60,261 bases of DNA from Bacteroidota bacterium (GTDB lineage Bacteria > Bacteroidota > Bacteroidia > Chitinophagales > Chitinophagaceae): contig JAFDYE010000243.1 in NCBI GenBank assembly GCA_018267585.1, positions 1 through 60,261 on the forward strand, read 5' to 3'. Positions 1 through 60,261 of the stretch are shown here, in pieces. The position numbers and the translations under genes were made by a program. The stretch's first letter is position 1. Each line of letters begins with the position of its first letter. The notes under the pieces were generated by a model that was given only the letters and a program-made list of their open reading frames with translations, was not told the origin of the DNA and did no database searches.

Positions 1-261
1 CCCCTCCGCGTCCCCCGGTTCCCAGGTCCCTCCGCCTTCCCAGATTCCTCCACCTCCCCCGGCCCCTCCGTCTTCCCCGGACCCCCAGCGTCCCCCGTCC
101 CACTTCCTCCGCTTTCCCAAATCCCTCCGCTTTCCCCAATCACTCCGCTTTCCCGATCCCTCCGCCTTCTGCCGTCCCTCCCATCCCCATCCCTCCCCGT
201 CCGCCGTCCTCAGATCACCATCCCCCGCCACAGCCATTTTCTCCAAAACGGACAGCTATTG
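1..261. repeat. C/T-rich low-complexity DNA with short tandem repeat
   Basis: The plus strand is almost purely C and T with interspersed G. From 109 to 161 there are about three degenerate copies of an 18-bp unit (consensus CCGCTTTCCCNAATCNCT). Because the unit is a multiple of three, every plus frame stays open and reads as Pro/Ser/Phe-rich repeats. One plus frame ends with TAA at 262-264, so this could be the Pro-rich tail of a gene entering from the left, but the frame cannot be decided. The rest, up to 374, is ordinary intergenic DNA in which I see no gene. Confidence 0.6.
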
Positions 262-374
262 TAACATAACCGAACAGATCAATGGATTTATACCGCGTAA
301 ACAACTGATTCATACCCTTTTGCAATCTGGCATTTTCTTAGCCGCAAACGACATCAGCTCAATCCTGCACAACA

Positions 375-1277
375 ATGAGATTCGTCACGATCCTTATCAC
401 CGTTATCCTGTCCACTATCCATTGCACCGCACAACCTTCCCCGACTCAGTCCCACTCCCCATCCTTAGCCCTATCCCAGTCCCACTCCCATTCCTCCGCC
501 CCATCCCATTCCTCCGATTCCCCTACTCCCACCGTTTCCACCCGGTCCCCGGTCCCCTCCACTTCCACCCAGTCCCCGGCCCCTTCGGTCACCACCCAAC
601 TCCCCGTTCCCCCCGTCACCACCCGGCCCCCTTCCAGTTCCCCCGATTCCTCCGTCGAGCTGAGATTCCAGCTCATCGAACAAAAGAATTCCGACCACCT
701 GGCGCTCGACGTCCAGATCATCAACCACTCCGCAAAAGACATCTATCTCCCATCCATCAATTTCTTTACGATCCATTTGTACGCCCTGTCAGACAGCGGC
801 TGGGACGAGCTGCGACAATTCGCACACACGGCCTATCCCAGGACAAATGACAACCCCGCGCTTCATGCCGGTGCCATGGATATCCGCTTCCTTGGCAACC
901 CGATCACCAACCGGTATATGAATAAGATGGACGAGTCATACCGCTCCAGAAGAAAGTTGGTCGATTCGTTCTACCGCCAAAATCCACCGACTACCAACCA
1001 GGGAAAATTCTTTAGCGAGATGCTGAACACTGCTCCCCCCTATTTTATCAGGGCCGGGGAAGCCCAAAGCCACGCGCTCATGATCGCCCTTGACGACCTC
1101 TGGCTCAAGCCCGCGACCACCTACAGGATCTCCTACGGTACCGGATCATTTGACGAAAAGAACATCGCCGGAGGAAAACAGCGGCTGATGGACCTGCCCG
1201 CAATCTTCAACGGCTACACTCGCTGGCTCGGCAATATGTGGTCGAATACTCTTTACTATTCAACCGTCGATTTCTAA
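375..1277 (+). CDS. secreted protein with Ser/Pro/Thr-rich linker, unknown function
   Basis: 300 residues. The first ~20 residues form a clear signal peptide (hydrophobic LITVILSTIHCTAQ). Residues ~20-95 are a repetitive Ser/Pro/Thr/His linker (units such as SPTQSHSPS and TQSPAPSVTT). The remaining ~200 residues look globular, starting at VELRFQLIEQ with beta-strand character and containing several Tyr/Trp-rich stretches. I do not recognise the family. The linker plus signal suggests an exported, possibly surface-exposed, protein. The linker shares the C/T-rich base composition of the DNA at 1-261, so the two may have a related repeat origin. The start is the first ATG before the signal sequence. 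Confidence 0.75.
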   Translation: MRFVTILITVILSTIHCTAQPSPTQSHSPSLALSQSHSHSSAPSHSSDSPTPTVSTRSPVPSTSTQSPAPSVTTQLPVPPVTTRPPSSSPDSSVELRFQLIEQKNSDHLALDVQIINHSAKDIYLPSINFFTIHLYALSDSGWDELRQFAHTAYPRTNDNPALHAGAMDIRFLGNPITNRYMNKMDESYRSRRKLVDSFYRQNPPTTNQGKFFSEMLNTAPPYFIRAGEAQSHALMIALDDLWLKPATTYRISYGTGSFDEKNIAGGKQRLMDLPAIFNGYTRWLGNMWSNTLYYSTVDF

Positions 1278-1452
1278 ATCGGGACCACTGCTTCAGACCA
1301 CAGCTCCAATTTCTCAACCCCTCCCCAACCATCCGGCTTACACGCCTATCCCCTCCATTAACACGCTTTTCCGTAAAATCTACACGTCTGCAAGATGGAA
1401 CCCCAACATAACAGGCAACCGGCTATTTTCGCACTTTATATTAAATTAACCC

Positions 1453-2619
1453 TTGGAAAATAAACCCCTGCTCGACAAACCTCGTCGCGCGCTCAGCACC
1501 GTCGACCACGAGAGACTCGTCTTTCTTACCGATAGTTACCGCGTCTACGATGCGGCCAACGGCAGGCTGGAACTCTATTCAGGACCCTACGGCATCCATT
1601 TTGGCAGCGCACAGAGCAATACAACCATCGACGGCGACCTCGTCTACCAGGCATCCCGGGACGGCCTCCTCGCACTAAGCCTTACTACCGGCAACGTACA
1701 GTTCGCCAGGTATTTCTCCCACGGCTACAGCAGCGTCAGCCCCTGCTATCCGATCATCGAAAACGACCGGCTGTATCAGTGCTTTTACAACTACAGCGGC
1801 TCAGACCTCTACTGCATCGACAAACATACAGGCGACATCATCTGGCAAACCGGCTCCAATCTTGGCGGCTACGCCGATAACTTCTTCCCCACTACCGACC
1901 ACACGAGCCAGAACATTATAGTCGCCGGCATCGACGGCCCCGCCTGCTTTTCAAAAGCTACCGGCCGCCTGATCTGGGACAACCGATCGAGCGCCGGATA
2001 CGCCCGACTCTCCCCATATCCCAAAGTATGCGCAGACCAACGGGTATTGTTCTACTCCAGCCCGAACCGCGCACTACATACATTTGACGCAGGCGACGGC
2101 AGCCTCCTCTGGTCAACCGACCTCGACCCGCTCGGGATCGATCATATTCGTAACCCGCACTACCACGACGACAGTATCTACCTGACCTGCGAATATGGAG
2201 GCAGCGCCCGAAATGACACGACCATCATGGCGTTCGACATCCGTACCGGCCTGCTCGTCAACCAGTATATCTATCCCTGCGCAATTCGCCCTGCCGGCTT
2301 CCACGACAGGTATTTCTATGTCTTCGAATCTCCCGCCTTTCTTCGCTCGACCACCCGCCTCACCAAACATTTGCTCGGCGACGGGACGACGCTCTGGTCC
2401 AAAACCCTCACCGGACAGCTAGGACAAGATATAGTCACCACTCCCCAATTCATCTATTGCACCTCCTCCGAAATCCTGCAGGAACACGGCGCCAGGACTA
2501 TCAATGTCCTCGACCAGGAGACCGGGGACCTCCTGAGACAATACCCCGTACACACCGAAAATAACTATAGCCCGGTCGTGGTGGACACCCGCGGCAAGGC
2601 ATGGTACCCTCACTTCTGA
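1453..2619 (+). CDS. PQQ-type beta-propeller repeat protein without signal peptide
   Basis: 388 residues with repeated blades of the PQQ/WD-like type, for example DGLLALSLTTGNVQF, YCIDKHTGDIIWQT, ACFSKATGRLIWDN, HTFDAGDGSLLWST, MAFDIRTGLLVNQ and NVLDQETGDLLRQ. About seven blades can be counted, consistent with one closed propeller. The only available start is a TTG directly after an in-frame TAA; no ATG or GTG start candidate was seen nearby. There is no signal peptide or transmembrane segment, so the protein is probably cytoplasmic, which is unusual for PQQ propellers. No enzyme motif is seen, so scaffolding or binding is more likely than dehydrogenase activity. Its end overlaps the convergent VOC gene by 10 bp. 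Confidence 0.75.
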   Translation: MENKPLLDKPRRALSTVDHERLVFLTDSYRVYDAANGRLELYSGPYGIHFGSAQSNTTIDGDLVYQASRDGLLALSLTTGNVQFARYFSHGYSSVSPCYPIIENDRLYQCFYNYSGSDLYCIDKHTGDIIWQTGSNLGGYADNFFPTTDHTSQNIIVAGIDGPACFSKATGRLIWDNRSSAGYARLSPYPKVCADQRVLFYSSPNRALHTFDAGDGSLLWSTDLDPLGIDHIRNPHYHDDSIYLTCEYGGSARNDTTIMAFDIRTGLLVNQYIYPCAIRPAGFHDRYFYVFESPAFLRSTTRLTKHLLGDGTTLWSKTLTGQLGQDIVTTPQFIYCTSSEILQEHGARTINVLDQETGDLLRQYPVHTENNYSPVVVDTRGKAWYPHF

Positions 2620-2936
2620 TGCAGACACAACCCATTCCCATCGGGATCCTTCAGCCACGCGAACTTTCCCCACGGCGTGTCGTCGATCTTCCCGACCTCG
2701 ATCCCCTTCGATCTTAACCCGTCAACCTCCGACCCAATGTCCTCCGTCTGAAAGATTATTCCATGAAATCTCGCAAGCGACAAGCTGGTGCTTTCCCCCG
2801 GCAGTCCCATCTGTAGCCATACCCCTCCATGTCCATCCGGGGCCTCCGCAATAACCCGGAACCCAAGACTCAGATAGTACGCCTTGGCCTTTTGCTGATC
2901 TGTCACCGGTATCATAATGATCTCTGCTGTTTTCAT
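2610..2936 (-). CDS. VOC (glyoxalase/bleomycin-resistance fold) protein
   Basis: 108 residues covering one vicinal-oxygen-chelate module: the opening strand EIIMIPVTDQQKAKAYYLSL, the middle FHGIIFQTEDI, and the closing WGKFAWLKDPDGNGLCLHQ, whose DPDGN turn is typical of the fold. Such proteins are usually metal-dependent dioxygenases, lyases or resistance proteins; the substrate cannot be read here. It is divergent from the AraC/GlxA-type regulator at 3131 and so is a plausible target of it. A TAGTTTTG box lies just upstream. Confidence 0.85.
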   Translation of the reverse strand: MKTAEIIMIPVTDQQKAKAYYLSLGFRVIAEAPDGHGGVWLQMGLPGESTSLSLARFHGIIFQTEDIGSEVDGLRSKGIEVGKIDDTPWGKFAWLKDPDGNGLCLHQK

Positions 2937-2956
2937 GACCGTAAAAGTTTAGGATA

Positions 2957-2964
2957 CAAAACTA
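2957..2964 (-). promoter_or_regulatory. putative -7 box for the VOC gene
   Basis: On the minus strand this reads TAGTTTTG, an exact match to the Bacteroidota -7 consensus TAnnTTTG, about 20 nt upstream of the VOC start codon. No clear -33 TTTG was identified. Confidence 0.45.
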
Positions 2965-3035
2965 ATATCCCAAAACCGCCCGGACACCGGGCAAAAGCGT
3001 CATTCTTACCTGTTGATCGCGACACCGGAGATTCC

Positions 3036-3048
3036 TACCTTTAAGGTA
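3036..3048. promoter_or_regulatory. palindrome TACCTTTAAGGTA between divergent VOC and regulator genes
   Basis: A perfect 13-bp palindrome (TACCTT, T, AAGGTA) lies in the 194-bp divergent intergenic region. A related half-site TTACCT is at about 3006-3011. The first eight bases (TACCTTTA) also resemble a -7 element for the rightward regulator gene. It is a candidate operator for autoregulation and VOC control; this is inferred from position only. Confidence 0.35.
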
Positions 3049-3130
3049 AGAAACCGAGCAAGATAAATTTAAGCACACAGGGGGATGAACTGCGAGGTTC
3101 CATCCGACCATCAACAACGATAATATACCG

Positions 3131-4117
3131 ATGAAACACATCTCGATACTTGCCCTGCATTACGCTACCATCAACTCCATCGACAGCTGCCAGCAAATGT
3201 TGAGCAGGGTCAACGACTTCCTGCGATACCAGCAAAAAGAACCCTATTTTACCATAGAGATCGTGGGCCTGCAAAAGACCATCGGCTTCAACAACGGGCT
3301 TTACAACCTCAATGCGAACACCACCATCAGCGAGGTCGAACACACCGACATCGTGATCCTCCCCCTGCTCTGCGGGGATTTCCCCAAAGCCATACAGGCC
3401 AACGAGGGCTATCGCGAATGGGTCCTGTCACAGTACCGCAATGGCGCCGAGATCGCCGCGCTTTGCGTCGGCTCCTTCTTTCTCGCATCGACCGGGCTCC
3501 TCAACCGGAAAAAATGCGCCATCCACTGGGCAGCCAAAGAAGAGTTCAGGACCATGTTCCCCGAGGTCGCGACCGTCGACGGGAATATCATCACCGACGA
3601 GTCCGGCATCTATACCTGCGCGGGAGGCTACTCGTACCTGAACCTGCTGCTGTATATTATCGAGAAACACCTGGGGAGGGAAATGTCGATACTGGCGTCA
3701 AAAATGTTCGAGATAGATATCGAGCGCAAAAGTCAAAACCCGTTCGCCATCTTCCTCGGGCAACGACGACACGGAGACAACGAGGTCCTCGCCGCCCAGC
3801 AACTGATCGAAAACGACCCCACAGGAACCTTCTCTATTGACGAGATCTGCACCCGAATCGGCGTCGGACGAAGGACATTCGAAAGAAGATTCAGAGCAGC
3901 CACCGGCAACTCGATCGCCGAATATATCCAGCGGGTAAAGGTCGAATATGTAAAGCAACAGCTCGAGTCCAACCGAAAGACGATCAACGAGGTCATCTAC
4001 GAGGTCGGATACAACGACATCGACGCCTTCAGAAAACTGTTCCGCCGATATACCGATCTGTCTCCCGTCGACTACCGGAAAAAATACAAAACTTCCGGAA
4101 ATACCCTATCTTTATAG
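3131..4117 (+). CDS. GlxA-type AraC family transcriptional regulator
   Basis: 328 residues. The N-terminal half (1-190) is a DJ-1/PfpI class-I glutamine amidotransferase-like domain with the nucleophile-elbow-like AALCVGSFFLASTGLL around residue 115. The C-terminal ~100 residues hold two AraC helix-turn-helix motifs (FSIDEICTRIGVGRRTFERR and INEVIYEVGYNDIDAFRKLF) and the typical end LSPVDYRKKY. GlxA-type regulators bind small ligands and activate nearby genes. The divergent VOC gene is the natural candidate target. The inducer cannot be deduced. Confidence 0.93.
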   Translation: MKHISILALHYATINSIDSCQQMLSRVNDFLRYQQKEPYFTIEIVGLQKTIGFNNGLYNLNANTTISEVEHTDIVILPLLCGDFPKAIQANEGYREWVLSQYRNGAEIAALCVGSFFLASTGLLNRKKCAIHWAAKEEFRTMFPEVATVDGNIITDESGIYTCAGGYSYLNLLLYIIEKHLGREMSILASKMFEIDIERKSQNPFAIFLGQRRHGDNEVLAAQQLIENDPTGTFSIDEICTRIGVGRRTFERRFRAATGNSIAEYIQRVKVEYVKQQLESNRKTINEVIYEVGYNDIDAFRKLFRRYTDLSPVDYRKKYKTSGNTLSL

Positions 4118-4183
4118 TACGCACTGCTTCCTTCGCATCACCGACGGCCATCGGCACGCCGGCATACTTACAAATACAGCCCC

Positions 4184-5431
4184 ATGACCAAAACAACGAT
4201 GCTCTTGCTATTTCTCTATGCCTGCCCCTTGGCGACTATTGCCCAACCGCCCGCCGGAGCGATCGCACTCTACCCGCTCGACAACAACATCAATGACATC
4301 AGCGGCAACGGATACAACGGAACACTAACGTCGACCACAGCCACCGCCAACCGTTTTGGCTCAGCCGCCAGCGCCACCGGATTCACCTCGGGCAGCTCCA
4401 CCGGAACGCTTCCCTCAGGACTGGTCACCGCTATGAAGGACGACTTTACCATCGGCTATTGGTTCAATACCACGATGACAGCCCCGAGCTCGACACAGTG
4501 GTACGGCGGCTCCGCCCTGCTGGACGCCGAAGTATGCGGGGGCACGACAGACTGGGGCACCGCACTGATCGACGGAGGCAAGGTAAGCTTCGGCATCGGC
4601 AACCCCGATATCACCATCAAGTCGACAGGCTCCTCTTATAACAACGGCGCCTGGCATTTCGTAACCGCCACCCGCAACGAGGCCGCCGGCGTCATCACCT
4701 TGTATATCGACGGAGCACAGGTAGCGACTACCACAGGGACCGCTACCACCGCCCGGACAGCCCCAACCCTGATCGGCCTCGCGAGAAACCCCTGCGTCGC
4801 AACCGGCGTATATACCGGCAGCTTCGACGACATCATCGCATATAGCCGCGAGCTAAGCAGCACCGAGGTCTCCAGCCTTTACAACTATTACAACGGAACG
4901 CCGCTGCCACTGAAATGGGTATCGTTCACAGCACGAGCCGATAGAGACAAAGTCTACCTGAACTGGCAGACCGCGGCGGTCTCGGACAACGACCACTTCG
5001 AGATCGAACGATCAACCGGCGGAGACAGCTTCACCACCATCGGCAAACTACCCGAGACTGGCGCTTCCTCTTACTCTTTCACCGACCCTTCCCCGCTGAA
5101 AGGCGACAACCTCTATCGCATCAGACAGGTAGACATCGACGGAAGATATTCCTGGTCCCCCACCACATCTGTACGCGTAACCCCCTCGTCCGGCGGCCTC
5201 TCCCTCCAATCCAACCCCGTCAGAGACGTAGTATCCCTCGTAAACACCGGGCAACGAACGATCCAGCGCCTGCAGATCGCCGACCTCTCCGGCAGAGTGC
5301 TCGTCGACAAAGTCTGCAATTCATCGTCTAACCTTATCAGTGAAAATATCCATTGGCTTCAGCCGGGATATTACATCCTGCGTGCCCTGTCAGACCGGAA
5401 CGCAACAACAATAGCGTTTATCAAACTATAG
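4184..5431 (+). CDS. LamG-like lectin/glucanase-fold protein with T9SS sorting domain
   Basis: 415 residues. A signal peptide (MTKTTMLLLFLYACPLATIAQ) is followed by a LamG/concanavalin-A-like domain (about residues 22-240). That domain has the usual opening ALYPLDNNINDISGNGYNGT and the closing FDDIIAYSRELSSTEVSSLY. Residues ~245-330 look like a fibronectin-type linker (LNWQTAAVSDNDHFEIERS), which in Bacteroidota precedes sorting domains. The last ~75 residues are a type IX secretion C-terminal domain (LQSNPVRDVVSL ... GYYILRA ... IAFIKL). It is therefore probably exported through T9SS and anchored at or released from the cell surface to bind glycans. No catalytic residues are seen. Confidence 0.9.
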   Translation: MTKTTMLLLFLYACPLATIAQPPAGAIALYPLDNNINDISGNGYNGTLTSTTATANRFGSAASATGFTSGSSTGTLPSGLVTAMKDDFTIGYWFNTTMTAPSSTQWYGGSALLDAEVCGGTTDWGTALIDGGKVSFGIGNPDITIKSTGSSYNNGAWHFVTATRNEAAGVITLYIDGAQVATTTGTATTARTAPTLIGLARNPCVATGVYTGSFDDIIAYSRELSSTEVSSLYNYYNGTPLPLKWVSFTARADRDKVYLNWQTAAVSDNDHFEIERSTGGDSFTTIGKLPETGASSYSFTDPSPLKGDNLYRIRQVDIDGRYSWSPTTSVRVTPSSGGLSLQSNPVRDVVSLVNTGQRTIQRLQIADLSGRVLVDKVCNSSSNLISENIHWLQPGYYILRALSDRNATTIAFIKL

Positions 5432-5526
5432 TTCGCACCCCACTGCGTCATTACCCGCCGGCAGCCACCCGCCCGATTTAACAAAACCTAAGGAATATCC
5501 TCTGGTTATTTCATTATTTTGCATGC

Positions 5527-5753
5527 ATGAACGGTAACTATCTTCATAACAGCAGCTCCCGGTTTCTGATCCTCGATACGAGGGATAGTTACGTCGATTC
5601 CTTTACAGAGTTCCTTCCTTTCTGCAAAGAGCTCTACTTCATCTCCAACTTCAAAGACTTCTGCTCTTCAGCCCTGGCCTAGACCAGGCCTTCGAATATT
5701 TCATATCCTTTATTCGTCAGCCGCTTCAGGCTGTCCATCACTTACATGAATAA
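5527..5753 (+). pseudogene. small ORF split by an apparent frameshift
   Basis: From ATG 5527 a 51-residue peptide starts MNGNYLHNSSSRFLILDTRD and stops at TAG 5680-5682. In another frame, beginning before that stop, the reading continues as SPGLDQAFEYFISFIRQPLQ and ends at TAA 5751-5753, seven bases before the next gene. A single-base indel around 5670 would join the two into a ~75-residue protein. I do not recognise the family. It may be a decayed gene, a sequencing indel, or two chance ORFs. Confidence 0.35.
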
Positions 5754-5760
5754 CTGACCC

Positions 5761-6267
5761 ATGTCCCATTTATTCATTGCCGCACTCATTGTCCTGACAG
5801 TGACCGGCATCCTTTTAATACTTGTCATCATGCACAACAACCAGATAAAGTCGGGCAGGAACAGCATGCTGTCCTTCTTCAGAGATATTGCCTCAGTAAA
5901 CAATCTATCCTTTACCGGCCAGGAGGTCCTTCAAGCCATGGCCCTGGGACTCGACGGCCCAAACCGCCAACTGGTGATCGTAGAGGAGAAAAACCAGACC
6001 TACGACCCGCAGATCATCGACCTCCGCGAAGTCACCGCCTGCAGAATTAAAAAGGTCTACACCGCCATCCACAGCAACGCCTATAAAAGGAGCCGGTCCG
6101 AAGACTACCTCCGCTCCATCGCCCTCGAACTCGACCTGAAAGGCCAAACATCCCCTGTCGTGGTCTTCTTTTACAGGAACGATCAGAACAGCATCCACGA
6201 GATCCGCGAGCTGGAGACCCGTGTCCGCAACTGGGAAAAAATGCTTTCCAAAATGCTGACCGCATGA
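5761..6267 (+). CDS. single-pass membrane-anchored protein, unknown function
   Basis: 168 residues. An N-terminal transmembrane helix (LFIAALIVLTVTGILLILVI, residues ~4-23) is followed by a ~140-residue soluble, probably cytoplasmic, domain with alternating strands (QLVIVEEKNQTYDPQIIDLR, SIALELDLK, PVVVFFYRND) and a C-terminal amphipathic helix (ELETRVRNWEKMLSKML). I do not recognise the family. The stop overlaps the start of the next small gene (ATGA), so the two are translationally coupled and probably act together. Confidence 0.75.
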   Translation: MSHLFIAALIVLTVTGILLILVIMHNNQIKSGRNSMLSFFRDIASVNNLSFTGQEVLQAMALGLDGPNRQLVIVEEKNQTYDPQIIDLREVTACRIKKVYTAIHSNAYKRSRSEDYLRSIALELDLKGQTSPVVVFFYRNDQNSIHEIRELETRVRNWEKMLSKMLTA

Positions 6268-6440
6268 GTTCGATACGCAACAACTCAATAAGACGCACCA
6301 TCGTCTTCATGCTCGTACTGGCCAATGCCATCATCATCGAGAACGGCTTTGTCATGAACAGGCAGTGGTACTGGCTATTACTGATCGCCGCACCGGCGCT
6401 GATCCTTACTTCTTTATTTTCCCGTCCACGAAGGCGATGA
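6264..6440 (+). CDS. 58-residue membrane protein coupled to the upstream gene
   Basis: The ATG overlaps the upstream stop in an ATGA arrangement, the strongest evidence that this short frame is real. The product has a basic N-terminus (SSIRNNSIRRT), a hydrophobic segment (IVFMLVLANAIII), a short polar turn (ENGFVMNRQ), a second hydrophobic segment (WYWLLLIAAPALILTSLF) and a basic tail (SRPRRR). It is therefore a two-helix hairpin with both ends likely in the cytoplasm. No family is recognised; it may be a partner of the 168-residue protein. Confidence 0.6.
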   Translation: MSSIRNNSIRRTIVFMLVLANAIIIENGFVMNRQWYWLLLIAAPALILTSLFSRPRRR

Positions 6441-6648
6441 GCAGCTCATCGACAAGTTGTTCGATCTTTTTCCTCCTCTTCAAATAATAGGAGAAATAAT
6501 GGAGCGCGTTAAAAAAATAGAATTATACTCCATTTTTTCGCCATTAAAAATGCCCGCCTCAACCCGTATTTCGTCCATCCAGCGGGATTCGACATTGAGA
6601 ACACCTGTCACCCTCGATACTTTTACAGTATTCATTAAAATTTTGACC

Positions 6649-7944
6649 ATGAAAAAAACTAAAAGCATCTTCGCAAGCACCGTGGTTGCAGGCGCTCTCG
6701 CACTACAAAGCAACGCACAAACCGGCGGTCCCGTCAAACCGGAATCCACCGAAGCCATACGCCCCTTCCACATAAAAGTCTCCGACGCACAGCTCGCCGA
6801 CCTCCGCCGGCGCGTACTGGCGACACAATGGCCCGACCGTGAAACCGTCAACGACTACACCCAGGGCGTCCGGCTGGCGACGATGAAAGCACTCGCGCAC
6901 TACTGGGCAACCGACTACAGCTGGCGCAAGGTCGAAGCAAGACTAAACGCCCTGCCGCAGTTCATCACCAATATCGATAGTCTCGATATACATTTTATAC
7001 ACGTCCGCTCCAAACACAAGAACGCAATGCCGATCATCATCACACACGGATGGCCGGGTTCGGTCATCGAACAGCTCAAGATCATCGGCCCGCTGACAGA
7101 CCCCACCGCATACGGCGGAAAGGAAGAGGACGCATTCGACGTGGTGATTCCATCCCTGCCAGGCTACGGCTTCTCCGGTAAACCAACCACCACAGGCTGG
7201 GACCCGCAACGAGTCGCACGCGCCTGGATCACCCTGATGAAACGACTCGGCTACACGAAGTATGTAGCACAGGGCGGCGACTGGGGAGACGCAGTGACCG
7301 AACAGATGGCGCTGATCGCTCCTCCCGGACTACTCGGCATACATACCAATATGGCAGCCACCCTTCCTCCCGAAGTCTCAAAGGCGCTCGCTACCGGCGG
7401 CCCGGCCCCGCAAGGCCTTTCGACACCGGAAGAACAGCACGCATGGGACCAGCTCGACTATTTCTGGAAACACGGCCTCGGCTACGCCAGCGAAATGGCG
7501 AACCGCCCGCAAACCCTCTACGGACTCTCCGACTCACCCATCGGCCTGGCCGCATGGATGCTCGACCACGACGAAAAAAGCTTCGAGATGATCTCCCGCG
7601 TATTCGACGGACAGACCGAAGGCCTCAGCAAAGACGACATCCTCGACAACGTAACCCTCTACTGGCTCACCAACACGGCCATATCTTCGGCCCGCCTCTA
7701 CTGGGAGAACAAGCTGGCCTTCTTTGACATCAAAGGCATCACCATTCCGGTGGCGGTCAGCGCCTTCCCCGACGAGATCTACCAGGCCCCGCACAGCTGG
7801 GCAGAGAAAGCCTTCCCGAGACTGATCCACTATAACAAACTCGAAAAAGGAGGCCACTTCGCCGCCTGGGAACAGCCAAAAACCTTTTCAGAAGAAATTC
7901 GCGAGTCATTCAGGTCACTCCGGGATCAGCTGAAGACCAGCTGA
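6649..7944 (+). CDS. epoxide hydrolase family protein (EHN domain plus alpha/beta hydrolase)
   Basis: 431 residues from the ATG that begins a signal peptide (MKKTKSIFASTVVAGALALQ); the frame is open further upstream but lacks a signal there. The epoxide-hydrolase N-terminal domain occupies ~35-120 (IRPFHIKVSDAQLADLRRRV). The alpha/beta core has the oxyanion motif HGWPGS (~131), the nucleophile Asp in GGDWGD (~211) and the catalytic His in GGHFAAWEQP (~402). The family opens epoxides via an Asp-ester intermediate. The signal peptide indicates periplasmic location, common for this subgroup in Bacteroidota. A strong terminator follows, so it is the last gene of its transcript. The physiological substrate is unknown. 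Confidence 0.9.
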   Translation: MKKTKSIFASTVVAGALALQSNAQTGGPVKPESTEAIRPFHIKVSDAQLADLRRRVLATQWPDRETVNDYTQGVRLATMKALAHYWATDYSWRKVEARLNALPQFITNIDSLDIHFIHVRSKHKNAMPIIITHGWPGSVIEQLKIIGPLTDPTAYGGKEEDAFDVVIPSLPGYGFSGKPTTTGWDPQRVARAWITLMKRLGYTKYVAQGGDWGDAVTEQMALIAPPGLLGIHTNMAATLPPEVSKALATGGPAPQGLSTPEEQHAWDQLDYFWKHGLGYASEMANRPQTLYGLSDSPIGLAAWMLDHDEKSFEMISRVFDGQTEGLSKDDILDNVTLYWLTNTAISSARLYWENKLAFFDIKGITIPVAVSAFPDEIYQAPHSWAEKAFPRLIHYNKLEKGGHFAAWEQPKTFSEEIRESFRSLRDQLKTS

Positions 7945-7950
7945 CCCATC

Positions 7951-7988
7951 GCCAGGCCCGGTTCCCCAATCGGGCCTGGCATAATTTT
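7951..7988 (+). terminator. rho-independent terminator after the epoxide hydrolase gene
   Basis: A perfect 10-bp stem (GCCAGGCCCG / CGGGCCTGGC) with a 10-nt loop is followed by ATAATTTT. It starts 6 nt after the stop codon. Confidence 0.88.
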
Positions 7989-8015
7989 ATCAGTAGTCTT
8001 TGAAACAGCCATACA

Positions 8016-8349
8016 ATGGCCCCAACTACTCGTCCACCGAAGCCTCCCCGCAGTCAACCCCCGAAGCCAATCGCAGACAACGATCCACAACCGGCTGCAC
8101 CACCCGATCCACAACCTGCGGCCCCCCCCCACACCAACCACACCGCAACCGAAACCACCAGTCCACCCCCAAACAACACCAACCCCGTCGCAACCCAAAC
8201 CACCAGTCCAACCCCAACCTACGCCAACTGAACCCGACCCCAACCTCGCCGAACGCGACGACGTACCAGCCATGAACCCCGATCACGACCCCGACATTCC
8301 CGATCATCCGGGCCCTCCCCTCAACGATCCCGAGTCCCCCCATGGATAA
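8016..8349 (+). pseudogene. Pro/Thr-rich repeat protein frame-broken at a C9 tract
   Basis: From ATG 8016 the frame reads a proline-rich peptide (MAPTTRPPKPPRSQPPKP ... PQPAAPP). It runs into nine consecutive C at 8122-8130 and then loses its sense, stopping at 8229-8231. Removing one C joins it to a continuing frame with matching character (TPTTPQPKPPVHPQTTPTPS ... repeated QPKPPV, then an acidic tail EPDPNLAERDDVPAMNPDHD) that ends at TAA 8347-8349. The joined product would be ~110 residues, an extended Pro-rich linker-like protein with an Asp/Pro tail. This may be a slippage mutation, a phase-variable switch or an assembly error. No signal peptide is visible. Confidence 0.5.
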
Positions 8350-8385
8350 ACAATAACTGGCTTCCTGCCCCTCCACCACGGCCCG

Positions 8386-8583
8386 ATGATCGTCGCACCC
8401 TACCAGTTCACCGGCCACGGCGGCTGGCAGAGGGTCTCCCACTGCACCATATTTCAGGATGACGCCGGACAGTACTATATTGCAAACCAGGGAAGACCGG
8501 GCGTGAATAAATATTTTACAGACATTCAAGTTCACAAGCTATTTTGGACCGCGGATGGCCGGCCGGTAGCCTCCCCGAGCGCC
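8386..8583 (+). pseudogene. GH43 arabinanase C-terminal remnant
   Basis: The ~65 residues starting MIVAPYQFTGHGGWQRVSHC and continuing to KLFWTADGRPVASP match the last part of GH43 endo-arabinanases. That part normally reads like PYKF..H.GW.GISHC..F, then ASQGR, then R.IRWT.DGWPV..PERYA. The catalytic front part is absent: an in-frame TAA lies at 8347-8349 and there is no candidate start before 8386. The reading frame then runs without stop into the GH51 gene, but the intervening ~30 residues look non-coding. It is judged a gene fossil; the expressed GH51 start is taken as 8674. Confidence 0.6.
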
Positions 8584-8673
8584 GGGACTGCGAGAATCAG
8601 CGGAATACGCTCATCTTTACAGGCCTTAACAATAAAGGAACTGCCGTCTGGGGCAAAAAAAACAAAAGCTAAC

Positions 8674-10653
8674 ATGGGATCAACGATTTGTACGCTATGG
8701 ATGATCTTACTGGCCGCAGCCGCGTCCACATTCACGTCCGCTTCCGCACAAACCATCAACGTCAAAGTAGACCAGCCCGGGGTGAAGATATCCCCGACCA
8801 TGTGGGGCATCTTCTTTGAAGATATCAACCTGGGCGCCGACGGCGGCATCTACGCCGAACTCGTCAAGAACCGCTCCTTCGAGTTCAACAAACCCCTCAT
8901 GGGTTGGACGGTAAAGGGCGACAAGCTAAAAGAAGGAGACCTCCTCGTAGTCAACCGCAAAACCGGCAACTCCGCAAACCCCCGCTATCTCCAGGCTACA
9001 ATAAGGAACGCATCCACTGGCGACGCCGGCCTCCTCAACGAAGGATTCCGCGGCATGGGCCTCAAGAAAGGCCTTCGCTATGACTTCTCCGTGATGTACC
9101 GGCAACCCGTACCAGGCATCCGTCTCCACATCCAACTCCTTAACGCCACCGGCAATACAATAGGCGATACCGTCCTTACACCCGCCGCAACCGACACCAC
9201 CTGGCACAAAGCCCGGGTCAGTCTCCACTCGGCACAAACCGAACCCAAAGGAAAGATGATGATATGGCTGGAAGGCAGCGGCACCATCGACCTCGATATG
9301 ATCTCCCTCTTCCCTTCCGATACCTGGAAGAACAGACCCGGCGGCCTTCGCGCCGACATGGTCCAGAAACTGGCCGACCTCAAACCCGGCTTTATCCGTT
9401 TCCCCGGCGGCTGCATCGTCGAAGGCTTCGACCTCTCCAACCGCTACCAGTGGAAAAAGACCATCGGCCCCATAGAGGATCGTCAACTCATCATCAACCG
9501 CTGGAACGTCGAGTTCCCCCACCGGCCCACGCCAGACTATTTTCAGACTTTTGGTTTAGGCTTTTATGAATATTTCCAGCTGGCCGAAGACATCGGCGCA
9601 GAGCCCCTGGCCATCCTCAACTGCGGGATGGCCTGCCAGTTCAACTCAGCCGAACTGGTCCAGCTCGACGAGCTAAACCCCTATATTCAGGACGCGCTCG
9701 ACCTCGTCGAGTTCGCCAACGGCGACACCACCACGAAATGGGGACGGGTCAGGGCCTAGATGGGACACCCCGCCCCGTTCGGACTAAAGCTCATGGGCGT
9801 CGGCAACGAGAACTGGGGTCCCCAGTATCTCGAAAGACTCCGGCTCTTTACCACAGCTATCAAATCCAAATACCCCGATATCCGCCTCGTCAATTCCTCC
9901 GGCACCGACCCCGACGGAGAACGCTTCGATTTCCTCAACACCCGGCTCCGGGCCATGCACGCCGATATCATCGACGAACACTACTACCGGAGCCCCGAAT
10001 GGTTCCTGAAGAACGCCGGCCGCTATGACAACTATCCGCGCAACGAATCAAAGATCTTCGCGGGAGAATACGCGGCGCAGGGCGTAAAAACAACGAGCCC
10101 CGACAACCGCAACACCTGGCAGACAGCCCTCGCAGAAGCCGCCTTCATGACAGGCCTCGAGCGCAACGCCGATGTAGTGACCATGGCCTCCTACGCCCCG
10201 CTGTTCGCGCATATCGACGGCTGGCAGTGGGCCCCCGACCTGATATGGGTCGACAACCTGCGGTCGTACGGAACCCCCGACTACTACGTCCAGCAGCTGT
10301 TCTCGCGGAATAAAGGCACACAGGTCGTCCCCGTCGTACTGGATAACAAGGCGATCGAAGGACAGGACAGCCTCTACGCCTCGGCCTGCCTCGACGGCGA
10401 CCTCGTAATAAAGCTCGTCAACGTCGCCGGCTCTCCTCGGTCTTGCAATCTATTGCTCGACAGCCGCAGAAAGATCTTACCACAAGCCAGCATAACCGTG
10501 CTCCAAAGCGCAGACCTCGATCAAACCAACAATTTCGACCACCCGACCAACGTCGCACCAAAAGAGTCAGCGCTGAAGACCGTCGGGAAAAAACTCGCCG
10601 TCACCCTGGCGCCCTATTCCGTCAACGTCATTCGCATCCAATTGAGTAAATGA
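8674..10653 (+). pseudogene. GH51 alpha-L-arabinofuranosidase interrupted by in-frame TAG
   Basis: The frame is open for 361 codons, then TAG at 9757-9759, then continues in the same frame for 298 more codons to TGA 10651-10653. Both halves belong to one GH51 enzyme. They comprise a signal peptide (MGSTICTLWMILLAAAAS), the N-terminal region with MWGIFFEDINLGADGGIYAE, a carbohydrate-binding-like insert, the catalytic barrel with GFIRFPGGCIVEGFDL, acid/base Glu in GVGNENWGP and nucleophile Glu in KIFAGEYAAQ, and a C-terminal beta domain. The TAG falls in WGRVRA-stop-MGHPAPFGLK, where family members have one ordinary residue, 17 codons before the acid/base. Unless it is read through, the product lacks both catalytic residues. 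Confidence 0.85.
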
Positions 10654-10737
10654 GATTGCTGTTCGCCTAAATCGCCCTGCTGATATGTACGGCCGCCCAT
10701 ACCCAGCCGCCCGTACACGACCCCGTCCTCCCGTCTT
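10650..10737 (+). pseudogene. possible GH43 N-terminal stub with early stop
   Basis: An ATG overlaps the GH51 stop (ATGA). It begins a signal-peptide-like sequence MRLLFA, then TAA, then in the same frame IALLICTAAHTQPPVHDPVL. Ignoring the stop, this is a normal lipophilic signal followed by VHDPV, the motif carrying the general-base Asp at the start of GH43 endo-arabinanases. Downstream of ~10720 the family resemblance ends (PSSPIRARAYAP). The spacing and coupling suggest that an intact GH43 gene once followed GH51 in an operon. The assignment rests on a short motif. Confidence 0.4.
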
Positions 10738-10883
10738 CACCCATCCGCGCTCGCGCGTATGCCCCTGTCCGGCTAAAGCACGGGCATGCCTCTTCCCGGC
10801 ATAACATTTGTAAAGATCATGGAACTTCATGTCAATATCATCTATCGACATCCTTCGTAAAAAATTCTGACGGGAATCTTGCC

Positions 10884-10891
10884 TAGTTTTG
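10884..10891 (+). promoter_or_regulatory. putative -7 box for the haloperoxidase-like hydrolase
   Basis: TAGTTTTG matches the Bacteroidota TAnnTTTG element exactly and lies 27 nt before the chosen ATG at 10919. No convincing -33 element was found. Confidence 0.45.
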
Positions 10892-10918
10892 ATAAAGCAG
10901 ACAATCAAAAAACAACAT

Positions 10919-11740
10919 ATGAGCAAGATCACGGTAAAAGACGGAACAGAGATCTATTACAAAGACTGGGGGACTGGACAACCGATCGTCTTCCACCACG
11001 GCTGGCCTTTGTCGGGCGATGACTGGGACGGGCAGATGATGTTCTTCCTGCAACAGGGATTCAGAGTGATCGCGCATGACCGCCGCGGCCATGGAAGGTC
11101 GAGCCAGACTGACACCGGTCACGACATGGACACCTACGCAGCCGACGTCGCAGAACTCGCCAAAGCCCTTGACCTCAAAAATGCCATCCACGTCGGTCAC
11201 TCGACAGGCGGCGGCGAAGTCATCCGCTACGTTGCAAAATACGGCGCCGGCCGCGTCGCCAAAGCAGTGCTGATCAGCGCGGTCACCCCGACAATGGCAA
11301 AGACCACGGGCAACCCCGACGGCATCCCCCTGTCCATTTTCGACGAGATCAGACAGGGTACCGGCTTCAACCGCCCACAGTACTTTCAGGACTTCACCAT
11401 CCCCTTCTACGGCTACAACCGCGACGGAGCAAAGATCTCCCAGGGCATCCGCGACAATTGGTGGCGCCAGGGCATGATGGGCTCCGTAAAAGCCCACTAC
11501 GACTGCGTCAAGGCCTTCTCCGAAACTGACTTCACCGAAGACCTCAAGGCCGTCGACGTCCCCGTCCTCCTCCTCCACGGCGAAGACGACCAGATCGTTC
11601 CCTTCCATCTCACAGCAGTAAAGGCGGTCAAGCTGGTAAAGAATGGCAAACTGATCTCCTACCCCGGCTTCCCCCACGGCATGCCGACCACCGAAGCCGC
11701 AACCATCAACAAAGACCTCCTGGCCTTCATCAAATCCTAA
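10919..11740 (+). CDS. alpha/beta hydrolase, non-heme chloroperoxidase/arylesterase type
   Basis: 273 residues, starting at the ATG giving MSKITVKDGTEIYYKDWGTG, the usual start of this family; an upstream in-frame ATG at 10889 falls in the promoter. Visible motifs are the oxyanion HHGWPLSGDDWD (~25-36), the nucleophile Ser in GHSTGGGEV (~94), the acid Asp in LLHGEDDQIVP (~215) and the His in YPGFPHGMPT (~250). These cofactor-free enzymes act as esterases and, with peroxide and carboxylate, perhydrolases. No signal peptide, so cytoplasmic. It is a single-gene transcript between its own promoter and a terminator. Confidence 0.93.
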   Translation: MSKITVKDGTEIYYKDWGTGQPIVFHHGWPLSGDDWDGQMMFFLQQGFRVIAHDRRGHGRSSQTDTGHDMDTYAADVAELAKALDLKNAIHVGHSTGGGEVIRYVAKYGAGRVAKAVLISAVTPTMAKTTGNPDGIPLSIFDEIRQGTGFNRPQYFQDFTIPFYGYNRDGAKISQGIRDNWWRQGMMGSVKAHYDCVKAFSETDFTEDLKAVDVPVLLLHGEDDQIVPFHLTAVKAVKLVKNGKLISYPGFPHGMPTTEAATINKDLLAFIKS

Positions 11741-11764
11741 AGACTCCGGATCACATCGATAAAA

Positions 11765-11794
11765 AAACCCGCCACCACGGCGGGTTTCTAATTT
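11765..11794 (+). terminator. rho-independent terminator
   Basis: A 9-bp perfect stem (AAACCCGCC / GGCGGGTTT) with a 5-nt loop is followed by CTAATTTT, about 25 nt after the hydrolase stop. Confidence 0.88.
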
Positions 11795-11845
11795 TAATCC
11801 CGGTATTGCAAAAAAATCGGTAACTTTTAGAAAGATTTTTCCACT

Positions 11846-12391
11846 ATGAAACAAATCTTTACTTTACTGGTATCGATGGCTTGTCTCTCCGCCGTCGCCC
11901 AAACACCCGCAGCGGGACCGCTGGACTACAATTTCAACCCCACCTTCTCCCCGGCTTTCTCCCCCTTACCCTCCATCATAACCTTCCCATCCTATAACAG
12001 TCATCCCTACCACTGGCAATTAAAACCCTTCGCAAGCGTCTCAGCGGGCTATCTCTTCTACAACGGCGGCAGCGCCTCCTACCTCTCCGCCCCCGTCGGC
12101 CTCGCCCTCATCCGCCCCCTCAACCCCAACTGGACCGTCTTCGGCGCCGCAACCATCTCCCCCATAGCCATACAGGATACCCATCTCTGGACATCCCCGA
12201 TCAACGACCCCAACTTCCACGGCTCCCCCTTCTCCTCCGGCTACAACCTCGGCATCAACACCGGCATCCAGGGCGGCCTCATGTACACCAACCAGGACAA
12301 AACCTTCTCCATCTCCGGCAGCGTCCACCTCGAACGCAGCAGCTACCCCGTCTACCCCACCTACCAATCCACAAGACCAGGCAAACAATAA
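11846..12391 (+). CDS. secreted, outer-membrane-barrel-like hypothetical protein
   Basis: 181 residues. Signal peptide MKQIFTLLVSMACLSAVAQ, then a Pro/Ser/Tyr-rich stretch and alternating amphipathic strands ending in glycines (FASVSAGYLFYNGG, SAPVGLALIRPLNPNWTVFG, GINTGIQGGLMYTNQDKTFS). This suggests a small beta-barrel or periplasmic beta-sheet protein. No family is recognised. The C-terminus (TYQSTRPGKQ) lacks the terminal aromatic typical of barrels. It is convergent with the nucleotidyltransferase gene that follows. Confidence 0.7.
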   Translation: MKQIFTLLVSMACLSAVAQTPAAGPLDYNFNPTFSPAFSPLPSIITFPSYNSHPYHWQLKPFASVSAGYLFYNGGSASYLSAPVGLALIRPLNPNWTVFGAATISPIAIQDTHLWTSPINDPNFHGSPFSSGYNLGINTGIQGGLMYTNQDKTFSISGSVHLERSSYPVYPTYQSTRPGKQ

Positions 12392-12400
12392 CCCACTGGC

Positions 12401-13180
12401 TTACTCATCCTCCAGTCCCGCAGACATCTCCGGCCAATAGCGGTTAGGCGTCTTCCCCTGCAGGATTCTGCGTAAACGCATTCGAAGCGCCGGTGAATCA
12501 CTGAGCATGTTATTCATGATCCGGCCGACTACCCGCGCACTGACCAACGTTAGGTACTCCGGATCTGCAGTAGAATATAAGTCAGGTACATCAGTAAAAT
12601 CCGCGAAGATCGCTTCTGTCGCCAGATTAAAGTAGGCTTTTAGGATATGCTCGATGTCACTGACATCTTTTGTCCGGGCGGGATTGTCGTCGTTGGCAAA
12701 CAGCTTTAAAAGTATGATCCCTTCTAAGGAGCATACTCTTATCTCCACCGCTCCTATTGTTAGCGTAGTTGCAGTTGGCAACACTTCTTTAAAGCCTGGT
12801 ACATCCAGAACAAACGGCCAGGGTCTGTTTACCCGCACTTCACCATCCAGTCCTTCGATCTGGCCAAAAGGCAGCAAGTCCACCTCGATCGCTTGTTTAT
12901 AAAACAGCTTGATAGCAAGCGTTCCATGAGCAGTGAAATCGCCGGTTGCGACCAGGGCTTGCTTCACTTGTTCGAATTCCACCTCTGAACCTACCATGAT
13001 CGCAATGTCGACGTCCTTTGTGGCACGCCGAGATGCATGCTCCGGTATTGCGGACAGACGAATATCTCTTGCCAGTGCTCCTATCACAAAATAATCAATA
13101 CCAAGTCCTTTTGCTACCTGGCTGAAGACAGCCAGAAGTTGCGATATATTCGCTTGCCGGAAGAATTCACCCTGCGACAT
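12401..13180 (-). CDS. AbiEii-like nucleotidyltransferase toxin of a type IV toxin-antitoxin pair
   Basis: 259 residues from the ATG giving MSQGEFFRQANISQLLAVFS. It has a nucleotidyltransferase fold with the Pol-beta-like DxD region in ATKDVDIAIMVGSEVEFE (~58), a third acidic site in AIEVDLLPFG (~103), then ICSLEGIILLKLFA-like and TKDVSDIEHIL motifs typical of AbiEii relatives. Its start overlaps the stop of the upstream antitoxin-type gene by 14 bp, so the pair is co-translated. AbiEii proteins are GTP-binding nucleotidyltransferases, some of which add nucleotides to tRNA and block growth on phage infection. The assignment comes from motifs and partner; the exact subfamily is uncertain. Confidence 0.75.
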   Translation of the reverse strand: MSQGEFFRQANISQLLAVFSQVAKGLGIDYFVIGALARDIRLSAIPEHASRRATKDVDIAIMVGSEVEFEQVKQALVATGDFTAHGTLAIKLFYKQAIEVDLLPFGQIEGLDGEVRVNRPWPFVLDVPGFKEVLPTATTLTIGAVEIRVCSLEGIILLKLFANDDNPARTKDVSDIEHILKAYFNLATEAIFADFTDVPDLYSTADPEYLTLVSARVVGRIMNNMLSDSPALRMRLRRILQGKTPNRYWPEMSAGLEDE

Positions 13181-14204
13181 AATTGGTTCTAATTTTTTCA
13201 GCGATCTCCCAGGACCTGCTATCATTGCTGTTACGCAGATCAGCATAGGCTAGCAGGGGAGGCACCACGCTGCCGACTACGGTAAGCGCTGGCAAGTCCT
13301 GCCAGAATTTTTTGTATACAACAATATTTCCTCCCTGATCCGGTACAATGCGGAGCTTTTTGACCAGATCATTCGTCGACTGATCCGTATAGATCGTAAA
13401 AGTTTCGGGCACCAACTGCTGAGTATACAGTTCGCCAGCTGGTTCTCCCGCCCAGTACACTCCTTCCGGCAATTGCTTGGGCCAGTTTGCTGGTGGAGAA
13501 AGAAAGCGAAAGGTCCCCATCCTCAAACGCCGCTGCAGCGTGACGGGAAAAATCTCCGCCCACCGTATAGCCAGTCGCTCCCGGAGCTCTGAGAACTGCT
13601 TTCCGTGTGACCATTCTTTGTCATTCCGCCATCCCTCTTGCTGTAGCTCTTCCAGCAACGGCTGGATACTACCAAGAGCGATCCCCGCAGCTTTCGATAA
13701 TTCCCGGTATGTAGCGCCGACAAGTGCTTTATCCTGCAACAGTACAAATAGCAGCTTGAGCCCCGATGCCGACCATAATCTTCCCTTTTCCGGACGACGG
13801 GCCTCTTTTATCTGCTGGTCATTTACGAACAGATACATTCGGTCGTTTCTAACAAAACAGTTGCCAGTGACTTCCAGATAATTGATCCCGTTTTGTCTAA
13901 GCTTTTCTTTTGTAGGACCGGGGATATATTGGGAAACAAACAACCAGCGGTCTTTTTTCGTCCCAAATTGCTCGAGTAAAGCAGGCAAGATCCCAGCCCT
14001 TGCTTCACCCTTAATCTCTACGTTAAATTCCTCATCGCCGCCCGCTGGAGTCTTAATCCGGATTCGGGCATCGGCCAGGTTTTTGCCATCCCGGATCCCG
14101 AAACCTAGCACCTTTATATGCACACCCGTTAGATCCGTAAAGGCTGTAATTGCTTGACGAAGAATGCCTTCCCCTATTCTATTTGGATTCACCGATTTGT
14201 TCAT
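13167..14204 (-). CDS. AbiEi-family antitoxin / winged-helix regulator
   Basis: 345 residues from the ATG giving MNKSVNPNRIGEGILRQAIT. The N-terminal ~150 residues resemble a nuclease-like fold (EEFNVEIKGEARAGILPALL, DRWLFVSQYIPGPTKEKLRQ, INYLEVTGNCFV). Next comes a winged helix (~165-215; GATYRELSKAAGIALGSIQP). The C-terminal domain contains YWAGEPAGELYTQQLVPETF and the conserved-looking end PPLLAYADLRNSNDSRSWEIAEKI. This layout is that of the long AbiEi antitoxins paired with AbiEii. It probably binds its own promoter and neutralises the toxin. Base composition is slightly lower in GC than neighbouring genes, consistent with transfer. Confidence 0.8.
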   Translation of the reverse strand: MNKSVNPNRIGEGILRQAITAFTDLTGVHIKVLGFGIRDGKNLADARIRIKTPAGGDEEFNVEIKGEARAGILPALLEQFGTKKDRWLFVSQYIPGPTKEKLRQNGINYLEVTGNCFVRNDRMYLFVNDQQIKEARRPEKGRLWSASGLKLLFVLLQDKALVGATYRELSKAAGIALGSIQPLLEELQQEGWRNDKEWSHGKQFSELRERLAIRWAEIFPVTLQRRLRMGTFRFLSPPANWPKQLPEGVYWAGEPAGELYTQQLVPETFTIYTDQSTNDLVKKLRIVPDQGGNIVVYKKFWQDLPALTVVGSVVPPLLAYADLRNSNDSRSWEIAEKIRTNYVAG

Positions 14205-14350
14205 TTTTATTTTCAGTTCATGAATCATGAACACACGAATTTAATGAACAATCTTCAATAAGCCAAATCAACCCGTCGGTTCAACATCCATTTCTGTCCT
14301 TCTTTCCAACCCTGCCCCCGGTCGGTCTTTTTCCCTACCTTCATCCTCTC

Positions 14351-14890
14351 ATGCCCACCCCCATCGACCGTCACACCGCCTGGCAAAAACACCGTCACCT
14401 CTGGCACCACGAAACCGCCGGCCCACGCACCCTGCTGCTAAAAGAAGGCGAGATCTCCCGCAAACTCTACGTCATCGCCGAAGGCTGCGCCCGCTACTGG
14501 TTCAACCACGACGGCAAAGAGATCAGCTTCCAGTTCTCCTTCGAAGGCGACGTCGTCTACTCCTCCGAGAGCTTCCGAAAGAACATCCCAAGCGCCTATA
14601 GCATCGAAACCATCGAACCCGTCACCCTCCGCTGGCTCAGCCAGGACGACATGCAGATCGTACGCCAGGACCCCGAACTCTATCCCCTCATCATCGAAAG
14701 CGTCGCAGACAAACAGGCGGTCTTTCAACGCCATTTCTTTTCTTATCTCCGCGACACCCCCCGCCAACGCTACGAGAACCTCCTCCGGGACCAACCCGAA
14801 GTCATCCGGCGCGTCCCCCTCCAATACATCGCTTCCTACCTCGGCATCACCCCGGTCAGCCTTAGCCGCATCCGCAGCAGCATTTCCTGA
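14351..14890 (+). CDS. Crp/Fnr family transcriptional regulator
   Basis: 179 residues. The N-terminal cyclic-nucleotide-binding-like beta-roll runs from ~20 to 110 (LLLKEGEISRKLYVIAEGCA, then FQFSFEGDVVYSSESF). A dimerisation helix and a short C-terminal helix-turn-helix follow (RVPLQYIASYLGITPVSLSR). This compact form is very common in Bacteroidota and often controls neighbouring methyltransferases, glyoxalases or transporters. The VOC and methyltransferase genes just downstream are candidate targets. The ligand is unknown. Confidence 0.92.
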   Translation: MPTPIDRHTAWQKHRHLWHHETAGPRTLLLKEGEISRKLYVIAEGCARYWFNHDGKEISFQFSFEGDVVYSSESFRKNIPSAYSIETIEPVTLRWLSQDDMQIVRQDPELYPLIIESVADKQAVFQRHFFSYLRDTPRQRYENLLRDQPEVIRRVPLQYIASYLGITPVSLSRIRSSIS

Positions 14891-15015
14891 CCAGGCCACC
14901 GCTCAAGCCATCCGCGCCACAGCTTCCACTGTCCCTCCCCCTTCACGCCACTTCTTAACAATTGTAAAATAATATCCCACCAATAACCCTGACCTTTGAA
15001 AAACAACACCACTAT

Positions 15016-15384
15016 ATGCAGCTCCTCCAGGTCATCCCCAAGATCTTCTATTCAGACATCCGCCACGGACTGGAACTTTTCATCGATACCCTCGGCTTCC
15101 AGGTCGCCTGGCACGACCCCAACCCTCCTTTCTATGTGATCAAACGCGACACGGTCACCCTCATCCTCTCACAGGAACCCGAAATCGCCAGGCTCGACCG
15201 CCCCGAGATCCGTATCTCCACCGACGACATCGAGACCCTGTACAAATCCGTCAGCGAAAAAAACCCGCGCCTCCTTCACCCCAACTCAAAATGCATCAAA
15301 ACCCAGCCCTGGGGACTCAGGGAATTTGCGCTAAAGGACGACTCCGACGTATGCGTGATCATCCAACAGCCCACCAATGAATAA
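15016..15384 (+). CDS. VOC superfamily (glyoxalase-like) protein
   Basis: 122 residues with one VOC fold: opening VIPKIFYSDIRHGLELFIDT, middle RDTVTLILSQEPE, and closing WGLREFALKDDSDVCVIIQQ, where family members have a metal-ligand Glu near FALKD. It overlaps the following methyltransferase gene by 8 bp, so the two are co-translated. The substrate is unknown. No signal peptide. Confidence 0.85.
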   Translation: MQLLQVIPKIFYSDIRHGLELFIDTLGFQVAWHDPNPPFYVIKRDTVTLILSQEPEIARLDRPEIRISTDDIETLYKSVSEKNPRLLHPNSKCIKTQPWGLREFALKDDSDVCVIIQQPTNE

Positions 15385-16213
15385 TCAGACCGGCAGCACC
15401 ACCGCCGTCGGAGCCGCCGCCCTCCGCGCAGCACACCAGTTATTCGACAAAGGGGACAAACTACTAACCGACGAGGTCATACTACGACTCCTGAGCAAGG
15501 AGTCGATCGAACATCTAAACCATCGAAAACAAGACTTCTTCCGGCGCGGCAGCATCGCCATGCGGACCCACATCGTCCTCCGAAGCCGCTATGCCGAAGA
15601 CTGCCTATATGAAGCCCACTGGCGCGGCATCCGTCAATACCTGCTGCTCGGCGCCGGCATCGATACCTTCGCCTGGCGCCAGCCGGCATGGGCCCACAAC
15701 CTCCATATCATCGAAGCCGACCACCCCTCCAGCCAGGCCAACAAGTTAAACCTCCTGAAAAACGCAGGCCTTACCCACCCCAAAAACCTCTCCTTCTTAA
15801 AGATAGACCTCGAAAACGACGACCTGACCACAACCCTCGCCAATAGCCCCCTCGACCCCACAAAACCCGTTTTCGTCTCCTGCCTCGGCGTCCTCATCTA
15901 TCTCCGCCGTCCTACGGTCACCCGCATCTTCCAGGCCCTCGGACGCCTACCCAAAGACAGCGAGTTCGTCTTCACGGCCTCGGCCAAACGCTGGAGCCCG
16001 GCGCACCTCTTGTCCGCCGCGCGGGTCGCCGCCGCCGGCGAACCGTGGCTCACCTACTTCCGGCCATCCGCGCTGGAAGAAGAACTAAGATCATACGGCT
16101 TCACCCGCATCGACTGGCTCACCCCCGAAGAAGCCACCCGCCGATATTGGACCACCAGCACGATCTCCTTGCCGCCCCCAGGGACCTGCAGCCTCGTCCG
16201 CGCGGTGGTATAA
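15377..16213 (+). CDS. SAM-dependent methyltransferase, leucine carboxyl methyltransferase-like (TIGR00027 type)
   Basis: 278 residues. The SAM-binding motif LLLGAGIDTFAWRQPAW (~88) is followed by an acidic strand HIIEADHPSSQANKLNLL and the FVSCLGVLIYLRRPTV block, all characteristic of the TIGR00027/PF04072 family. It starts with an N-terminal helix region (AVGAAALRAAHQLFDKGDKL) typical of these enzymes. The family is often linked to secondary metabolite or O-methylation steps; no partner biosynthetic gene is visible. Co-translated with the VOC gene (8-bp overlap). Confidence 0.9.
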   Translation: MNNQTGSTTAVGAAALRAAHQLFDKGDKLLTDEVILRLLSKESIEHLNHRKQDFFRRGSIAMRTHIVLRSRYAEDCLYEAHWRGIRQYLLLGAGIDTFAWRQPAWAHNLHIIEADHPSSQANKLNLLKNAGLTHPKNLSFLKIDLENDDLTTTLANSPLDPTKPVFVSCLGVLIYLRRPTVTRIFQALGRLPKDSEFVFTASAKRWSPAHLLSAARVAAAGEPWLTYFRPSALEEELRSYGFTRIDWLTPEEATRRYWTTSTISLPPPGTCSLVRAVV

Positions 16214-16223
16214 CGGCGCAAAC

Positions 16224-17357
16224 TCAGTCTTTCAACAGCTCCTGCTCCCTACGCGTCAACTCCCCCACCACAGGCACGTAGTTCGGATCACGGATATACC
16301 AGGGCTGCCGCTCATAGTAAGCCTGTATCTCCGCCGACTTGAACACGTACCCCCTCCGCGCAAACGGCAGATTGCGTATGATCTTCTTCGACAATTCGTC
16401 AACAGCCCCCGTGGGGAAATCCACATCGACCGCAAACGGCAGCTCATCAATACGATAGTCGAACTTAAAAGGCCCATCACCCTGATGCTTATCCCCCGAC
16501 TGCGAATAATAATGGTAGGCGCCCACCGAGCTGAGATAAAGCTCACCCGCAGGTTTAAAATTCATTTTCTTAAAAACCAGCATCCCTTTGTGAACAAAGA
16601 ACTGCGACACCCGCGGTTCCTTCCTATCCCCATATTCCGCGTCCAGCTCCAGCTGCTTTCCCAATCCCGTCATCGTCCACTCCGACCCATGCTGAAAAAA
16701 GGTCTCAGCAACCGAAAGGTCCTGGTAGTCCCCCATATCGATCTGCAGCGTAAAATCGTCTATCTGGCGGTTGGCCCATCGCTTCGCCGCCGTCAGCACA
16801 TACTGCAGACTGTACTTCTCCGAGATCGAGCTGGAAAGGTCCACGATATAGGTATGCTGGAGGACATTCACGCCCTTGCGGAACATCGCGCGGAAATGAT
16901 AAACGTAAAAGAAATCAGGTGGCCCCTCTTCATCGGCTTCCTTACTGGCCTCAGCAACGGATATCGTCCTGTACTTACCCTCCCGGTAATAACTCTTATC
17001 CCTTACGAGCGTCACCTGCCAGGGCGTCGAAGCCCCATTCAGATTCACCGTAAATTGGGATATATACGGCTGCCCGCTTTTACTCACCCTTCGGTCCGCA
17101 TCCCCATACGGCGAGAAGGCCTCAAAACCCACCTCCATCGTCTTATCCTGTTTCGGATTGAAAAACTCATAATAGACCGTTATCTGCGCCTGCATCTTGC
17201 CAACGCGGTGAATGGTCAGTATCTCTTTTTTAACGGTAATATCGGTCTCATACATTGGGATCAGTTGATTCCCGTTGACCCTAAAGGCGCCGTCATTGGC
17301 GCGGCAAAAAAGGACCGCAAACGAAAGAAAAAGGAAAAGGTAGGTTTTGGGGTTCAT
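16224..17357 (-). CDS. secreted protein with C-terminal YARHG-like domain
   Basis: 377 residues with a signal peptide (MNPKTYLFLFLSFAVLFCRA). The central ~250 residues are beta-rich (AQITVYYEFFNPKQDKTMEV, VYHFRAMFRKGVNVLQHTYI) and may be a surface or periplasmic sandwich. The last ~50 residues, IRNLPFARRGYVFKSAEIQA followed by YYERQPWYIRDPNYVP, match the YARHG extracellular domain, often attached to cell-envelope proteins. The enzyme function is unknown. It is divergent from the siderophore receptor, sharing a 114-bp intergenic region. Confidence 0.8.
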   Translation of the reverse strand: MNPKTYLFLFLSFAVLFCRANDGAFRVNGNQLIPMYETDITVKKEILTIHRVGKMQAQITVYYEFFNPKQDKTMEVGFEAFSPYGDADRRVSKSGQPYISQFTVNLNGASTPWQVTLVRDKSYYREGKYRTISVAEASKEADEEGPPDFFYVYHFRAMFRKGVNVLQHTYIVDLSSSISEKYSLQYVLTAAKRWANRQIDDFTLQIDMGDYQDLSVAETFFQHGSEWTMTGLGKQLELDAEYGDRKEPRVSQFFVHKGMLVFKKMNFKPAGELYLSSVGAYHYYSQSGDKHQGDGPFKFDYRIDELPFAVDVDFPTGAVDELSKKIIRNLPFARRGYVFKSAEIQAYYERQPWYIRDPNYVPVVGELTRREQELLKD

Positions 17358-17443
17358 CCGGCCAAGTTAGGAAAATTCCCTCTTTTTACCGATCTCGTAA
17401 ACCGAGTTTCCCGCTTGCGGGCCATCCCCCGCCTTCGCCAGTC

Positions 17444-17451
17444 TAATTTTG
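17444..17451 (+). promoter_or_regulatory. putative -7 box for the TonB-dependent receptor
   Basis: TAATTTTG fits TAnnTTTG exactly and lies ~20 nt upstream of the ATG at 17472. No Fur-type palindrome was recognised by eye in the 114-bp intergenic region. Confidence 0.4.
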
Positions 17452-17471
17452 TCCCGCTTAAAAGATCACAA

Positions 17472-19706
17472 ATGAAACACCAACTGACCGCGGCATTATT
17501 ATTCGTCTCAGGCATTGCATTCGGCCAAACTTCTAACATGAACAGAGGAACCCAACAATTCTCCTCCCCACCCACCGACACATCTACCGTCAATGTCGAC
17601 ACCACCGCCAAAGAGCTCGCCGAAGCCGTCGTCACCGCCGGCAAACGCACCCCCTCCTTCAGCAAGGCAGGCCTCGCCCCCCTCGATAACCCCCAACAAA
17701 CCGGCATCGTAACCAGAACCGTCCTCTCCGACCAGCAGGCATTAAGACTCGGCGACGTCATCCGCAACGTCAGCGGAGTCGCCCTCACCCAACAACGCCA
17801 GGGCGTCGCAGAAACGTTCAGCGCCCGAGGCTACTCCATCGGCGTCGCCGGCAATATCAGCGGCATCTACAAAGACGGCATCCTCGTCAACACCGCCGGC
17901 TTCCCCGAAGCCAGCACACTCGAATCCATCGAAGTCCTCAAAGGCAGCACCGCCCTCCTCTACGGCAACTCCTCCGCCGGCCTCCTCATCAATATGGTCA
18001 CCCGCAAACCCCAATTCGACTGGGGCGGCGAACTCAGCATCAACGCAGGCAGCTTCGGCCTCTACAAACCCGTCGTCGACTTCTACGGCCCGATAACCAA
18101 AGACCTCGCCTTCCGCGTGACCGGCAGCTACGAAAAAAGCAACAGCTACCGCGACATCGTCCACACGAACAGAAAATATATCAACCCCTCGCTGCTCTAT
18201 AAGCTCGGCAAGAAAACAACCATCCGCCTCCAGGGCGACTACCTCGACGCTAACTTCACCCCCGACGCAGGCATCGGCATCCTCAATGCCAATATAAATG
18301 CCGTCATCCCCGATTCCAGGTCCCGCTTCATCAACACGGGCTGGGCCTACTATCACTCAAAAACCTCCGGCGGTTCGGTGATCATAAATCACCAGTTCAA
18401 CGACAATTGGAAACTCAATTTCATCGCAGGCGGTCAGATCGTCAACATCGACTCCTATGGCGCCGGCCTCCCCAATGCGATTGACAGCACCGGCAACTGG
18501 GCACGCGCCCTCAGCCGCACCAGGACCCGGGAAGCCAATTCGACGGTACAGGCCGACCTCACCGGAAAATTCACCACCGGAACCCTCACCCACCAGGTGC
18601 TGATCGGCGCCAGCTACTTCACAGACAAGACCCGCAGCGAAGCCTTCCGCCTGACCAGCAGCGACGGCACGATCGGTACGGCATACGACACCATCAATAT
18701 CCTCAACATGGGCCTCCGCCAACAACGCACCGACATCCCCAACGCACTCGACACCGGGAAGACCGTCACCCCGATCATGAATACCGGCTACTACGCCCAG
18801 GACCTGATCACCATCACCTCCCATCTCAAACTGCTGGCCGGCATCCGCTGGTCCTACCTGGAGAACAGAGCCCCCGCAACCTACAACTACCTAAAGAATA
18901 CCGTCACCTATGGGAAGACCGCGTACAACAACGCCTTCTCACCCAAAGGCGCCATCATCTATGAGCCGACGGAAAACATGTCATTGTATGTCGGATTCGC
19001 CAATAGCTTTACCGTCAATACCGGCACCGATATCTACAACAACCCGCTGAAACCCTCCTTTATAAATGACTATGAGTTCGGCTGGAAGAACTACTTCTTC
19101 GACAAAAAGATCTCGGCCAATTTCAGCGCCTACCGGATACAGAACAGCAACCTCGCCCAGCAGGCCGTCACCCTCGCCGACGGAACCCCCAATACCAATT
19201 CCACGATAAAAGAGCTGACCGGTCAGACCACCAGCGACGGCTTCGACATCGATATCTCGGGAACCCTTTCGAAGAATGTTTACTTCATCGCCGGATACGG
19301 CTTCAATAACGCTCGCTACACCCACTCCCCCGGCGGCAAAGGCTCCGCCGTAGAAGGCGAAAAGCTGAACAACAACCCCCAAAGCACCGTCAACTCCACC
19401 GTTTTTTATACGTTCACAGACGGCCCCCTCCACGGCCTCAAATTAGGCGCCTCGGCATTCTACACCGGCAAACGCTGGGGCGGCAACCAGAACACAGTCG
19501 GCCAGACACCGGCGTATAACCGCCAGATCGTCCTGCCCGGCTTCTGGCAGACAGACCTCTCCGCAGGCTATACCTACCACAAGCTGAGCCTCCAGCTCAA
19601 GCTCTCCAATATCACCAATACGCTGGCCTACCTCGGCCACGACCGGTACAGCATCAACCCCATCGCCCCCCGCGCCCTGACGGCGACCGCGACATTTCGT
19701 TTTTAG
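17472..19706 (+). CDS. TonB-dependent siderophore receptor
   Basis: 744 residues from the ATG giving signal peptide MKHQLTAALLFVSGIAFGQ; the open frame extends ~1 kb further upstream only as antisense to the YARHG gene. The plug domain (~70-200) contains LGDVIRNVSGVALTQQRQG, FSARGYS and SIEVLKGSTALLYGNSSAGL, the hallmark of TIGR01783 siderophore receptors. A 22-strand barrel follows, ending ARALTATATFRF with a terminal Phe. Such receptors import ferric siderophores across the outer membrane. There is no adjacent synthesis or inner-membrane transporter gene, so it probably scavenges foreign siderophores and shares energy with a TonB encoded elsewhere. Confidence 0.95.
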   Translation: MKHQLTAALLFVSGIAFGQTSNMNRGTQQFSSPPTDTSTVNVDTTAKELAEAVVTAGKRTPSFSKAGLAPLDNPQQTGIVTRTVLSDQQALRLGDVIRNVSGVALTQQRQGVAETFSARGYSIGVAGNISGIYKDGILVNTAGFPEASTLESIEVLKGSTALLYGNSSAGLLINMVTRKPQFDWGGELSINAGSFGLYKPVVDFYGPITKDLAFRVTGSYEKSNSYRDIVHTNRKYINPSLLYKLGKKTTIRLQGDYLDANFTPDAGIGILNANINAVIPDSRSRFINTGWAYYHSKTSGGSVIINHQFNDNWKLNFIAGGQIVNIDSYGAGLPNAIDSTGNWARALSRTRTREANSTVQADLTGKFTTGTLTHQVLIGASYFTDKTRSEAFRLTSSDGTIGTAYDTINILNMGLRQQRTDIPNALDTGKTVTPIMNTGYYAQDLITITSHLKLLAGIRWSYLENRAPATYNYLKNTVTYGKTAYNNAFSPKGAIIYEPTENMSLYVGFANSFTVNTGTDIYNNPLKPSFINDYEFGWKNYFFDKKISANFSAYRIQNSNLAQQAVTLADGTPNTNSTIKELTGQTTSDGFDIDISGTLSKNVYFIAGYGFNNARYTHSPGGKGSAVEGEKLNNNPQSTVNSTVFYTFTDGPLHGLKLGASAFYTGKRWGGNQNTVGQTPAYNRQIVLPGFWQTDLSAGYTYHKLSLQLKLSNITNTLAYLGHDRYSINPIAPRALTATATFRF

Positions 19707-19799
19707 ATGGGACCCTCGCACAATTAAGTTGATTATATTCTGCATTAACCCCAAAATGATGGTTAACCTGAAATCCTTGCATTTGGCTATCTTTATACC

Positions 19800-20684
19800 A
19801 TGTTTTATCGGAGAAAAATACTATTAGCCTTATTACAAGTGTTTGGCGGAAGATTGGAAAAAATCAATCTCCAAAAGTTATTGTTTTTGGCCTGTGCCGG
19901 ACAATCTTCGCCAGAGTACGAATTTGTTCCCTATCACTATGGGTGTTATTCTTTTTCCGCTAGCGCCGACCTTAAGACAATGGTTGAAAAGGAATTTTTA
20001 AGCGAAGATGACAATTCATATTTTAAAAAAGACGGAAAGGACTACCTTACCATGCTCGAAGATGCCGATAGGATGCTAATTAACCAAATTTTCGTGCGGT
20101 ATAATAGACTAAATGCAGACGACTTAATGCGGTATACTTATATTAACTATCCGTATTACGCAATAAAAAGTGTAACTGCACAGCGGTTGCTCACTAACGA
20201 ACAATTAAATGCAGTTTATGCACATTTTCCGTTCGGTCATTTGTATGCCCTATATACGATTGGTTACGAAGGTATATCACTTGAGGCATATCTGAATATG
20301 TTGCTTAATCACGATATAAAACTACTAATTGATGTTCGAAATAATCCAATTAGTCAAAAGTTTGGCTTTTCCAAAACCTCTTTAAAAAAGTACTGTGAAG
20401 CGCTCGAAATAGAATACCTTCATTTCCCCGACGTAGGTATTCAGTCAGCATTTCGGAAAGAGCTTAATACCCAGGCTGACTATGATGAGCTATTTGACCA
20501 ATACAAAGCCGAAACATTGAGTAATACAATTCCTACCCAACAAAAGATACGCGACCTGGTTGCTCAGAAACGAAGAGTCGCAATTACCTGTTTCGAGGCT
20601 GATATATGCAAATGTCACAGAAAACATCTGGCGGAGGCAGTGGTTAAATTACCCAACTGGGAGTATGAATTAAAACATATTTAG
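19800..20684 (+). CDS. Panacea/SocA-like N-terminus fused to DUF488 domain
   Basis: 294 residues, strikingly AT-rich compared with neighbours. Residues 1-140 resemble Panacea/SocA-type antitoxin domains (KINLQKLLFLACAG, then VPYHYGCYSFSASADLK). Residues 150-294 are a DUF488 domain with LYTIGYEGISLEAYLNMLLN, the LIDVRNNPISQKFGF motif and the cysteine motif CFEADICKCHRKHLAEAV. DUF488 has an unsettled, possibly nucleic-acid-related, function; Panacea domains neutralise diverse toxins. The stop is one base before the start of the next gene, so the two form a module. A plausible promoter (TATCTTTA) lies just before the ATG. The toxin-antitoxin role is inference. Confidence 0.75.
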   Translation: MFYRRKILLALLQVFGGRLEKINLQKLLFLACAGQSSPEYEFVPYHYGCYSFSASADLKTMVEKEFLSEDDNSYFKKDGKDYLTMLEDADRMLINQIFVRYNRLNADDLMRYTYINYPYYAIKSVTAQRLLTNEQLNAVYAHFPFGHLYALYTIGYEGISLEAYLNMLLNHDIKLLIDVRNNPISQKFGFSKTSLKKYCEALEIEYLHFPDVGIQSAFRKELNTQADYDELFDQYKAETLSNTIPTQQKIRDLVAQKRRVAITCFEADICKCHRKHLAEAVVKLPNWEYELKHI

Positions 20685-20685
20685 C

Positions 20686-21516
20686 TTGCCAAAAACCCGT
20701 GTGCTAATAACTGTAAAAACTTATCCGACCATCTCAGGAAAATATGAAGAGCTGGTATGCACAGCCGGCTTTTTAGAAGATGGTACATGGATTAGAATCT
20801 ATCCCGTCCAATTTAGAAAGAAGTCATATGATGAACAGTACAAGAAATATGATTGGATAGAAATGGACCTGGTTAAAAACACATCCGACTTTCGACCAGA
20901 AAGTTATCGCCCTTTCTCGCACGATTCGGAAATTAAGATTGTTGGACATATCTCTCCAGATGGCGGAAGTTGGGATGAACGTAGGAAATTCACTCTCAAG
21001 AAAGTACATACCAATCTAACAGAACTAATTGCTGAAGCTAAGGATAAAACGATAGGCACATCTTTGGCAGTATTTAAGCCGAAGGAAATCAAAGAAATGT
21101 TAGTTGAACCCTGCGATCGGGAATGGGACAAGGAAAAACTGCAGGCCCTTCAGCAAATGAATATATTTGAGACGGTGCAAACGGACAAGCCAAAAGTTGT
21201 AAGAAAACTGCCATATAAATTCTCGTTTCGATTTATTGATAATTCAGATAGAGAAGCTACCCTTATGGTAGAAGACTGGGAACTGGGGCAGCTCTATTGG
21301 AATTGTATTGCAAAGTATGAGGGAGCCGATCGGGAGGCAAAGGCATGTAATGATGTTTTAAAAAAATATTTCCACGACTTTGCAAAGACAAAGGATATCC
21401 ATTTCTATTTGGGAACATCCTTGCAGTTTCACAATATTGCACCTAACCCCTTTATGATTATCGGTACATTCCATTCGAAGCATGTCAAGATAAACCCTCA
21501 AGGTTCTTTATTTTAG
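20686..21516 (+). CDS. conserved hypothetical partner of the DUF488 protein
   Basis: 276 residues from a TTG start one base after the DUF488 gene; no earlier start is possible in this frame without overlap. The N-terminal half (RVLITVKTYPTISGKYEELV, ... FLEDGTWIRIYPVQFRKK, ... YDWIEMDLVKN) looks like a small beta-barrel, possibly OB-like, with conserved-looking aromatic and basic residues. The C-terminal half has LPYKFSFRFIDNSDREATL and ends with HFYLGTSLQFHNIAPNPFMI. No catalytic motif, signal or membrane segment is recognised. AT-rich like its partner. It could be the effector of the module or a nucleic-acid-binding subunit. Confidence 0.7.
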   Translation: MPKTRVLITVKTYPTISGKYEELVCTAGFLEDGTWIRIYPVQFRKKSYDEQYKKYDWIEMDLVKNTSDFRPESYRPFSHDSEIKIVGHISPDGGSWDERRKFTLKKVHTNLTELIAEAKDKTIGTSLAVFKPKEIKEMLVEPCDREWDKEKLQALQQMNIFETVQTDKPKVVRKLPYKFSFRFIDNSDREATLMVEDWELGQLYWNCIAKYEGADREAKACNDVLKKYFHDFAKTKDIHFYLGTSLQFHNIAPNPFMIIGTFHSKHVKINPQGSLF

Positions 21517-21627
21517 ATATCCTCGAAGGATGCGTCTAAGAGAGATTCATGTATGGCGCCGCACTCACTGGCTGCGCATTTTCGGTAGAAGCTCAAAAGA
21601 TCAGTGCAACGGCCAAATACGCATTGG

Positions 21628-24267
21628 CTACCTCATTTTTCCGGTCCCACCCGTCCCATAATACAACAACGTCCCAAACCCCGGCTGGTCGCGATCATAC
21701 CCCTCGGGCCTCAACTTCTCCAACACCCGGGCGGTATACGGCATCTCCAACCCCTCCATCCGCACATAATGATTATACACCATCTCGTAAACCGGAATAA
21801 AATGTCCCCGGCTCTTCGTCGAGATAACAGTCCAGTCGCAATACTTCCCGGTAACATCCTTCCAGGTCGCAAAGGGAACGTCGTCAAACCCCAGATTGTA
21901 TTTGGCGACATATTCAAACCCCCGCAACAGCCGGTTGTCGAGCGCGGAATAAAGATCATCCCCCTGATTCCACGCAATCTGACAGACCGTCGCCATTGCG
22001 CCAAGTCCCAGCTGCGGATGCCCCTGGTCCCGGCCGCTCTCCTGTATCTGCCCCGTAGCGCCGCTGATATAGTTGCGGATCGTACCGTTGTCATCCGCAT
22101 TACAATAAAAGTCAACCGCCTTTTTATACATAGCCCGATCATCAAAATAGATGGCCGCGGACATCCAGGCCTTCGTCACGATCGGTCCCCAATTCCCGTT
22201 CGTATACGCGGGCGTATCATAAAATTTTTTACACACCGGCATAAACACCGACACGATCATCCGGTTGATCTTCCCCGTAGTAGCTGCCGGGATATTCTTA
22301 TAGGTGTACCGTAGGATCTCCATCACGTTGACGATCTTCATGCCTTCCAGCCCCGCCAGCAGCGGCGCATCGTTGGTCGACGGTATCGTCCTCAGGCTGT
22401 CCGCATAAGCCTCTAGGATACCCAGCGACCGCCGCGCATGTGCGGAGTCCCCCGTCGCCACCCACATCAGCGTGTTGAGCCACGCAGCGCTAAAGTCCGC
22501 TTCGAAAGAAGGCTTAGTATAAGAGTAATCCCCGTCCCGCGAGATGACCCCAAAAGGCCCCTTCATTTTGTACCCCGCGCTGGCCAGCGGATTATCCCGC
22601 AACAGTTCGAACGAGCCATATTCCGGCATCCGGTGATCCCCCGCAACCGCACGGATATGATCCAGATCCGCCGCGGACAACAAGATCCCCGGATGAACAA
22701 AAGCCCGCTTCTCCCCCCAATCAGCCGATCCCCCGACCCCCGGGCTCGGACCACCACGACCCCCTGCCTCCGGACCACCACCGTCCCCTACCCCGGCACC
22801 ACCACGATCCCCCATCCCCGTCACAACAAACCTCAACCCATCCACATGCTCCCCCACATAAAAACCCGCCAGATCCGAAGTCTTATACCACGCCGGCTTC
22901 CCCGGCATCCTATCCCACACCAGGACCCCATTGATCCTCAAATTCTCAAATACTACATTCCTTATCCCCCGCCCCTCATCATACCCGGTAATGATCGACA
23001 ACCCCGCATGAGTCCCGTTGTACGAAACATCCTTAAATAAAACATCCTCGATCCCCCTCCCCGGCGCAGTATTATATTTCTTATTATACATCACCCGCAG
23101 ATTCACCAGCTGCCCCTTCCGAAAATCCTCGACCCGGATATCCTCGCACCTCACCCGGCGGACAAGATTGCTGTCACCGGCATCGATACTTATACAACCC
23201 TGATAATCCACCTGGTTCTCATGATGATCCAGGACGTCAATATTAAAAAATCGCAGGTCTTCCAAAGTATCCGGATGCGCAGGATCGCCATGCGTCCCTA
23301 CCAGCACGGGATGCGCAATATCCGCCCACAGCGTCGAATTGACGACCCGGATATTCCGCGTATTGCCATAATAGCCCCACCGGTGTCCATAGATCGCAAT
23401 ACAGTCATCGGAATTCCGCATAAAGACGCCATCGATCAACACATCCTCACAACAAAAAACATCGATCCCATCATTGTTGCCCCCCGCACTAAAAGACTTG
23501 ATATCCCTGACCTGTACCCCCCGGCTACACCCCATAAGAACCGTATAGGTATTCGGGATAACGATGATATCATCGATCGAGACATTGGACGAATAGTCGA
23601 TCTTCAGCGCGTCATGGCGCCCCCGGAACAAGCCGCTATCCGACCGGGGCTGAAAAAGAATACCCCGCCCGCCGATATGGACATTCTCCTGGTGATCGAT
23701 CAGGAACTGGCCCTCAACCACCGCCCCTCCCGCCAGATAGACTTGCTTACCGCTGGTCAGCCTGACCGTCCCAACCTTGTGAACACCGGGACCATAGTAG
23801 ATCGTATTGCTGTCGGCCCTGTCCGGCTCCGCCGCCGGAGGCGCCCCCGCAAATAGCTGAAGATTGTCAAATACATTGCCGTCCACCTCGACCGAGATAT
23901 TTCGCGGCCTGTCCAGAAAGAACCTCAGCACATTGCCGCTGACCTCCGGCCGGATGCCATACGACAACGGACGGACACGTGCAACCCCGATCTCGTGACG
24001 CGACCTGACCTCCACCTCTACCCTCCCCGTAAAATCAAAATACGCCATCGAGCTCTGCCGCGGCACATAGGCCGGATCAGTGCCATCCGCAACACTGACC
24101 CCATACACAGGCACATCCCGCCAACTCCCACCAGCGACCCTGGCCCTCACGGAAAGATCAACGCCGGCAGGAAGGGCTCCCGTAGACGGGTAGACGATCA
24201 GCCGCTGCCCGGGACACAAACCCGGACACAAGAACAAAAGGACACAACAAAACAAAGCATTATACAT
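21628..24267 (-). CDS. GH28-like beta-helix and alginate-lyase-like fusion enzyme
   Basis: 879 residues. Signal peptide (MYNALFCCVLLFLCPGLCPG), then a GH28-type right-handed beta-helix (~100-500). It carries NNDGIDVFCCED and NSDDCIAIYGH in place of the NTD and DD catalytic motifs, and VLVGTHGD near the usual GHG position. A Gly/Pro-rich linker (~505-535) follows. The second module (~540-870) resembles the PF05426 alginate-lyase/uronate-lyase alpha-toroid, with YTNGNWGPIVTKAW and IQESGRDQGHPQLGLGAMAT. Such a two-enzyme chain could cut a galacturonan or rhamnogalacturonan and then eliminate from the fragment. It is the last gene of the PUL, 68 nt after the HTCS gene. Exact specificities are not readable. 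Confidence 0.85.
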   Translation of the reverse strand: MYNALFCCVLLFLCPGLCPGQRLIVYPSTGALPAGVDLSVRARVAGGSWRDVPVYGVSVADGTDPAYVPRQSSMAYFDFTGRVEVEVRSRHEIGVARVRPLSYGIRPEVSGNVLRFFLDRPRNISVEVDGNVFDNLQLFAGAPPAAEPDRADSNTIYYGPGVHKVGTVRLTSGKQVYLAGGAVVEGQFLIDHQENVHIGGRGILFQPRSDSGLFRGRHDALKIDYSSNVSIDDIIVIPNTYTVLMGCSRGVQVRDIKSFSAGGNNDGIDVFCCEDVLIDGVFMRNSDDCIAIYGHRWGYYGNTRNIRVVNSTLWADIAHPVLVGTHGDPAHPDTLEDLRFFNIDVLDHHENQVDYQGCISIDAGDSNLVRRVRCEDIRVEDFRKGQLVNLRVMYNKKYNTAPGRGIEDVLFKDVSYNGTHAGLSIITGYDEGRGIRNVVFENLRINGVLVWDRMPGKPAWYKTSDLAGFYVGEHVDGLRFVVTGMGDRGGAGVGDGGGPEAGGRGGPSPGVGGSADWGEKRAFVHPGILLSAADLDHIRAVAGDHRMPEYGSFELLRDNPLASAGYKMKGPFGVISRDGDYSYTKPSFEADFSAAWLNTLMWVATGDSAHARRSLGILEAYADSLRTIPSTNDAPLLAGLEGMKIVNVMEILRYTYKNIPAATTGKINRMIVSVFMPVCKKFYDTPAYTNGNWGPIVTKAWMSAAIYFDDRAMYKKAVDFYCNADDNGTIRNYISGATGQIQESGRDQGHPQLGLGAMATVCQIAWNQGDDLYSALDNRLLRGFEYVAKYNLGFDDVPFATWKDVTGKYCDWTVISTKSRGHFIPVYEMVYNHYVRMEGLEMPYTARVLEKLRPEGYDRDQPGFGTLLYYGTGGTGKMR

Positions 24268-24309
24268 TCCATAAAGCTAAGCCCCCCGCCACCGGGAAGA
24301 AGGAGGCCA

Positions 24310-24344
24310 ATTCTCATAAAAAGAGGGCAAACTGATCATTTTTC
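24310..24344 (-). promoter_or_regulatory. 35-bp PUL repeat, copy 1 (upstream of the GH28/lyase gene)
   Basis: This 35-bp segment matches 36122-36156 at 31 of 35 positions, same orientation (core ATTCTCATAAAANGAGGGNA, then ANCT-like AAACTNATCATT). It lies 42 nt upstream of the GH28-like start and overlaps the end of the HTCS gene. The position suggests a binding site for the HTCS regulator or a promoter module; this is inference. Confidence 0.55.
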
Positions 24345-27300
24345 CTTCCTCACAACATATTGGGAGGTCAACGGCTTCCTGTACTTCCGGATATATTCCG
24401 CCGCCGTCATCCCATAAACCTTCTGGAACTGCTCCCTGAAATGCGTCCGGTCCAAAATGCCGACCCGCACCGCTATCTCATTGACATTATATTGCGTATT
24501 GATACAAAGGATAGCAGCATTTCGCAACCGCACGTGCCGGATAAAGGCATTCAGCGAATGCCCCGAGAGCGCCTTGATCTTCTTATATAGCGCAGAATGG
24601 CTGATCCCCATTTCCAAAGCCAGGTCCTTGATGGCAAACTCCTCTTCATCGATATGCTTTTCGACAAGCGCCGTACACCTCTCCAGGAACTCCTTGTCTG
24701 CAGCCGAGATCTTCCGCGGAGCCTCATTATGCGTTATCTCATTGAACAGCGCCTTCCGGAGGTTGTTGCGACTCTGCAGAAGATTGGCCACCTTCGCCTC
24801 CAGCAGTCCGCGGTCAAAGGGCTTGCTAAGATAAAGATCGGCCCCGCCTTCCACCCCCGCCAGCTCGAGCCCCGTAGTGCCCGTGAGCAGCACCACCGGA
24901 ATATGACTCGCGGCCGGTTCCGCCTTCACGATCCTGCACAGATCGATACCGGTCGCACCTTCCATCTTCACATCACTGATGATAAGATCAGGCAGCTGCG
25001 CGAGCGCCAGCCGGATCCCCTCCTTTCCATCCCCCGCCTCATAGATCGTCATCTTCTCACGAAAGATACCGGCGATATAGGCCCGCATAGCCGGATCATC
25101 GTCTACGATCAGCACCGACGTTTTTTCGTCCACCAGCGGCTGTATTCCAGTCCCTGGCTCCGGCACGGCAACCGGTTCCTCATCGGTCACCAGCTCCCTG
25201 AACAGCTCGCTCGACCCTCCCGGGTCCGCAGGCATCGCAACACCCGGATGCTCCAACTCCCTCATCAGCGAGAGCGTAAAGACAGTCCCCCCTCCTTCAG
25301 CACTTGTATACGTCAGATCCCCCTTGTGCACAAGAGCGAACTGTCGCGCCAGATACAACCCGATCCCAAAACCCGGCTTCACAGTACCCGCCGCCTGGTA
25401 GAACGGCTCGAATATCCGCGACCCGGCCTCGGCAGAGATACCCGGCCCCGTATCCGCGACCCGCACCTCGATATGATCGGAATACCCGGCAATGCCAAGA
25501 CTCACCGCCCCATCAGCGGGCGTATATTTCATCGCGTTACTGACGAGATTGAAAAGCACGATCTCTATCTTCTCCCTGTCCGCAACAACCTCCAGCGCCT
25601 CGTCCTCACAAGAAAATTCATACCGGATATTCTTTGCCTTCGCTTGCTGCAAAAAACTCAGATATATCTCCCGGCTCAGCTCACACAGATTCAAACGCGC
25701 CGGATTCAGCCGGTCCACGCCGCTCTCAGCCTTGCGGAAAAGCAGCAGTTGGTCGACCAGGCTCAGCATCCGCCGGGCATTGCGATGTATGATATTCAAC
25801 TCCGCCTGCTCCTCCCCCGACTCAGCCCAAGCCTTCTCCAGCAGATCTTTTACAGGATTGATGATCAGGGTCAGCGGAGTCCTGAACTCATGCGAGATAT
25901 TGGTGAAGAAGCTCAGCTTCTTCTCGTGCTCCGACCGCTCCTTCTCCGCGTTCATTCTCGCGATGTCGATCTCATATTTCAGCCGCACCTGCCGCACCCT
26001 GTATCGACGATAGACCCACAACAACAGTCCCGCGACCAGCAAATAAATAGTATACGCCCACCACGTCCTGAACCACGGCGGCAGCACCACCACGGAGAGC
26101 GCGACCTCCCGCGAACCCCATTTCCCCTCCGCATTCGTGCTCCTCACACGAAATACATAGTGACCCTCGCTCAAATGCGTATACGCAGCCTTGTGCTGGT
26201 TGCCCGCATCCGTCCACTTACGATCCCATCCATCCATGAAATAGGAATAGCCGATCTGCTTCGGCGCAGAGAACTCGAGCGCGGTGAAGTCGAACGAGAA
26301 GAACGCCTTATCATAAGGGACCCTGATCTCCTCAGCCTGATCGGCGCCCCAGCGCGACACCACCGAAGGGTCCTTTTCTACGGAGACACCGTTTACCGTT
26401 ATACCGGTAAGCAGCAGCTTTGGCATACGGTCGGTCTCCCGGATCGTCATAGGATCGAAAAGATTAAAACCCTTTATCCCGCCAAACACAAACTCGCCCG
26501 AGCGCAGCTCCAGCGCGGCATTGTATATGAACTCATTGCTCTGCAGTCCGTCGGAAGCAAAATAGTTGCGGAACTGCGCCCTCGCCACATCGAACTTCGA
26601 AAGACCGTTGGCCGTGCTAACCCACAGATCGCCGCTACGATCCTCAAGGATCGAATTGACCGAATTATTACAAAGCCCTTCATCGGTCGTATAACGCGAA
26701 ATTATAACGCCCAGGCTGCGATCGAAAAGCAGCAGCCCGCCGCCTTCCGTACCCAGCCAGAGACGACCATGCCCGTCTTCGTATATGCACCGGACGGGAA
26801 AATCCACCGGGTAGCGCCGGTGACGCCTGCCCGCCCTGTCGATGGCCACCAGCTGGCCCAGACTTCCGCCCCATAGCGTTCCGGCCCTGTCCTCATACAG
26901 CGTGAACAGATCCGAAAGACTGGTATCGAAGGCTACCCAGCGATCGCCCGTCCGGTCAAACCGGTAAAGCGCCCCCATCAGGCTCACCTGCCTCAACGTC
27001 GTTGCCCACATATCCTTCTTCCTGTCCTCATAGATCATCCACACCCAGTTGCTCTCCAGACCGGAACTCGTCTGGTTGCAGTAATAATGCTCCACGCGGC
27101 CCGTCGCCGGATCGATCCTGTCGATACCCGCAGCCTGACCAGCCGTCCAGATATGACCGGTATAGTCCAGACACATATTGATCACCTTCCCGGCTTCAAC
27201 TTGCCTCCTGTACGGAGAACCCAAATTGGTAAAGCTTTCCTTCTTCCTGTTATAAACAAGGATACCATTTCCTTCCGTACCGATCCAGAGATTGCTGTCA

Positions 27301-28394
27301 GGAGTTTCGGCAAAGGAAGTGACAAAATTCACCGGTGCACCGCCCGCCCCGGTCTGACGGGGCAACGTATGAAAACGTTCCCGCTCCGGATCAACCACCC
27401 CAACCCCGCCCTTCGCCGTAGCGATCCACTTACTTCCCCCATCGCCGGAATAGACGTCGTAAACGGTCCCGTTCCCCAACGCCTCCGCACTGTCATTCAG
27501 TGGCTCCTGTACTATCTTCCCCGCCGCAATACTCCATCTCAGCACCCGGCCGTTCAGCGTGCCGAGCAGCAGACCGCCCCGGTCATCCTTCCGCAGCATC
27601 CAGATATCATCCGGCATATGCCCCCAGGCCGGACATTCCCAAACACGGGCAAAGACATTAGCGGACGCCTCATACCGGTAAAGCGCATCCCCACTCCCCG
27701 TCCAAAGCACCCCATCGATAACCTCCAGCGAACCCGCAAGCGGCAGCTGCGTATTGACCAGCGTAAGCCTGCCGGCCGCTACGTCCAGCAGACAGAGCCC
27801 CTTTTTCTGCACCAGCACCCAGACCCGGCCCCCGTCCACTTTTATCGCATGGACCCCATACCGTGAGCCGTCCGCAAGGTATACGGGCACAGCAAAAGCG
27901 GCGCCCTTCCGCAAAATGAACAGCCCCAGGTCCTCCGTGCCGATAAGCATATCCCCCTGCGCATCACAGCTGACCTGCTTGATGACACCGTCGAACAGCC
28001 TGGCCCGATGGTCGCCGGGCGACATCCAGCTCAGCGTAGAGAACCGGCCCGTCAGATGATCATAGATGCTCAACCCCTGCCGGGTCCCGATATACAGCCT
28101 GCCCGCCTTGTCTTCGCAAAGCGTCAGAATATAGTTACAGATAAGTGAATTGGAATCCTTGAACTGATGGCGATAGACCGTAAAAGCATTACCGTCATAC
28201 CGGTTGAGCCCGTCACGCGTCCCAAACCATAAAAAGCCATTGTGATCCCTCGCAATACAGCGCACCGTATTGTTCGAGAGGCCGTGCTGGACATCGAGAA
28301 AGACGACCGGGATCCGCGGCGCACGCTGCGCAAAAAGCCCCGCAGCCCAGCTAAGGCAAATCAAAAGGCCTGATATCCGCAATCGCTCTCGCAT
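24336..28394 (-). CDS. hybrid two-component system sensor/regulator (HTCS)
   Basis: 1352 residues. Signal peptide, then ~14 Reg_prop-type propeller repeats forming the periplasmic sensor (e.g. NGFLWFGTRDGLNRYDGNAF, DLWVSTANGLSKFDVARAQ). A Y_Y_Y domain (~730-790), one transmembrane helix (YTIYLLVAGLLLWVYRR), and a HisKA with phospho-His in NISHEFRTPLTLIINP follow. Next are an HATPase (NLVSNAMKYTP, VADTGPGIS), a receiver with phospho-Asp in LIISDVKMEG (~1088-1205) and a C-terminal AraC HTH (ISHSALYKKIKALSG). It senses an oligosaccharide in the periplasm and activates this PUL. It follows GH97 by 28 nt and may be co-transcribed with it. Confidence 0.97.
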   Translation of the reverse strand: MRERLRISGLLICLSWAAGLFAQRAPRIPVVFLDVQHGLSNNTVRCIARDHNGFLWFGTRDGLNRYDGNAFTVYRHQFKDSNSLICNYILTLCEDKAGRLYIGTRQGLSIYDHLTGRFSTLSWMSPGDHRARLFDGVIKQVSCDAQGDMLIGTEDLGLFILRKGAAFAVPVYLADGSRYGVHAIKVDGGRVWVLVQKKGLCLLDVAAGRLTLVNTQLPLAGSLEVIDGVLWTGSGDALYRYEASANVFARVWECPAWGHMPDDIWMLRKDDRGGLLLGTLNGRVLRWSIAAGKIVQEPLNDSAEALGNGTVYDVYSGDGGSKWIATAKGGVGVVDPERERFHTLPRQTGAGGAPVNFVTSFAETPDSNLWIGTEGNGILVYNRKKESFTNLGSPYRRQVEAGKVINMCLDYTGHIWTAGQAAGIDRIDPATGRVEHYYCNQTSSGLESNWVWMIYEDRKKDMWATTLRQVSLMGALYRFDRTGDRWVAFDTSLSDLFTLYEDRAGTLWGGSLGQLVAIDRAGRRHRRYPVDFPVRCIYEDGHGRLWLGTEGGGLLLFDRSLGVIISRYTTDEGLCNNSVNSILEDRSGDLWVSTANGLSKFDVARAQFRNYFASDGLQSNEFIYNAALELRSGEFVFGGIKGFNLFDPMTIRETDRMPKLLLTGITVNGVSVEKDPSVVSRWGADQAEEIRVPYDKAFFSFDFTALEFSAPKQIGYSYFMDGWDRKWTDAGNQHKAAYTHLSEGHYVFRVRSTNAEGKWGSREVALSVVVLPPWFRTWWAYTIYLLVAGLLLWVYRRYRVRQVRLKYEIDIARMNAEKERSEHEKKLSFFTNISHEFRTPLTLIINPVKDLLEKAWAESGEEQAELNIIHRNARRMLSLVDQLLLFRKAESGVDRLNPARLNLCELSREIYLSFLQQAKAKNIRYEFSCEDEALEVVADREKIEIVLFNLVSNAMKYTPADGAVSLGIAGYSDHIEVRVADTGPGISAEAGSRIFEPFYQAAGTVKPGFGIGLYLARQFALVHKGDLTYTSAEGGGTVFTLSLMRELEHPGVAMPADPGGSSELFRELVTDEEPVAVPEPGTGIQPLVDEKTSVLIVDDDPAMRAYIAGIFREKMTIYEAGDGKEGIRLALAQLPDLIISDVKMEGATGIDLCRIVKAEPAASHIPVVLLTGTTGLELAGVEGGADLYLSKPFDRGLLEAKVANLLQSRNNLRKALFNEITHNEAPRKISAADKEFLERCTALVEKHIDEEEFAIKDLALEMGISHSALYKKIKALSGHSLNAFIRHVRLRNAAILCINTQYNVNEIAVRVGILDRTHFREQFQKVYGMTAAEYIRKYRKPLTSQYVVRKEK

Positions 28395-28422
28395 ACCGGT
28401 TAAATATAACGATAAATTGCCA

Positions 28423-30183
28423 TCACCGCAGGATCATTGCCTGCCCCCCGGCGGCGGCAATATGAAGATCAAAGCGATCTCCTTTTCTCAGTTTAACGGT
28501 CCTCTTCGAAATCCCCCCTTTCCCGTCGTCCTCAAAAACCGTCGCCGAATAAACACGCCCCGGCTGAAGAAAGTCCAGCTTAATGCTGCCCTCCCATCCG
28601 GATGGCCCCGCGGCATTGCCGACGAACCACACAGACCCCGCACGACGCGCCACACTGATATATTGGCCGATCTCCCCCGAAAGATACCGGGACTCGCTCC
28701 ACACCGTGGGCACCAGCGAAAAGAAGGCGATGTCCGACTCATCCGTATAGTCATTGGGCTTCCCGTACCAGAAAATAGACTGCAGCGGACTGAAGTACAC
28801 TACCGTCAGCGCCATCTGCTGCGCCTTGCTGACCTTCAGGTTTTTCGAGAAGGTATTTTTCGGGTTCGGATAGCAGAACGTAAAGTCTGCCGGTCCCGCC
28901 AGTAGCCGCGTGAACGGCAACACCGTCGTATGCCACGCGTCCGGACTGTTCTCGTCCCCGCGTATCCCCTCCTGCGTCAGCAGCGCCGGCCACTTCCTGC
29001 TAAGACCGGTTGGCTTGTAGTTGTCGTGTATATCGAGCACAAAACCATAGTCGTTCACCTTCTGTATGGCCTCCGTCAGCCAGCTCAAACCGTCTTGCGT
29101 AAGACCGTCGACAAACCCGAATTTCATCCCGCTTACACCCCAGCTCTTGTACAGCGGCAGCAGGCTGTCCAGATGCGCCCTAAGGCCAATATAATTGACA
29201 TAAAGTAGCACGCCAATACCCTTTTCCTTTCCATATCGGATAACAGCCGGCATATCGATAGCGGCGATAGGCGTACGAGGATCGGACGCACCACGCCATT
29301 CGCTGCCATACCACCCGGCGTCATAAAGTATATAGCTGAAATGATGTGCAGCAGCAAAGTCGATACAATCCATCCCGGCCTGCGTCGTCAGCGCCGAACG
29401 GATCAGCTTCCCCGGCACGGGGCCCCGAACGATACCCCCGGGCACCAGCTTCAGGTACAGCTGACTAAAATCATGTAGCCCCACCGCCGACCGCGCAACG
29501 CCGATCGTCCTCCACGGTGTCGCCCCCGAAACCCGCACCAGCGTATCCCGCGGATAGACGACCCGTAAACCCCCTCCGCCAGCCGCCAGTTCAGCCTTGG
29601 TATACCCCTCATTATCCGCTTCCCCGATACTGATATAGTAGCGCCCATCCGTCAGCGTCGCCGGCAGATCACAAGTCTTGCGCATCGTATCGACCGCAGT
29701 CGGCGTAAAAACGGACTCCTGGTTATACTGATAGATCGTATACGGTCCCGGCAGATTGAAACCCGTCAGCTCGCGACGGATATTCCCGCTCGCGAGATAC
29801 CTGAAGGCAAGCGCTCCATCATAAAGACGAACCTCCAGCCGCGTCTTCACACCCTTCAACGAGACCACAAATTCATTATAGGTATTGTCGATCACGGAGT
29901 CCTCCCCCAGCGGCCATAAAAAACGACTTGAACGCAGCACCGGCTTGGTCGCCGACACGCCCCCAACCACATCCCCATCCAACCCCAGCGGCGACCACCC
30001 CACGACCACCGAATCCCGCGCCCACATACGATACCCGACTCCCCCTTCACCGTCTTCGCCGATCTCCACCCGGTACCCCTTCCCCGGCGACACCAGCTGC
30101 ACCGGTTTCCCCGCGGAAGCCCCCATTGCAACGGAGACCGGATTCCCCATCAACCCCCAAACAACTAATAATAATGATATCAT
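28423..30183 (-). CDS. GH97 glycosidase, retaining alpha-galactosidase-like
   Basis: 586 residues with a signal peptide. The N-terminal beta-super-sandwich domain (VQLVSPGKGYRVEI, ... RLYDGALAFRYLA) precedes the barrel, which shows the family signature DFAAAHHFSYILYDAGWYG (~290). Candidate catalytic residues are the nucleophile Asp in GMKFGFVDGLTQ (~355) and the acid/base Glu in LLTQEGIRGDEN (~413), the arrangement of retaining GH97 members. Inverting SusB-type enzymes differ here. The C-terminal domain ends HIAAAGGQAMILR. In this PUL it would remove terminal alpha-linked galactose or a related sugar in the periplasm. It starts 6 nt after the SusD stop. Confidence 0.93.
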   Translation of the reverse strand: MISLLLVVWGLMGNPVSVAMGASAGKPVQLVSPGKGYRVEIGEDGEGGVGYRMWARDSVVVGWSPLGLDGDVVGGVSATKPVLRSSRFLWPLGEDSVIDNTYNEFVVSLKGVKTRLEVRLYDGALAFRYLASGNIRRELTGFNLPGPYTIYQYNQESVFTPTAVDTMRKTCDLPATLTDGRYYISIGEADNEGYTKAELAAGGGGLRVVYPRDTLVRVSGATPWRTIGVARSAVGLHDFSQLYLKLVPGGIVRGPVPGKLIRSALTTQAGMDCIDFAAAHHFSYILYDAGWYGSEWRGASDPRTPIAAIDMPAVIRYGKEKGIGVLLYVNYIGLRAHLDSLLPLYKSWGVSGMKFGFVDGLTQDGLSWLTEAIQKVNDYGFVLDIHDNYKPTGLSRKWPALLTQEGIRGDENSPDAWHTTVLPFTRLLAGPADFTFCYPNPKNTFSKNLKVSKAQQMALTVVYFSPLQSIFWYGKPNDYTDESDIAFFSLVPTVWSESRYLSGEIGQYISVARRAGSVWFVGNAAGPSGWEGSIKLDFLQPGRVYSATVFEDDGKGGISKRTVKLRKGDRFDLHIAAAGGQAMILR

Positions 30184-30189
30184 AACTTC

Positions 30190-32007
30190 TTAATTTGACC
30201 AGCCCGGATTCTGAACCAGCTGCGGATTCAAGGATAACTGCTGCGCCGGAATGGGATAAAGATAATTCTTCTCTGTCCACTGCCTCGCCGTTTGATCGGT
30301 AATGATGCAACCGTTCGCGTCTTTCGGCAGCTTGGACCCCGCAGAATACGCATTCGGCCCATTCTGATACTGCGTACCCGTCCACAGGATCCCGACCGGC
30401 CACGGGCTCACAAAAGCCGCCGCATTTTCATAAGCGGTACCCCCCACATTCGTAACGAGATCCGTCGCAGCACTATGCCAGCGCTTGATATCGTCAAACC
30501 GGAAGTCCTCGTCAAAGAGCTCGATAGCCCGTTCACGCCTGATCTCCGTACGCATATCCAGACCGTTAGCAGCAGCAAAAGCATTGCTCAGCCTGGGCAT
30601 GCCGTTGTCCAGGTTGACCCGCAGCCTCACCAGGTTCAGCGATTTGTCGAGGTCCGCGTCGCTGATGGCCCCGTTCCGCTCATAGACAGCCTCGGCATAG
30701 TTCAACAGCACCTCGGCATAGCGAATGACAGGGTAGTCCTCGGACTCCATTCTGTCGGGACACTGGCGCTCGGTCGCCCACTTCTGGTGGCCGTAGCCGG
30801 TAGGAATGACAGGCCCGATCGCGCTCTTCATGTCCCCGGCGCCCCCGGCCCAGTCGACACGGTAGTTGGCATTGCCCTTCCAATAATACTGATAGGGTAC
30901 GACCATCGTGTAGCGCATGCGATTGTCCCTGTTCTGGTATTCAGACAGGAAAGTGGAATACCCCTGAAAAAGAGGCGATTTTTCTATAGGCAACCCATCC
31001 TTGCAGAGGAACATGTTCGCGATCTTTCTGTTCATGCCCGTATTCTGGGAATGGGTAATATTCTGGTTGGTGGTTTTAAGCGTGGCATCATACCGGGTCG
31101 AGAGGATATACTCGTGGTTGGCGGACTTGGTGACCCCGGCAGGGTTCGACTTTACATCCTCCAGTACGAACATATATTTCTGCGCCGAATCCCCGAGCAC
31201 GGTACTGTTGCCGCCCAGGGCATTGGAAGCAGCCGTTCCGAACAGCGCATATTGATTACTGTTGATGACAGCTCCGCTTGCTGCGACAGCGATATCCAGC
31301 AGCGGGTTGGCCCGCGTGGGATTGCCCCTGAACTCCTGCCAGGTTCCTTCATACAGCGCTACACGGCTGAGAAAGGCCTGGGCCGCCATCTGGCTTGCAC
31401 GGCCGTAGTCGGCGCTGGAAGTGGCAATGGAGACCGGCAGCCCGGGGATCGCCGCCTGCAGATCGGCGATGATAAAGTCGGCTACCGAATCCCTCGTGCT
31501 CCTGGGACCATACAGCTGCGCGCTGTCGGGGGTCAGCAGGGTCTTCACGATCGGCACGCCGCCGTATTGCTGGAGAAGATCAAAATAGGCATAGGCACGG
31601 AAAAAATGCGCTTCAGCGACGAACTGGACGATATCCGCCGGAGCCTTATATTTCGCCGCCTTGCTCAACAGGTAATTGGTAGCGTAGATCCGTTGGTAGT
31701 CGACAACCCAGTTACCCGCGTTACCCTGGTTGCTCTCGGTCGCAGGCACCGTATTTGTCCCCGCTCCAAAAGAGCCCCCGCCGCCAAAAAGATCGGACCT
31801 GCCATCGGAATGCGGGTTATCCAGGATACCCGGCAACGTGGTAAAATTCTTGAGCCATCCGTAGTATTGGTTGGCGAAAAGCCTGAAGTCGCCGGGCGAC
31901 TGAAAATAGGTGGCGTCGGACAGCTGATCCAAAGGGTTCAGGTCCAGCGCTTTCTTGCAGCTGAAGAGCAACAGCGACAAAAAGGAAAGAATATATACGC
32001 GTTTCAT
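30190..32007 (-). CDS. SusD/RagB family surface glycan-binding lipoprotein
   Basis: 605 residues from the ATG giving MKRVYILSFLSLLLFSCKKA, a lipoprotein signal with Cys17; an upstream in-frame ATG overlaps the SusC stop and gives no signal. SusD features are LNPLDQLSDATYFQSPGDF at the start, TPR-like helices with FVAEAHFFRAYAYFDLLQQY, and the C-terminal RRERAIELFDEDFRFDDIKR. It lids the SusC barrel and binds the target oligosaccharide. It begins 19 nt after SusC stops. Confidence 0.97.
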   Translation of the reverse strand: MKRVYILSFLSLLLFSCKKALDLNPLDQLSDATYFQSPGDFRLFANQYYGWLKNFTTLPGILDNPHSDGRSDLFGGGGSFGAGTNTVPATESNQGNAGNWVVDYQRIYATNYLLSKAAKYKAPADIVQFVAEAHFFRAYAYFDLLQQYGGVPIVKTLLTPDSAQLYGPRSTRDSVADFIIADLQAAIPGLPVSIATSSADYGRASQMAAQAFLSRVALYEGTWQEFRGNPTRANPLLDIAVAASGAVINSNQYALFGTAASNALGGNSTVLGDSAQKYMFVLEDVKSNPAGVTKSANHEYILSTRYDATLKTTNQNITHSQNTGMNRKIANMFLCKDGLPIEKSPLFQGYSTFLSEYQNRDNRMRYTMVVPYQYYWKGNANYRVDWAGGAGDMKSAIGPVIPTGYGHQKWATERQCPDRMESEDYPVIRYAEVLLNYAEAVYERNGAISDADLDKSLNLVRLRVNLDNGMPRLSNAFAAANGLDMRTEIRRERAIELFDEDFRFDDIKRWHSAATDLVTNVGGTAYENAAAFVSPWPVGILWTGTQYQNGPNAYSAGSKLPKDANGCIITDQTARQWTEKNYLYPIPAQQLSLNPQLVQNPGWSN

Positions 32008-32026
32008 TAGCTTTCGGTTGATAATT

Positions 32027-35000
32027 TTAGAAGGTAACATTAGCGCCGACTGTCAGATAACGGTAGAAGGGATACCGCTCGCTGCCCGCCACCGTCCTCG
32101 TGACCTCGGGATCCCATCCATCGTGTATATGCGTCACCTCCCAAAGATCACCGCCGGATACATAGAACCGCAGTCTCGTAATGCTTTTCCATTTCGCGAG
32201 GAGGCCTTGAGGCAGACTGTAGCCCAGTACGAGGTTTTTAAGTCGCAGGTACGCTCCGTCCTGCATCGACCAGGAAGAGGCCTGATAGTTATACGCATTG
32301 ATGCTGCCCGCTCCTCCGTTGGAGTGCAGGTTCGGGAAATGCGCACCCGGATTCTCCGGACTCCATATTTTTCCCCACCACGCATCGCTCTGCGACTGGT
32401 ACACCGTGCCATACGGTACAGTCCAGTTGGCATTGCTGCCGGTCCGCCAGATCGTCCGCTTCATAACACCCTGGAACATCGCGAGAAGATCGAATCCCTT
32501 CCACTGCGCACCCAGACTAAAGCCATATACATAATTCGGATCGTCCCGGCCCAGATAGACAAGATCGCCAGGGTTCCCGGTGCTGGTGCCGACGCTCAAT
32601 TTTCCGTCGCCGTTGACATCCTTGTACATGTTGTCGCCCGGGCGCAGCCCGCTGAGCTGGCCCGCCGGATTGGCCAAAGGCACTGGTATCGGCAGCCCGA
32701 CATTGTTCGTGCTGCCCGAAGGCGCATAGGCGGCATTGTAAGCATCGAGTTGTTTTTGATTCTGGATCCGCCCGCCATACTTCAGACCAAAATACGAACC
32801 TACCGGGTATCCTTCTACCGTATTATTAAACCCGGACGCGAGTACACTGGCGCCGCCATAATGCACCAATTTGTCCTGGTTGTTCGTCATATTGACCGAG
32901 ACCGAATAATGGAAGTCCTGCCCTATCTGGTCCCGCCAGGTAAGTATACCCTCCCAGCCCCAGGTCTTCAGATCGCCGATATTGGCGGCCGGGGCGCTGG
33001 CGCCAAGGACGGCCGGATAGGTCTGCCCCAGCAGCATATTGGTATTCTGTTTCCAGAAATAGTCGAACGTGCCGCTGAGCCTGCCTCTCAGGACCGAAAC
33101 ATCAACACCCAGATCTTTATTCCGTACCGTTTCCCAGGTACGGTTTAAGGATACCAGCGTCCCCGTCGTACTAACCGCGACGACCGGCGACCCGCCCAGC
33201 AGCGCCTGGTTCGTACTGGCATTCAGCAGCTGGATATAATCGTACAGGCCGATACCGCCCTGGTTGCCGGTCTCGCCGTATGAGGCCCGCAGTTTCAGGT
33301 CATTGACAATCGTCTGCTTCTGCATAAAACCCTCTTCCGAGATACGCCAGCCCACAGAAGCGCCATAAAAAGGCTTCCACCGGTCGGCAGCCGCAAACTT
33401 CGACGAGCCGTCATAGCGCCCAAGCCCCTCGACAAGGTATTTGTTCTTGTAGCTATAGGTAACCCTTCCGAACCATGATCCAAGGGCATAGTGGTTCTGC
33501 GTCTGGCCATTGGTGACGAAGCCTGCAGTTGTACCGTTGACCCCAAGATTCAGAGAAGGCGTATTATCGTTCGCAAGACTGTAGGTATACGTGTTCCAGT
33601 TATTGACCTCGTCCCTCTCATACGATGAGCCCACCATGACACTGACCTCATGGTCGTTCGCAAAAACGTTCTGGTACTGAAGACGACCCGTCAGGTTATA
33701 ATAGGTGTCCCTGTTGAGCGTCTTTGAATAATAGGCGCCGCCGCTGCCAAGCGTACCAGCCTTCGGCATGGGGTTCAACGTTAGCTTGTCGTTATAGCTA
33801 AAGAAATTTACCTGCTTCTGCTGGTTGTTGATCTCTTCGAACAACGTGTTATAACCCGCCGTACCCGTAAATGTCAGATGCGGAACGATAGTATAGATAA
33901 GATTGGAAATGGCGTTGATCCTGGAATCGTAGGTGCGCATGTCACCACCATACTTCAACATACCCGGCGCGCTCGGTACGGTCCCCCACTCATACGGCTG
34001 CCCGCTCTTTGTCAGCGCAGGCTGCCCGGGCTGACCATAGTTGCTCAGCGAACTATAGCCTGTGAAACCCATCAGGCTCGGTTGTTGAATATCATTCCGC
34101 TCCAGCGACAGACTCGTCTCCAGACGGACCGCCTTCGAGAAGCTGTAGTCGTGGTTGAGCCGGACATTATACCGCTGGCTGCCATTGGTTCCCCAACGCA
34201 GCTGACTCCCGTCATTGAGATAACCTAGCGATACCCGGTATCCGCTCCGGTCACTCCGCCCCGAAAAGCTAAGGTCGTGCATCGTCGACGTCGCATTCCC
34301 CCAAAGGATCTTCTGCATATTGGTATTGAAATAGGTGAGGTCCTTTACATCTCCGAAGGTCGGCACCTGCAGACCGTTATATAGAAGGCCTACCGACGCC
34401 GATCCGGTCCAGCCCGGCAGCGCCGTGAGATCGATCCACCCCGAATCCGGCGGATTGGCCGCGAACACACCCTCTTCATACCAAAGGCTGGTAGGCGGCG
34501 GCGTAACGCCGTAGTTGTCGTTGATCTGCGCCTGCATCAGCCCCTGGCCCCACTGCCGGATGCTCAGCAGATGCGGCATCAGCGCCGTGAACTTACGCGA
34601 GACGCTGGCGTCATACTCGATCACCGGCTTACCCGACCTCGCCCGCTTTGTCGTGACCAGCACGACCCCATAAGCAGCTCTGGCGCCATAGATGGCGGCG
34701 GAGGCATCCTTCAGAAAGGATATATTGTCGATATCCGAAGGGTTGATGGTATTCAATTCCGAATTGTCGGAGAGCGCGACCCCATCCAGAATGATCAACG
34801 GCGAAGCGCTATTCGTCGACGTGATACCCCGGATCCGGAAATTCCAGTTCTCCTTTCCCGGCTGACCCGAACTGCGCGTGACGATGACGCCCGGCGCCTG
34901 ACCCTGCAATGCCGCCAGCGGGTTCGGCAGCGGCCCCCTGTCCTGGAAAACCTTCGCGCTCACCGTCGCGACGGCCCCCGTCAGCGTAGCACGTTTCTGC

Positions 35001-35368
35001 GTGCCGTATCCCACAACGACAACATCACCCAGCTGCCCGCCGGCCCTGCCGAGCGCTACAGCCACATTTCCATTACCAGCCCTCACCTCCACAGCACCAT
35101 ACCCCGTGGCGCTGATCACCAGACTGTGCAGGTTCACCGGAACGCTGATAACAAAATTCCCATGGTCATCCGCCGCGACCCCCCTGGCGGCCCCTTTGAC
35201 CCGCACACTGGCGCCGGGTATCGGGTTACCCGTAGCCGAGTCACGGACAACTCCCGTAACCGTTCGGACATCCCCGGCCTTCCCTTTACCGGAGCGCACT
35301 TCCTGCGCCTGCACCGGCCGGACCCCGGCCAGCAACCCAAGCATCACGAGCAAAAAGCAAATTCTCAT
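32027..35368 (-). CDS. SusC/RagA family TonB-linked outer membrane protein
   Basis: 1113 residues. Signal peptide (MRICFLLVMLGLLAGVRPVQ), then a carboxypeptidase-regulatory-like domain (VRDSATGNPIPGASVRVKGA). The plug follows, with VVVGYGTQKRATLTGAVATV, LQGQAPGVIVTRSSGQPG and LIILDGVALSDNSELNTINP, then the large barrel ending YLTVGANVTF with a terminal Phe. It imports oligosaccharides together with the SusD lipoprotein downstream. It heads the intact part of the PUL, with the GH88 remnant ~92 nt upstream. Confidence 0.97.
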   Translation of the reverse strand: MRICFLLVMLGLLAGVRPVQAQEVRSGKGKAGDVRTVTGVVRDSATGNPIPGASVRVKGAARGVAADDHGNFVISVPVNLHSLVISATGYGAVEVRAGNGNVAVALGRAGGQLGDVVVVGYGTQKRATLTGAVATVSAKVFQDRGPLPNPLAALQGQAPGVIVTRSSGQPGKENWNFRIRGITSTNSASPLIILDGVALSDNSELNTINPSDIDNISFLKDASAAIYGARAAYGVVLVTTKRARSGKPVIEYDASVSRKFTALMPHLLSIRQWGQGLMQAQINDNYGVTPPPTSLWYEEGVFAANPPDSGWIDLTALPGWTGSASVGLLYNGLQVPTFGDVKDLTYFNTNMQKILWGNATSTMHDLSFSGRSDRSGYRVSLGYLNDGSQLRWGTNGSQRYNVRLNHDYSFSKAVRLETSLSLERNDIQQPSLMGFTGYSSLSNYGQPGQPALTKSGQPYEWGTVPSAPGMLKYGGDMRTYDSRINAISNLIYTIVPHLTFTGTAGYNTLFEEINNQQKQVNFFSYNDKLTLNPMPKAGTLGSGGAYYSKTLNRDTYYNLTGRLQYQNVFANDHEVSVMVGSSYERDEVNNWNTYTYSLANDNTPSLNLGVNGTTAGFVTNGQTQNHYALGSWFGRVTYSYKNKYLVEGLGRYDGSSKFAAADRWKPFYGASVGWRISEEGFMQKQTIVNDLKLRASYGETGNQGGIGLYDYIQLLNASTNQALLGGSPVVAVSTTGTLVSLNRTWETVRNKDLGVDVSVLRGRLSGTFDYFWKQNTNMLLGQTYPAVLGASAPAANIGDLKTWGWEGILTWRDQIGQDFHYSVSVNMTNNQDKLVHYGGASVLASGFNNTVEGYPVGSYFGLKYGGRIQNQKQLDAYNAAYAPSGSTNNVGLPIPVPLANPAGQLSGLRPGDNMYKDVNGDGKLSVGTSTGNPGDLVYLGRDDPNYVYGFSLGAQWKGFDLLAMFQGVMKRTIWRTGSNANWTVPYGTVYQSQSDAWWGKIWSPENPGAHFPNLHSNGGAGSINAYNYQASSWSMQDGAYLRLKNLVLGYSLPQGLLAKWKSITRLRFYVSGGDLWEVTHIHDGWDPEVTRTVAGSERYPFYRYLTVGANVTF

Positions 35369-35460
35369 TTTGGCAAGTTTTGATTTTGGTTAAACACTCT
35401 TTTAAAAAATTTCACCGATCCTCCCACATGCCGCCTCCTCCCCCCGAACTTCACGACCCC

Positions 35461-36057
35461 TCATCCCCCGCGAGATAACTCCGCCGAACCAAGCTCCTTC
35501 ACCAGCCGCCTCGCCTTTTCCAGATAACGGCACCCTGCATACCGGCTCAGCCCGATCATCCCCGACGCAGCAACAGCCGCAGCCGATGCATCGCGCGGCG
35601 CATTCGGGATCTCCGGGTCCTGAAAATCCCAGTAGGGAATAGGGTCGGGGATAGAGTCGGTCCTGCATAAAAAATAGCCGACAGCCTTTATCGCCTGCTC
35701 CAGGTAGCGGCGGTCCTTCGTCTCCCGATACAGCACGGTATAGCCATAGATACCCCAGGCCTGACCCCGCGCCCGGCACGAACTGTCGGAATAACCCCGG
35801 TGCGTCATCCGCCGCAGCAGCCCACCGCTGCCGGGATCAAAGTCCAAAATATAATAGCTGCTGTTGTCCGCCCGCCAGCGGTATTTAAGGTCGGTATTCG
35901 CGTGCCCCACCGCTATCCTGTAGGTCGAGGAGTCTCCACTGATCGCAGTGGCGCGGAAAAGAAATCCCAGATTCATCTGGTTATCGATGATCACCGGGTA
36001 CCCGACGGCCCACCCGGCGGAAAAAAACAGTATAAAAAAGTACCCGGCTAATTTCAT
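35461..36057 (-). pseudogene. GH88 unsaturated glucuronyl hydrolase, truncated at both ends
   Basis: The frame reads a signal peptide (MKLAGYFFILFFSAGWAVG), directly joined to the middle of a GH88 domain at YPVIIDNQMNLGFLFRATAI. It continues through AVGHANTDLKYRWRADNSSY, ARGQAWGIYGYTVLYRETKD and YWDFQDPEIPNAPRDASAAA, then stops after GSAELSRGG. GH88 enzymes are ~370-400 residues; here 198 remain. About 150 N-terminal residues, including the first catalytic Asp region, and ~60 C-terminal residues are missing, while the second catalytic Asp region (IIDNQMN) remains. An in-frame deletion that kept the signal fits best. Unsaturated uronyl hydrolase activity would match the lyase in this PUL, but this copy is unlikely to be active. 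Confidence 0.8.
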
Positions 36058-36121
36058 GCAAGCTATCGTTCTGAGTTTCAGGGTAAAAATACACTCCCGA
36101 CAAGCCTGCCGCGGAGGGGGC

Positions 36122-36156
36122 ATTCTCATAAAATGAGGGGAAACTCATCATTATTC
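36122..36156 (-). promoter_or_regulatory. 35-bp PUL repeat, copy 2 (upstream of the GH88/SusC end)
   Basis: Matches 24310-24344 at 31 of 35 positions in the same orientation, 64 nt upstream of the GH88-remnant start codon. Two copies at the head and tail of one PUL, both at similar distance upstream of a gene, make an HTCS operator likely. The remainder of 36058-36320 shows no gene. Confidence 0.55.
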
Positions 36157-36320
36157 TTACTTCTTTAGCCATCGAAATATCGTTTTTCATCATCCACCCA
36201 CAAACCCGACAACACCACCCCTTCCCTCCTTTCATAACTCATCCCACCTTTTTCTCAACTTTCCGTCCCGGCAACGACAAACCGGCACGAAATTTTCGGC
36301 AGTTCGGTAAACCCTCTCTT

Positions 36321-36821
36321 ATGGATGGAAAAATGCTTTGTCAATACTTCCTGAACGAACTGCAAGCCGAGTCGATAGCAAGCAGAAAATGCATCCAGCG
36401 GATACCCGCTGACGTATACAGCTTCAAACCCCACGAAAAATCAATGGAAATGGGCTATCTCACCCTCCTCGTCGCCGAGATACCCCTATGGATCGCCAAG
36501 ACGATAGAAGATTCTGTCATCAATTTCGCCACCTACCGACGTTTTCAGCTGAGCACCCCCGAGGCGCTCCTCTCCTACTACGAGGCCAACCTGTCCGCGG
36601 CCTCCAATGCCCTCACCAATATCACCGCCGAACAGCTCTCCCTACCCTTCGAGCTTAAACACGGCGACCAGGTCCTCATGAGCTCCCCAAAGCTCGAGAC
36701 CATCGGCTCCACCATCAACCACTGGGTCCACCACCGCGGCCAGCTCACCGTCTACATGCGATTGAACAATATCCCCGTCCCCTCCATCTACGGCCCCTCC
36801 GCCGACGACCGGAGTTTTTAA
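36321..36821 (+). CDS. DinB family protein
   Basis: 166 residues forming the four-helix DinB/YfiT bundle. Metal-binding histidines are expected from KPHEKSMEMGYLTLLVAEIP (His ~42) and the C-terminal TINHWVHHRGQLTVYMRLNN (~135-150). These are typically metal-dependent transferases acting with thiol cofactors, or stress-response proteins. It stands alone on the plus strand, convergent with the zeta-like toxin gene 12 bp away. Confidence 0.9.
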   Translation: MDGKMLCQYFLNELQAESIASRKCIQRIPADVYSFKPHEKSMEMGYLTLLVAEIPLWIAKTIEDSVINFATYRRFQLSTPEALLSYYEANLSAASNALTNITAEQLSLPFELKHGDQVLMSSPKLETIGSTINHWVHHRGQLTVYMRLNNIPVPSIYGPSADDRSF

Positions 36822-36833
36822 AAGGGAAAACTT

Positions 36834-37487
36834 CTATTTCTTTGCCGAGCGGTATGCATTCCGGACGGCGTCTATGTCATTTAGGTCCTTAAGAGAAGGC
36901 CTTTGCTCTGGCTTAGGATTCAAATGAGCGCCCAAGTGATTGATTACCCATTCAGGTACAGGGTCGGCGAGTAATACGGTACTTCCTCGTCGAAACTCTC
37001 CTACCAATACCATCGAATCGGTGTTATCGAACAATTCCAAGAGATCGGGGATGTCAAAATAATGATCTAATAATTTAAGTCCGCTAATATATCGTTGCTC
37101 GACGATATCCGGACGTACAAAGTGATCTCCCAGTCTCGCTCTGACCGCTATTCGGTCGTTTAGGAGTCGCAATTGGCTCGTTGAATAATACTTTATATGC
37201 AACTCGTATCCCAGTTGCTGTACCTTGATCAGGAATTTCCATGTTTCCAGATCGGCCAGATTAGTCTCAATAGCAAAAGTATTTCGCTTTGTGATCTGTT
37301 CCTCTACCAGACGCATCGCTTCCTGATTGCTGTATTCCTGAGTGTTTGACGTTATTAACCCCAGCCTACGAGCCTCTTTTGCAATTTCATCAGAATTTAT
37401 AATGGGGACACCTGCCGGGAGAACATCATAAGAGGAGGTGGTCTTTCCAATACCATTAGGACCAGCTATCACATAAATAGTAGGCAT
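36834..37487 (-). CDS. zeta-toxin-like P-loop kinase
   Basis: 217 residues. Walker A IAGPNGIGKTTSSYDVLPAG at the N-terminus, followed by INSDEIAKEARRLG and FAIETNLADLETW, the pattern of zeta/PezT-type kinases and related P-loop proteins. Zeta toxins phosphorylate UDP-amino sugars and stop wall synthesis; whether this relative does so is uncertain. It starts 5 nt after the small upstream gene, the typical spacing of an antitoxin-toxin pair. GC content is below that of the neighbouring PUL genes. Confidence 0.82.
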   Translation of the reverse strand: MPTIYVIAGPNGIGKTTSSYDVLPAGVPIINSDEIAKEARRLGLITSNTQEYSNQEAMRLVEEQITKRNTFAIETNLADLETWKFLIKVQQLGYELHIKYYSTSQLRLLNDRIAVRARLGDHFVRPDIVEQRYISGLKLLDHYFDIPDLLELFDNTDSMVLVGEFRRGSTVLLADPVPEWVINHLGAHLNPKPEQRPSLKDLNDIDAVRNAYRSAKK

Positions 37488-37492
37488 AAATA

Positions 37493-37711
37493 TTATGCTT
37501 GTTTATGCTCGACTATTCTCCCATCCGGCCATTCTTCAAATATCTTTCCGTCTCTGCCGAATATAATTGGTTGACCCATAAAAAATGCCTTTTCCTTAGC
37601 TCTACGCCGGATTGATACAGCAACGCCTTCCAATTCCTCCCTTGACATCTGGGTGGTGTCTTTGGCGGCGCCCCCAAAGCGCAGAAATATCGGTGCATTT
37701 TGAGAGTTCAT
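37493..37711 (-). CDS. small partner (putative antitoxin) of the zeta-like toxin
   Basis: 72 residues from the ATG giving MNSQNAPIFLRFGGAAKDTT; an earlier in-frame ATG at 37741 is possible. It has a central basic/amphipathic helix (REELEGVAVSIRRRAKEKAF) and an acidic-aromatic tail (IFEEWPDGRIVEHKQA). No family is recognised by name. The size, order and 5-nt spacing upstream of the kinase gene suggest an antitoxin. Confidence 0.65.
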   Translation of the reverse strand: MNSQNAPIFLRFGGAAKDTTQMSREELEGVAVSIRRRAKEKAFFMGQPIIFGRDGKIFEEWPDGRIVEHKQA

Positions 37712-37757
37712 CTTCAACAAAGATAAAAAATTAATTGCCAAGCCACGAAAATCATTC

Positions 37758-38147
37758 CTAAGCCGTCAACCACTTAACCGCATCCTCCCGGGTATCAAAA
37801 AATTGTATCGATATCTTCTCCTTATCAACCTTATACGATACACTCTCGATCGCCACCTTATTAAAATAGGAGTTCGGCGTAACGATCGCGATCTGCTTAA
37901 ACCCAAACTTTATCGCCCTCGGCAGAAATTTCGTCTCCAGCCACCGCTGATCCTCCATCCCGATCAGCACCATCTCCCTGACATCCCCCAACACCTTCGA
38001 AGTACCGCTATTGATCAGTTCGTTCAACATCAGCTCCGTCCCCTCCCGAAACTCCTCGCTGGTCGAATATCCCTTCCATACCATAACGACCGTGTCGATA
38101 TCCTTATCAAAGAAAATAGTGTAACCCTGCTGCGCGTTGGTTGTCAT
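37758..38147 (-). CDS. STAS/SpoIIAA-like domain protein
   Basis: 129 residues. Alternating strands and helices (YTIFFDKDIDTVVMVWKGYS, SKVLGDVREMVLIGMEDQRW, FKQIAIVTPNSYFNKVAIES, ISIQFFDTREDAVKWLTA) match the SpoIIAA-like STAS fold common as stand-alone cytoplasmic proteins in Bacteroidota. Function unknown. It is not coupled to its neighbours. Confidence 0.75.
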   Translation of the reverse strand: MTTNAQQGYTIFFDKDIDTVVMVWKGYSTSEEFREGTELMLNELINSGTSKVLGDVREMVLIGMEDQRWLETKFLPRAIKFGFKQIAIVTPNSYFNKVAIESVSYKVDKEKISIQFFDTREDAVKWLTA

Positions 38148-38157
38148 ATAAGTAGAT

Positions 38158-38833
38158 TTAAGAGTTTGCCCTGTACGGTGTTCCCATCAGCCGGTTCGGC
38201 TTCAGGTAAATATAATCGTGCTGAAAATCCAGTACAATATTAAAACGTTTCAACAAATCATTCCCCAGGTAGTTGAGCTCAAAGCCCACCGGATTCCTCG
38301 AACAGATCCCACCCAAAACGGCCGTCCATATCATGGGCCGAGTCCGAGTCGTTGATCACAGCCTGCGCAGCAATCGAATTGTATTCTGTGAGCTTATACG
38401 GGATCGTATCCGTCTTCCCCTTCCCCGCCCCATTCCCCCCTACCCCGTCCCGATCCATACCCCCCGGCGGTATCGCGCTCACAATCCTCGTAAAACAAGA
38501 GTCCTTCCCATTCCACAGTATCACAAAATCATACCAGCCCCCCGGCTTCACTTTCACGCGGATCGAGTCCATATCCGTATAGAACGTCACCCACTTCGTC
38601 TTCCTCGTCCTGTCCGCAGTATATACATCCGGCCTCGCGCCCGGCGATAGGTTCCACGCGTCCCGGTCAAAAAAATCCCCATCCCTGATCGACACTTTCC
38701 CCGAACCAGCTCTTATAACCGGCATCTTCGCCACAGCCATAGCCCCGAACCCTCCCTTCACGGCCGCACTCCCAACCTGCGCGTCCCCCTGCCCGACCAT
38801 CACCAGGGCGACAAGAAGTAGTAAACATCTCAT
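38158..38833 (-). pseudogene. retropepsin-like aspartic protease with internal deletion and frameshift
   Basis: The first frame runs from a signal peptide (MRCLLLLVALVMVGQGDAQ) through IPYKLTEYNSIAAQAVINDS and DMDGRFGWDLFEE, then stops at 38279-38281. In another frame, overlapping that point, the sequence continues as GFELNYLGNDLLKRFNIVLD ending YIYLKPNRLMGTPYRANS at 38158. Both parts belong to one Bacteroidota retropepsin-like family, in which ~100 residues normally separate DGRxGxDLF from the GNxxLKRF tail. The gene has therefore lost its middle and changed frame. No functional protease is expected. Confidence 0.7.
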
Positions 38834-39086
38834 CCTCCAATCTACAAAAAGATTCAATAAATGCCCATCTCCATGCCAAACTACTCATAGTAAACCCTAT
38901 CGGCTATCCCATACAGATTTAATCCCAGGATTTTTCAATGATCTTCAATTCATCTTTCTATTTTTGTTGTACCGGCGCCCCCGATACGCCGGATATTCTT
39001 GCTTTTTTACTAGCCCGCCGAACTTACCGGACAAACCGGAATATTGGATTGATCCAATTAAAATATAATTGAATGTCAATAACTTA

Positions 39087-39113
39087 GAACTTACCGAAAA
39101 AACCGGTAAGTTC
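39087..39113. promoter_or_regulatory. 10-bp inverted repeat upstream of the short RhuM gene
   Basis: GAACTTACCG and its complement CGGTAAGTTC flank a 7-nt A-rich loop, ending 18 nt before the ATG at 39132. A related half-site (GAACTTACCGG, with CCGG following) is at about 39019-39034. It could be an operator or a 5'-UTR hairpin. Confidence 0.45.
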
Positions 39114-39131
39114 GACTATCAATACCACCAT

Positions 39132-39608
39132 ATGACAAGTAGTACCGGAGAAATAATCATTTATACTAAAGAGGACGGTCACACACAGATCGATGTACAA
39201 CTACAAGGAGAAACTCTCTGGCTTTCCCAAAAGCTGATCGCTGAACTTTTTGAAAAAGACGTCAACACGGTCAATGATCATATCCAGAATATCTATGCCG
39301 ATCAAGAGCTTGCCGAAACAGCGACGACAACCATATTTACCACCGAGCAGCAAGAAGGTAAGAGAAAAGTCAAAAGAAAAGTCAGGTTCTACAATCTCGA
39401 TCTGATCCTGTCTGTTGGTTATAGGGTCAACTCCCGACGCGGAACAGCTTTTCGGATTTGGGCTAATCAGATATTAAAAGACTACCTCATCAAAGGATAT
39501 GCCCACAACGAAAAACTTCTGCAGGAAAAGCAGGCCCAACTCGACTCACTTAAAAAGGCAGTCGCCCTGATCACAAACGTGAGCAACTCCCTACACCACG
39601 CCAACTGA
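39132..39608 (+). CDS. RhuM-family protein, short form (N-terminal domain only)
   Basis: 158 residues from the ATG giving MTSSTGEIIIYTKEDGHTQI. It contains the RhuM N-terminal domain: LWLSQKLIAELFEKDVNTVN, KRKVRFYNLDLILSVGYRVN and RGTAFRIWANQILKDYLIKG, closely paralogous to the gene at 41060-42046. It then ends after a coiled-coil stretch (LLQEKQAQLDSLKKAVALIT). Full RhuM proteins are ~330 residues, so this is a natural short form or a truncated copy. The winged-helix-like start suggests DNA binding. Related to prophage/pathogenicity-island proteins. Confidence 0.75.
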   Translation: MTSSTGEIIIYTKEDGHTQIDVQLQGETLWLSQKLIAELFEKDVNTVNDHIQNIYADQELAETATTTIFTTEQQEGKRKVKRKVRFYNLDLILSVGYRVNSRRGTAFRIWANQILKDYLIKGYAHNEKLLQEKQAQLDSLKKAVALITNVSNSLHHAN

Positions 39609-39637
39609 CATCAGGTCCGATCCCCTCCCTATGGGTA

Positions 39638-40099
39638 TCATAGAGTTGAGAACTGATACCTAACCATTCCCCAAAACGCATCCAGCCCAATGATCCGCGG
39701 CTTCAAAAAAGAAATGATCGCCGGCCAGTCCTCATTCCGGAAAATATTAACCCCACCCAGCTCCTTATAAATACGACTAATAGCTCTTCCATGTTCGTCA
39801 CTGTCATTAGGCCTCCAAATCCAGTCCCCCTCCCCCAGGGCCTCATAAAAAATACCCTTCAGCTGCAACCAACGCTCATAATAGATCTCCCGCAATACAG
39901 CATCAGGATGGTCGATAACTATCGACACCACGGCCCTCCTGCTATCCACATCCATCTTAAAACTAATATGCCTGTTCCCCGTCTTATAGTTTATCCAGCT
40001 GATCTCCTCCCCATCCGCGGAGAGTATGGGCTTCATATACCTGCCAAATGCCGTCCAGAAGATCTGCTTTTGTTTTGATATTTCCTGCCTGGTATACAT
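39638..40099 (-). CDS. DUF4268 domain protein
   Basis: 153 residues with the DUF4268 features FWTAFGRYMKPILSADGEEI, WINYKTGNRHISFKMDVDSR and YERWLQLKGIFYEALGEGDW. This domain is often found alone in Bacteroidota or attached to nuclease-like and restriction-associated proteins. No catalytic residues can be named. It lies 28 nt downstream of the AraC gene and may be co-transcribed. Confidence 0.8.
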   Translation of the reverse strand: MYTRQEISKQKQIFWTAFGRYMKPILSADGEEISWINYKTGNRHISFKMDVDSRRAVVSIVIDHPDAVLREIYYERWLQLKGIFYEALGEGDWIWRPNDSDEHGRAISRIYKELGGVNIFRNEDWPAIISFLKPRIIGLDAFWGMVRYQFSTL

Positions 40100-40127
40100 A
40101 ATGGCGTCTCCCCCTTAGCTTTTCCCC

Positions 40128-40982
40128 TTACAAAACCAGCCGCTCCTTTCCCGAGCGCCTGAACTCCGCAGGACCCACCCCACGATAACGTTTAAAGATC
40201 CGGCTAAGATGGCTCTTATCCGTAAAGCCAAACTCATCGGCGATCTCCGATACACGCATATCGCTATGCAAAAGCCGGTTCTCCACCAGCCGTAGCTTGT
40301 ATTTCAGGATATACTCCTGCAGCGTCTCGTTGGTCTGTTTTTTGAAATAACGTCCCAGGTAGTTCTTCGAAAGACCAAAATGGGCGCCTATCGCTTCCAC
40401 CCGCAGCTTGTCGGGACTGGAAATATTGGCCTGGATATATTCGAGTATGTCGATTGACCGTCTTTCGCTTGTCTCGTCAACGACTACCGGAAAAGGCTGA
40501 GTGATGTTTCGGGCGACAATGGTCAGCAGAGTATCGACCAGTTGTCCGACGAGCTCTTTGTGAAAGACATCGCTATTCTGATGTTCCCGGATCAGGATAT
40601 CCATCAGCTGTCCCACCGATCGCCGGTCGTCGTCATTCTTCAGGATACATCCGGGTTCCTGTCCGGAATTGTTCAATATCAGCTCCAGCCGTTGCGCCAG
40701 CCGGTCATCCTTCTTTGAAGCCCGCAGATACAGCTGATTAAATCGGATGAAGAAGAACCGCGACGTCTCCCCAATCCGGAAGATATGCCTATCATTCGGC
40801 GCCACCAGGAAAAGATCGCCGGGCTCATAGCCGAACTCACTCTCATTGATGCTCTGCCGGCCCCTGCCCTCCACGATGTAAACCAGCTCGAAGAAAGAGT
40901 GCATATGTTCCCCCCGCGGACACTCATCCATCGATTCCCTCAACACGAGTTCGAACGGCTCCCGAAGATGATCTTTAACCAT
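40128..40982 (-). CDS. AraC family transcriptional regulator
   Basis: 284 residues. An N-terminal cupin (PRGEHMHSFFELVYIVEGRG, ... GDLFLVAPNDRHIFR) binds a small ligand. The C-terminal ~100 residues have two HTH motifs (LRVEAIGAHFGLSKNYLGRY, MRVSEIADEFGFTDKSHLSR) and the closing YRGVGPAEFRRSG. Cupin-AraC proteins usually control sugar or aromatic catabolism. No obvious target lies beside it apart from the DUF4268 gene. Confidence 0.93.
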   Translation of the reverse strand: MVKDHLREPFELVLRESMDECPRGEHMHSFFELVYIVEGRGRQSINESEFGYEPGDLFLVAPNDRHIFRIGETSRFFFIRFNQLYLRASKKDDRLAQRLELILNNSGQEPGCILKNDDDRRSVGQLMDILIREHQNSDVFHKELVGQLVDTLLTIVARNITQPFPVVVDETSERRSIDILEYIQANISSPDKLRVEAIGAHFGLSKNYLGRYFKKQTNETLQEYILKYKLRLVENRLLHSDMRVSEIADEFGFTDKSHLSRIFKRYRGVGPAEFRRSGKERLVL

Positions 40983-41059
40983 CCCCTAAAGGTACGGCAA
41001 ATCATCAAAAACCAACCTCTCTTGCCTCCGCTACGCCGCCAAAGCGCCGCGCCGCCAAT

Positions 41060-42046
41060 TTAATTCTTGAGATTAATAAGATTTACAACAACTTTTATCA
41101 TCATTTCCTTTTCGTCTGGCTTGCTTTCCGCGATCATCAGCGTCAGCGCCACCAGCGCATTGTCAGCAATCCTTTTGGAGGAATCCGATCTATACAGAAT
41201 TGCATTTTTTTCCAGAAACCATACGAACAGGAACGCTGCAATCCTTTTATTACCATCAGAGAATGAATGGTTCTTAATGACAAAATATATCAGGTTAGCT
41301 GCCTTTTCCTCAATACTGGGGTAGAGGTCTTGTCCGCCATAGGTTTGATAGATCGCAGCCAGCGATCCCCGAAAAGATTCGTCCTTCTCATTGCCAAAAA
41401 GACTGCTACCGCCAAACTTGTCTCGTAATTCCCTTATTGCCGACATCGCTGCCGGATAGGTAATCTGAAAAAGCTCTTTTGCAGTAGTCGCTTCTATTTC
41501 CAGCATTTGATGATCATACCGATCTAAGACATCCAGTGCGTAGGCATAATCAGTGACTACTCTTAACAATCCTGTAGCTTCTTCTGAATTAAGTGTTTTG
41601 TTATCGATCACATTTCCGAGCAGTTTTACTGTTTGTTTCAATTCGTCCAGTTGGCGGGACTGCTCACGAATTCTTTTTTGATCAATAGCGTAACCCTTTG
41701 TAAGATAATCCTTCAGGATTCTGTTCGCCCATATGCGGAATTGTGTACCCCTCTGAGATTTGACGCGATAGCCCACAGATATAATCACATCAAGATTGAA
41801 ATATTCGACCTGATATATTTTACCATCGGCAGCAGTTGTTGCATTTTTTGCAACAACTGAACTTCTCTCTAACTCATTCTCTTTGAATACATTAGACAAA
41901 TGTCTGGATATAACTGTCTTATCCCTGTTAAAGAGATCAGCCATTTGATTAAGATTAAGCCATACAGTATCGCTTTCTAACTTTACCTCGATCCGCGTAC
42001 TGCCGGGCCCGGCTTCATAAAAAAGAACATTTCCTTTCTCTTCCAT
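41060..42046 (-). CDS. RhuM-Fic/Doc fusion protein
   Basis: 328 residues from the ATG giving MEEKGNVLFYEAGPGSTRIE. The N-terminal RhuM/winged-helix region has VWLNLNQMADLFNRDKTVIS and VEYFNLDVIISVGYRVKSQR. A coiled coil follows (RIREQSRQLDELKQTVKLLG). The C-terminal domain carries the Fic/Doc core ANLIYFVIKNHSFSDGNKRI (~265), matching HxFxDGNxR. Fic/Doc enzymes transfer AMP or phosphate to targets and often act as toxins; the N-terminus may be a built-in DNA-binding regulator. An IS701-like element is inserted 6 bp upstream of the start codon, separating the gene from its original promoter. Confidence 0.88.
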   Translation of the reverse strand: MEEKGNVLFYEAGPGSTRIEVKLESDTVWLNLNQMADLFNRDKTVISRHLSNVFKENELERSSVVAKNATTAADGKIYQVEYFNLDVIISVGYRVKSQRGTQFRIWANRILKDYLTKGYAIDQKRIREQSRQLDELKQTVKLLGNVIDNKTLNSEEATGLLRVVTDYAYALDVLDRYDHQMLEIEATTAKELFQITYPAAMSAIRELRDKFGGSSLFGNEKDESFRGSLAAIYQTYGGQDLYPSIEEKAANLIYFVIKNHSFSDGNKRIAAFLFVWFLEKNAILYRSDSSKRIADNALVALTLMIAESKPDEKEMMIKVVVNLINLKN

Positions 42047-42052
42047 AATTAC

Positions 42053-42069
42053 CTCTACTTTGTCAGATT
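42053..42069 (+). repeat. left terminal inverted repeat of the IS
   Basis: CTCTACTTTGTCAGATT, the exact reverse complement of 44855-44871. It is preceded by the TTAC target duplication and contains the transposase stop codon (42063-42065). Confidence 0.88.
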
Positions 42070-43445
42070 CGTAAATTGAATAAGTTTTCAAGGGAACGCT
42101 GCCGGAACGGCTGTTTACGCAGGATCATCCGGAATAATTTATCAATGTCGTTCTCATAGAATACAGTTTTGCATTGAATGAGTCTCAGAATGTCACCTGC
42201 GGATAATTTCAGTCGGTTGCGGGTTTTATGCCGTAACTTCTCCGTATTGATAAAAAGCTGTGTCAGCATACACAAGGCCATGTGGCGCACCCAGCCTAGT
42301 TCACTTCGGGTTTGGTACTCATTTAAGCCAAGCCCCATTTTACCTTCGCGGAAAGACTGTTCGACAAAGTATCGTTTACACTGTCTGTAAGCCAGCGTCC
42401 GGGTACGTACATATTTGGGTGCTTTGCAGAGACTATATTTGATCGTTCCATCTGGGTCTTTCCCGATCAGCAGGATCAATTTCATTCTTTTGCCGGTCAG
42501 AGGATTCAATAGATAAACATCCTTTCGGTGAAACTTTGCTTTCAGCTTACCCCTGCTCTGGTGACGGACTACGATTGTTCGCCAATCCTTTCTTCCCAAT
42601 GACCGGACATACTCTCGAAGGGAAACAGACGGCTCCGTTGGCCGGGCATGGATGGGTTGCCTTCCCCGGTTGCCAGCCCTCTTGGGCACCCGCATTTGAA
42701 AGGGTTTTAACCATTTCCGGTGCCTGTCAGGAACATCTGCCACAAATTCCATCCTAGCCTTTACCAGACTAGCTAACAGCGCGGTATCCTGGCCATAAAA
42801 GGCATCAAAGCAGACCCACTGACCAGCTTTTTTCAAATCCTCCGTTACATGCTTGATGATAGCCTGGGCATAATCTATTTTACTAACAGCCTTTCCCGGT
42901 TGGTATAATTTTGCCTGCACCAGGTTTACTATTGAACCTGCACTCAAGGCCCCAAACACTCCCACCTGACAATTATTCACTTTCCCTCTTTGTCCGCAAT
43001 ACTGCCGGCTTACTCCGGCGGAGTGTTTGCCTTTCTTCGGAAAACTACTCTCATCCATGAGCAGGGCAAGGTCACCTGATAAACCGTGATCTTCAATCAA
43101 TTGTTCAAAATCTGCCGTTACTCTGTCCATCAATTGACCTGCATCCCATTTTGCCTGAGTCAGCATATGATGCAACTGCTGATCATTGACCGCTCCCAAC
43201 TCCATTGCCATCGACTGGCAATTGCGCCTCCGGGTGGTCATCAATCCCCTGCCATACCATTGAGCTGTACCCGCAACGGTCCTTGTGGAAGATCGAAAAT
43301 GCTCGTCATACCCCTTAAAAAAAGAACTGAACCGATTACTTATGAGCGAAACATCCTGTACCTTCGACTCATGATTTACTTTTTGTTTTTTTAAATAGCC
43401 CCAACTTTTTCCACGAGCAGGGGCTATTTTTTTGCTCGAACGCAA
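42063..43445 (-). CDS. IS701-family DDE transposase
   Basis: 460 residues. DDE catalytic residues are visible: Asp in LALLMDESSFPKKGKHSAGV (~150), Asp in WVCFDAFYGQDTALLASLV (~220) and Glu in RYFVEQSFREGKMGLGLNEY (~365). PKKGKHSAGVSRQYCGQRGK is diagnostic for the IS701/PF13546 group. The only start candidate is a TTG at 43445 because an in-frame TGA lies 11 codons upstream. The first codons overlap a terminator-like hairpin that may limit expression. It reads to the left end of the element. Confidence 0.92.
   Translation of the reverse strand: MRSSKKIAPARGKSWGYLKKQKVNHESKVQDVSLISNRFSSFFKGYDEHFRSSTRTVAGTAQWYGRGLMTTRRRNCQSMAMELGAVNDQQLHHMLTQAKWDAGQLMDRVTADFEQLIEDHGLSGDLALLMDESSFPKKGKHSAGVSRQYCGQRGKVNNCQVGVFGALSAGSIVNLVQAKLYQPGKAVSKIDYAQAIIKHVTEDLKKAGQWVCFDAFYGQDTALLASLVKARMEFVADVPDRHRKWLKPFQMRVPKRAGNRGRQPIHARPTEPSVSLREYVRSLGRKDWRTIVVRHQSRGKLKAKFHRKDVYLLNPLTGKRMKLILLIGKDPDGTIKYSLCKAPKYVRTRTLAYRQCKRYFVEQSFREGKMGLGLNEYQTRSELGWVRHMALCMLTQLFINTEKLRHKTRNRLKLSAGDILRLIQCKTVFYENDIDKLFRMILRKQPFRQRSLENLFNLRI
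43393..43429 (+). terminator. hairpin with T-run at the transposase 5' end
   Basis: A 10-bp perfect stem (AAATAGCCCC / GGGGCTATTT) with a 17-nt loop; on the plus strand a T-run follows. It could stop antisense transcripts running toward the passenger gene. On the transposase strand the same hairpin would sit at the start codon and hinder translation, a known way IS elements limit read-through expression. The role is inferred. Confidence 0.55.
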
Positions 43446-43700
43446 TTTACGCGAAATCCTTCCTCTACAACACTTTCAGCGGATTTTTATTACCTACTTT
43501 CAATGTGATAGATTAGAGGTAGGTTGTTCAGAACATTTTGGGGTGACTTCTCCGATGTTTTTGTGTTATTTACTGGCCAGGATTGTTCACATGCTGCAAT
43601 TTGATAAATAATCGCCATTCCTGGATTGATGGCAAGATAAAATGTGCAGGTCCTATGGAAATTGTTTCATTCTGAATCTACGCGTAAAACGATTCGGCAG

Positions 43701-44774
43701 ATGAAAAAACTTTCTACTTCTTATAAGCTGTTGACGTGTATCATGGCTGGTATCTCCTGCGCTTTTTGCCTTATGAGGATCGGGCATAGGTTTTTGTCGG
43801 AGTGGTTGCCCATGCCGGGCCTTTGGGTGATCACGGCCTGCCTGTTGCTGACCGGTTTGGTTTATGGCATCTATTGGGCGTTTATAAAACGGAGTGACCA
43901 GGATGATCCCCGGCTACTTGCCTTCTTGCAGGGAATTATCAGGTACACAATTGCAATAGACCTGACTATGCTGGGAATGCAGGGGGTTTTCGGGTTGCTT
44001 TTTTTTGTTCGTTTGGGCGCCCTAGACTTTCCGTTTAGCAGCCTGAGCGGAGAAGACCTTACCTGGGCTTATTTTGGGCATTATTCGACCGGCATGCTGT
44101 ACTTTGTCGGTTTTGTCCAGGTACTCGGGTCCATACTGATCTTGTTTAGGCGCACCAGGCTGATGGGTATTTTTATCCTCATCCCAGTCATGATTACCAT
44201 CGTTGCAGTGAATTATTTTTTCGACGTGGAAAGGGCCGAAACCAGTCACGCCATAGAACTGCTCGCCCAACTCTTGTACTTACTTTTCGCCGAGCGTCAG
44301 AGATTATATGCATTTTTTATCAGAGACCCCTCATCTGTTTCAGCCGCTCCGTTAAAGCCTCTTGTAAAGAACCTGATGCGGCTATCTGTCTTGCTTATTC
44401 CCCTCTTCCTGATTTGGCGTTATGACTCGCTCCATCCGAAACCCCGGCTGATCGGTAAGTATCAAGTAAGCCATTTGCTGTTCGATCACCATGACGGGCA
44501 AACGCAGCCTTGTACCGACGCCCTGCTCACCCGAGTTTACTTTGACCTGGGGAACGAATGTATCTTTGAGTTCAACAGCCCGGACCGGCGATGGTACGGA
44601 ATCTACCATTTGAGCGATGGGAACAAAAAAATAGCCGTTATGTGGCATTATCCCGTGGATGTGCATGATACGCTGACCGGGGAGATCAAGAAGGATGGCA
44701 TCGGCAGTTCCCTATCTATCAACGGAAAAATCGGCAAAGATAGCATCCAGGTCAACCTTGTGAAAAAGATATAA
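43701..44774 (+). CDS. IS passenger: polytopic membrane protein, DoxX-like N-terminus, unknown function
   Basis: 357 residues from the ATG giving MKKLSTSYKLLTCIMAGISC; the frame is open upstream to 43644. Six to seven transmembrane helices are visible in residues ~10-265 (e.g. WVITACLLLTGLVYGIYWAF, MGIFILIPVMITIVAVNYFF, MRLSVLLIPLFLIW). A ~90-residue C-terminal beta-rich domain (IGKYQVSHLLFDHHDGQTQP, ... SLSINGKIGKDSIQVNLVKK) probably faces the periplasm. The helical pattern recalls DoxX-like proteins but I cannot assign it. It lies wholly inside the IS, divergent from the transposase, so it moves with the element. Confidence 0.75.
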   Translation: MKKLSTSYKLLTCIMAGISCAFCLMRIGHRFLSEWLPMPGLWVITACLLLTGLVYGIYWAFIKRSDQDDPRLLAFLQGIIRYTIAIDLTMLGMQGVFGLLFFVRLGALDFPFSSLSGEDLTWAYFGHYSTGMLYFVGFVQVLGSILILFRRTRLMGIFILIPVMITIVAVNYFFDVERAETSHAIELLAQLLYLLFAERQRLYAFFIRDPSSVSAAPLKPLVKNLMRLSVLLIPLFLIWRYDSLHPKPRLIGKYQVSHLLFDHHDGQTQPCTDALLTRVYFDLGNECIFEFNSPDRRWYGIYHLSDGNKKIAVMWHYPVDVHDTLTGEIKKDGIGSSLSINGKIGKDSIQVNLVKKI

Positions 44775-44854
44775 AAACGTCACCAGGAATTATACGGATC
44801 CAAAATCAAATGACAAAGACTGAGATTATAATACTGCCGATTTACTCCACTCTT

Positions 44855-44871
44855 AATCTGACAAAGTAGAG
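44855..44871 (-). repeat. right terminal inverted repeat of the IS
   Basis: AATCTGACAAAGTAGAG, the exact reverse complement of 42053-42069, followed directly by the second copy of the TTAC target duplication (44872-44875). Confidence 0.88.
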
Positions 44872-45131
44872 TTACATCGTTTTTGAAAATTTTTAATTAT
44901 ATCCTATTGCTGACCATCTAAATTGTGGACGAACAACAGGCACTCATTACCGGTCTATCTTCACAAAACAAAATATAAGAAAGGAAAGCACACAAAAATA
45001 CCAAATACATTATTGTTCAAAAGAATTTTTTCAGAGCACTTCCGCCCTTACTATTCTCCTACTCTCACCACTAGCCGCAGCCTACGCCCGCCGGCTGCTC
45101 CCGCGGATAACTGTCTCCCCCTGAAAAGTCC
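44872..45131. other. intergenic DNA, original upstream region of the RhuM-Fic gene
   Basis: AT-rich near the IS and GC-rich toward the ABC permease stop at 45132. Removing the IS and one TTAC copy would place 44876 onward directly before the RhuM-Fic start, so its native promoter should lie here (AT-rich stretch 44880-44905). With the IS right end and the passenger 3' UTR (44775-44871) the gene-free stretch is ~357 bp. No other ORF is credible. Confidence 0.5.
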
Positions 45132-47501
45132 CTACTCCGCTCTCAAACTATCCACCGGATTCGCCCGCCCGGCCCTTACCGCCTGCCAACTCACCGTCAA
45201 CAAAGTGATCCCAACCGTCCCCGCAAAAGAAACCCCGAAAAACCACCACGAGATCTCGATCCGGTAAGCATATTTCTGCAGCCAATGCTGCAGAAAGCTA
45301 TAGGCCAGCGGCGCCGCGATCAGACAGGACAGCAGCACCAATAAAACAAACTCCATAGACAAAAGACGCCACACACTAAATACCGACGCCCCCAACACCT
45401 TCCGCACACCGATCTCCCGCCTCCGCTGTTCAGCTACATACGAAGCAAGACCAAATAACCCCAGACAGGAGATAAAAATAGCCAGCACGGCAAACAACTT
45501 AGCCAATATCCCAACCCGCTCTTCCTCCGCGAACTTCTGTCCATACTCCTGGTCGACAAACCTGTAGTCGAAAGGCAGCGTCGGAATAACCGCTTTGAAT
45601 GCCCCATCAACCCTCGAAAGCGCCGAATGCACCGGTACATGCGGCCTCAAACGTACAAAGACCCAGTTGCCCCCGCCCAGGAATATTACAGATGGATCTG
45701 TAGTGCCGAACGGCGAACCCTTCACCATATCCCTCACCACTCCTATGATCTTATAATAATGCGCAGGCCTCCACTCAGTCTCCCATTTTACGATCTGTCC
45801 GACCGGATTCACAAGACCCGCCACCTTCACCGCCGACTCATTCAGCACTATAGCCGACGAATCGGTGCTCAGCCTCTTATCAAACCCCCTCCCCTCCACC
45901 AATTCCCAACCCACAGTATTGCCATAGTCGATATCCACAGATATCGTATTGAAAGCCTGACCATCCACCGGCGGCTTCCCATTCCAGCTGAATCCGCCAT
46001 TCCATCCCCGGGTATCTGTGATCGCATAATTCGCCCTCGCGACATCCGCCACCACACCCGTATTGAGCCACTCCGTCCGGAGCGTATTGTATTTGTCTTC
46101 GAAATCCGGCAGCTGGACACGCATGCTGATAAGTCCGCTTTTCGCATACCCGACCGGGCGATCCTTCGCATATTGTATCTGGTTATAGACCACGACAGTC
46201 GAGACGATCAACGCCACCGCAACGGTAAATTGCACCACCACCAGCACCCTCCTCGGAATGGACGAAAACCTGCCGGCACGGAACTGCCCTTTCAGCACCC
46301 GTACGGGCCTGAACGCCGAAAGATAAAAGGCAGGATAGCTGCCCGCGAGCAAAGAAGTCACCACTACGAACGCAACAGCCCCTACCCAGAAGACCGGATG
46401 CGTCACGGGCAGCCGGATACTCTTATCAGCGACACCGTTGAACCAGGGCAGGACCAGGGCGACAATCCCGAGCGCGCCAACGAACGCCAGCACAGCCATA
46501 AAGAACGATTCTCCCAGGAACTGCCACACCAATTGCCTCCGCAATGACCCCATCACTTTCCGGATACCCACTTCCCGCGTACGTTTCTCCGACCGCGCAG
46601 TGCTCAGGTTCATAAAATTGATACAGGCCAGCAACAGGACAAATGCCCCGATCAGTCCATACGACCAGACGATCTGCAGCCGTTCGCTGGTCACAGGCAC
46701 ATGATTCTCAAAGGTCGAATACAAATGCCATTTGCTCATCGGGAGAAGAAATAGCGCATGGGAAGCGTCCTTCTCCTTCACATTCTTCGAAAGCAATCCC
46801 TTTATCTTCTCCGACACCTGCGTAACTTTCACCCCCGGCTTCAGCTGGGCAATGATCAGTATATTGTAGTTGTCCCAGGCCGTCATGCTTGCTCCGTACA
46901 GGGCAAAAGCGCCGATAAAGCTGCTGGCATGAAATTCACTGTTATTGGGCAGATCGGCGTATACCCCGGCGACAGTCGCCGTCTTTTCAGCATCGATCAT
47001 TACCGTCTTTCCAACCGGATCGGTATTCCCAAAAAGTTTGCCGGCAAGCGTCTGCGACAGCAGTATCGAATGGGGATCGGAAAGACCCTTACGGGAACCA
47101 TATACCATATCGAGCGTCAACAGCTCCGGCCCATCCTCCTCCATAAAGTTGCCGTCCTGGGTAAATTTACGGTCACCGCAAGAGATGATATGCGCTTCGG
47201 TCTCGCGTACCAGTGACACACAACGGAACTCGTCGCTATATAACGTCCGCAGACCAGCGGCCAGCGGCACGGGAAGATCGTCGTTCGTATTCTTCTGCCC
47301 ATGCCGCCCCTGGTTATCCATCACTTTTACGATGCTGCCATAATTCCGGTGATACGTGTTATACGAAAGCTCATCCCATATCCACAAACCGACCAAAAGG
47401 GCCACGGCCATTCCCACGGCAAGCCCCGCGATGTTGATGACAGAATAGATACGATTATTGCGCAGGTTTCGCCAGGCGATCTTAATTGCATTGCGGAGCA
47501 T
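45132..47501 (-). CDS. ABC transporter permease, MacB/FtsX type
   Basis: 789 residues. Starts MLRNAIKIAWRNLRNNRIYS followed by the first transmembrane helix, a large periplasmic MacB_PCD domain (~45-265) with LLSQTLAGKLFGNTDPVGKT, and three FtsX helices around 280-410. A second PCD-like domain follows, then three more helices with RRREIGVRKVLGASVFSVWR near the end. These eight-helix permeases are very abundant in Bacteroidota and export antimicrobials or signals with a separate ATPase, not seen here. 132 nt separate it from the upstream M20 gene, so it is probably transcribed independently. Confidence 0.93.
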   Translation of the reverse strand: MLRNAIKIAWRNLRNNRIYSVINIAGLAVGMAVALLVGLWIWDELSYNTYHRNYGSIVKVMDNQGRHGQKNTNDDLPVPLAAGLRTLYSDEFRCVSLVRETEAHIISCGDRKFTQDGNFMEEDGPELLTLDMVYGSRKGLSDPHSILLSQTLAGKLFGNTDPVGKTVMIDAEKTATVAGVYADLPNNSEFHASSFIGAFALYGASMTAWDNYNILIIAQLKPGVKVTQVSEKIKGLLSKNVKEKDASHALFLLPMSKWHLYSTFENHVPVTSERLQIVWSYGLIGAFVLLLACINFMNLSTARSEKRTREVGIRKVMGSLRRQLVWQFLGESFFMAVLAFVGALGIVALVLPWFNGVADKSIRLPVTHPVFWVGAVAFVVVTSLLAGSYPAFYLSAFRPVRVLKGQFRAGRFSSIPRRVLVVVQFTVAVALIVSTVVVYNQIQYAKDRPVGYAKSGLISMRVQLPDFEDKYNTLRTEWLNTGVVADVARANYAITDTRGWNGGFSWNGKPPVDGQAFNTISVDIDYGNTVGWELVEGRGFDKRLSTDSSAIVLNESAVKVAGLVNPVGQIVKWETEWRPAHYYKIIGVVRDMVKGSPFGTTDPSVIFLGGGNWVFVRLRPHVPVHSALSRVDGAFKAVIPTLPFDYRFVDQEYGQKFAEEERVGILAKLFAVLAIFISCLGLFGLASYVAEQRRREIGVRKVLGASVFSVWRLLSMEFVLLVLLSCLIAAPLAYSFLQHWLQKYAYRIEISWWFFGVSFAGTVGITLLTVSWQAVRAGRANPVDSLRAE

Positions 47502-47633
47502 AATGTTGAGTTTTGGAGGGATGCTCCCTACACCCGCACAAACCCGATGCCCGAATTCAACGACCTGACAATCATCAACTTAAACACATCCCCAAAACCA
47601 GAACGTTCGAATATGATACAGTTACTGGTCGGC

Positions 47634-48833
47634 TCATGACACGCAACCCAGTCTCTCGAGAGCGATATAGGCCATAAGACCCGCACCTACAGGCAACGCC
47701 CCCTCGTCGATATCGAAGTTTGGGCTGTGGAGCGAAGGCGGATTGACCACACCCGCATGCCCCGTTCCCAGTAAATAAAAACAGGCGTCGGCAGACCGCC
47801 CATACCAGGCAAAATCTTCGGAAGCCATCCAGGGGCGGGCCTCGACGACCCTGTCCGCACCCAAATATTCGCGGGCGCTCACCGTAACAGCCGCGGTCAA
47901 CCGCTGTTCATTGATCAGCACCGGATATCCGCAGGCGATATCGAACATACACTGCCCTCCCATACTCTCCGCAATACCTTCGGCCATCCTTCTCATCCTG
48001 ACGTGCGCTTCCCTTCGCCAGCCTTCTTCCATCGTCCGGAAAGTCCCCTTCATAGTGACGACGTCGGGAATGACATTGATCGCGCCGTCGGCGATCACCC
48101 TGCCAAAAGACAGGACGCTCGGGACAGTCGGGTCCGCCTGCCGGCTGACCACCTGCTGCAACGCCACGATCACATGCGCCGCTATGACAACCGGGTCGAT
48201 ATTGCTGGCCGGCTGCGCCGCATGGCCCCCCCTGCCCCTGATGGTGACGGAGAGCTCATCCATCGAAGCCATCAACCTCCCCGGACAGATGGCAATATAT
48301 CCGCATTCCAAAGCCGGCATCACATGCTGGCCAATGACCGCCTCCGGCCGGGGGTCTTCAAGCACCCCCTCCCGGATCATCCAAGCCGCCCCACCCGGAA
48401 GCAGCTCTTCAGCCGGCTGAAAGATGAGCCGCACCGTCCCGCAGAACGCACCGGACAGTCGCCGGAGGATCTCCGCAGTACCCAGCAGGGAGGCCATATG
48501 CGCATCATGACCGCAGGCATGCATGACGCCTTCATTCAAAGACCGATAAGACGGCTGACCGGCTTCCACGATCGGAAGCGCGTCCATATCAGCCCGCAGC
48601 GCAATGGTCCCGCCACCCGGCCTCCCCCTGACCTCCGCCAGTATACCCGTTCCCGCCCTGGCCTGCCAGGGTATTCCCAGCTCGTCCAGCCGCGCCTTCA
48701 AATAGGACGACGTGTTTTCTTCGCGGAACGAAAGCTCAGGCAGCCGGTGCAACCGGCGACGGTCCGCAACCAGGGAAGGCGCCAGCTCTTCGGCCAGCCG
48801 CCTGATCTGCTCTTTTAACATCCGGGATAACAT
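47634..48833 (-). CDS. M20 family amidohydrolase (IAA-amino acid hydrolase-like)
   Basis: 399 residues from the ATG giving MLSRMLKEQIRRLAEELAPS; another in-frame ATG is four codons later. M20D features are LHRLPELSFREENTSSYLKA, ALRADMDALPIVE, the metal motif MHACGHDAHMASLLG (~110), FQPAEELLPGGA, the dimerisation-domain motif GRGGHAAQP and the end motif WMASEDFAWY. It removes N-acyl groups from small molecules. Here it is the last gene of the putative amino-sugar operon, 19 nt after the beta-helix gene, and could deacylate the released product. No signal peptide, so cytoplasmic. Peptide or auxin-conjugate substrates are also possible. Confidence 0.92.
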   Translation of the reverse strand: MLSRMLKEQIRRLAEELAPSLVADRRRLHRLPELSFREENTSSYLKARLDELGIPWQARAGTGILAEVRGRPGGGTIALRADMDALPIVEAGQPSYRSLNEGVMHACGHDAHMASLLGTAEILRRLSGAFCGTVRLIFQPAEELLPGGAAWMIREGVLEDPRPEAVIGQHVMPALECGYIAICPGRLMASMDELSVTIRGRGGHAAQPASNIDPVVIAAHVIVALQQVVSRQADPTVPSVLSFGRVIADGAINVIPDVVTMKGTFRTMEEGWRREAHVRMRRMAEGIAESMGGQCMFDIACGYPVLINEQRLTAAVTVSAREYLGADRVVEARPWMASEDFAWYGRSADACFYLLGTGHAGVVNPPSLHSPNFDIDEGALPVGAGLMAYIALERLGCVS

Positions 48834-48852
48834 ATTTAAATTGACCCGTTCA

Positions 48853-50631
48853 CTAATATTGTATAGCGCCGACACTCGGATCCGATCGCCATACATGCCC
48901 ATAATAGTCGGTAAATTCCGAAGCCTGCATATAGGTCGGCGACATAAAAGACGAATAGTCGATGCCACCGGTCTTGAGGGTGTCCGGAGAAGCCGCCGTC
49001 AAGCCGAACCAACTATCGAACACGGGGGACAACTGCAAATTGGCATTGCAGTCCGAACCGCACAACGGCGCCCCATTGAGGGTCGACGCCGTATAGAAGA
49101 CCGCACTGGTCCTGTAACCCGCCGCATACGGCGCCGACGACTGGTAAAAATCGTTGTGCCTTACATAGGTGACGCCGCCCGCGGTACTGTCGATATAAAG
49201 ACCGATCGCAACGTTGAGGTCGTCGTGAGACCCGTAATTCAGTAGGATGTTGTTGGCGATCTTGTTGTTGGTAACATTGGCGTTGACGCCGCCGTTGGAT
49301 CCCATCCAGATCGCCCAGCCGCCGGTGTTATAGAAGGTATTGTTCAGTATCCAGTTGTCCCGCGCCTCGATGAAGCTGGTATGATAGGGCCACGGAAACA
49401 GGTCGAGCCCATACGGCTGGTCCGACTGATGGAGATAAGTAAGGCTGGTACTGACAACATTGGAGAAAATATTGCTGAAGAAGACATTGTTGCTGCCGAG
49501 CGCGTGACAGGTGGTCGTATAGTCATGGATATAATTCCGCTTGACGATATTGTAGGTCGTCAGTCCCGGAAGGCCGCTAACGTCGAAACCATGCATATAG
49601 GCCGAGGCGCCGGCAGAGATGTCGTTATGGTCGACGACAACATGGTGGACCCCATGGATGACGGGTGCCGTGGTGTCATAGGCCGTGAGGGTTATGCCCA
49701 CATGCCCCCAGTTGCGAACCGTATTCCCCTGTATCAGTCCTCTTTCTACTGCGTCGAGGAAAAAGATGCCGTCCCCGTGCAGGATGATGGTCGTATTGTT
49801 CTCATTCGTGGTCCAGCCTTTGTCGACGACGTTATTGGTGATCGTTATGTCCGATACGTAGTCGCTGTTGGCAACGGAGTTCGTGACCACGATGCCCCCT
49901 GCATAAAAAGAGGCGCGGCCTACGATGCAGTTGGTGATGGTTATCGAGTCGGACGGCGAATTGATGTAGATCACATTCCATTTCGAACCGCCGCGGATGT
50001 CGAGACCCGTGAGAGTGACCTTGTGCGTATTCTGCATCAGTATCGTCGAAGCGCCCGCCGGGTAGGCGGCGGAACAAGGCACTACCTCCACGCTGGCAGG
50101 ACGCACAGTCGACGAGCCCGTATAGACATAGAGGACCTTCGCCGACTCGTCGAAATAGTACTCCGCGGTCGTGTTAAGATAAGACTTGCTGTTGCCGTTG
50201 CTGGTCTCGTACTTTACGTTGATACGGGATGTGCCGTTGACAAAGACGCGGAACAGGCTGTCATAGGATAGTGAATAGCGCCAGATGCCGCTGCCGTCGT
50301 ATGTCCAGGAGGCATCGGTAAGGATCGCCATCCCGGCCAATACGGGGGCGGCCAGCGAATCGGGACCGTAAGCGCCAAGCGTAAAATTCGATTTGTTCGT
50401 CAGGTCCAGCGAATAGAGCGGCATATACCATTGATCGCCCTTCCTGAAAACAACCGTGTTTCCGTCTTTCATATAGTTGAGCGCCTCGCCGATGTTCTTT
50501 TTTGGCAAGGCCACCGTTCCCGGATTGGAGTCGTCGCCCAGGGAATGCGAGAAATAATAGGTGTTGGCACTCAGCGTTGCAGGGACAACGAAAGAGCAAG
50601 CCATAATGAGTATGAGTCGGTATAAGTGCAT
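48853..50631 (-). CDS. secreted right-handed parallel beta-helix protein
   Basis: 592 residues. Signal peptide (MHLYRLILIMACSFVVPATL), then NTYYFSHSLGDDSNPG and a beta-helix with asparagine-rich ladders (ITITNNVVDK, GDGIFFLDAVERGLIQGNTV, NWGHVGITLTAYD, HDYTTTCHALGSNNVFF). Such helices are typical of polysaccharide lyases and epimerases. No T9SS or CBM tail; it ends SDPSVGAIQY. It is a clear paralog of the larger protein upstream with the same block order. Catalytic residues cannot be named. Probably periplasmic or surface-exposed polysaccharide processing. Confidence 0.82.
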   Translation of the reverse strand: MHLYRLILIMACSFVVPATLSANTYYFSHSLGDDSNPGTVALPKKNIGEALNYMKDGNTVVFRKGDQWYMPLYSLDLTNKSNFTLGAYGPDSLAAPVLAGMAILTDASWTYDGSGIWRYSLSYDSLFRVFVNGTSRINVKYETSNGNSKSYLNTTAEYYFDESAKVLYVYTGSSTVRPASVEVVPCSAAYPAGASTILMQNTHKVTLTGLDIRGGSKWNVIYINSPSDSITITNCIVGRASFYAGGIVVTNSVANSDYVSDITITNNVVDKGWTTNENNTTIILHGDGIFFLDAVERGLIQGNTVRNWGHVGITLTAYDTTAPVIHGVHHVVVDHNDISAGASAYMHGFDVSGLPGLTTYNIVKRNYIHDYTTTCHALGSNNVFFSNIFSNVVSTSLTYLHQSDQPYGLDLFPWPYHTSFIEARDNWILNNTFYNTGGWAIWMGSNGGVNANVTNNKIANNILLNYGSHDDLNVAIGLYIDSTAGGVTYVRHNDFYQSSAPYAAGYRTSAVFYTASTLNGAPLCGSDCNANLQLSPVFDSWFGLTAASPDTLKTGGIDYSSFMSPTYMQASEFTDYYGHVWRSDPSVGAIQY

Positions 50632-50654
50632 GGTATCTTATTGTCGGTTAATAG

Positions 50655-53600
50655 TTATTTTACTAAGACGAGCTTTATGTTCTGCACCTTTTCGGGCGTT
50701 GACAGGCGGACAACATAGGTGCCCGACGCCAGCGATGACCCGTCGAGGACGAACTGATAGGGGACGCCCGCGTCTACCCTGCCCCGGTACAATACCCGGA
50801 CGACGCTGCCCCGCAGGTCGAAGACGGAAAGCGTCGCCTGCGAAGCCCCTTGCGGCAGCGAGAAGCTGACCGTGGTGGCCTGCCTTGACGGGTTCGGATA
50901 CACCAGCAGGTTGGCGGCGACCCGCCCCGGATCAAAAGACCCGATCGCCTGCTTGACGGCTGCCTCTCCGCCTTCTATCATCCTAACGGCGCCGGCGCCG
51001 CACGATCCCAACTGGCCCCCCAGCGAAAGCAGCAAGGGCACCGCCACCGGATTTACACAAAACTGGACGGAAGGCAGGTTCGGCAGGGTATAACAAACGA
51101 GAACGCCCTTGCCGTCGTGCCCGCATCGCACATCGCTGACCTTGACAACCGTCTGCTGCGATCCCGGGCACCCAAAAGCACTGACGGCCGTCGCCGTCAA
51201 CGTGAAGCTGCCCGCCGTGGACGGCGAGAAGACAGGAGTCGCGGACGCGGCATTGTCGAGGCCTGTCGCCGGCGACCACTGCCAGATGGCCGCATCTCCT
51301 GAAGCCGACAGCAGAGCCTGTTGTGGCCCGTAACCGAGATAAAGGGTGTTGTCATTGCCTGCATAGGGCCCGCCGACGGGCGACTGGCTGATCGAAACGA
51401 CCGGGTTGGGGTGAACCGTGACCGCCATCGTCTGGCTGAAGGAATTGGTGCCCCCATGTAGCGTATCGCCGTCGTCGATCACGGTGACGGTGACATTCGA
51501 CACGCCGGCAGCTCCTGCCGCCAGATGATACTTGACATATCCCATGCCGTTGGCAACGACGTTCGCCTGCAATAGGTCGAACAGCGAGGCGTTGTCGGCG
51601 GCCACGACCAGGCGGATAGACTGTCCCGCCTCCGGCCCCGCACTTAGGCCGCCGACGGCGACGGTCTGCACGTCCTGCGTCTGGCACAGGGACTGAGCCG
51701 CGATGGGGTCCATGGTCGGAGCTTCGTCGACATCGCCGACGGTGACCGTGACGTTCTTCTCGATGAAGAGGCCGTAGGAGGTAGCAGCCCTGACCCTCAG
51801 CGTATAAGAGGGCGCCTGCTCGTAGTTCAGCGGAGCAGTAGTATACAACTCACCGCCGGACAGCACGAACGGCGCCGCGCTGCTGCTGTCGCCCGGGACG
51901 GGCACCAGGCTGAGGCTGATAATGTCTGCAGGATCCGCGGGTATGGCGCTGACCCTTCCGGCCGGCGACCCGGCCGCCTGATTCTCGTAGACCTTCACGG
52001 AGTCGAAAACAATCGAGAGCGGCGCACCATGGTACTGCACGGCGCCCATGCTGGGGCTGTCGGGACTCCACGCGTTGCCATAGTAGTCGACAAAGCCGGA
52101 GCCAAGCAGGGAATCATAGGCGGGCGTCCCACCCCCGCGGATGGAAGACGGCGTACTGTCGGTCAACGCGAAATTACGGCCGGGTGCGTCGATAAACGCA
52201 GGTCCCAGCTGCCTGTTGCCGCTGCAGTAGGCCGGGTAAGTGGAGTCCAGGGCCGCCGCGGTATAGTAAGGCGGATTGTTCTTATACCTCACCGTGGCCG
52301 AGGTGCTGCTGAAGTTCCACATGTCGTTATTTCGCACGAAGACGCTGCCGCGGATGTTCGGCGTGAGATTGAGCGCAACCACCCCGCCATAGCTGTAGAG
52401 GATGTTGTTGGCGATATGGTTGTTGTCGACAGGGCTGGTGCTGGTCGCGTCATCCGACATGACGATCGGATACTGAGCACAGCCAACGATGGTGTTGTTG
52501 ACGACATAGTTGTCGTGCGCGGACATCCAGTGCCCGTCACTGTATTTCCAGGGAATCATGTCCAGACCCCAGGGCTGATGATCTTCCAGCGGCTGCGTCG
52601 TCATAGTCACGCCGGCGAAGATATTGCTGTAGTACTGGTTGTTGCTGCCCTGTGCATGGCAGGTGCTGGTGTAATCGTGAAAGTAGTTGCGCCGGATGAT
52701 ATTGTATGTCGTCAGCCCTTCGAAACCGTCGACGTCGAGCGCGTGCATATATCCGCTGGCGCCCGCCGATACGTCGTTCTTCTCTGCGATGATATGGTGC
52801 ACGCCGTGGTAGCCATATTCGTAAGACGACAGGGTCAGACCTACATGTCCCCAGTTGGTCACGACGTTGCCGCTGACCAGGCCGGTGTCGACGGCATGCA
52901 GAATGAAAATCCCGTCGCCGGTGAGCGCGGATATCTTGGGATCGTTCTCATAACTGTTCCAGACCTTGTCCACGACGTTGTTCGTGATCGTTATATGCGA
53001 TACGTAGTTGGCCGCATTGGACGTCAGGTTGGTGACGAGAAGACCCGACCCCATGGCCTGGCGGATATAGCAGCTGTCGAATGTGATATACGAGCTGGGC
53101 GATTCTACATAGACGACGTTGTACTGCGACCCGCCGCGAATGTCCAAATTTCGAACCGTGAGATAGGAAGTATTCTGTAGGAGCATCGCGGAAGTCGCCG
53201 TGACGGGCTGGATCTCGACCCTTGCCGGCCCCGTCGTTGACGAACCGGTATTGACATACACGACAGCACTCGATCCGGTGACCACGGGTTTGATATACCA
53301 TTGATAGGGCTGCGTGACGCTGGTCTCGTTGGCCGAGCTGTTCGTGGTATTGACGGCGTATTTGGAGACGCCGCCGATATAGAGGCGCCAGGCTTTGGAA
53401 TAGCCGGTGACATTCTGCTGCCAGGTATTGGTTCCCGGGACATTGGTCCAGGCAGAGTCGGGCAGCAGGGCCAGCGAGGCGATCACGGGTTTGGCGCCCA
53501 CGCCATAGGCGTCGATGAGGATGGGATTAGCAGCAGTGCCGGCCTTGCTGCGAAGGTCGAAAGATCCCGTGCTGAAATACCAGGCGTCCCCCCTGTGAAA

Positions 53601-53828
53601 CAACAGGGTGTTGCCGGGAAGGGCGAGGGCAGCGGCAGCCGCAAGGCTCTGTTTGGCGGAGTCCGGTGAGGTTCCCGGCCACGCGTCGTTACCCGAGGTA
53701 GAAAAATAATAGGTACCGGCGGACGCCATCGCTGGTGGCATCGCCAGCAGGATACCCAGCAGTAACCGGGCGAGGTGCCGGTGCGAGGCAGCACGCCGCG
53801 CAAAGGCAATGATCGTTGGTCGTGACAT
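50655..53828 (-). CDS. parallel beta-helix protein with cadherin-like domain and T9SS sorting signal
   Basis: 1057 residues. Signal peptide region to ~40, then GTYYFSTSGNDAWPGTSPDS and a beta-helix (~40-600) paralogous to the following gene: LDIRGGSQYNVVYVESPSSY, ITITNNVVDKVW, NWGHVGLTLSSYEYGYHGVH, HDYTSTCHAQGSNNQYY. After ~610 come a cadherin-like domain (SVKVYENQAAGSPAGRVSAI, ... LRVRAATSYG), Ig/PKD-like domains and a C-terminal T9SS domain (LLVYPNPSRQATTVSFSLPQ ... YVVRLSTPEKVQNIKLVLVK). It is likely secreted to the surface by T9SS and acts on extracellular polysaccharide, upstream of the intracellular steps of the operon. Confidence 0.87.
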   Translation of the reverse strand: MSRPTIIAFARRAASHRHLARLLLGILLAMPPAMASAGTYYFSTSGNDAWPGTSPDSAKQSLAAAAALALPGNTLLFHRGDAWYFSTGSFDLRSKAGTAANPILIDAYGVGAKPVIASLALLPDSAWTNVPGTNTWQQNVTGYSKAWRLYIGGVSKYAVNTTNSSANETSVTQPYQWYIKPVVTGSSAVVYVNTGSSTTGPARVEIQPVTATSAMLLQNTSYLTVRNLDIRGGSQYNVVYVESPSSYITFDSCYIRQAMGSGLLVTNLTSNAANYVSHITITNNVVDKVWNSYENDPKISALTGDGIFILHAVDTGLVSGNVVTNWGHVGLTLSSYEYGYHGVHHIIAEKNDVSAGASGYMHALDVDGFEGLTTYNIIRRNYFHDYTSTCHAQGSNNQYYSNIFAGVTMTTQPLEDHQPWGLDMIPWKYSDGHWMSAHDNYVVNNTIVGCAQYPIVMSDDATSTSPVDNNHIANNILYSYGGVVALNLTPNIRGSVFVRNNDMWNFSSTSATVRYKNNPPYYTAAALDSTYPAYCSGNRQLGPAFIDAPGRNFALTDSTPSSIRGGGTPAYDSLLGSGFVDYYGNAWSPDSPSMGAVQYHGAPLSIVFDSVKVYENQAAGSPAGRVSAIPADPADIISLSLVPVPGDSSSAAPFVLSGGELYTTAPLNYEQAPSYTLRVRAATSYGLFIEKNVTVTVGDVDEAPTMDPIAAQSLCQTQDVQTVAVGGLSAGPEAGQSIRLVVAADNASLFDLLQANVVANGMGYVKYHLAAGAAGVSNVTVTVIDDGDTLHGGTNSFSQTMAVTVHPNPVVSISQSPVGGPYAGNDNTLYLGYGPQQALLSASGDAAIWQWSPATGLDNAASATPVFSPSTAGSFTLTATAVSAFGCPGSQQTVVKVSDVRCGHDGKGVLVCYTLPNLPSVQFCVNPVAVPLLLSLGGQLGSCGAGAVRMIEGGEAAVKQAIGSFDPGRVAANLLVYPNPSRQATTVSFSLPQGASQATLSVFDLRGSVVRVLYRGRVDAGVPYQFVLDGSSLASGTYVVRLSTPEKVQNIKLVLVK

Positions 53829-53840
53829 GGTGGTGATTGT

Positions 53841-56045
53841 TTAGTGAATGATTGGATAGTATTTCCGGAAAAGATGGAGACTGAGGGACACCGGGTCGCC
53901 GGCGGGCTCCAACGGATAGGCGTTGTGCCCGCGGGTCCACCGTTGCTCGATCGCGAAATACAACGAGTCGTCGATCGGCTGCACCGGCCGGCCGGCCTCG
54001 CGGTCGCGCAGCTGCCGCAGCGACGCACGGACGAAAAGGCGCCAGCGCGGCAGGTAGTAGTCGCGCAGAAGTCCGGACCACTCGCGGCAGGAGTAGTCAT
54101 TGACGACATTCAACGTATCGGTCCAGGTAGTGATAAGCATTCGCGCATTCCACTCACAGCGATCTTTGTCCTCAAGCGTACGCCCTTTGCCCCGGGCCCC
54201 ATCGAGCCAGGGCCCCAGCAGGAATCCGCGCTGCGATCCGAGAAGACGGTCCTCGTCCGACACGACTTGCAGAAATAGCGAAGACGAGCCGGCAAAGGCC
54301 GCGATGTCGGCGGACTCGTAGGCACGCTGCATCACGGCATATAGTGACCTGGCGCGGTTGGCCAAAACCTGCCGGGTCAGGTTGACGAGATCATAACGGT
54401 AAGTGGACAGGCCGCCGAGACGGGGAATCGCGCGAAGCGCTTCGCCCAGGGCAGAGACGAGCAGGGTCGTATCATAGTCCGGGTCGCCTTCTCCCCAGGT
54501 AGAGGCGCTGTGCTTGTTCCATCCCGGGCGCGCACAGACGATCGACTCGATCGGAGGATCCTTGCGGCCATAGCGGGAGGTGTAAACGGTCCTGCGGAGC
54601 ACATCCCACGCGGCCACCATATGAGTGTCGACGGTTCCATATCGGCTATGGATATATGATCTTAACCAGGCGCCGACATCGGGCAGCGTGTCCGTCCACG
54701 CCATATCGAAAAGGAGATCGTAGACGACAGGGTCCTGGCCGATCGCTTCGGGGGCCGCGCCGATGCCCTTCATCGTCTTCCCAAAACGCGCATCTCGCAG
54801 CGCCGCGGTGATATCCAGCGCCGTGCTGTCCAATTTGCCCGTCATGCCCGTGCGGCCGCCGAAATTGGGTATCTCGCTCCATATCCAGTCGTGCCCGCCG
54901 AAGCCCCCCGGCCGCGCAGGCCAGTACTTTACCGCTCCACCCCACTGCGGCTTTGCCTCGGCCATGATATTGGTGACGAGCACCCTTTCTTTCGGCAGCG
55001 CATCGATCATCGCCTGGCGGGGATTCTCCTGCCAACACTGCAGGACCCAGACGCTGCCGGCGACAGCGCGGTCCATCGCGTTGAATATGCCCCGCCCCGC
55101 CGCTGCCAGGTCGACGCCGCCGGTCTCACCTCCTTCGTGAAAAGGGTCACCCTGAAAATAGCGGGCGGCGCCGTAGAGCCGGGCCTGCTCTTCATAGTAA
55201 GCCGCCGCCAGCGGAGCGAACAGACTGTCGTCAGGCAACAACATACCCGGCCGCCTATATCGGCCCCATGACCCCGGGTCGTGGATATGCGCCCTGGGAA
55301 ATTTACGGGCAAAAGAATGCGGCACCATTCCGTAGAATCCCTGCAGGACGGGCTCTATCCCCAGCTCGCGCATCCTGCCGACGATCTTCTGCTGCAGACG
55401 GGACTGCCGGTCGATGAGGTCCTGGGCAACAGGTCCCCCCCACCCTTCCAGATTCCCCATCAGCCACCAGGCCGTGAAGGCCGGGCCCGCGATGAACTCC
55501 TTTATTTCGCTGTCGCCGTACCCGAAGCGCCGCAGCGTGCGCTGCCATACCGCCTCCTGTCCCGTTATGGCCAGGGCGAGGTTGACGCCGTGCATGGCCA
55601 TCCAATCGAGCTCGCGCTGCCAGCGTGGCCAGTCCCAGAAAGCCATGCTATAGCTGAAAGTACAGTAGTTGAAGAGATACCGATAGGGATACCGCGACAG
55701 ACGACGGACCCTACTGCTCACACGCGGCAAGGGCGAGGGCAGGTAGAGCTGGTCGCCTGTCCACGAGACACTGGCATGACACCAGCCCCGCAGATAGGCA
55801 TAGAATGCCGTCGCCAGCGCCACATTGCTGTTGCCGCGTAATACGATGACCCCGCCTCCGGACTCGATCTCGTAGACATCGCGGCCCCGCACCGCCGGGA
55901 TATATTCCAGGCGGAAGGCCTTTTCGTGCCCGGGGATGACGCGACCGATCAGCGCGACCACCGCCGCAGGATCCCCCGCCGGCGCGCCAACCACGCGGAC
56001 CACGGCCGCGAGGACCATAACCGTCACCACAAAGATCATTTTCAT
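53841..56045 (-). CDS. GH89 alpha-N-acetylglucosaminidase-like enzyme
   Basis: 734 residues from the ATG that overlaps the upstream stop (ATGA) and starts signal peptide MKMIFVVTVMVLAAVVRVVG. It has the NAGLU layout: an N-terminal small domain (~25-110), a barrel beginning YRYLFNYCTFSYSMAFWDWP with WQRELDWMAMHGVNLALAIT, and a helical C-terminal domain. Candidate catalytic Glu residues are in FQGDPFHEGGETGGVD (~280) and GIGAAPEAIGQDPVVYDLLF (~410). GH89 removes terminal alpha-GlcNAc. The export signal puts it in the periplasm. It would supply the free amino sugar for the cytoplasmic genes before it. Confidence 0.93.
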   Translation of the reverse strand: MKMIFVVTVMVLAAVVRVVGAPAGDPAAVVALIGRVIPGHEKAFRLEYIPAVRGRDVYEIESGGGVIVLRGNSNVALATAFYAYLRGWCHASVSWTGDQLYLPSPLPRVSSRVRRLSRYPYRYLFNYCTFSYSMAFWDWPRWQRELDWMAMHGVNLALAITGQEAVWQRTLRRFGYGDSEIKEFIAGPAFTAWWLMGNLEGWGGPVAQDLIDRQSRLQQKIVGRMRELGIEPVLQGFYGMVPHSFARKFPRAHIHDPGSWGRYRRPGMLLPDDSLFAPLAAAYYEEQARLYGAARYFQGDPFHEGGETGGVDLAAAGRGIFNAMDRAVAGSVWVLQCWQENPRQAMIDALPKERVLVTNIMAEAKPQWGGAVKYWPARPGGFGGHDWIWSEIPNFGGRTGMTGKLDSTALDITAALRDARFGKTMKGIGAAPEAIGQDPVVYDLLFDMAWTDTLPDVGAWLRSYIHSRYGTVDTHMVAAWDVLRRTVYTSRYGRKDPPIESIVCARPGWNKHSASTWGEGDPDYDTTLLVSALGEALRAIPRLGGLSTYRYDLVNLTRQVLANRARSLYAVMQRAYESADIAAFAGSSSLFLQVVSDEDRLLGSQRGFLLGPWLDGARGKGRTLEDKDRCEWNARMLITTWTDTLNVVNDYSCREWSGLLRDYYLPRWRLFVRASLRQLRDREAGRPVQPIDDSLYFAIEQRWTRGHNAYPLEPAGDPVSLSLHLFRKYYPIIH

Positions 56046-57145
56046 TTTTCGTTGGATAAGAATTGGTGTACAAATGCATCGTCTGTCAAATGGGGATAGT
56101 CCCGGCATACGCGCTCGAGCTCTTCCGCCTGCCCGGGCGAAAGGTCCTCTTCAGGATCCAGACACCATCGCCCCTCCAGCAGACCCTGACGCCGAAGTAT
56201 CTCGTGAATGCCGGCGATACAGCCGGAGAACCCGTTCGCCACGTCGAAGAGCGCCGCGTTCATATCAGTGACGGATATCCCAACGCTGAGCCAGTCGCGG
56301 ACATTGCCAGCGCCCGACCCCCGCCGGACCTCGCCTTCATTCGCCTGCCGCAGATCCGCAGCGCCCGGCCCCTGCCGCAACTCCTTTATCGCCGTGAACA
56401 ACCGGACCGCACCCGCCGTCCAGACGGCCCAGTGCCCCAGCAGCCCCCCGGCAAAACCCTTCTGCACCGGACGGCCCTCGACCACGCAACAGTAGCTGGT
56501 CAGGAGGTCTGCCACGATATTGTCGTCATTCCCCGTATAGAGAGTGATGTCGTCCCGCCGCGACGACGCGCACACAGCACGCACGACGTCGAGGGTCTGA
56601 TAACGGTTGAAAGCCGCGACCTTGATGGCCTTTACCGCCGGTATCTCCGCGAACGACCGCCAAAAACGGTAAGATAGCACCCGGCCGCCGACCGCAGGCT
56701 GCAGATAAAAACCGACAACAGGAATGACATCGCCGACAGCCCGCACGTGGTCGAGAAGACGGCCCTCGTCCCAATCGTCGAGGCCGCCCAGGCTCAGCAG
56801 CGCAAGGTCGTAGCCGTACCCCGCCGCAACTGACGCCTCACCCGTCGCCTGCCGCGTGGCCCCGCAAACCCCGGCGATCTTTATAAACGGACGCTCAAGA
56901 CCCGCCGCGGCCACCTCCTCCGCCGCCATCCGTAACACAGGTTCGTACAGACCGACCCGCGGGTCGCGGATGGCAAACTGGGTAGTATGTACGCCGACAG
57001 CGACGCCACCCGCGCCGGCAGCCATATAATATCGGGTAAGCCGCCGCTGGCGGAACTCATCGAGCCGCCGGCCTTTGGTCAGCGCCAGCGGATGGGCGGG
57101 GATCACCACGCCCGATCGGAGGCAATCGAGGATATGCTTTTCCAT
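56042..57145 (-). CDS. DHDPS/NAL-superfamily-like aldolase or lyase
   Basis: 367 residues from the ATG giving MEKHILDCLRSGVVIPAHPL. The TIM barrel start resembles DapA-family proteins (IPAHPLALTKGRRLDEFRQR, GAGGVAVGVHTTQFAI). The Tyr motif is in PVVGFYLQPAVGGRVLSYRF (~160). The Schiff-base Lys is probably in VKAIKVAAFNRYQTLDVVRA (~190), and VVEGRPVQKGFAGGLLGHW follows. The family cleaves or forms 2-keto acid bonds. The ~70-residue C-terminal extension ending HLTDDAFVHQFLSNEK is longer than typical DapA (~300). Coupled to GH89 (4-bp overlap). Sugar-acid aldolase is the best guess. Confidence 0.82.
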   Translation of the reverse strand: MEKHILDCLRSGVVIPAHPLALTKGRRLDEFRQRRLTRYYMAAGAGGVAVGVHTTQFAIRDPRVGLYEPVLRMAAEEVAAAGLERPFIKIAGVCGATRQATGEASVAAGYGYDLALLSLGGLDDWDEGRLLDHVRAVGDVIPVVGFYLQPAVGGRVLSYRFWRSFAEIPAVKAIKVAAFNRYQTLDVVRAVCASSRRDDITLYTGNDDNIVADLLTSYCCVVEGRPVQKGFAGGLLGHWAVWTAGAVRLFTAIKELRQGPGAADLRQANEGEVRRGSGAGNVRDWLSVGISVTDMNAALFDVANGFSGCIAGIHEILRRQGLLEGRWCLDPEEDLSPGQAEELERVCRDYPHLTDDAFVHQFLSNEK

Positions 57146-57162
57146 AAATTTGTATAAATTGG

Positions 57163-58179
57163 TCAGTAACGCCCTTCGCGTTCCTGGAAATGGGTAGGCT
57201 TGTCCAGCGTTCGTCCGCCTTCGCAGACCCACCGGGCGATCAGCTGCATCATCGTCCTGACCGGTACCGACGGATAGCCGAAAAGACGAAAGGACTCCGC
57301 AGCATTGCTCAGCAGAGCCGTCGGCTGCTCTTCTCCCGTCAGCAACGCAGGCTTGTCCAGGAGACGCCCGAACTCCTCTGCCAGCCAGCGGACGGAGAGC
57401 GTCTCGGGGCCCGTGACATTGAGGACCTTTGCCGGCGACGAGCAGTGCTGAAGGGCACGAAGCGCCACCTCGTTGGCGTCATTCTGCCAGATCACATTGA
57501 CACAGCCCATCCTAAGGTCGACGGGCTCACCACGGAATACCGACCGGGCGATCTCCAGCAGTACGCCGTAGCCGGTATCGTTGGCATAATTGAGACGGTA
57601 GATCAGCAGCGGCGTACCATAGACGGAGGAGAAATACTGGAAGATACGTTCTCTTCCCAGGCAGGACTGCGCATATTCGCCGACGGGAGCCGGGGCCACA
57701 TCCTCCGTCGTCCCGCCCGACGCAACAGCAACCAGCGGATAAACATTTCCGGTAGAGAATACCACGATCCGTGAGCTCCGGTACCGGCGCGCCACGAGCG
57801 CCGGCAGCCAGGTGTTCATGGCCCACGTATTGGCTTCGTTGCCGGTAGTGCCGAACTTCGTGCCGGCAAGGTACAGAACGTTCGCAGCGTCGGGCAGTTC
57901 GTTGAGCTGCCGTTCGTCGAGGAGGTCCGCGGACAACGTTTCAATCCCCCGGCTCTCCAGACGGCCGCGCAATCCCCCGCCGGACCAACGGGAAACAGCC
58001 ATTATTTTCCTGTTCCCCCCACCGCGCCGGTCGGCCTCCCTGGCGAGACAACAGAGCGCCGGCCCCATCTTTCCGCCCGCGCCGAGTACCAGGATATCGC
58101 CTTCCAGCCGGGCAAGATCGTCGACCAGCGCGGGCGTTGGAGCAAGCAGCCTTTCATAAGTAGCGTAAATATCGGTCAT
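57163..58179 (-). CDS. NAD-dependent epimerase/dehydratase (extended SDR)
   Basis: 338 residues. The Rossmann motif is in DILVLGAGGKMGPALCCLAR (~28). The active-site Ser/Tyr region is around IVVFSTGNVYPLVAVASGGT and EYAQSCLGRERIFQYF, where Tyr-x3-Lys of SDRs is replaced by YAQSCLGRE, with no obvious Lys at the expected spacing. This looks like a divergent SDR. NVTGPETLSVRWLAEEFGRL near the C-terminus is typical of NAD-dependent epimerases. It may oxidise, epimerise or dehydrate the sugar in the pathway. Spacing of 17-21 nt to both neighbours places it in the operon. Confidence 0.85.
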   Translation of the reverse strand: MTDIYATYERLLAPTPALVDDLARLEGDILVLGAGGKMGPALCCLAREADRRGGGNRKIMAVSRWSGGGLRGRLESRGIETLSADLLDERQLNELPDAANVLYLAGTKFGTTGNEANTWAMNTWLPALVARRYRSSRIVVFSTGNVYPLVAVASGGTTEDVAPAPVGEYAQSCLGRERIFQYFSSVYGTPLLIYRLNYANDTGYGVLLEIARSVFRGEPVDLRMGCVNVIWQNDANEVALRALQHCSSPAKVLNVTGPETLSVRWLAEEFGRLLDKPALLTGEEQPTALLSNAAESFRLFGYPSVPVRTMMQLIARWVCEGGRTLDKPTHFQEREGRY

Positions 58180-58200
58180 GATTATGCGTTTTATATTTTG

Positions 58201-59400
58201 TTAAAAGAAGAGATCTTTTATATTTTTCAGCGCCAGGCCGAACAACATCGCCAGCCCGGCGGCGCCCGCCCAGCGGGCCACAGTGGTGTTCACCAGCGCA
58301 CCCATCACCCGCCGGTCGTTGGCGATGAGATAGAGCGCCGTCCCGATAAAGGGGACGATGAGGATCGTTATGCTCTGCGCAAAGACGATGAGCTGCAGCG
58401 GCAGACGGCCGAAGAGGATGGCCACCGAAGCGCCGATGACCATGACCAGGGCCGTAAAAGACCGGCTGTATCCGGTGCCGAGACTGCCGCCATGACCAAG
58501 CGCGTCACTCAGGAGATTGCCACCCAGCGAGGCGTTGCCGATAAAGGCCGAAAAGGAGGCGCTGGCCAGGCCGCAGAGAAAAAGCGTCGCTGCGTATCTT
58601 CCGAGAAGGGGTCGCAGGGCCTTCGCCATATCGGCGGCGCTGTCGATCCGCATATGGGCCGGATGAAGAAGGGTCGCCGAACAGATCAGGAGAACCGCGC
58701 TGAGGACGCCGAGGATGAAGATACCGGGATAACTCTTGTCGGTCAGGGCCAGGCCAGGGTTCTGCCTTTTCCTCTCCTGTACCAGGTAGGACTGATAGAA
58801 GGCCCCGGCGATCGAAAAACAGGACGCGATAAAGGCGATGACAAGGGTCGCGGCGCCGGGCGGCAGGGAGGGCCGCAGCCCGCCGGCGATCTGCAGCGGG
58901 GCGGGCCGCGAGAGCAGCATCGTCGTGACGAAGGACAGCAGCATCACCAGGATCAGCGCCAGCATCAGTCTCTCCAGCAGACGGTACAACTGCCGGAAGA
59001 ACAGGAGCCCGATGCCCGCGACGGTAAAGAAGACGATCCAGGGTATGCGGGGAGTACCCGTCAGCTCCGATAGCGCGATACCGATGCCGATCGAGTTGCC
59101 CGCCTGGAAGGCGGCAGAGACCAGGAATATCCCGATGCCGGACGCCAGAGAGGCCGCCGGACCCCATTTCTCGCGGATCAGCGTGAGCAGCGACCGGTCT
59201 GCGGCGATACCGATGCGCGCCGACATGGACGTAAAGAGCGCCATGAAAAAGATGGCGACGACGATGACCCACAGCAGGGAGAAGCCATAGCCGGCGCCGA
59301 GCTCGGTGGTAATGGTGATCTTGCTCGGCCCGAATACGAGCGCGGCGGTGATAATGCCCGGCGCAAGGGCGCGCAGTCTGCTAACGATTGGCCAGTTCAT
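58201..59400 (-). CDS. NRAMP-fold transporter lacking the metal-binding motifs
   Basis: 399 residues from the ATG giving MNWPIVSRLRALAPGIITAA. About eleven transmembrane helices with the NRAMP first-helix frame ALAPGIITAALVFGPSKITI and GYGFSLLWVIVVAIFFMALF. The canonical metal motif DPGN in helix 1 is replaced by GPSK (residues 24-27). The helix-6 MPH motif is replaced by SIAGAFYQSYLVQERKR (~215). Both halves of the divalent-metal site are therefore gone. It overlaps the Gfo/Idh gene by 20 bp. It may import the acylated sugar or an organic acid rather than metal; this is inference from context. Confidence 0.88.
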   Translation of the reverse strand: MNWPIVSRLRALAPGIITAALVFGPSKITITTELGAGYGFSLLWVIVVAIFFMALFTSMSARIGIAADRSLLTLIREKWGPAASLASGIGIFLVSAAFQAGNSIGIGIALSELTGTPRIPWIVFFTVAGIGLLFFRQLYRLLERLMLALILVMLLSFVTTMLLSRPAPLQIAGGLRPSLPPGAATLVIAFIASCFSIAGAFYQSYLVQERKRQNPGLALTDKSYPGIFILGVLSAVLLICSATLLHPAHMRIDSAADMAKALRPLLGRYAATLFLCGLASASFSAFIGNASLGGNLLSDALGHGGSLGTGYSRSFTALVMVIGASVAILFGRLPLQLIVFAQSITILIVPFIGTALYLIANDRRVMGALVNTTVARWAGAAGLAMLFGLALKNIKDLFF

Positions 59401-60261
59401 GATATCGGTCGATGTATTTTGAGGTGTCCAGAACAACGGTGGCGCCCCGCCGCGACCGGCTATCGCCAGCCGCGGTCATGAGCGCATAGATCTCGATCGT
59501 GGTTGCAGGGGCGACAGGACTCGTACCGGTATCGAAGAACGCGGCGATCGCCTCCAGCAGCGGGCCGTACCCGCGGTAGGGACCGGGGGACAGGTCTTGC
59601 TTCTCGCAGAAGACGGTGCCTCCGTATTCATACACACCCGTACGCGTTCCGCGAAAGACGCCGACCCGGTCCCCCGGCCAGCAGCCTGCGACGATATCGG
59701 TACTATCCGTGTATAGCCGCGCCACGCTGATACAACCCGGTCCCATCACGGTACACAGCGTTTCGATACCATGTATGCCATACCAGAAGAGGTCCGGATG
59801 GGAGGGTTCGATGGGCGCAGGCCCATATATGTCCGCGCCCAGGACGTTACCGTAGACACCGGCCCTGATCGGTTCGACCTGCTGCATATAGCGCAGGGAA
59901 GAGGCCGAGAAGACCGGCACCTTCCGGCGGGCGGCCATGGCCAGGATCGCAACCGCGTCGTCGATCCCCGCAGCCAGCGGCTTGTCCACGAACACGGGCT
60001 TGCCGGCGCTGATGACCTCTTCAGCCTGTTGCAGGTGCAGCCGCCCATCGTTGGTCAGGATCATAACGGCATCCGACACCTGCAGAACGTCGGCGATCGA
60101 GTCGGCGACCTGCACGCCATATTGCCGGATGGCGACGCTGTTGGCGGCGATCTTTTCCCCGGCGCCGGGTATCATACGGCTGCCATACGGGTAGGCGGAT
60201 ACTATCTTATAACCACGGAGCGCAGGGGCTGCGTCCGCAGCATTGAAGGCTTTCGCAAAGG
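59381..60261 (-). CDS. Gfo/Idh/MocA family oxidoreductase, N-terminus beyond the window
   Basis: 293 visible residues, running off the right edge in frame; an internal ATG at 60175 is not the true start because the family sequence continues before it (AFNAADAAPALRGYKIVSAY). NAD-binding and catalytic features are VMILTNDGRLHLQQAEEVIS, the EKP-like VFVDKPLAAGIDDAVAILAM (Lys of DKP ~60 residues after the window edge) and GIHGIETLCTVMGPGCISVA with the candidate catalytic His. The family oxidises sugars, inositols or N-acetyl-sugars. It overlaps the transporter gene by 20 bp and is the first visible gene of the operon. Confidence 0.9.
   Translation of the reverse strand, partial: FAKAFNAADAAPALRGYKIVSAYPYGSRMIPGAGEKIAANSVAIRQYGVQVADSIADVLQVSDAVMILTNDGRLHLQQAEEVISAGKPVFVDKPLAAGIDDAVAILAMAARRKVPVFSASSLRYMQQVEPIRAGVYGNVLGADIYGPAPIEPSHPDLFWYGIHGIETLCTVMGPGCISVARLYTDSTDIVAGCWPGDRVGVFRGTRTGVYEYGGTVFCEKQDLSPGPYRGYGPLLEAIAAFFDTGTSPVAPATTIEIYALMTAAGDSRSRRGATVVLDTSKYIDRYHELANR

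Follow-up and report, generated by a model that had tools for sequence, protein, structure and literature searches.

What pathway the eight packed genes at 47634-60261 of contig JAFDYE010000243.1 serve, and whether they belong together at all, is the question raised by this locus. The contig comes from a Bacteroidota bacterium of the Chitinophagaceae (GCA_018267585.1, positions 1-60,261), and the window, the whole 60,261-nucleotide stretch analysed here, is the entire contig (C159), the end of which cuts the Gfo/Idh gene. All eight predicted genes lie on the minus strand (Table 1). With likely start codons (ATG at 59400 for the Nramp-like gene), the Gfo/Idh and Nramp-like genes overlap by 20 nt and the aldolase and GH89 genes by 4 nt. 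The Nramp-SDR and SDR-aldolase junctions measured 21 and 17 nt, and the gaps between GH89 and BH1, BH1 and BH2, and BH2 and M20 were 12, 23 and 19 nt. The gene number, named families and tight packing (gaps of 12-23 nt or overlaps) claimed by an earlier sequence-only reading were thus borne out by the minus-strand gene calls, by Pfam and, for the DHDPS-like protein, by PDB relatives and fold. Pfam over 47634-60261 also confirmed that SusC/D is missing, so the operon is not a polysaccharide utilisation locus in the sense of one with an internal SusC/SusD pair. A SusC/D pair is located at 30190-35368, ~12 kb from the operon. Our best reading is that a recurring, uncharacterised sugar-acid module (Nramp-related importer, SDR, aldolase and M20, with Gfo/Idh in addition) has here been joined to a local, putatively glycan-cutting front end consisting of GH89 and two paralogous secreted proteins.

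Table 1 Predicted genes of the operon in the window
Product	Position	Strand	Basis
Gfo/Idh/MocA-type oxidoreductase, 5' end missing at contig end	59381..60261	-	Pfam PF01408 GFO_IDH_MocA, 1.5e-10
Nramp-related transporter without canonical metal ligands	58201..59400	-	Pfam PF01566 Nramp, 4.8e-65
Extended SDR, epimerase-like fold, YxxxC	57163..58179	-	PF01370 Epimerase, 3e-6
DHDPS/N-acetylneuraminate-lyase-like class I aldolase	56042..57145	-	PDB relatives, profile, fold
GH89 alpha-N-acetylglucosaminidase	53841..56045	-	PF05089 NAGLU, 1.3e-120
BH1, secreted, C-terminal T9SS sorting domain	50655..53828	-	TIGR04183, PF18962
BH2, secreted paralogue of BH1	48853..50631	-	46% identity to BH1
M20 N-acyl-amino-acid amidohydrolase	47634..48833	-	PF01546 Peptidase_M20, 5.5e-38; TIGR01891

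Clustering in other genomes held for one part of the operon and failed for another. The SDR gene adjoined the aldolase gene in 79 of 80 loci, including all 33 from Bacillota, and an Nramp relative was present in 34 of the 47 non-Bacillota loci and in none of the Bacillota ones (34/80; the two groups were counted by hand). M20 was the gene directly after the aldolase in 13 loci (10 non-Bacillota, 3 Bacillota), whereas 54 loci had no match to the window M20. GH89, BH1 and BH2 were found in none of the 80 other loci. What recurs is therefore a unit of Nramp-like, SDR and DHDPS/NAL-like genes, to which M20 is often added; the set of eight as a whole is not conserved. The SDR and aldolase families were labelled by BLAST, since Louvain clustering over-split them. 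Gfo/Idh homologs at 47-52% occurred in L005, L006, L017, L027, L051 and L052, among other loci.

The absence of GH89, BH1 and BH2 from those loci makes extracellular depolymerisation and alpha-HexNAc release a local front end, and their inclusion in the definition of the pathway by the sequence-only reading was not upheld. The GH89 protein itself is a full member of its family: it matched the C. perfringens GH89 at 1e-143, carries the NAGLU domains with the whole catalytic region, and shares the DPFHEGG and PEAI motifs, the Glu of each of which we take to be catalytic. A probable signal peptide was seen by eye. It differs from usual GH89 enzymes in being set in a sugar-acid operon without SusC/D. 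BH1 and BH2 are putative beta-helix proteins. BH2 had no Pfam family and no PDB relative at E<=1; among 58 related genomes six had a match including its own, the other five being weak and partial, and no relative at E<=1e-10 was detected in 394 other genomes of the phylum.

The DHDPS-like protein had no Pfam or NCBIfam match and was therefore named by fold and PDB relatives. It matched N-acetylneuraminate lyase (NAL) in the PDB at 5.2e-7, profile comparison agreed with the DHDPS-like assignment, and its predicted fold matched NAL by Foldseek at 3.5e-14 with a TM-score of 0.83 on the target. K204, Y176 and T84 (numbered along the longer ORF 56042-57232) were invariant in 81 of 81 sequences, and K204 and Y176 align with the NAL Lys and Tyr, presumably the Schiff-base Lys and active-site Tyr of the NAL/DHDPS class. 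The protein thus shares with the N-acetylneuraminate lyase/dihydrodipicolinate synthase superfamily of class I aldolases the TIM barrel and both residues, and its Ser/Thr-Thr pair aligns with what we take to be the carboxylate-binding motif. It departs from the superfamily in its extra C-terminal helices, in ~20% identity to NAL with modest E-values, and in conserved motifs of its own (HxTQFEIR, FYLQPxVGG and KxAxFNRYQT). The adjoining SDR retained the glycine motif GxxGxxG (G in 74-78 of 79 rows per position) and the Tyr (79/79), but the position of the catalytic Lys was occupied by Cys in 70, Thr in 6 and Ser in 3 of the 79. The window protein reads YxxxC and falls outside the classical/extended SDR pattern of GxxGxxG plus YxxxK. 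Its AF2 model (pLDDT 83.8) matched TerB and UDP-GlcA 4-epimerase in Foldseek. Because the catalytic Lys is missing, a redox role of this protein is uncertain.

The import step proposed earlier could be refined: an Nramp-family transporter is indeed encoded, and alignment with DraNramp and the columns of 35 sequences showed that the canonical metal site is lost. In the window protein, D56 is replaced by G, N59 by K, M230 by S and H232 by A, and TM1 reads GPSK where a canonical Nramp has DPGN. Over the 35 sequences, the D56 site was G in 35, the N59 site K in 26 and S in 9, the M230 site S in 35 and the H232 site V in 28 and A in 7, with GP in TM1 throughout. Motifs called per locus and set against partner genes gave SK 25, GS 9 and GI 1; the column counts are preferred, and we claim no link between TM1 motif type and partner genes. 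The protein is therefore no canonical metal importer with DPGN in TM1 and MPH in TM6. It fits the Nramp-related class as delimited in the excerpted text of PMC12873925, namely PF01566 homology with DPGN and MPH missing.

The deacylation step was also sustained in part. The M20 protein has a dimerisation domain and the motifs HACGHDAH and PAEE, taken here as the M20 metal site, and no signal peptide was visible by eye. Its solved relatives, by their deposited names, were YxeP (which we count among N-acyl-amino-acid hydrolases), IAA-amino-acid hydrolase and acyl-glutamine aminoacylase. As these are mostly N-acyl-amino-acid hydrolases, an amino-acid-like product is a likelier bearer of the acyl group than the intact sugar supposed earlier. 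A catabolic set that has no assigned pathway and contains oxidoreductase, N-deacylase and aldolase parts is supported.

We put at about even odds (roughly 0.5) the general account that a HexNAc-linked sugar acid is imported and cleaved by a pyruvate aldolase, with M20 acting on an N-acyl-amino-acid-like product. A specific and only tentative version leads from an N-acetylhexosamine-derived acid to pyruvate and an N-acetylated C3 fragment, and on to serine; within it we infer the substrate, the transport specificity, the order of steps and N-acetylserine itself. The substrate would be an acidic N-acetylhexosamine derivative freed outside the cell, most likely a 2-acetamido-2-deoxyhexuronic acid. 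The Nramp-like carrier would take it across the inner membrane, and the usual Lys in the lost metal site could bind its carboxylate, an idea against which the Ser of 9 of the 35 sequences counts. A lyase, a dehydratase or an isomerisation, depending on species, would convert the sugar acid into a 2-keto-3-deoxy acid, with Gfo/Idh and the SDR perhaps adjusting the oxidation state of C1 and of the C3 fragment. Retro-aldol cleavage would then split off pyruvate and leave a C3 fragment, N-acetylated and at the serinal or serine level, from which M20 would remove the acetyl group to give L-serine, to be deaminated to pyruvate.

Partner genes bear on this scheme unevenly. Amino-sugar genes (NagA, NagB, GH20, GH109, AgaS or SIS deaminase) accompanied 15 of the 80 loci and were missing from 65, which supports the proposed amino-sugar link for a minority of loci. 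NagB occurred in 9 loci where the 43 matches in 61 genomes would predict 0.32, but such enrichment figures treat related loci as independent, mix search methods and draw on small backgrounds (61 genomes for NagB; 7 for Sda, mostly picked as cluster holders). A single locus of the same-genus genome G007 combines SusC/D-like, GH20, GH109, aldolase, M20, AgaS, kinase, class II aldolase, Nramp, SDR, GH109, NagB and GH20 genes; G007:C10 appears to be the L023 contig (identical length of 167201 and identical M20 start) and was counted once. Possible routes to 2-keto-3-deoxy acids (enolase-like enzymes, assigned by reading the sequence as no Pfam family matched; IlvD/Edd; heparinase II/III) were encoded in 18 loci; in 4 loci heparinase II/III stood within the same run of genes as the core. 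L-serine ammonia-lyase genes were present in 15 loci, mainly of Bacillota. The SDH_alpha type is absent from the window's genome, so another enzyme would be needed for the last step here. Against the N-acetylserine scheme stand the failure to recognise a HexNAcA-specific lyase in the window and the same-genus genome G031, which lacks the aldolase and has no more of the SDR than a C-terminal fragment. A GlcNAcA or GalNAcA version would require an aldehyde dehydrogenase and a ManNAcA version would not; two strict motifs, used with no positive control, found none near the core. Family counts for neighbours come from a Pfam scan of 82 of 101 listed operon neighbours (one gene per cluster), drawn from 25 of the 105 families found. 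The other 19 were L070:11109-12552, which is not in whole codons, and 18 removed by hand, including SusC/D-like, regulator and contig-edge genes.

A rival reading, which we consider doubtful, is an oxidative amino-sugar route through 2-keto-3-deoxygluconate (KDG) that would parallel the ong pathway in Bacteroidota and Bacillota. A HexNAc would be oxidised at C1 by a PQQ dehydrogenase, Gfo/Idh or SDR to an N-acetylhexosaminate and deacetylated by M20, a dehydratase-type ammonia-lyase would form 2-keto-3-deoxygluconate or -galactonate, and the DHDPS-like protein would act as a KDG/KDGal aldolase yielding pyruvate and glyceraldehyde. PQQ-type GSDH-cytochrome c in 15 of the 80 loci, none from Bacillota, agrees with this, as do Amidohydro_2 proteins, a family that includes lactonases, in 4 of the 82 scanned neighbours and in L096. 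Family models and the tree place the ammonia-lyases, in appearance at least, with ordinary L-serine enzymes: all four tested subunits scored above equivalog cut-offs, and most alpha subunits are ~70-80% identical to copies outside the cluster, whereas C2 of glucosaminate is D-configured. Such an ammonia-lyase would also make the enolase-like, IlvD and heparinase partners redundant, and the solved relatives of M20 again point to amino acids. The reaction logic does match GlcNAc1A to GlcN1A to KDG, as outlined in the excerpt of PMC9537276, but OngB is of another fold than M20 in that of PMC12017989.

Rather unlikely, too, is a general toolkit for the uptake and cleavage of ordinary 2-keto-3-deoxy aldonates of several sugars by the Nramp-like protein, SDR and aldolase, with M20, serine ammonia-lyase and hexosamine genes as separate passengers. 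The variable front ends (enolase-like, IlvD, heparinase, GSDH) favour it, and the loci without amino-sugar markers or without a window-M20 match mean that the core may serve several sugar acids. M20 directly after the aldolase in both groups argues against mere passengers, as does the presence at the same loci of serine ammonia-lyases of different forms: those of Bacillota belong to two lineages of the alpha subunit, and L002 and L011 have a one-chain form. Catabolism of nonulosonic (sialic-acid-like) acids, with the aldolase as a sialate-relative lyase, the SDR as an epimerase for the freed N-acetylhexosamine and NagA/NagB as finishers, would suit the NAL-type closest solved relatives in sequence and fold, the epimerase-like SDR fold and the NagA/NagB of some loci, but is improbable given the low identity to NAL, proteins with at least two Asp boxes, by a motif scan, in only 1 of 80 loci, though BNR_4 was found in 3 of 82 scanned neighbours, and the lack of a role for IlvD, enolase-like, heparinase and serine ammonia-lyase partners.

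Extended to its limit, the N-acetylserine scheme would become a non-phosphorylative N-acetylhexosaminuronic acid pathway across Bacteroidota and Paenibacillaceae, a long shot as a whole. A sialate-lyase-like aldolase would give pyruvate and an N-acetylated C3 fragment, then N-acetyl-L-serine, L-serine and a second pyruvate; in the Bacteroidota the substrate would enter by an Nramp-family carrier that had come to move an organic anion in place of metal ions, and here GH89 and two secreted putative lyases would open a glycan of the HexNAcA/alpha-GlcNAc kind, for instance enterobacterial common antigen. The N-acetylserine hypothesis makes sharp predictions that are cheap to check on single purified enzymes. 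Three conserved families for which we found no assigned function (an Nramp clade that has lost its ligands, an extended SDR that lacks the Lys, and a pyruvate-type aldolase) are grouped in two phyla, and a substrate established for one of them would hint at what all three do. It could also show that an Nramp-family protein carries an organic compound, and amino-sugar glycans would gain a new end-route.

Among the matches listed in the literature survey, no title or abstract opening described this gene set, in line with the earlier statement that no described pathway with the combination was known to the reader, nor was a characterised Nramp-related member found in such a gene context. The nearest transporters are Nramp-related proteins such as EleNRMT and MntG, PF01566 members without the DPGN and MPH motifs according to the excerpt of PMC12873925; the window protein shares the Pfam family and the missing motifs with them, but its type adjoins a sugar-acid operon and has GPSK or GPGS in TM1. 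The alginate DEHU/KDG pathway of Flavobacterium resembles the module in feeding a lyase product into reductase/dehydrogenase and pyruvate-aldolase logic, to which the heparinase II/III genes of the four core loci correspond. It proceeds by KDG kinase and KDPG aldolase, and the abstract openings do not mention M20, serine ammonia-lyase or an Nramp-like protein (PMC8563752, PMC5334617). The oxidative chitin pathway (ong) of Pseudoalteromonas prydzensis likewise has an inner-membrane carrier of its own, deacetylates and deaminates an acidic derivative of an amino sugar, and ends in pyruvate/KDG-type products, as far as the excerpt of PMC9537276 describes it. In that pathway the deacetylase OngB has a D-aminoacylase-like barrel, OngC falls with the PLP enzymes, the carrier OngIT belongs to the SSS type and KdgK phosphorylates KDG (PMC9537276). 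The ong signature of OngB, OngC and KdgK in one cluster is absent from the eight genes of the operon, which has M20, an Nramp-related carrier and a NAL-like aldolase instead.

The sequence-only reading had described an eight-gene operon for an unassigned acylated-sugar pathway. All eight genes were found on the minus strand with their family assignments upheld, the two secreted paralogues BH1 and BH2 as putative beta-helix proteins. The tight packing claimed for them was likewise confirmed: neighbouring genes overlap by 4 or 20 nt or are separated by 12-23 nt, a spacing that would fit a single transcript. Because the window is the entire contig C159, the first gene (Gfo/Idh) is cut and its promoter lies off the assembly. 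The DHDPS-like protein had no match in Pfam or NCBIfam and was assigned via solved relatives and fold.

Coordinates of the features discussed
Feature	Position	Strand	Remark
SusC/SusD locus	21628-35368	-	also carries GH97, a hybrid two-component regulator and one protein combining GH28-like and alginate-lyase-like domains
DDE superfamily transposase-like ORF	42063-43445	-	between SusC/D locus and operon
MacB/FtsX-type permease gene	45132-47501		start 132 nt beyond M20; left out of operon
Eight-gene operon	47634-60261	-	
Enolase-superfamily-like gene (example)	L050:3817-5193		
Two tandem Nramp-like genes	L054:6384-8957		before SDR and aldolase
Same-genus locus (L114 + L096)	G007:C10:80001-113000		
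Own-genome locus (L100)	G000:C818:36001-56000		

Genome contigs were scanned with the window aldolase, and the best 80 of 573 confirmed candidates formed the locus set, with 33 from Bacillota (mostly Paenibacillaceae) and 47 from others (nearly all Bacteroidota) as judged by record title. Among these best 80 of 573, an SDR relative adjoined the aldolase in 79; in the sole exception, L023, it lies ~13 kb away, a distance that follows from L023 and G007:C10 appearing to be one contig. M20 matches occurred in 26 of the 80, directly after the aldolase in 13, and the Nramp-like gene in 34, none of them Bacillota. Conservation therefore holds for a smaller core but not for GH89, BH1 and BH2, which were found in none of the best 80 of 573 loci; the full eight genes form a local assembly around that core. 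The SDR profile matched 6 of 395 genomes of the phylum, and an SDR match was present in 5 of 58 related genomes, the own genome included in both, and in one of the latter five the match covered the last 80 residues only, with no aldolase. Given these counts and the spread of the loci, the module is rare yet scattered.

The transporter is the most surprising part of the gene set. Aligned to the canonical DraNramp, the window protein carries D56 to G, N59 to K, M230 to S and H232 to A substitutions; over 35 sequences these columns held G (35), K (26) or S (9), S (35), and V (28) or A (7). D56, N59 and M230 are metal ligands in DraNramp (PMC10185341), and a preprint (PMC12873925) calls Nramp-related groups beyond those of EleNRMT and MntG entirely uncharacterised. 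With Lys at a former metal-ligand position and this operon context, an organic anion would be a reasonable cargo. One locus, L054, has two tandem Nramp-like genes ahead of the SDR and aldolase (23% and 45% identity to the window protein).

K204, Y176 and T84 of the aldolase were present in 81 of 81 sequences, and position 83 was Ser or Thr; K204, Y176 and the 83-84 pair align with the Schiff-base Lys, the Tyr and the Ser-Thr pair of N-acetylneuraminate lyase. The same lyase was the best structural match of the predicted aldolase structure (mean pLDDT 83.1; alignment of 15 sequences). The predicted SDR structure (pLDDT 83.8) matched the TerB oxidoreductase and UDP-sugar epimerases. Its YxxxK Lys position is occupied by Cys (70), Thr (6) or Ser (3) in 79 sequences, and a different Lys, K108, is present in all 79. 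The nearest solved relatives of the M20 protein were YxeP, an M20 peptidase entry, an IAA-amino-acid hydrolase and an acyl-glutamine aminoacylase, and GH89 and its C. perfringens counterpart, which align over 673 residues, share the DPFHEGG and PEAI motifs.

Pfam identified heparinase II/III in L004, an IlvD/Edd dehydratase in L008 and GH20 in L009 and L014. It also assigned partner genes of these loci to PQQ-type GSDH with cytochrome c, to both NagB-like and SIS proteins, and to serine dehydratase chains, PfkB kinase, class II aldolase and GH109. Families recurring among 82 scanned neighbours included Amidohydro_2 (4), BNR_4 (3), adh_short (3) and GH20 (2). Of the best 80 of 573 loci, 13 carried a protein that we read from its sequence as enolase-superfamily-like, with a Tat-like start in several cases; the member tested matched nothing in Pfam or NCBIfam. 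Of these 80 loci, 18 had enzymes potentially leading to 2-keto-3-deoxy acids and 15 had amino-sugar markers. NagB was observed in 9 of the best 80 of 573 against 0.32 expected, and L-serine ammonia-lyase (Sda) in 15 against 0.37 (background of 7 genomes). In both figures related loci count as independent, and the background was searched by another method than the loci.

Four of four ammonia-lyase subunits tested (two alpha, two beta) passed the TIGR00718/TIGR00719 cut-offs. Most Bacillota alpha subunits showed ~70-80% identity to copies outside the cluster and intermixed with them in the tree; in neither G452 nor G454 was a copy found outside the cluster. A second, divergent SdaAA lineage (50-54% identity) lies beside heparinase II/III genes in L019 and L049, the latter genome having another copy elsewhere. 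These results, together with M20 in 9 of the 15 SdaA-bearing loci (within the best 80 of 573), point to an N-acyl-L-serine. Retro-aldol cleavage between C3 and C4 of a 4-deoxy-5-keto 2-acetamido-2-deoxyhexuronic acid gives pyruvate and an N-acetylated C3 unit. D-manno C2 becomes L-serine when C1 is oxidised and C3 reduced, a redox-neutral route, and D-gluco or D-galacto C2 when C1 is reduced and C3 oxidised; the D-manno route would fit one Gfo/Idh and one SDR. Counting against N-acyl-L-serine, no SDH_alpha enzyme was found in the window's genome, and most of the best 80 of 573 loci are without serine-route partners.

In G007, of the window's genus, the whole module occupies a single locus with GH20, GH109, AgaS and NagB. 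Its stretch on C10 holds the core genes, two GH109, two GH20, an AgaS-like gene, a kinase and a class II aldolase, and is a GalNAc-type locus. Pfam, run on G007 and G019, also placed GH109 nearby in G019. The own genome has a separate stretch (L100) with a NagB match and genes read from their sequences as GH109-like, MFS-type transporter and NagA-like.

The observation of an unassigned gene set was sound, and literature searches found no description of it. We rate the operon as an apparently undescribed form of non-phosphorylative sugar-acid catabolism. The closest described logic is that of the ong pathway (PMC9537276), whose protein families differ from those of the operon.
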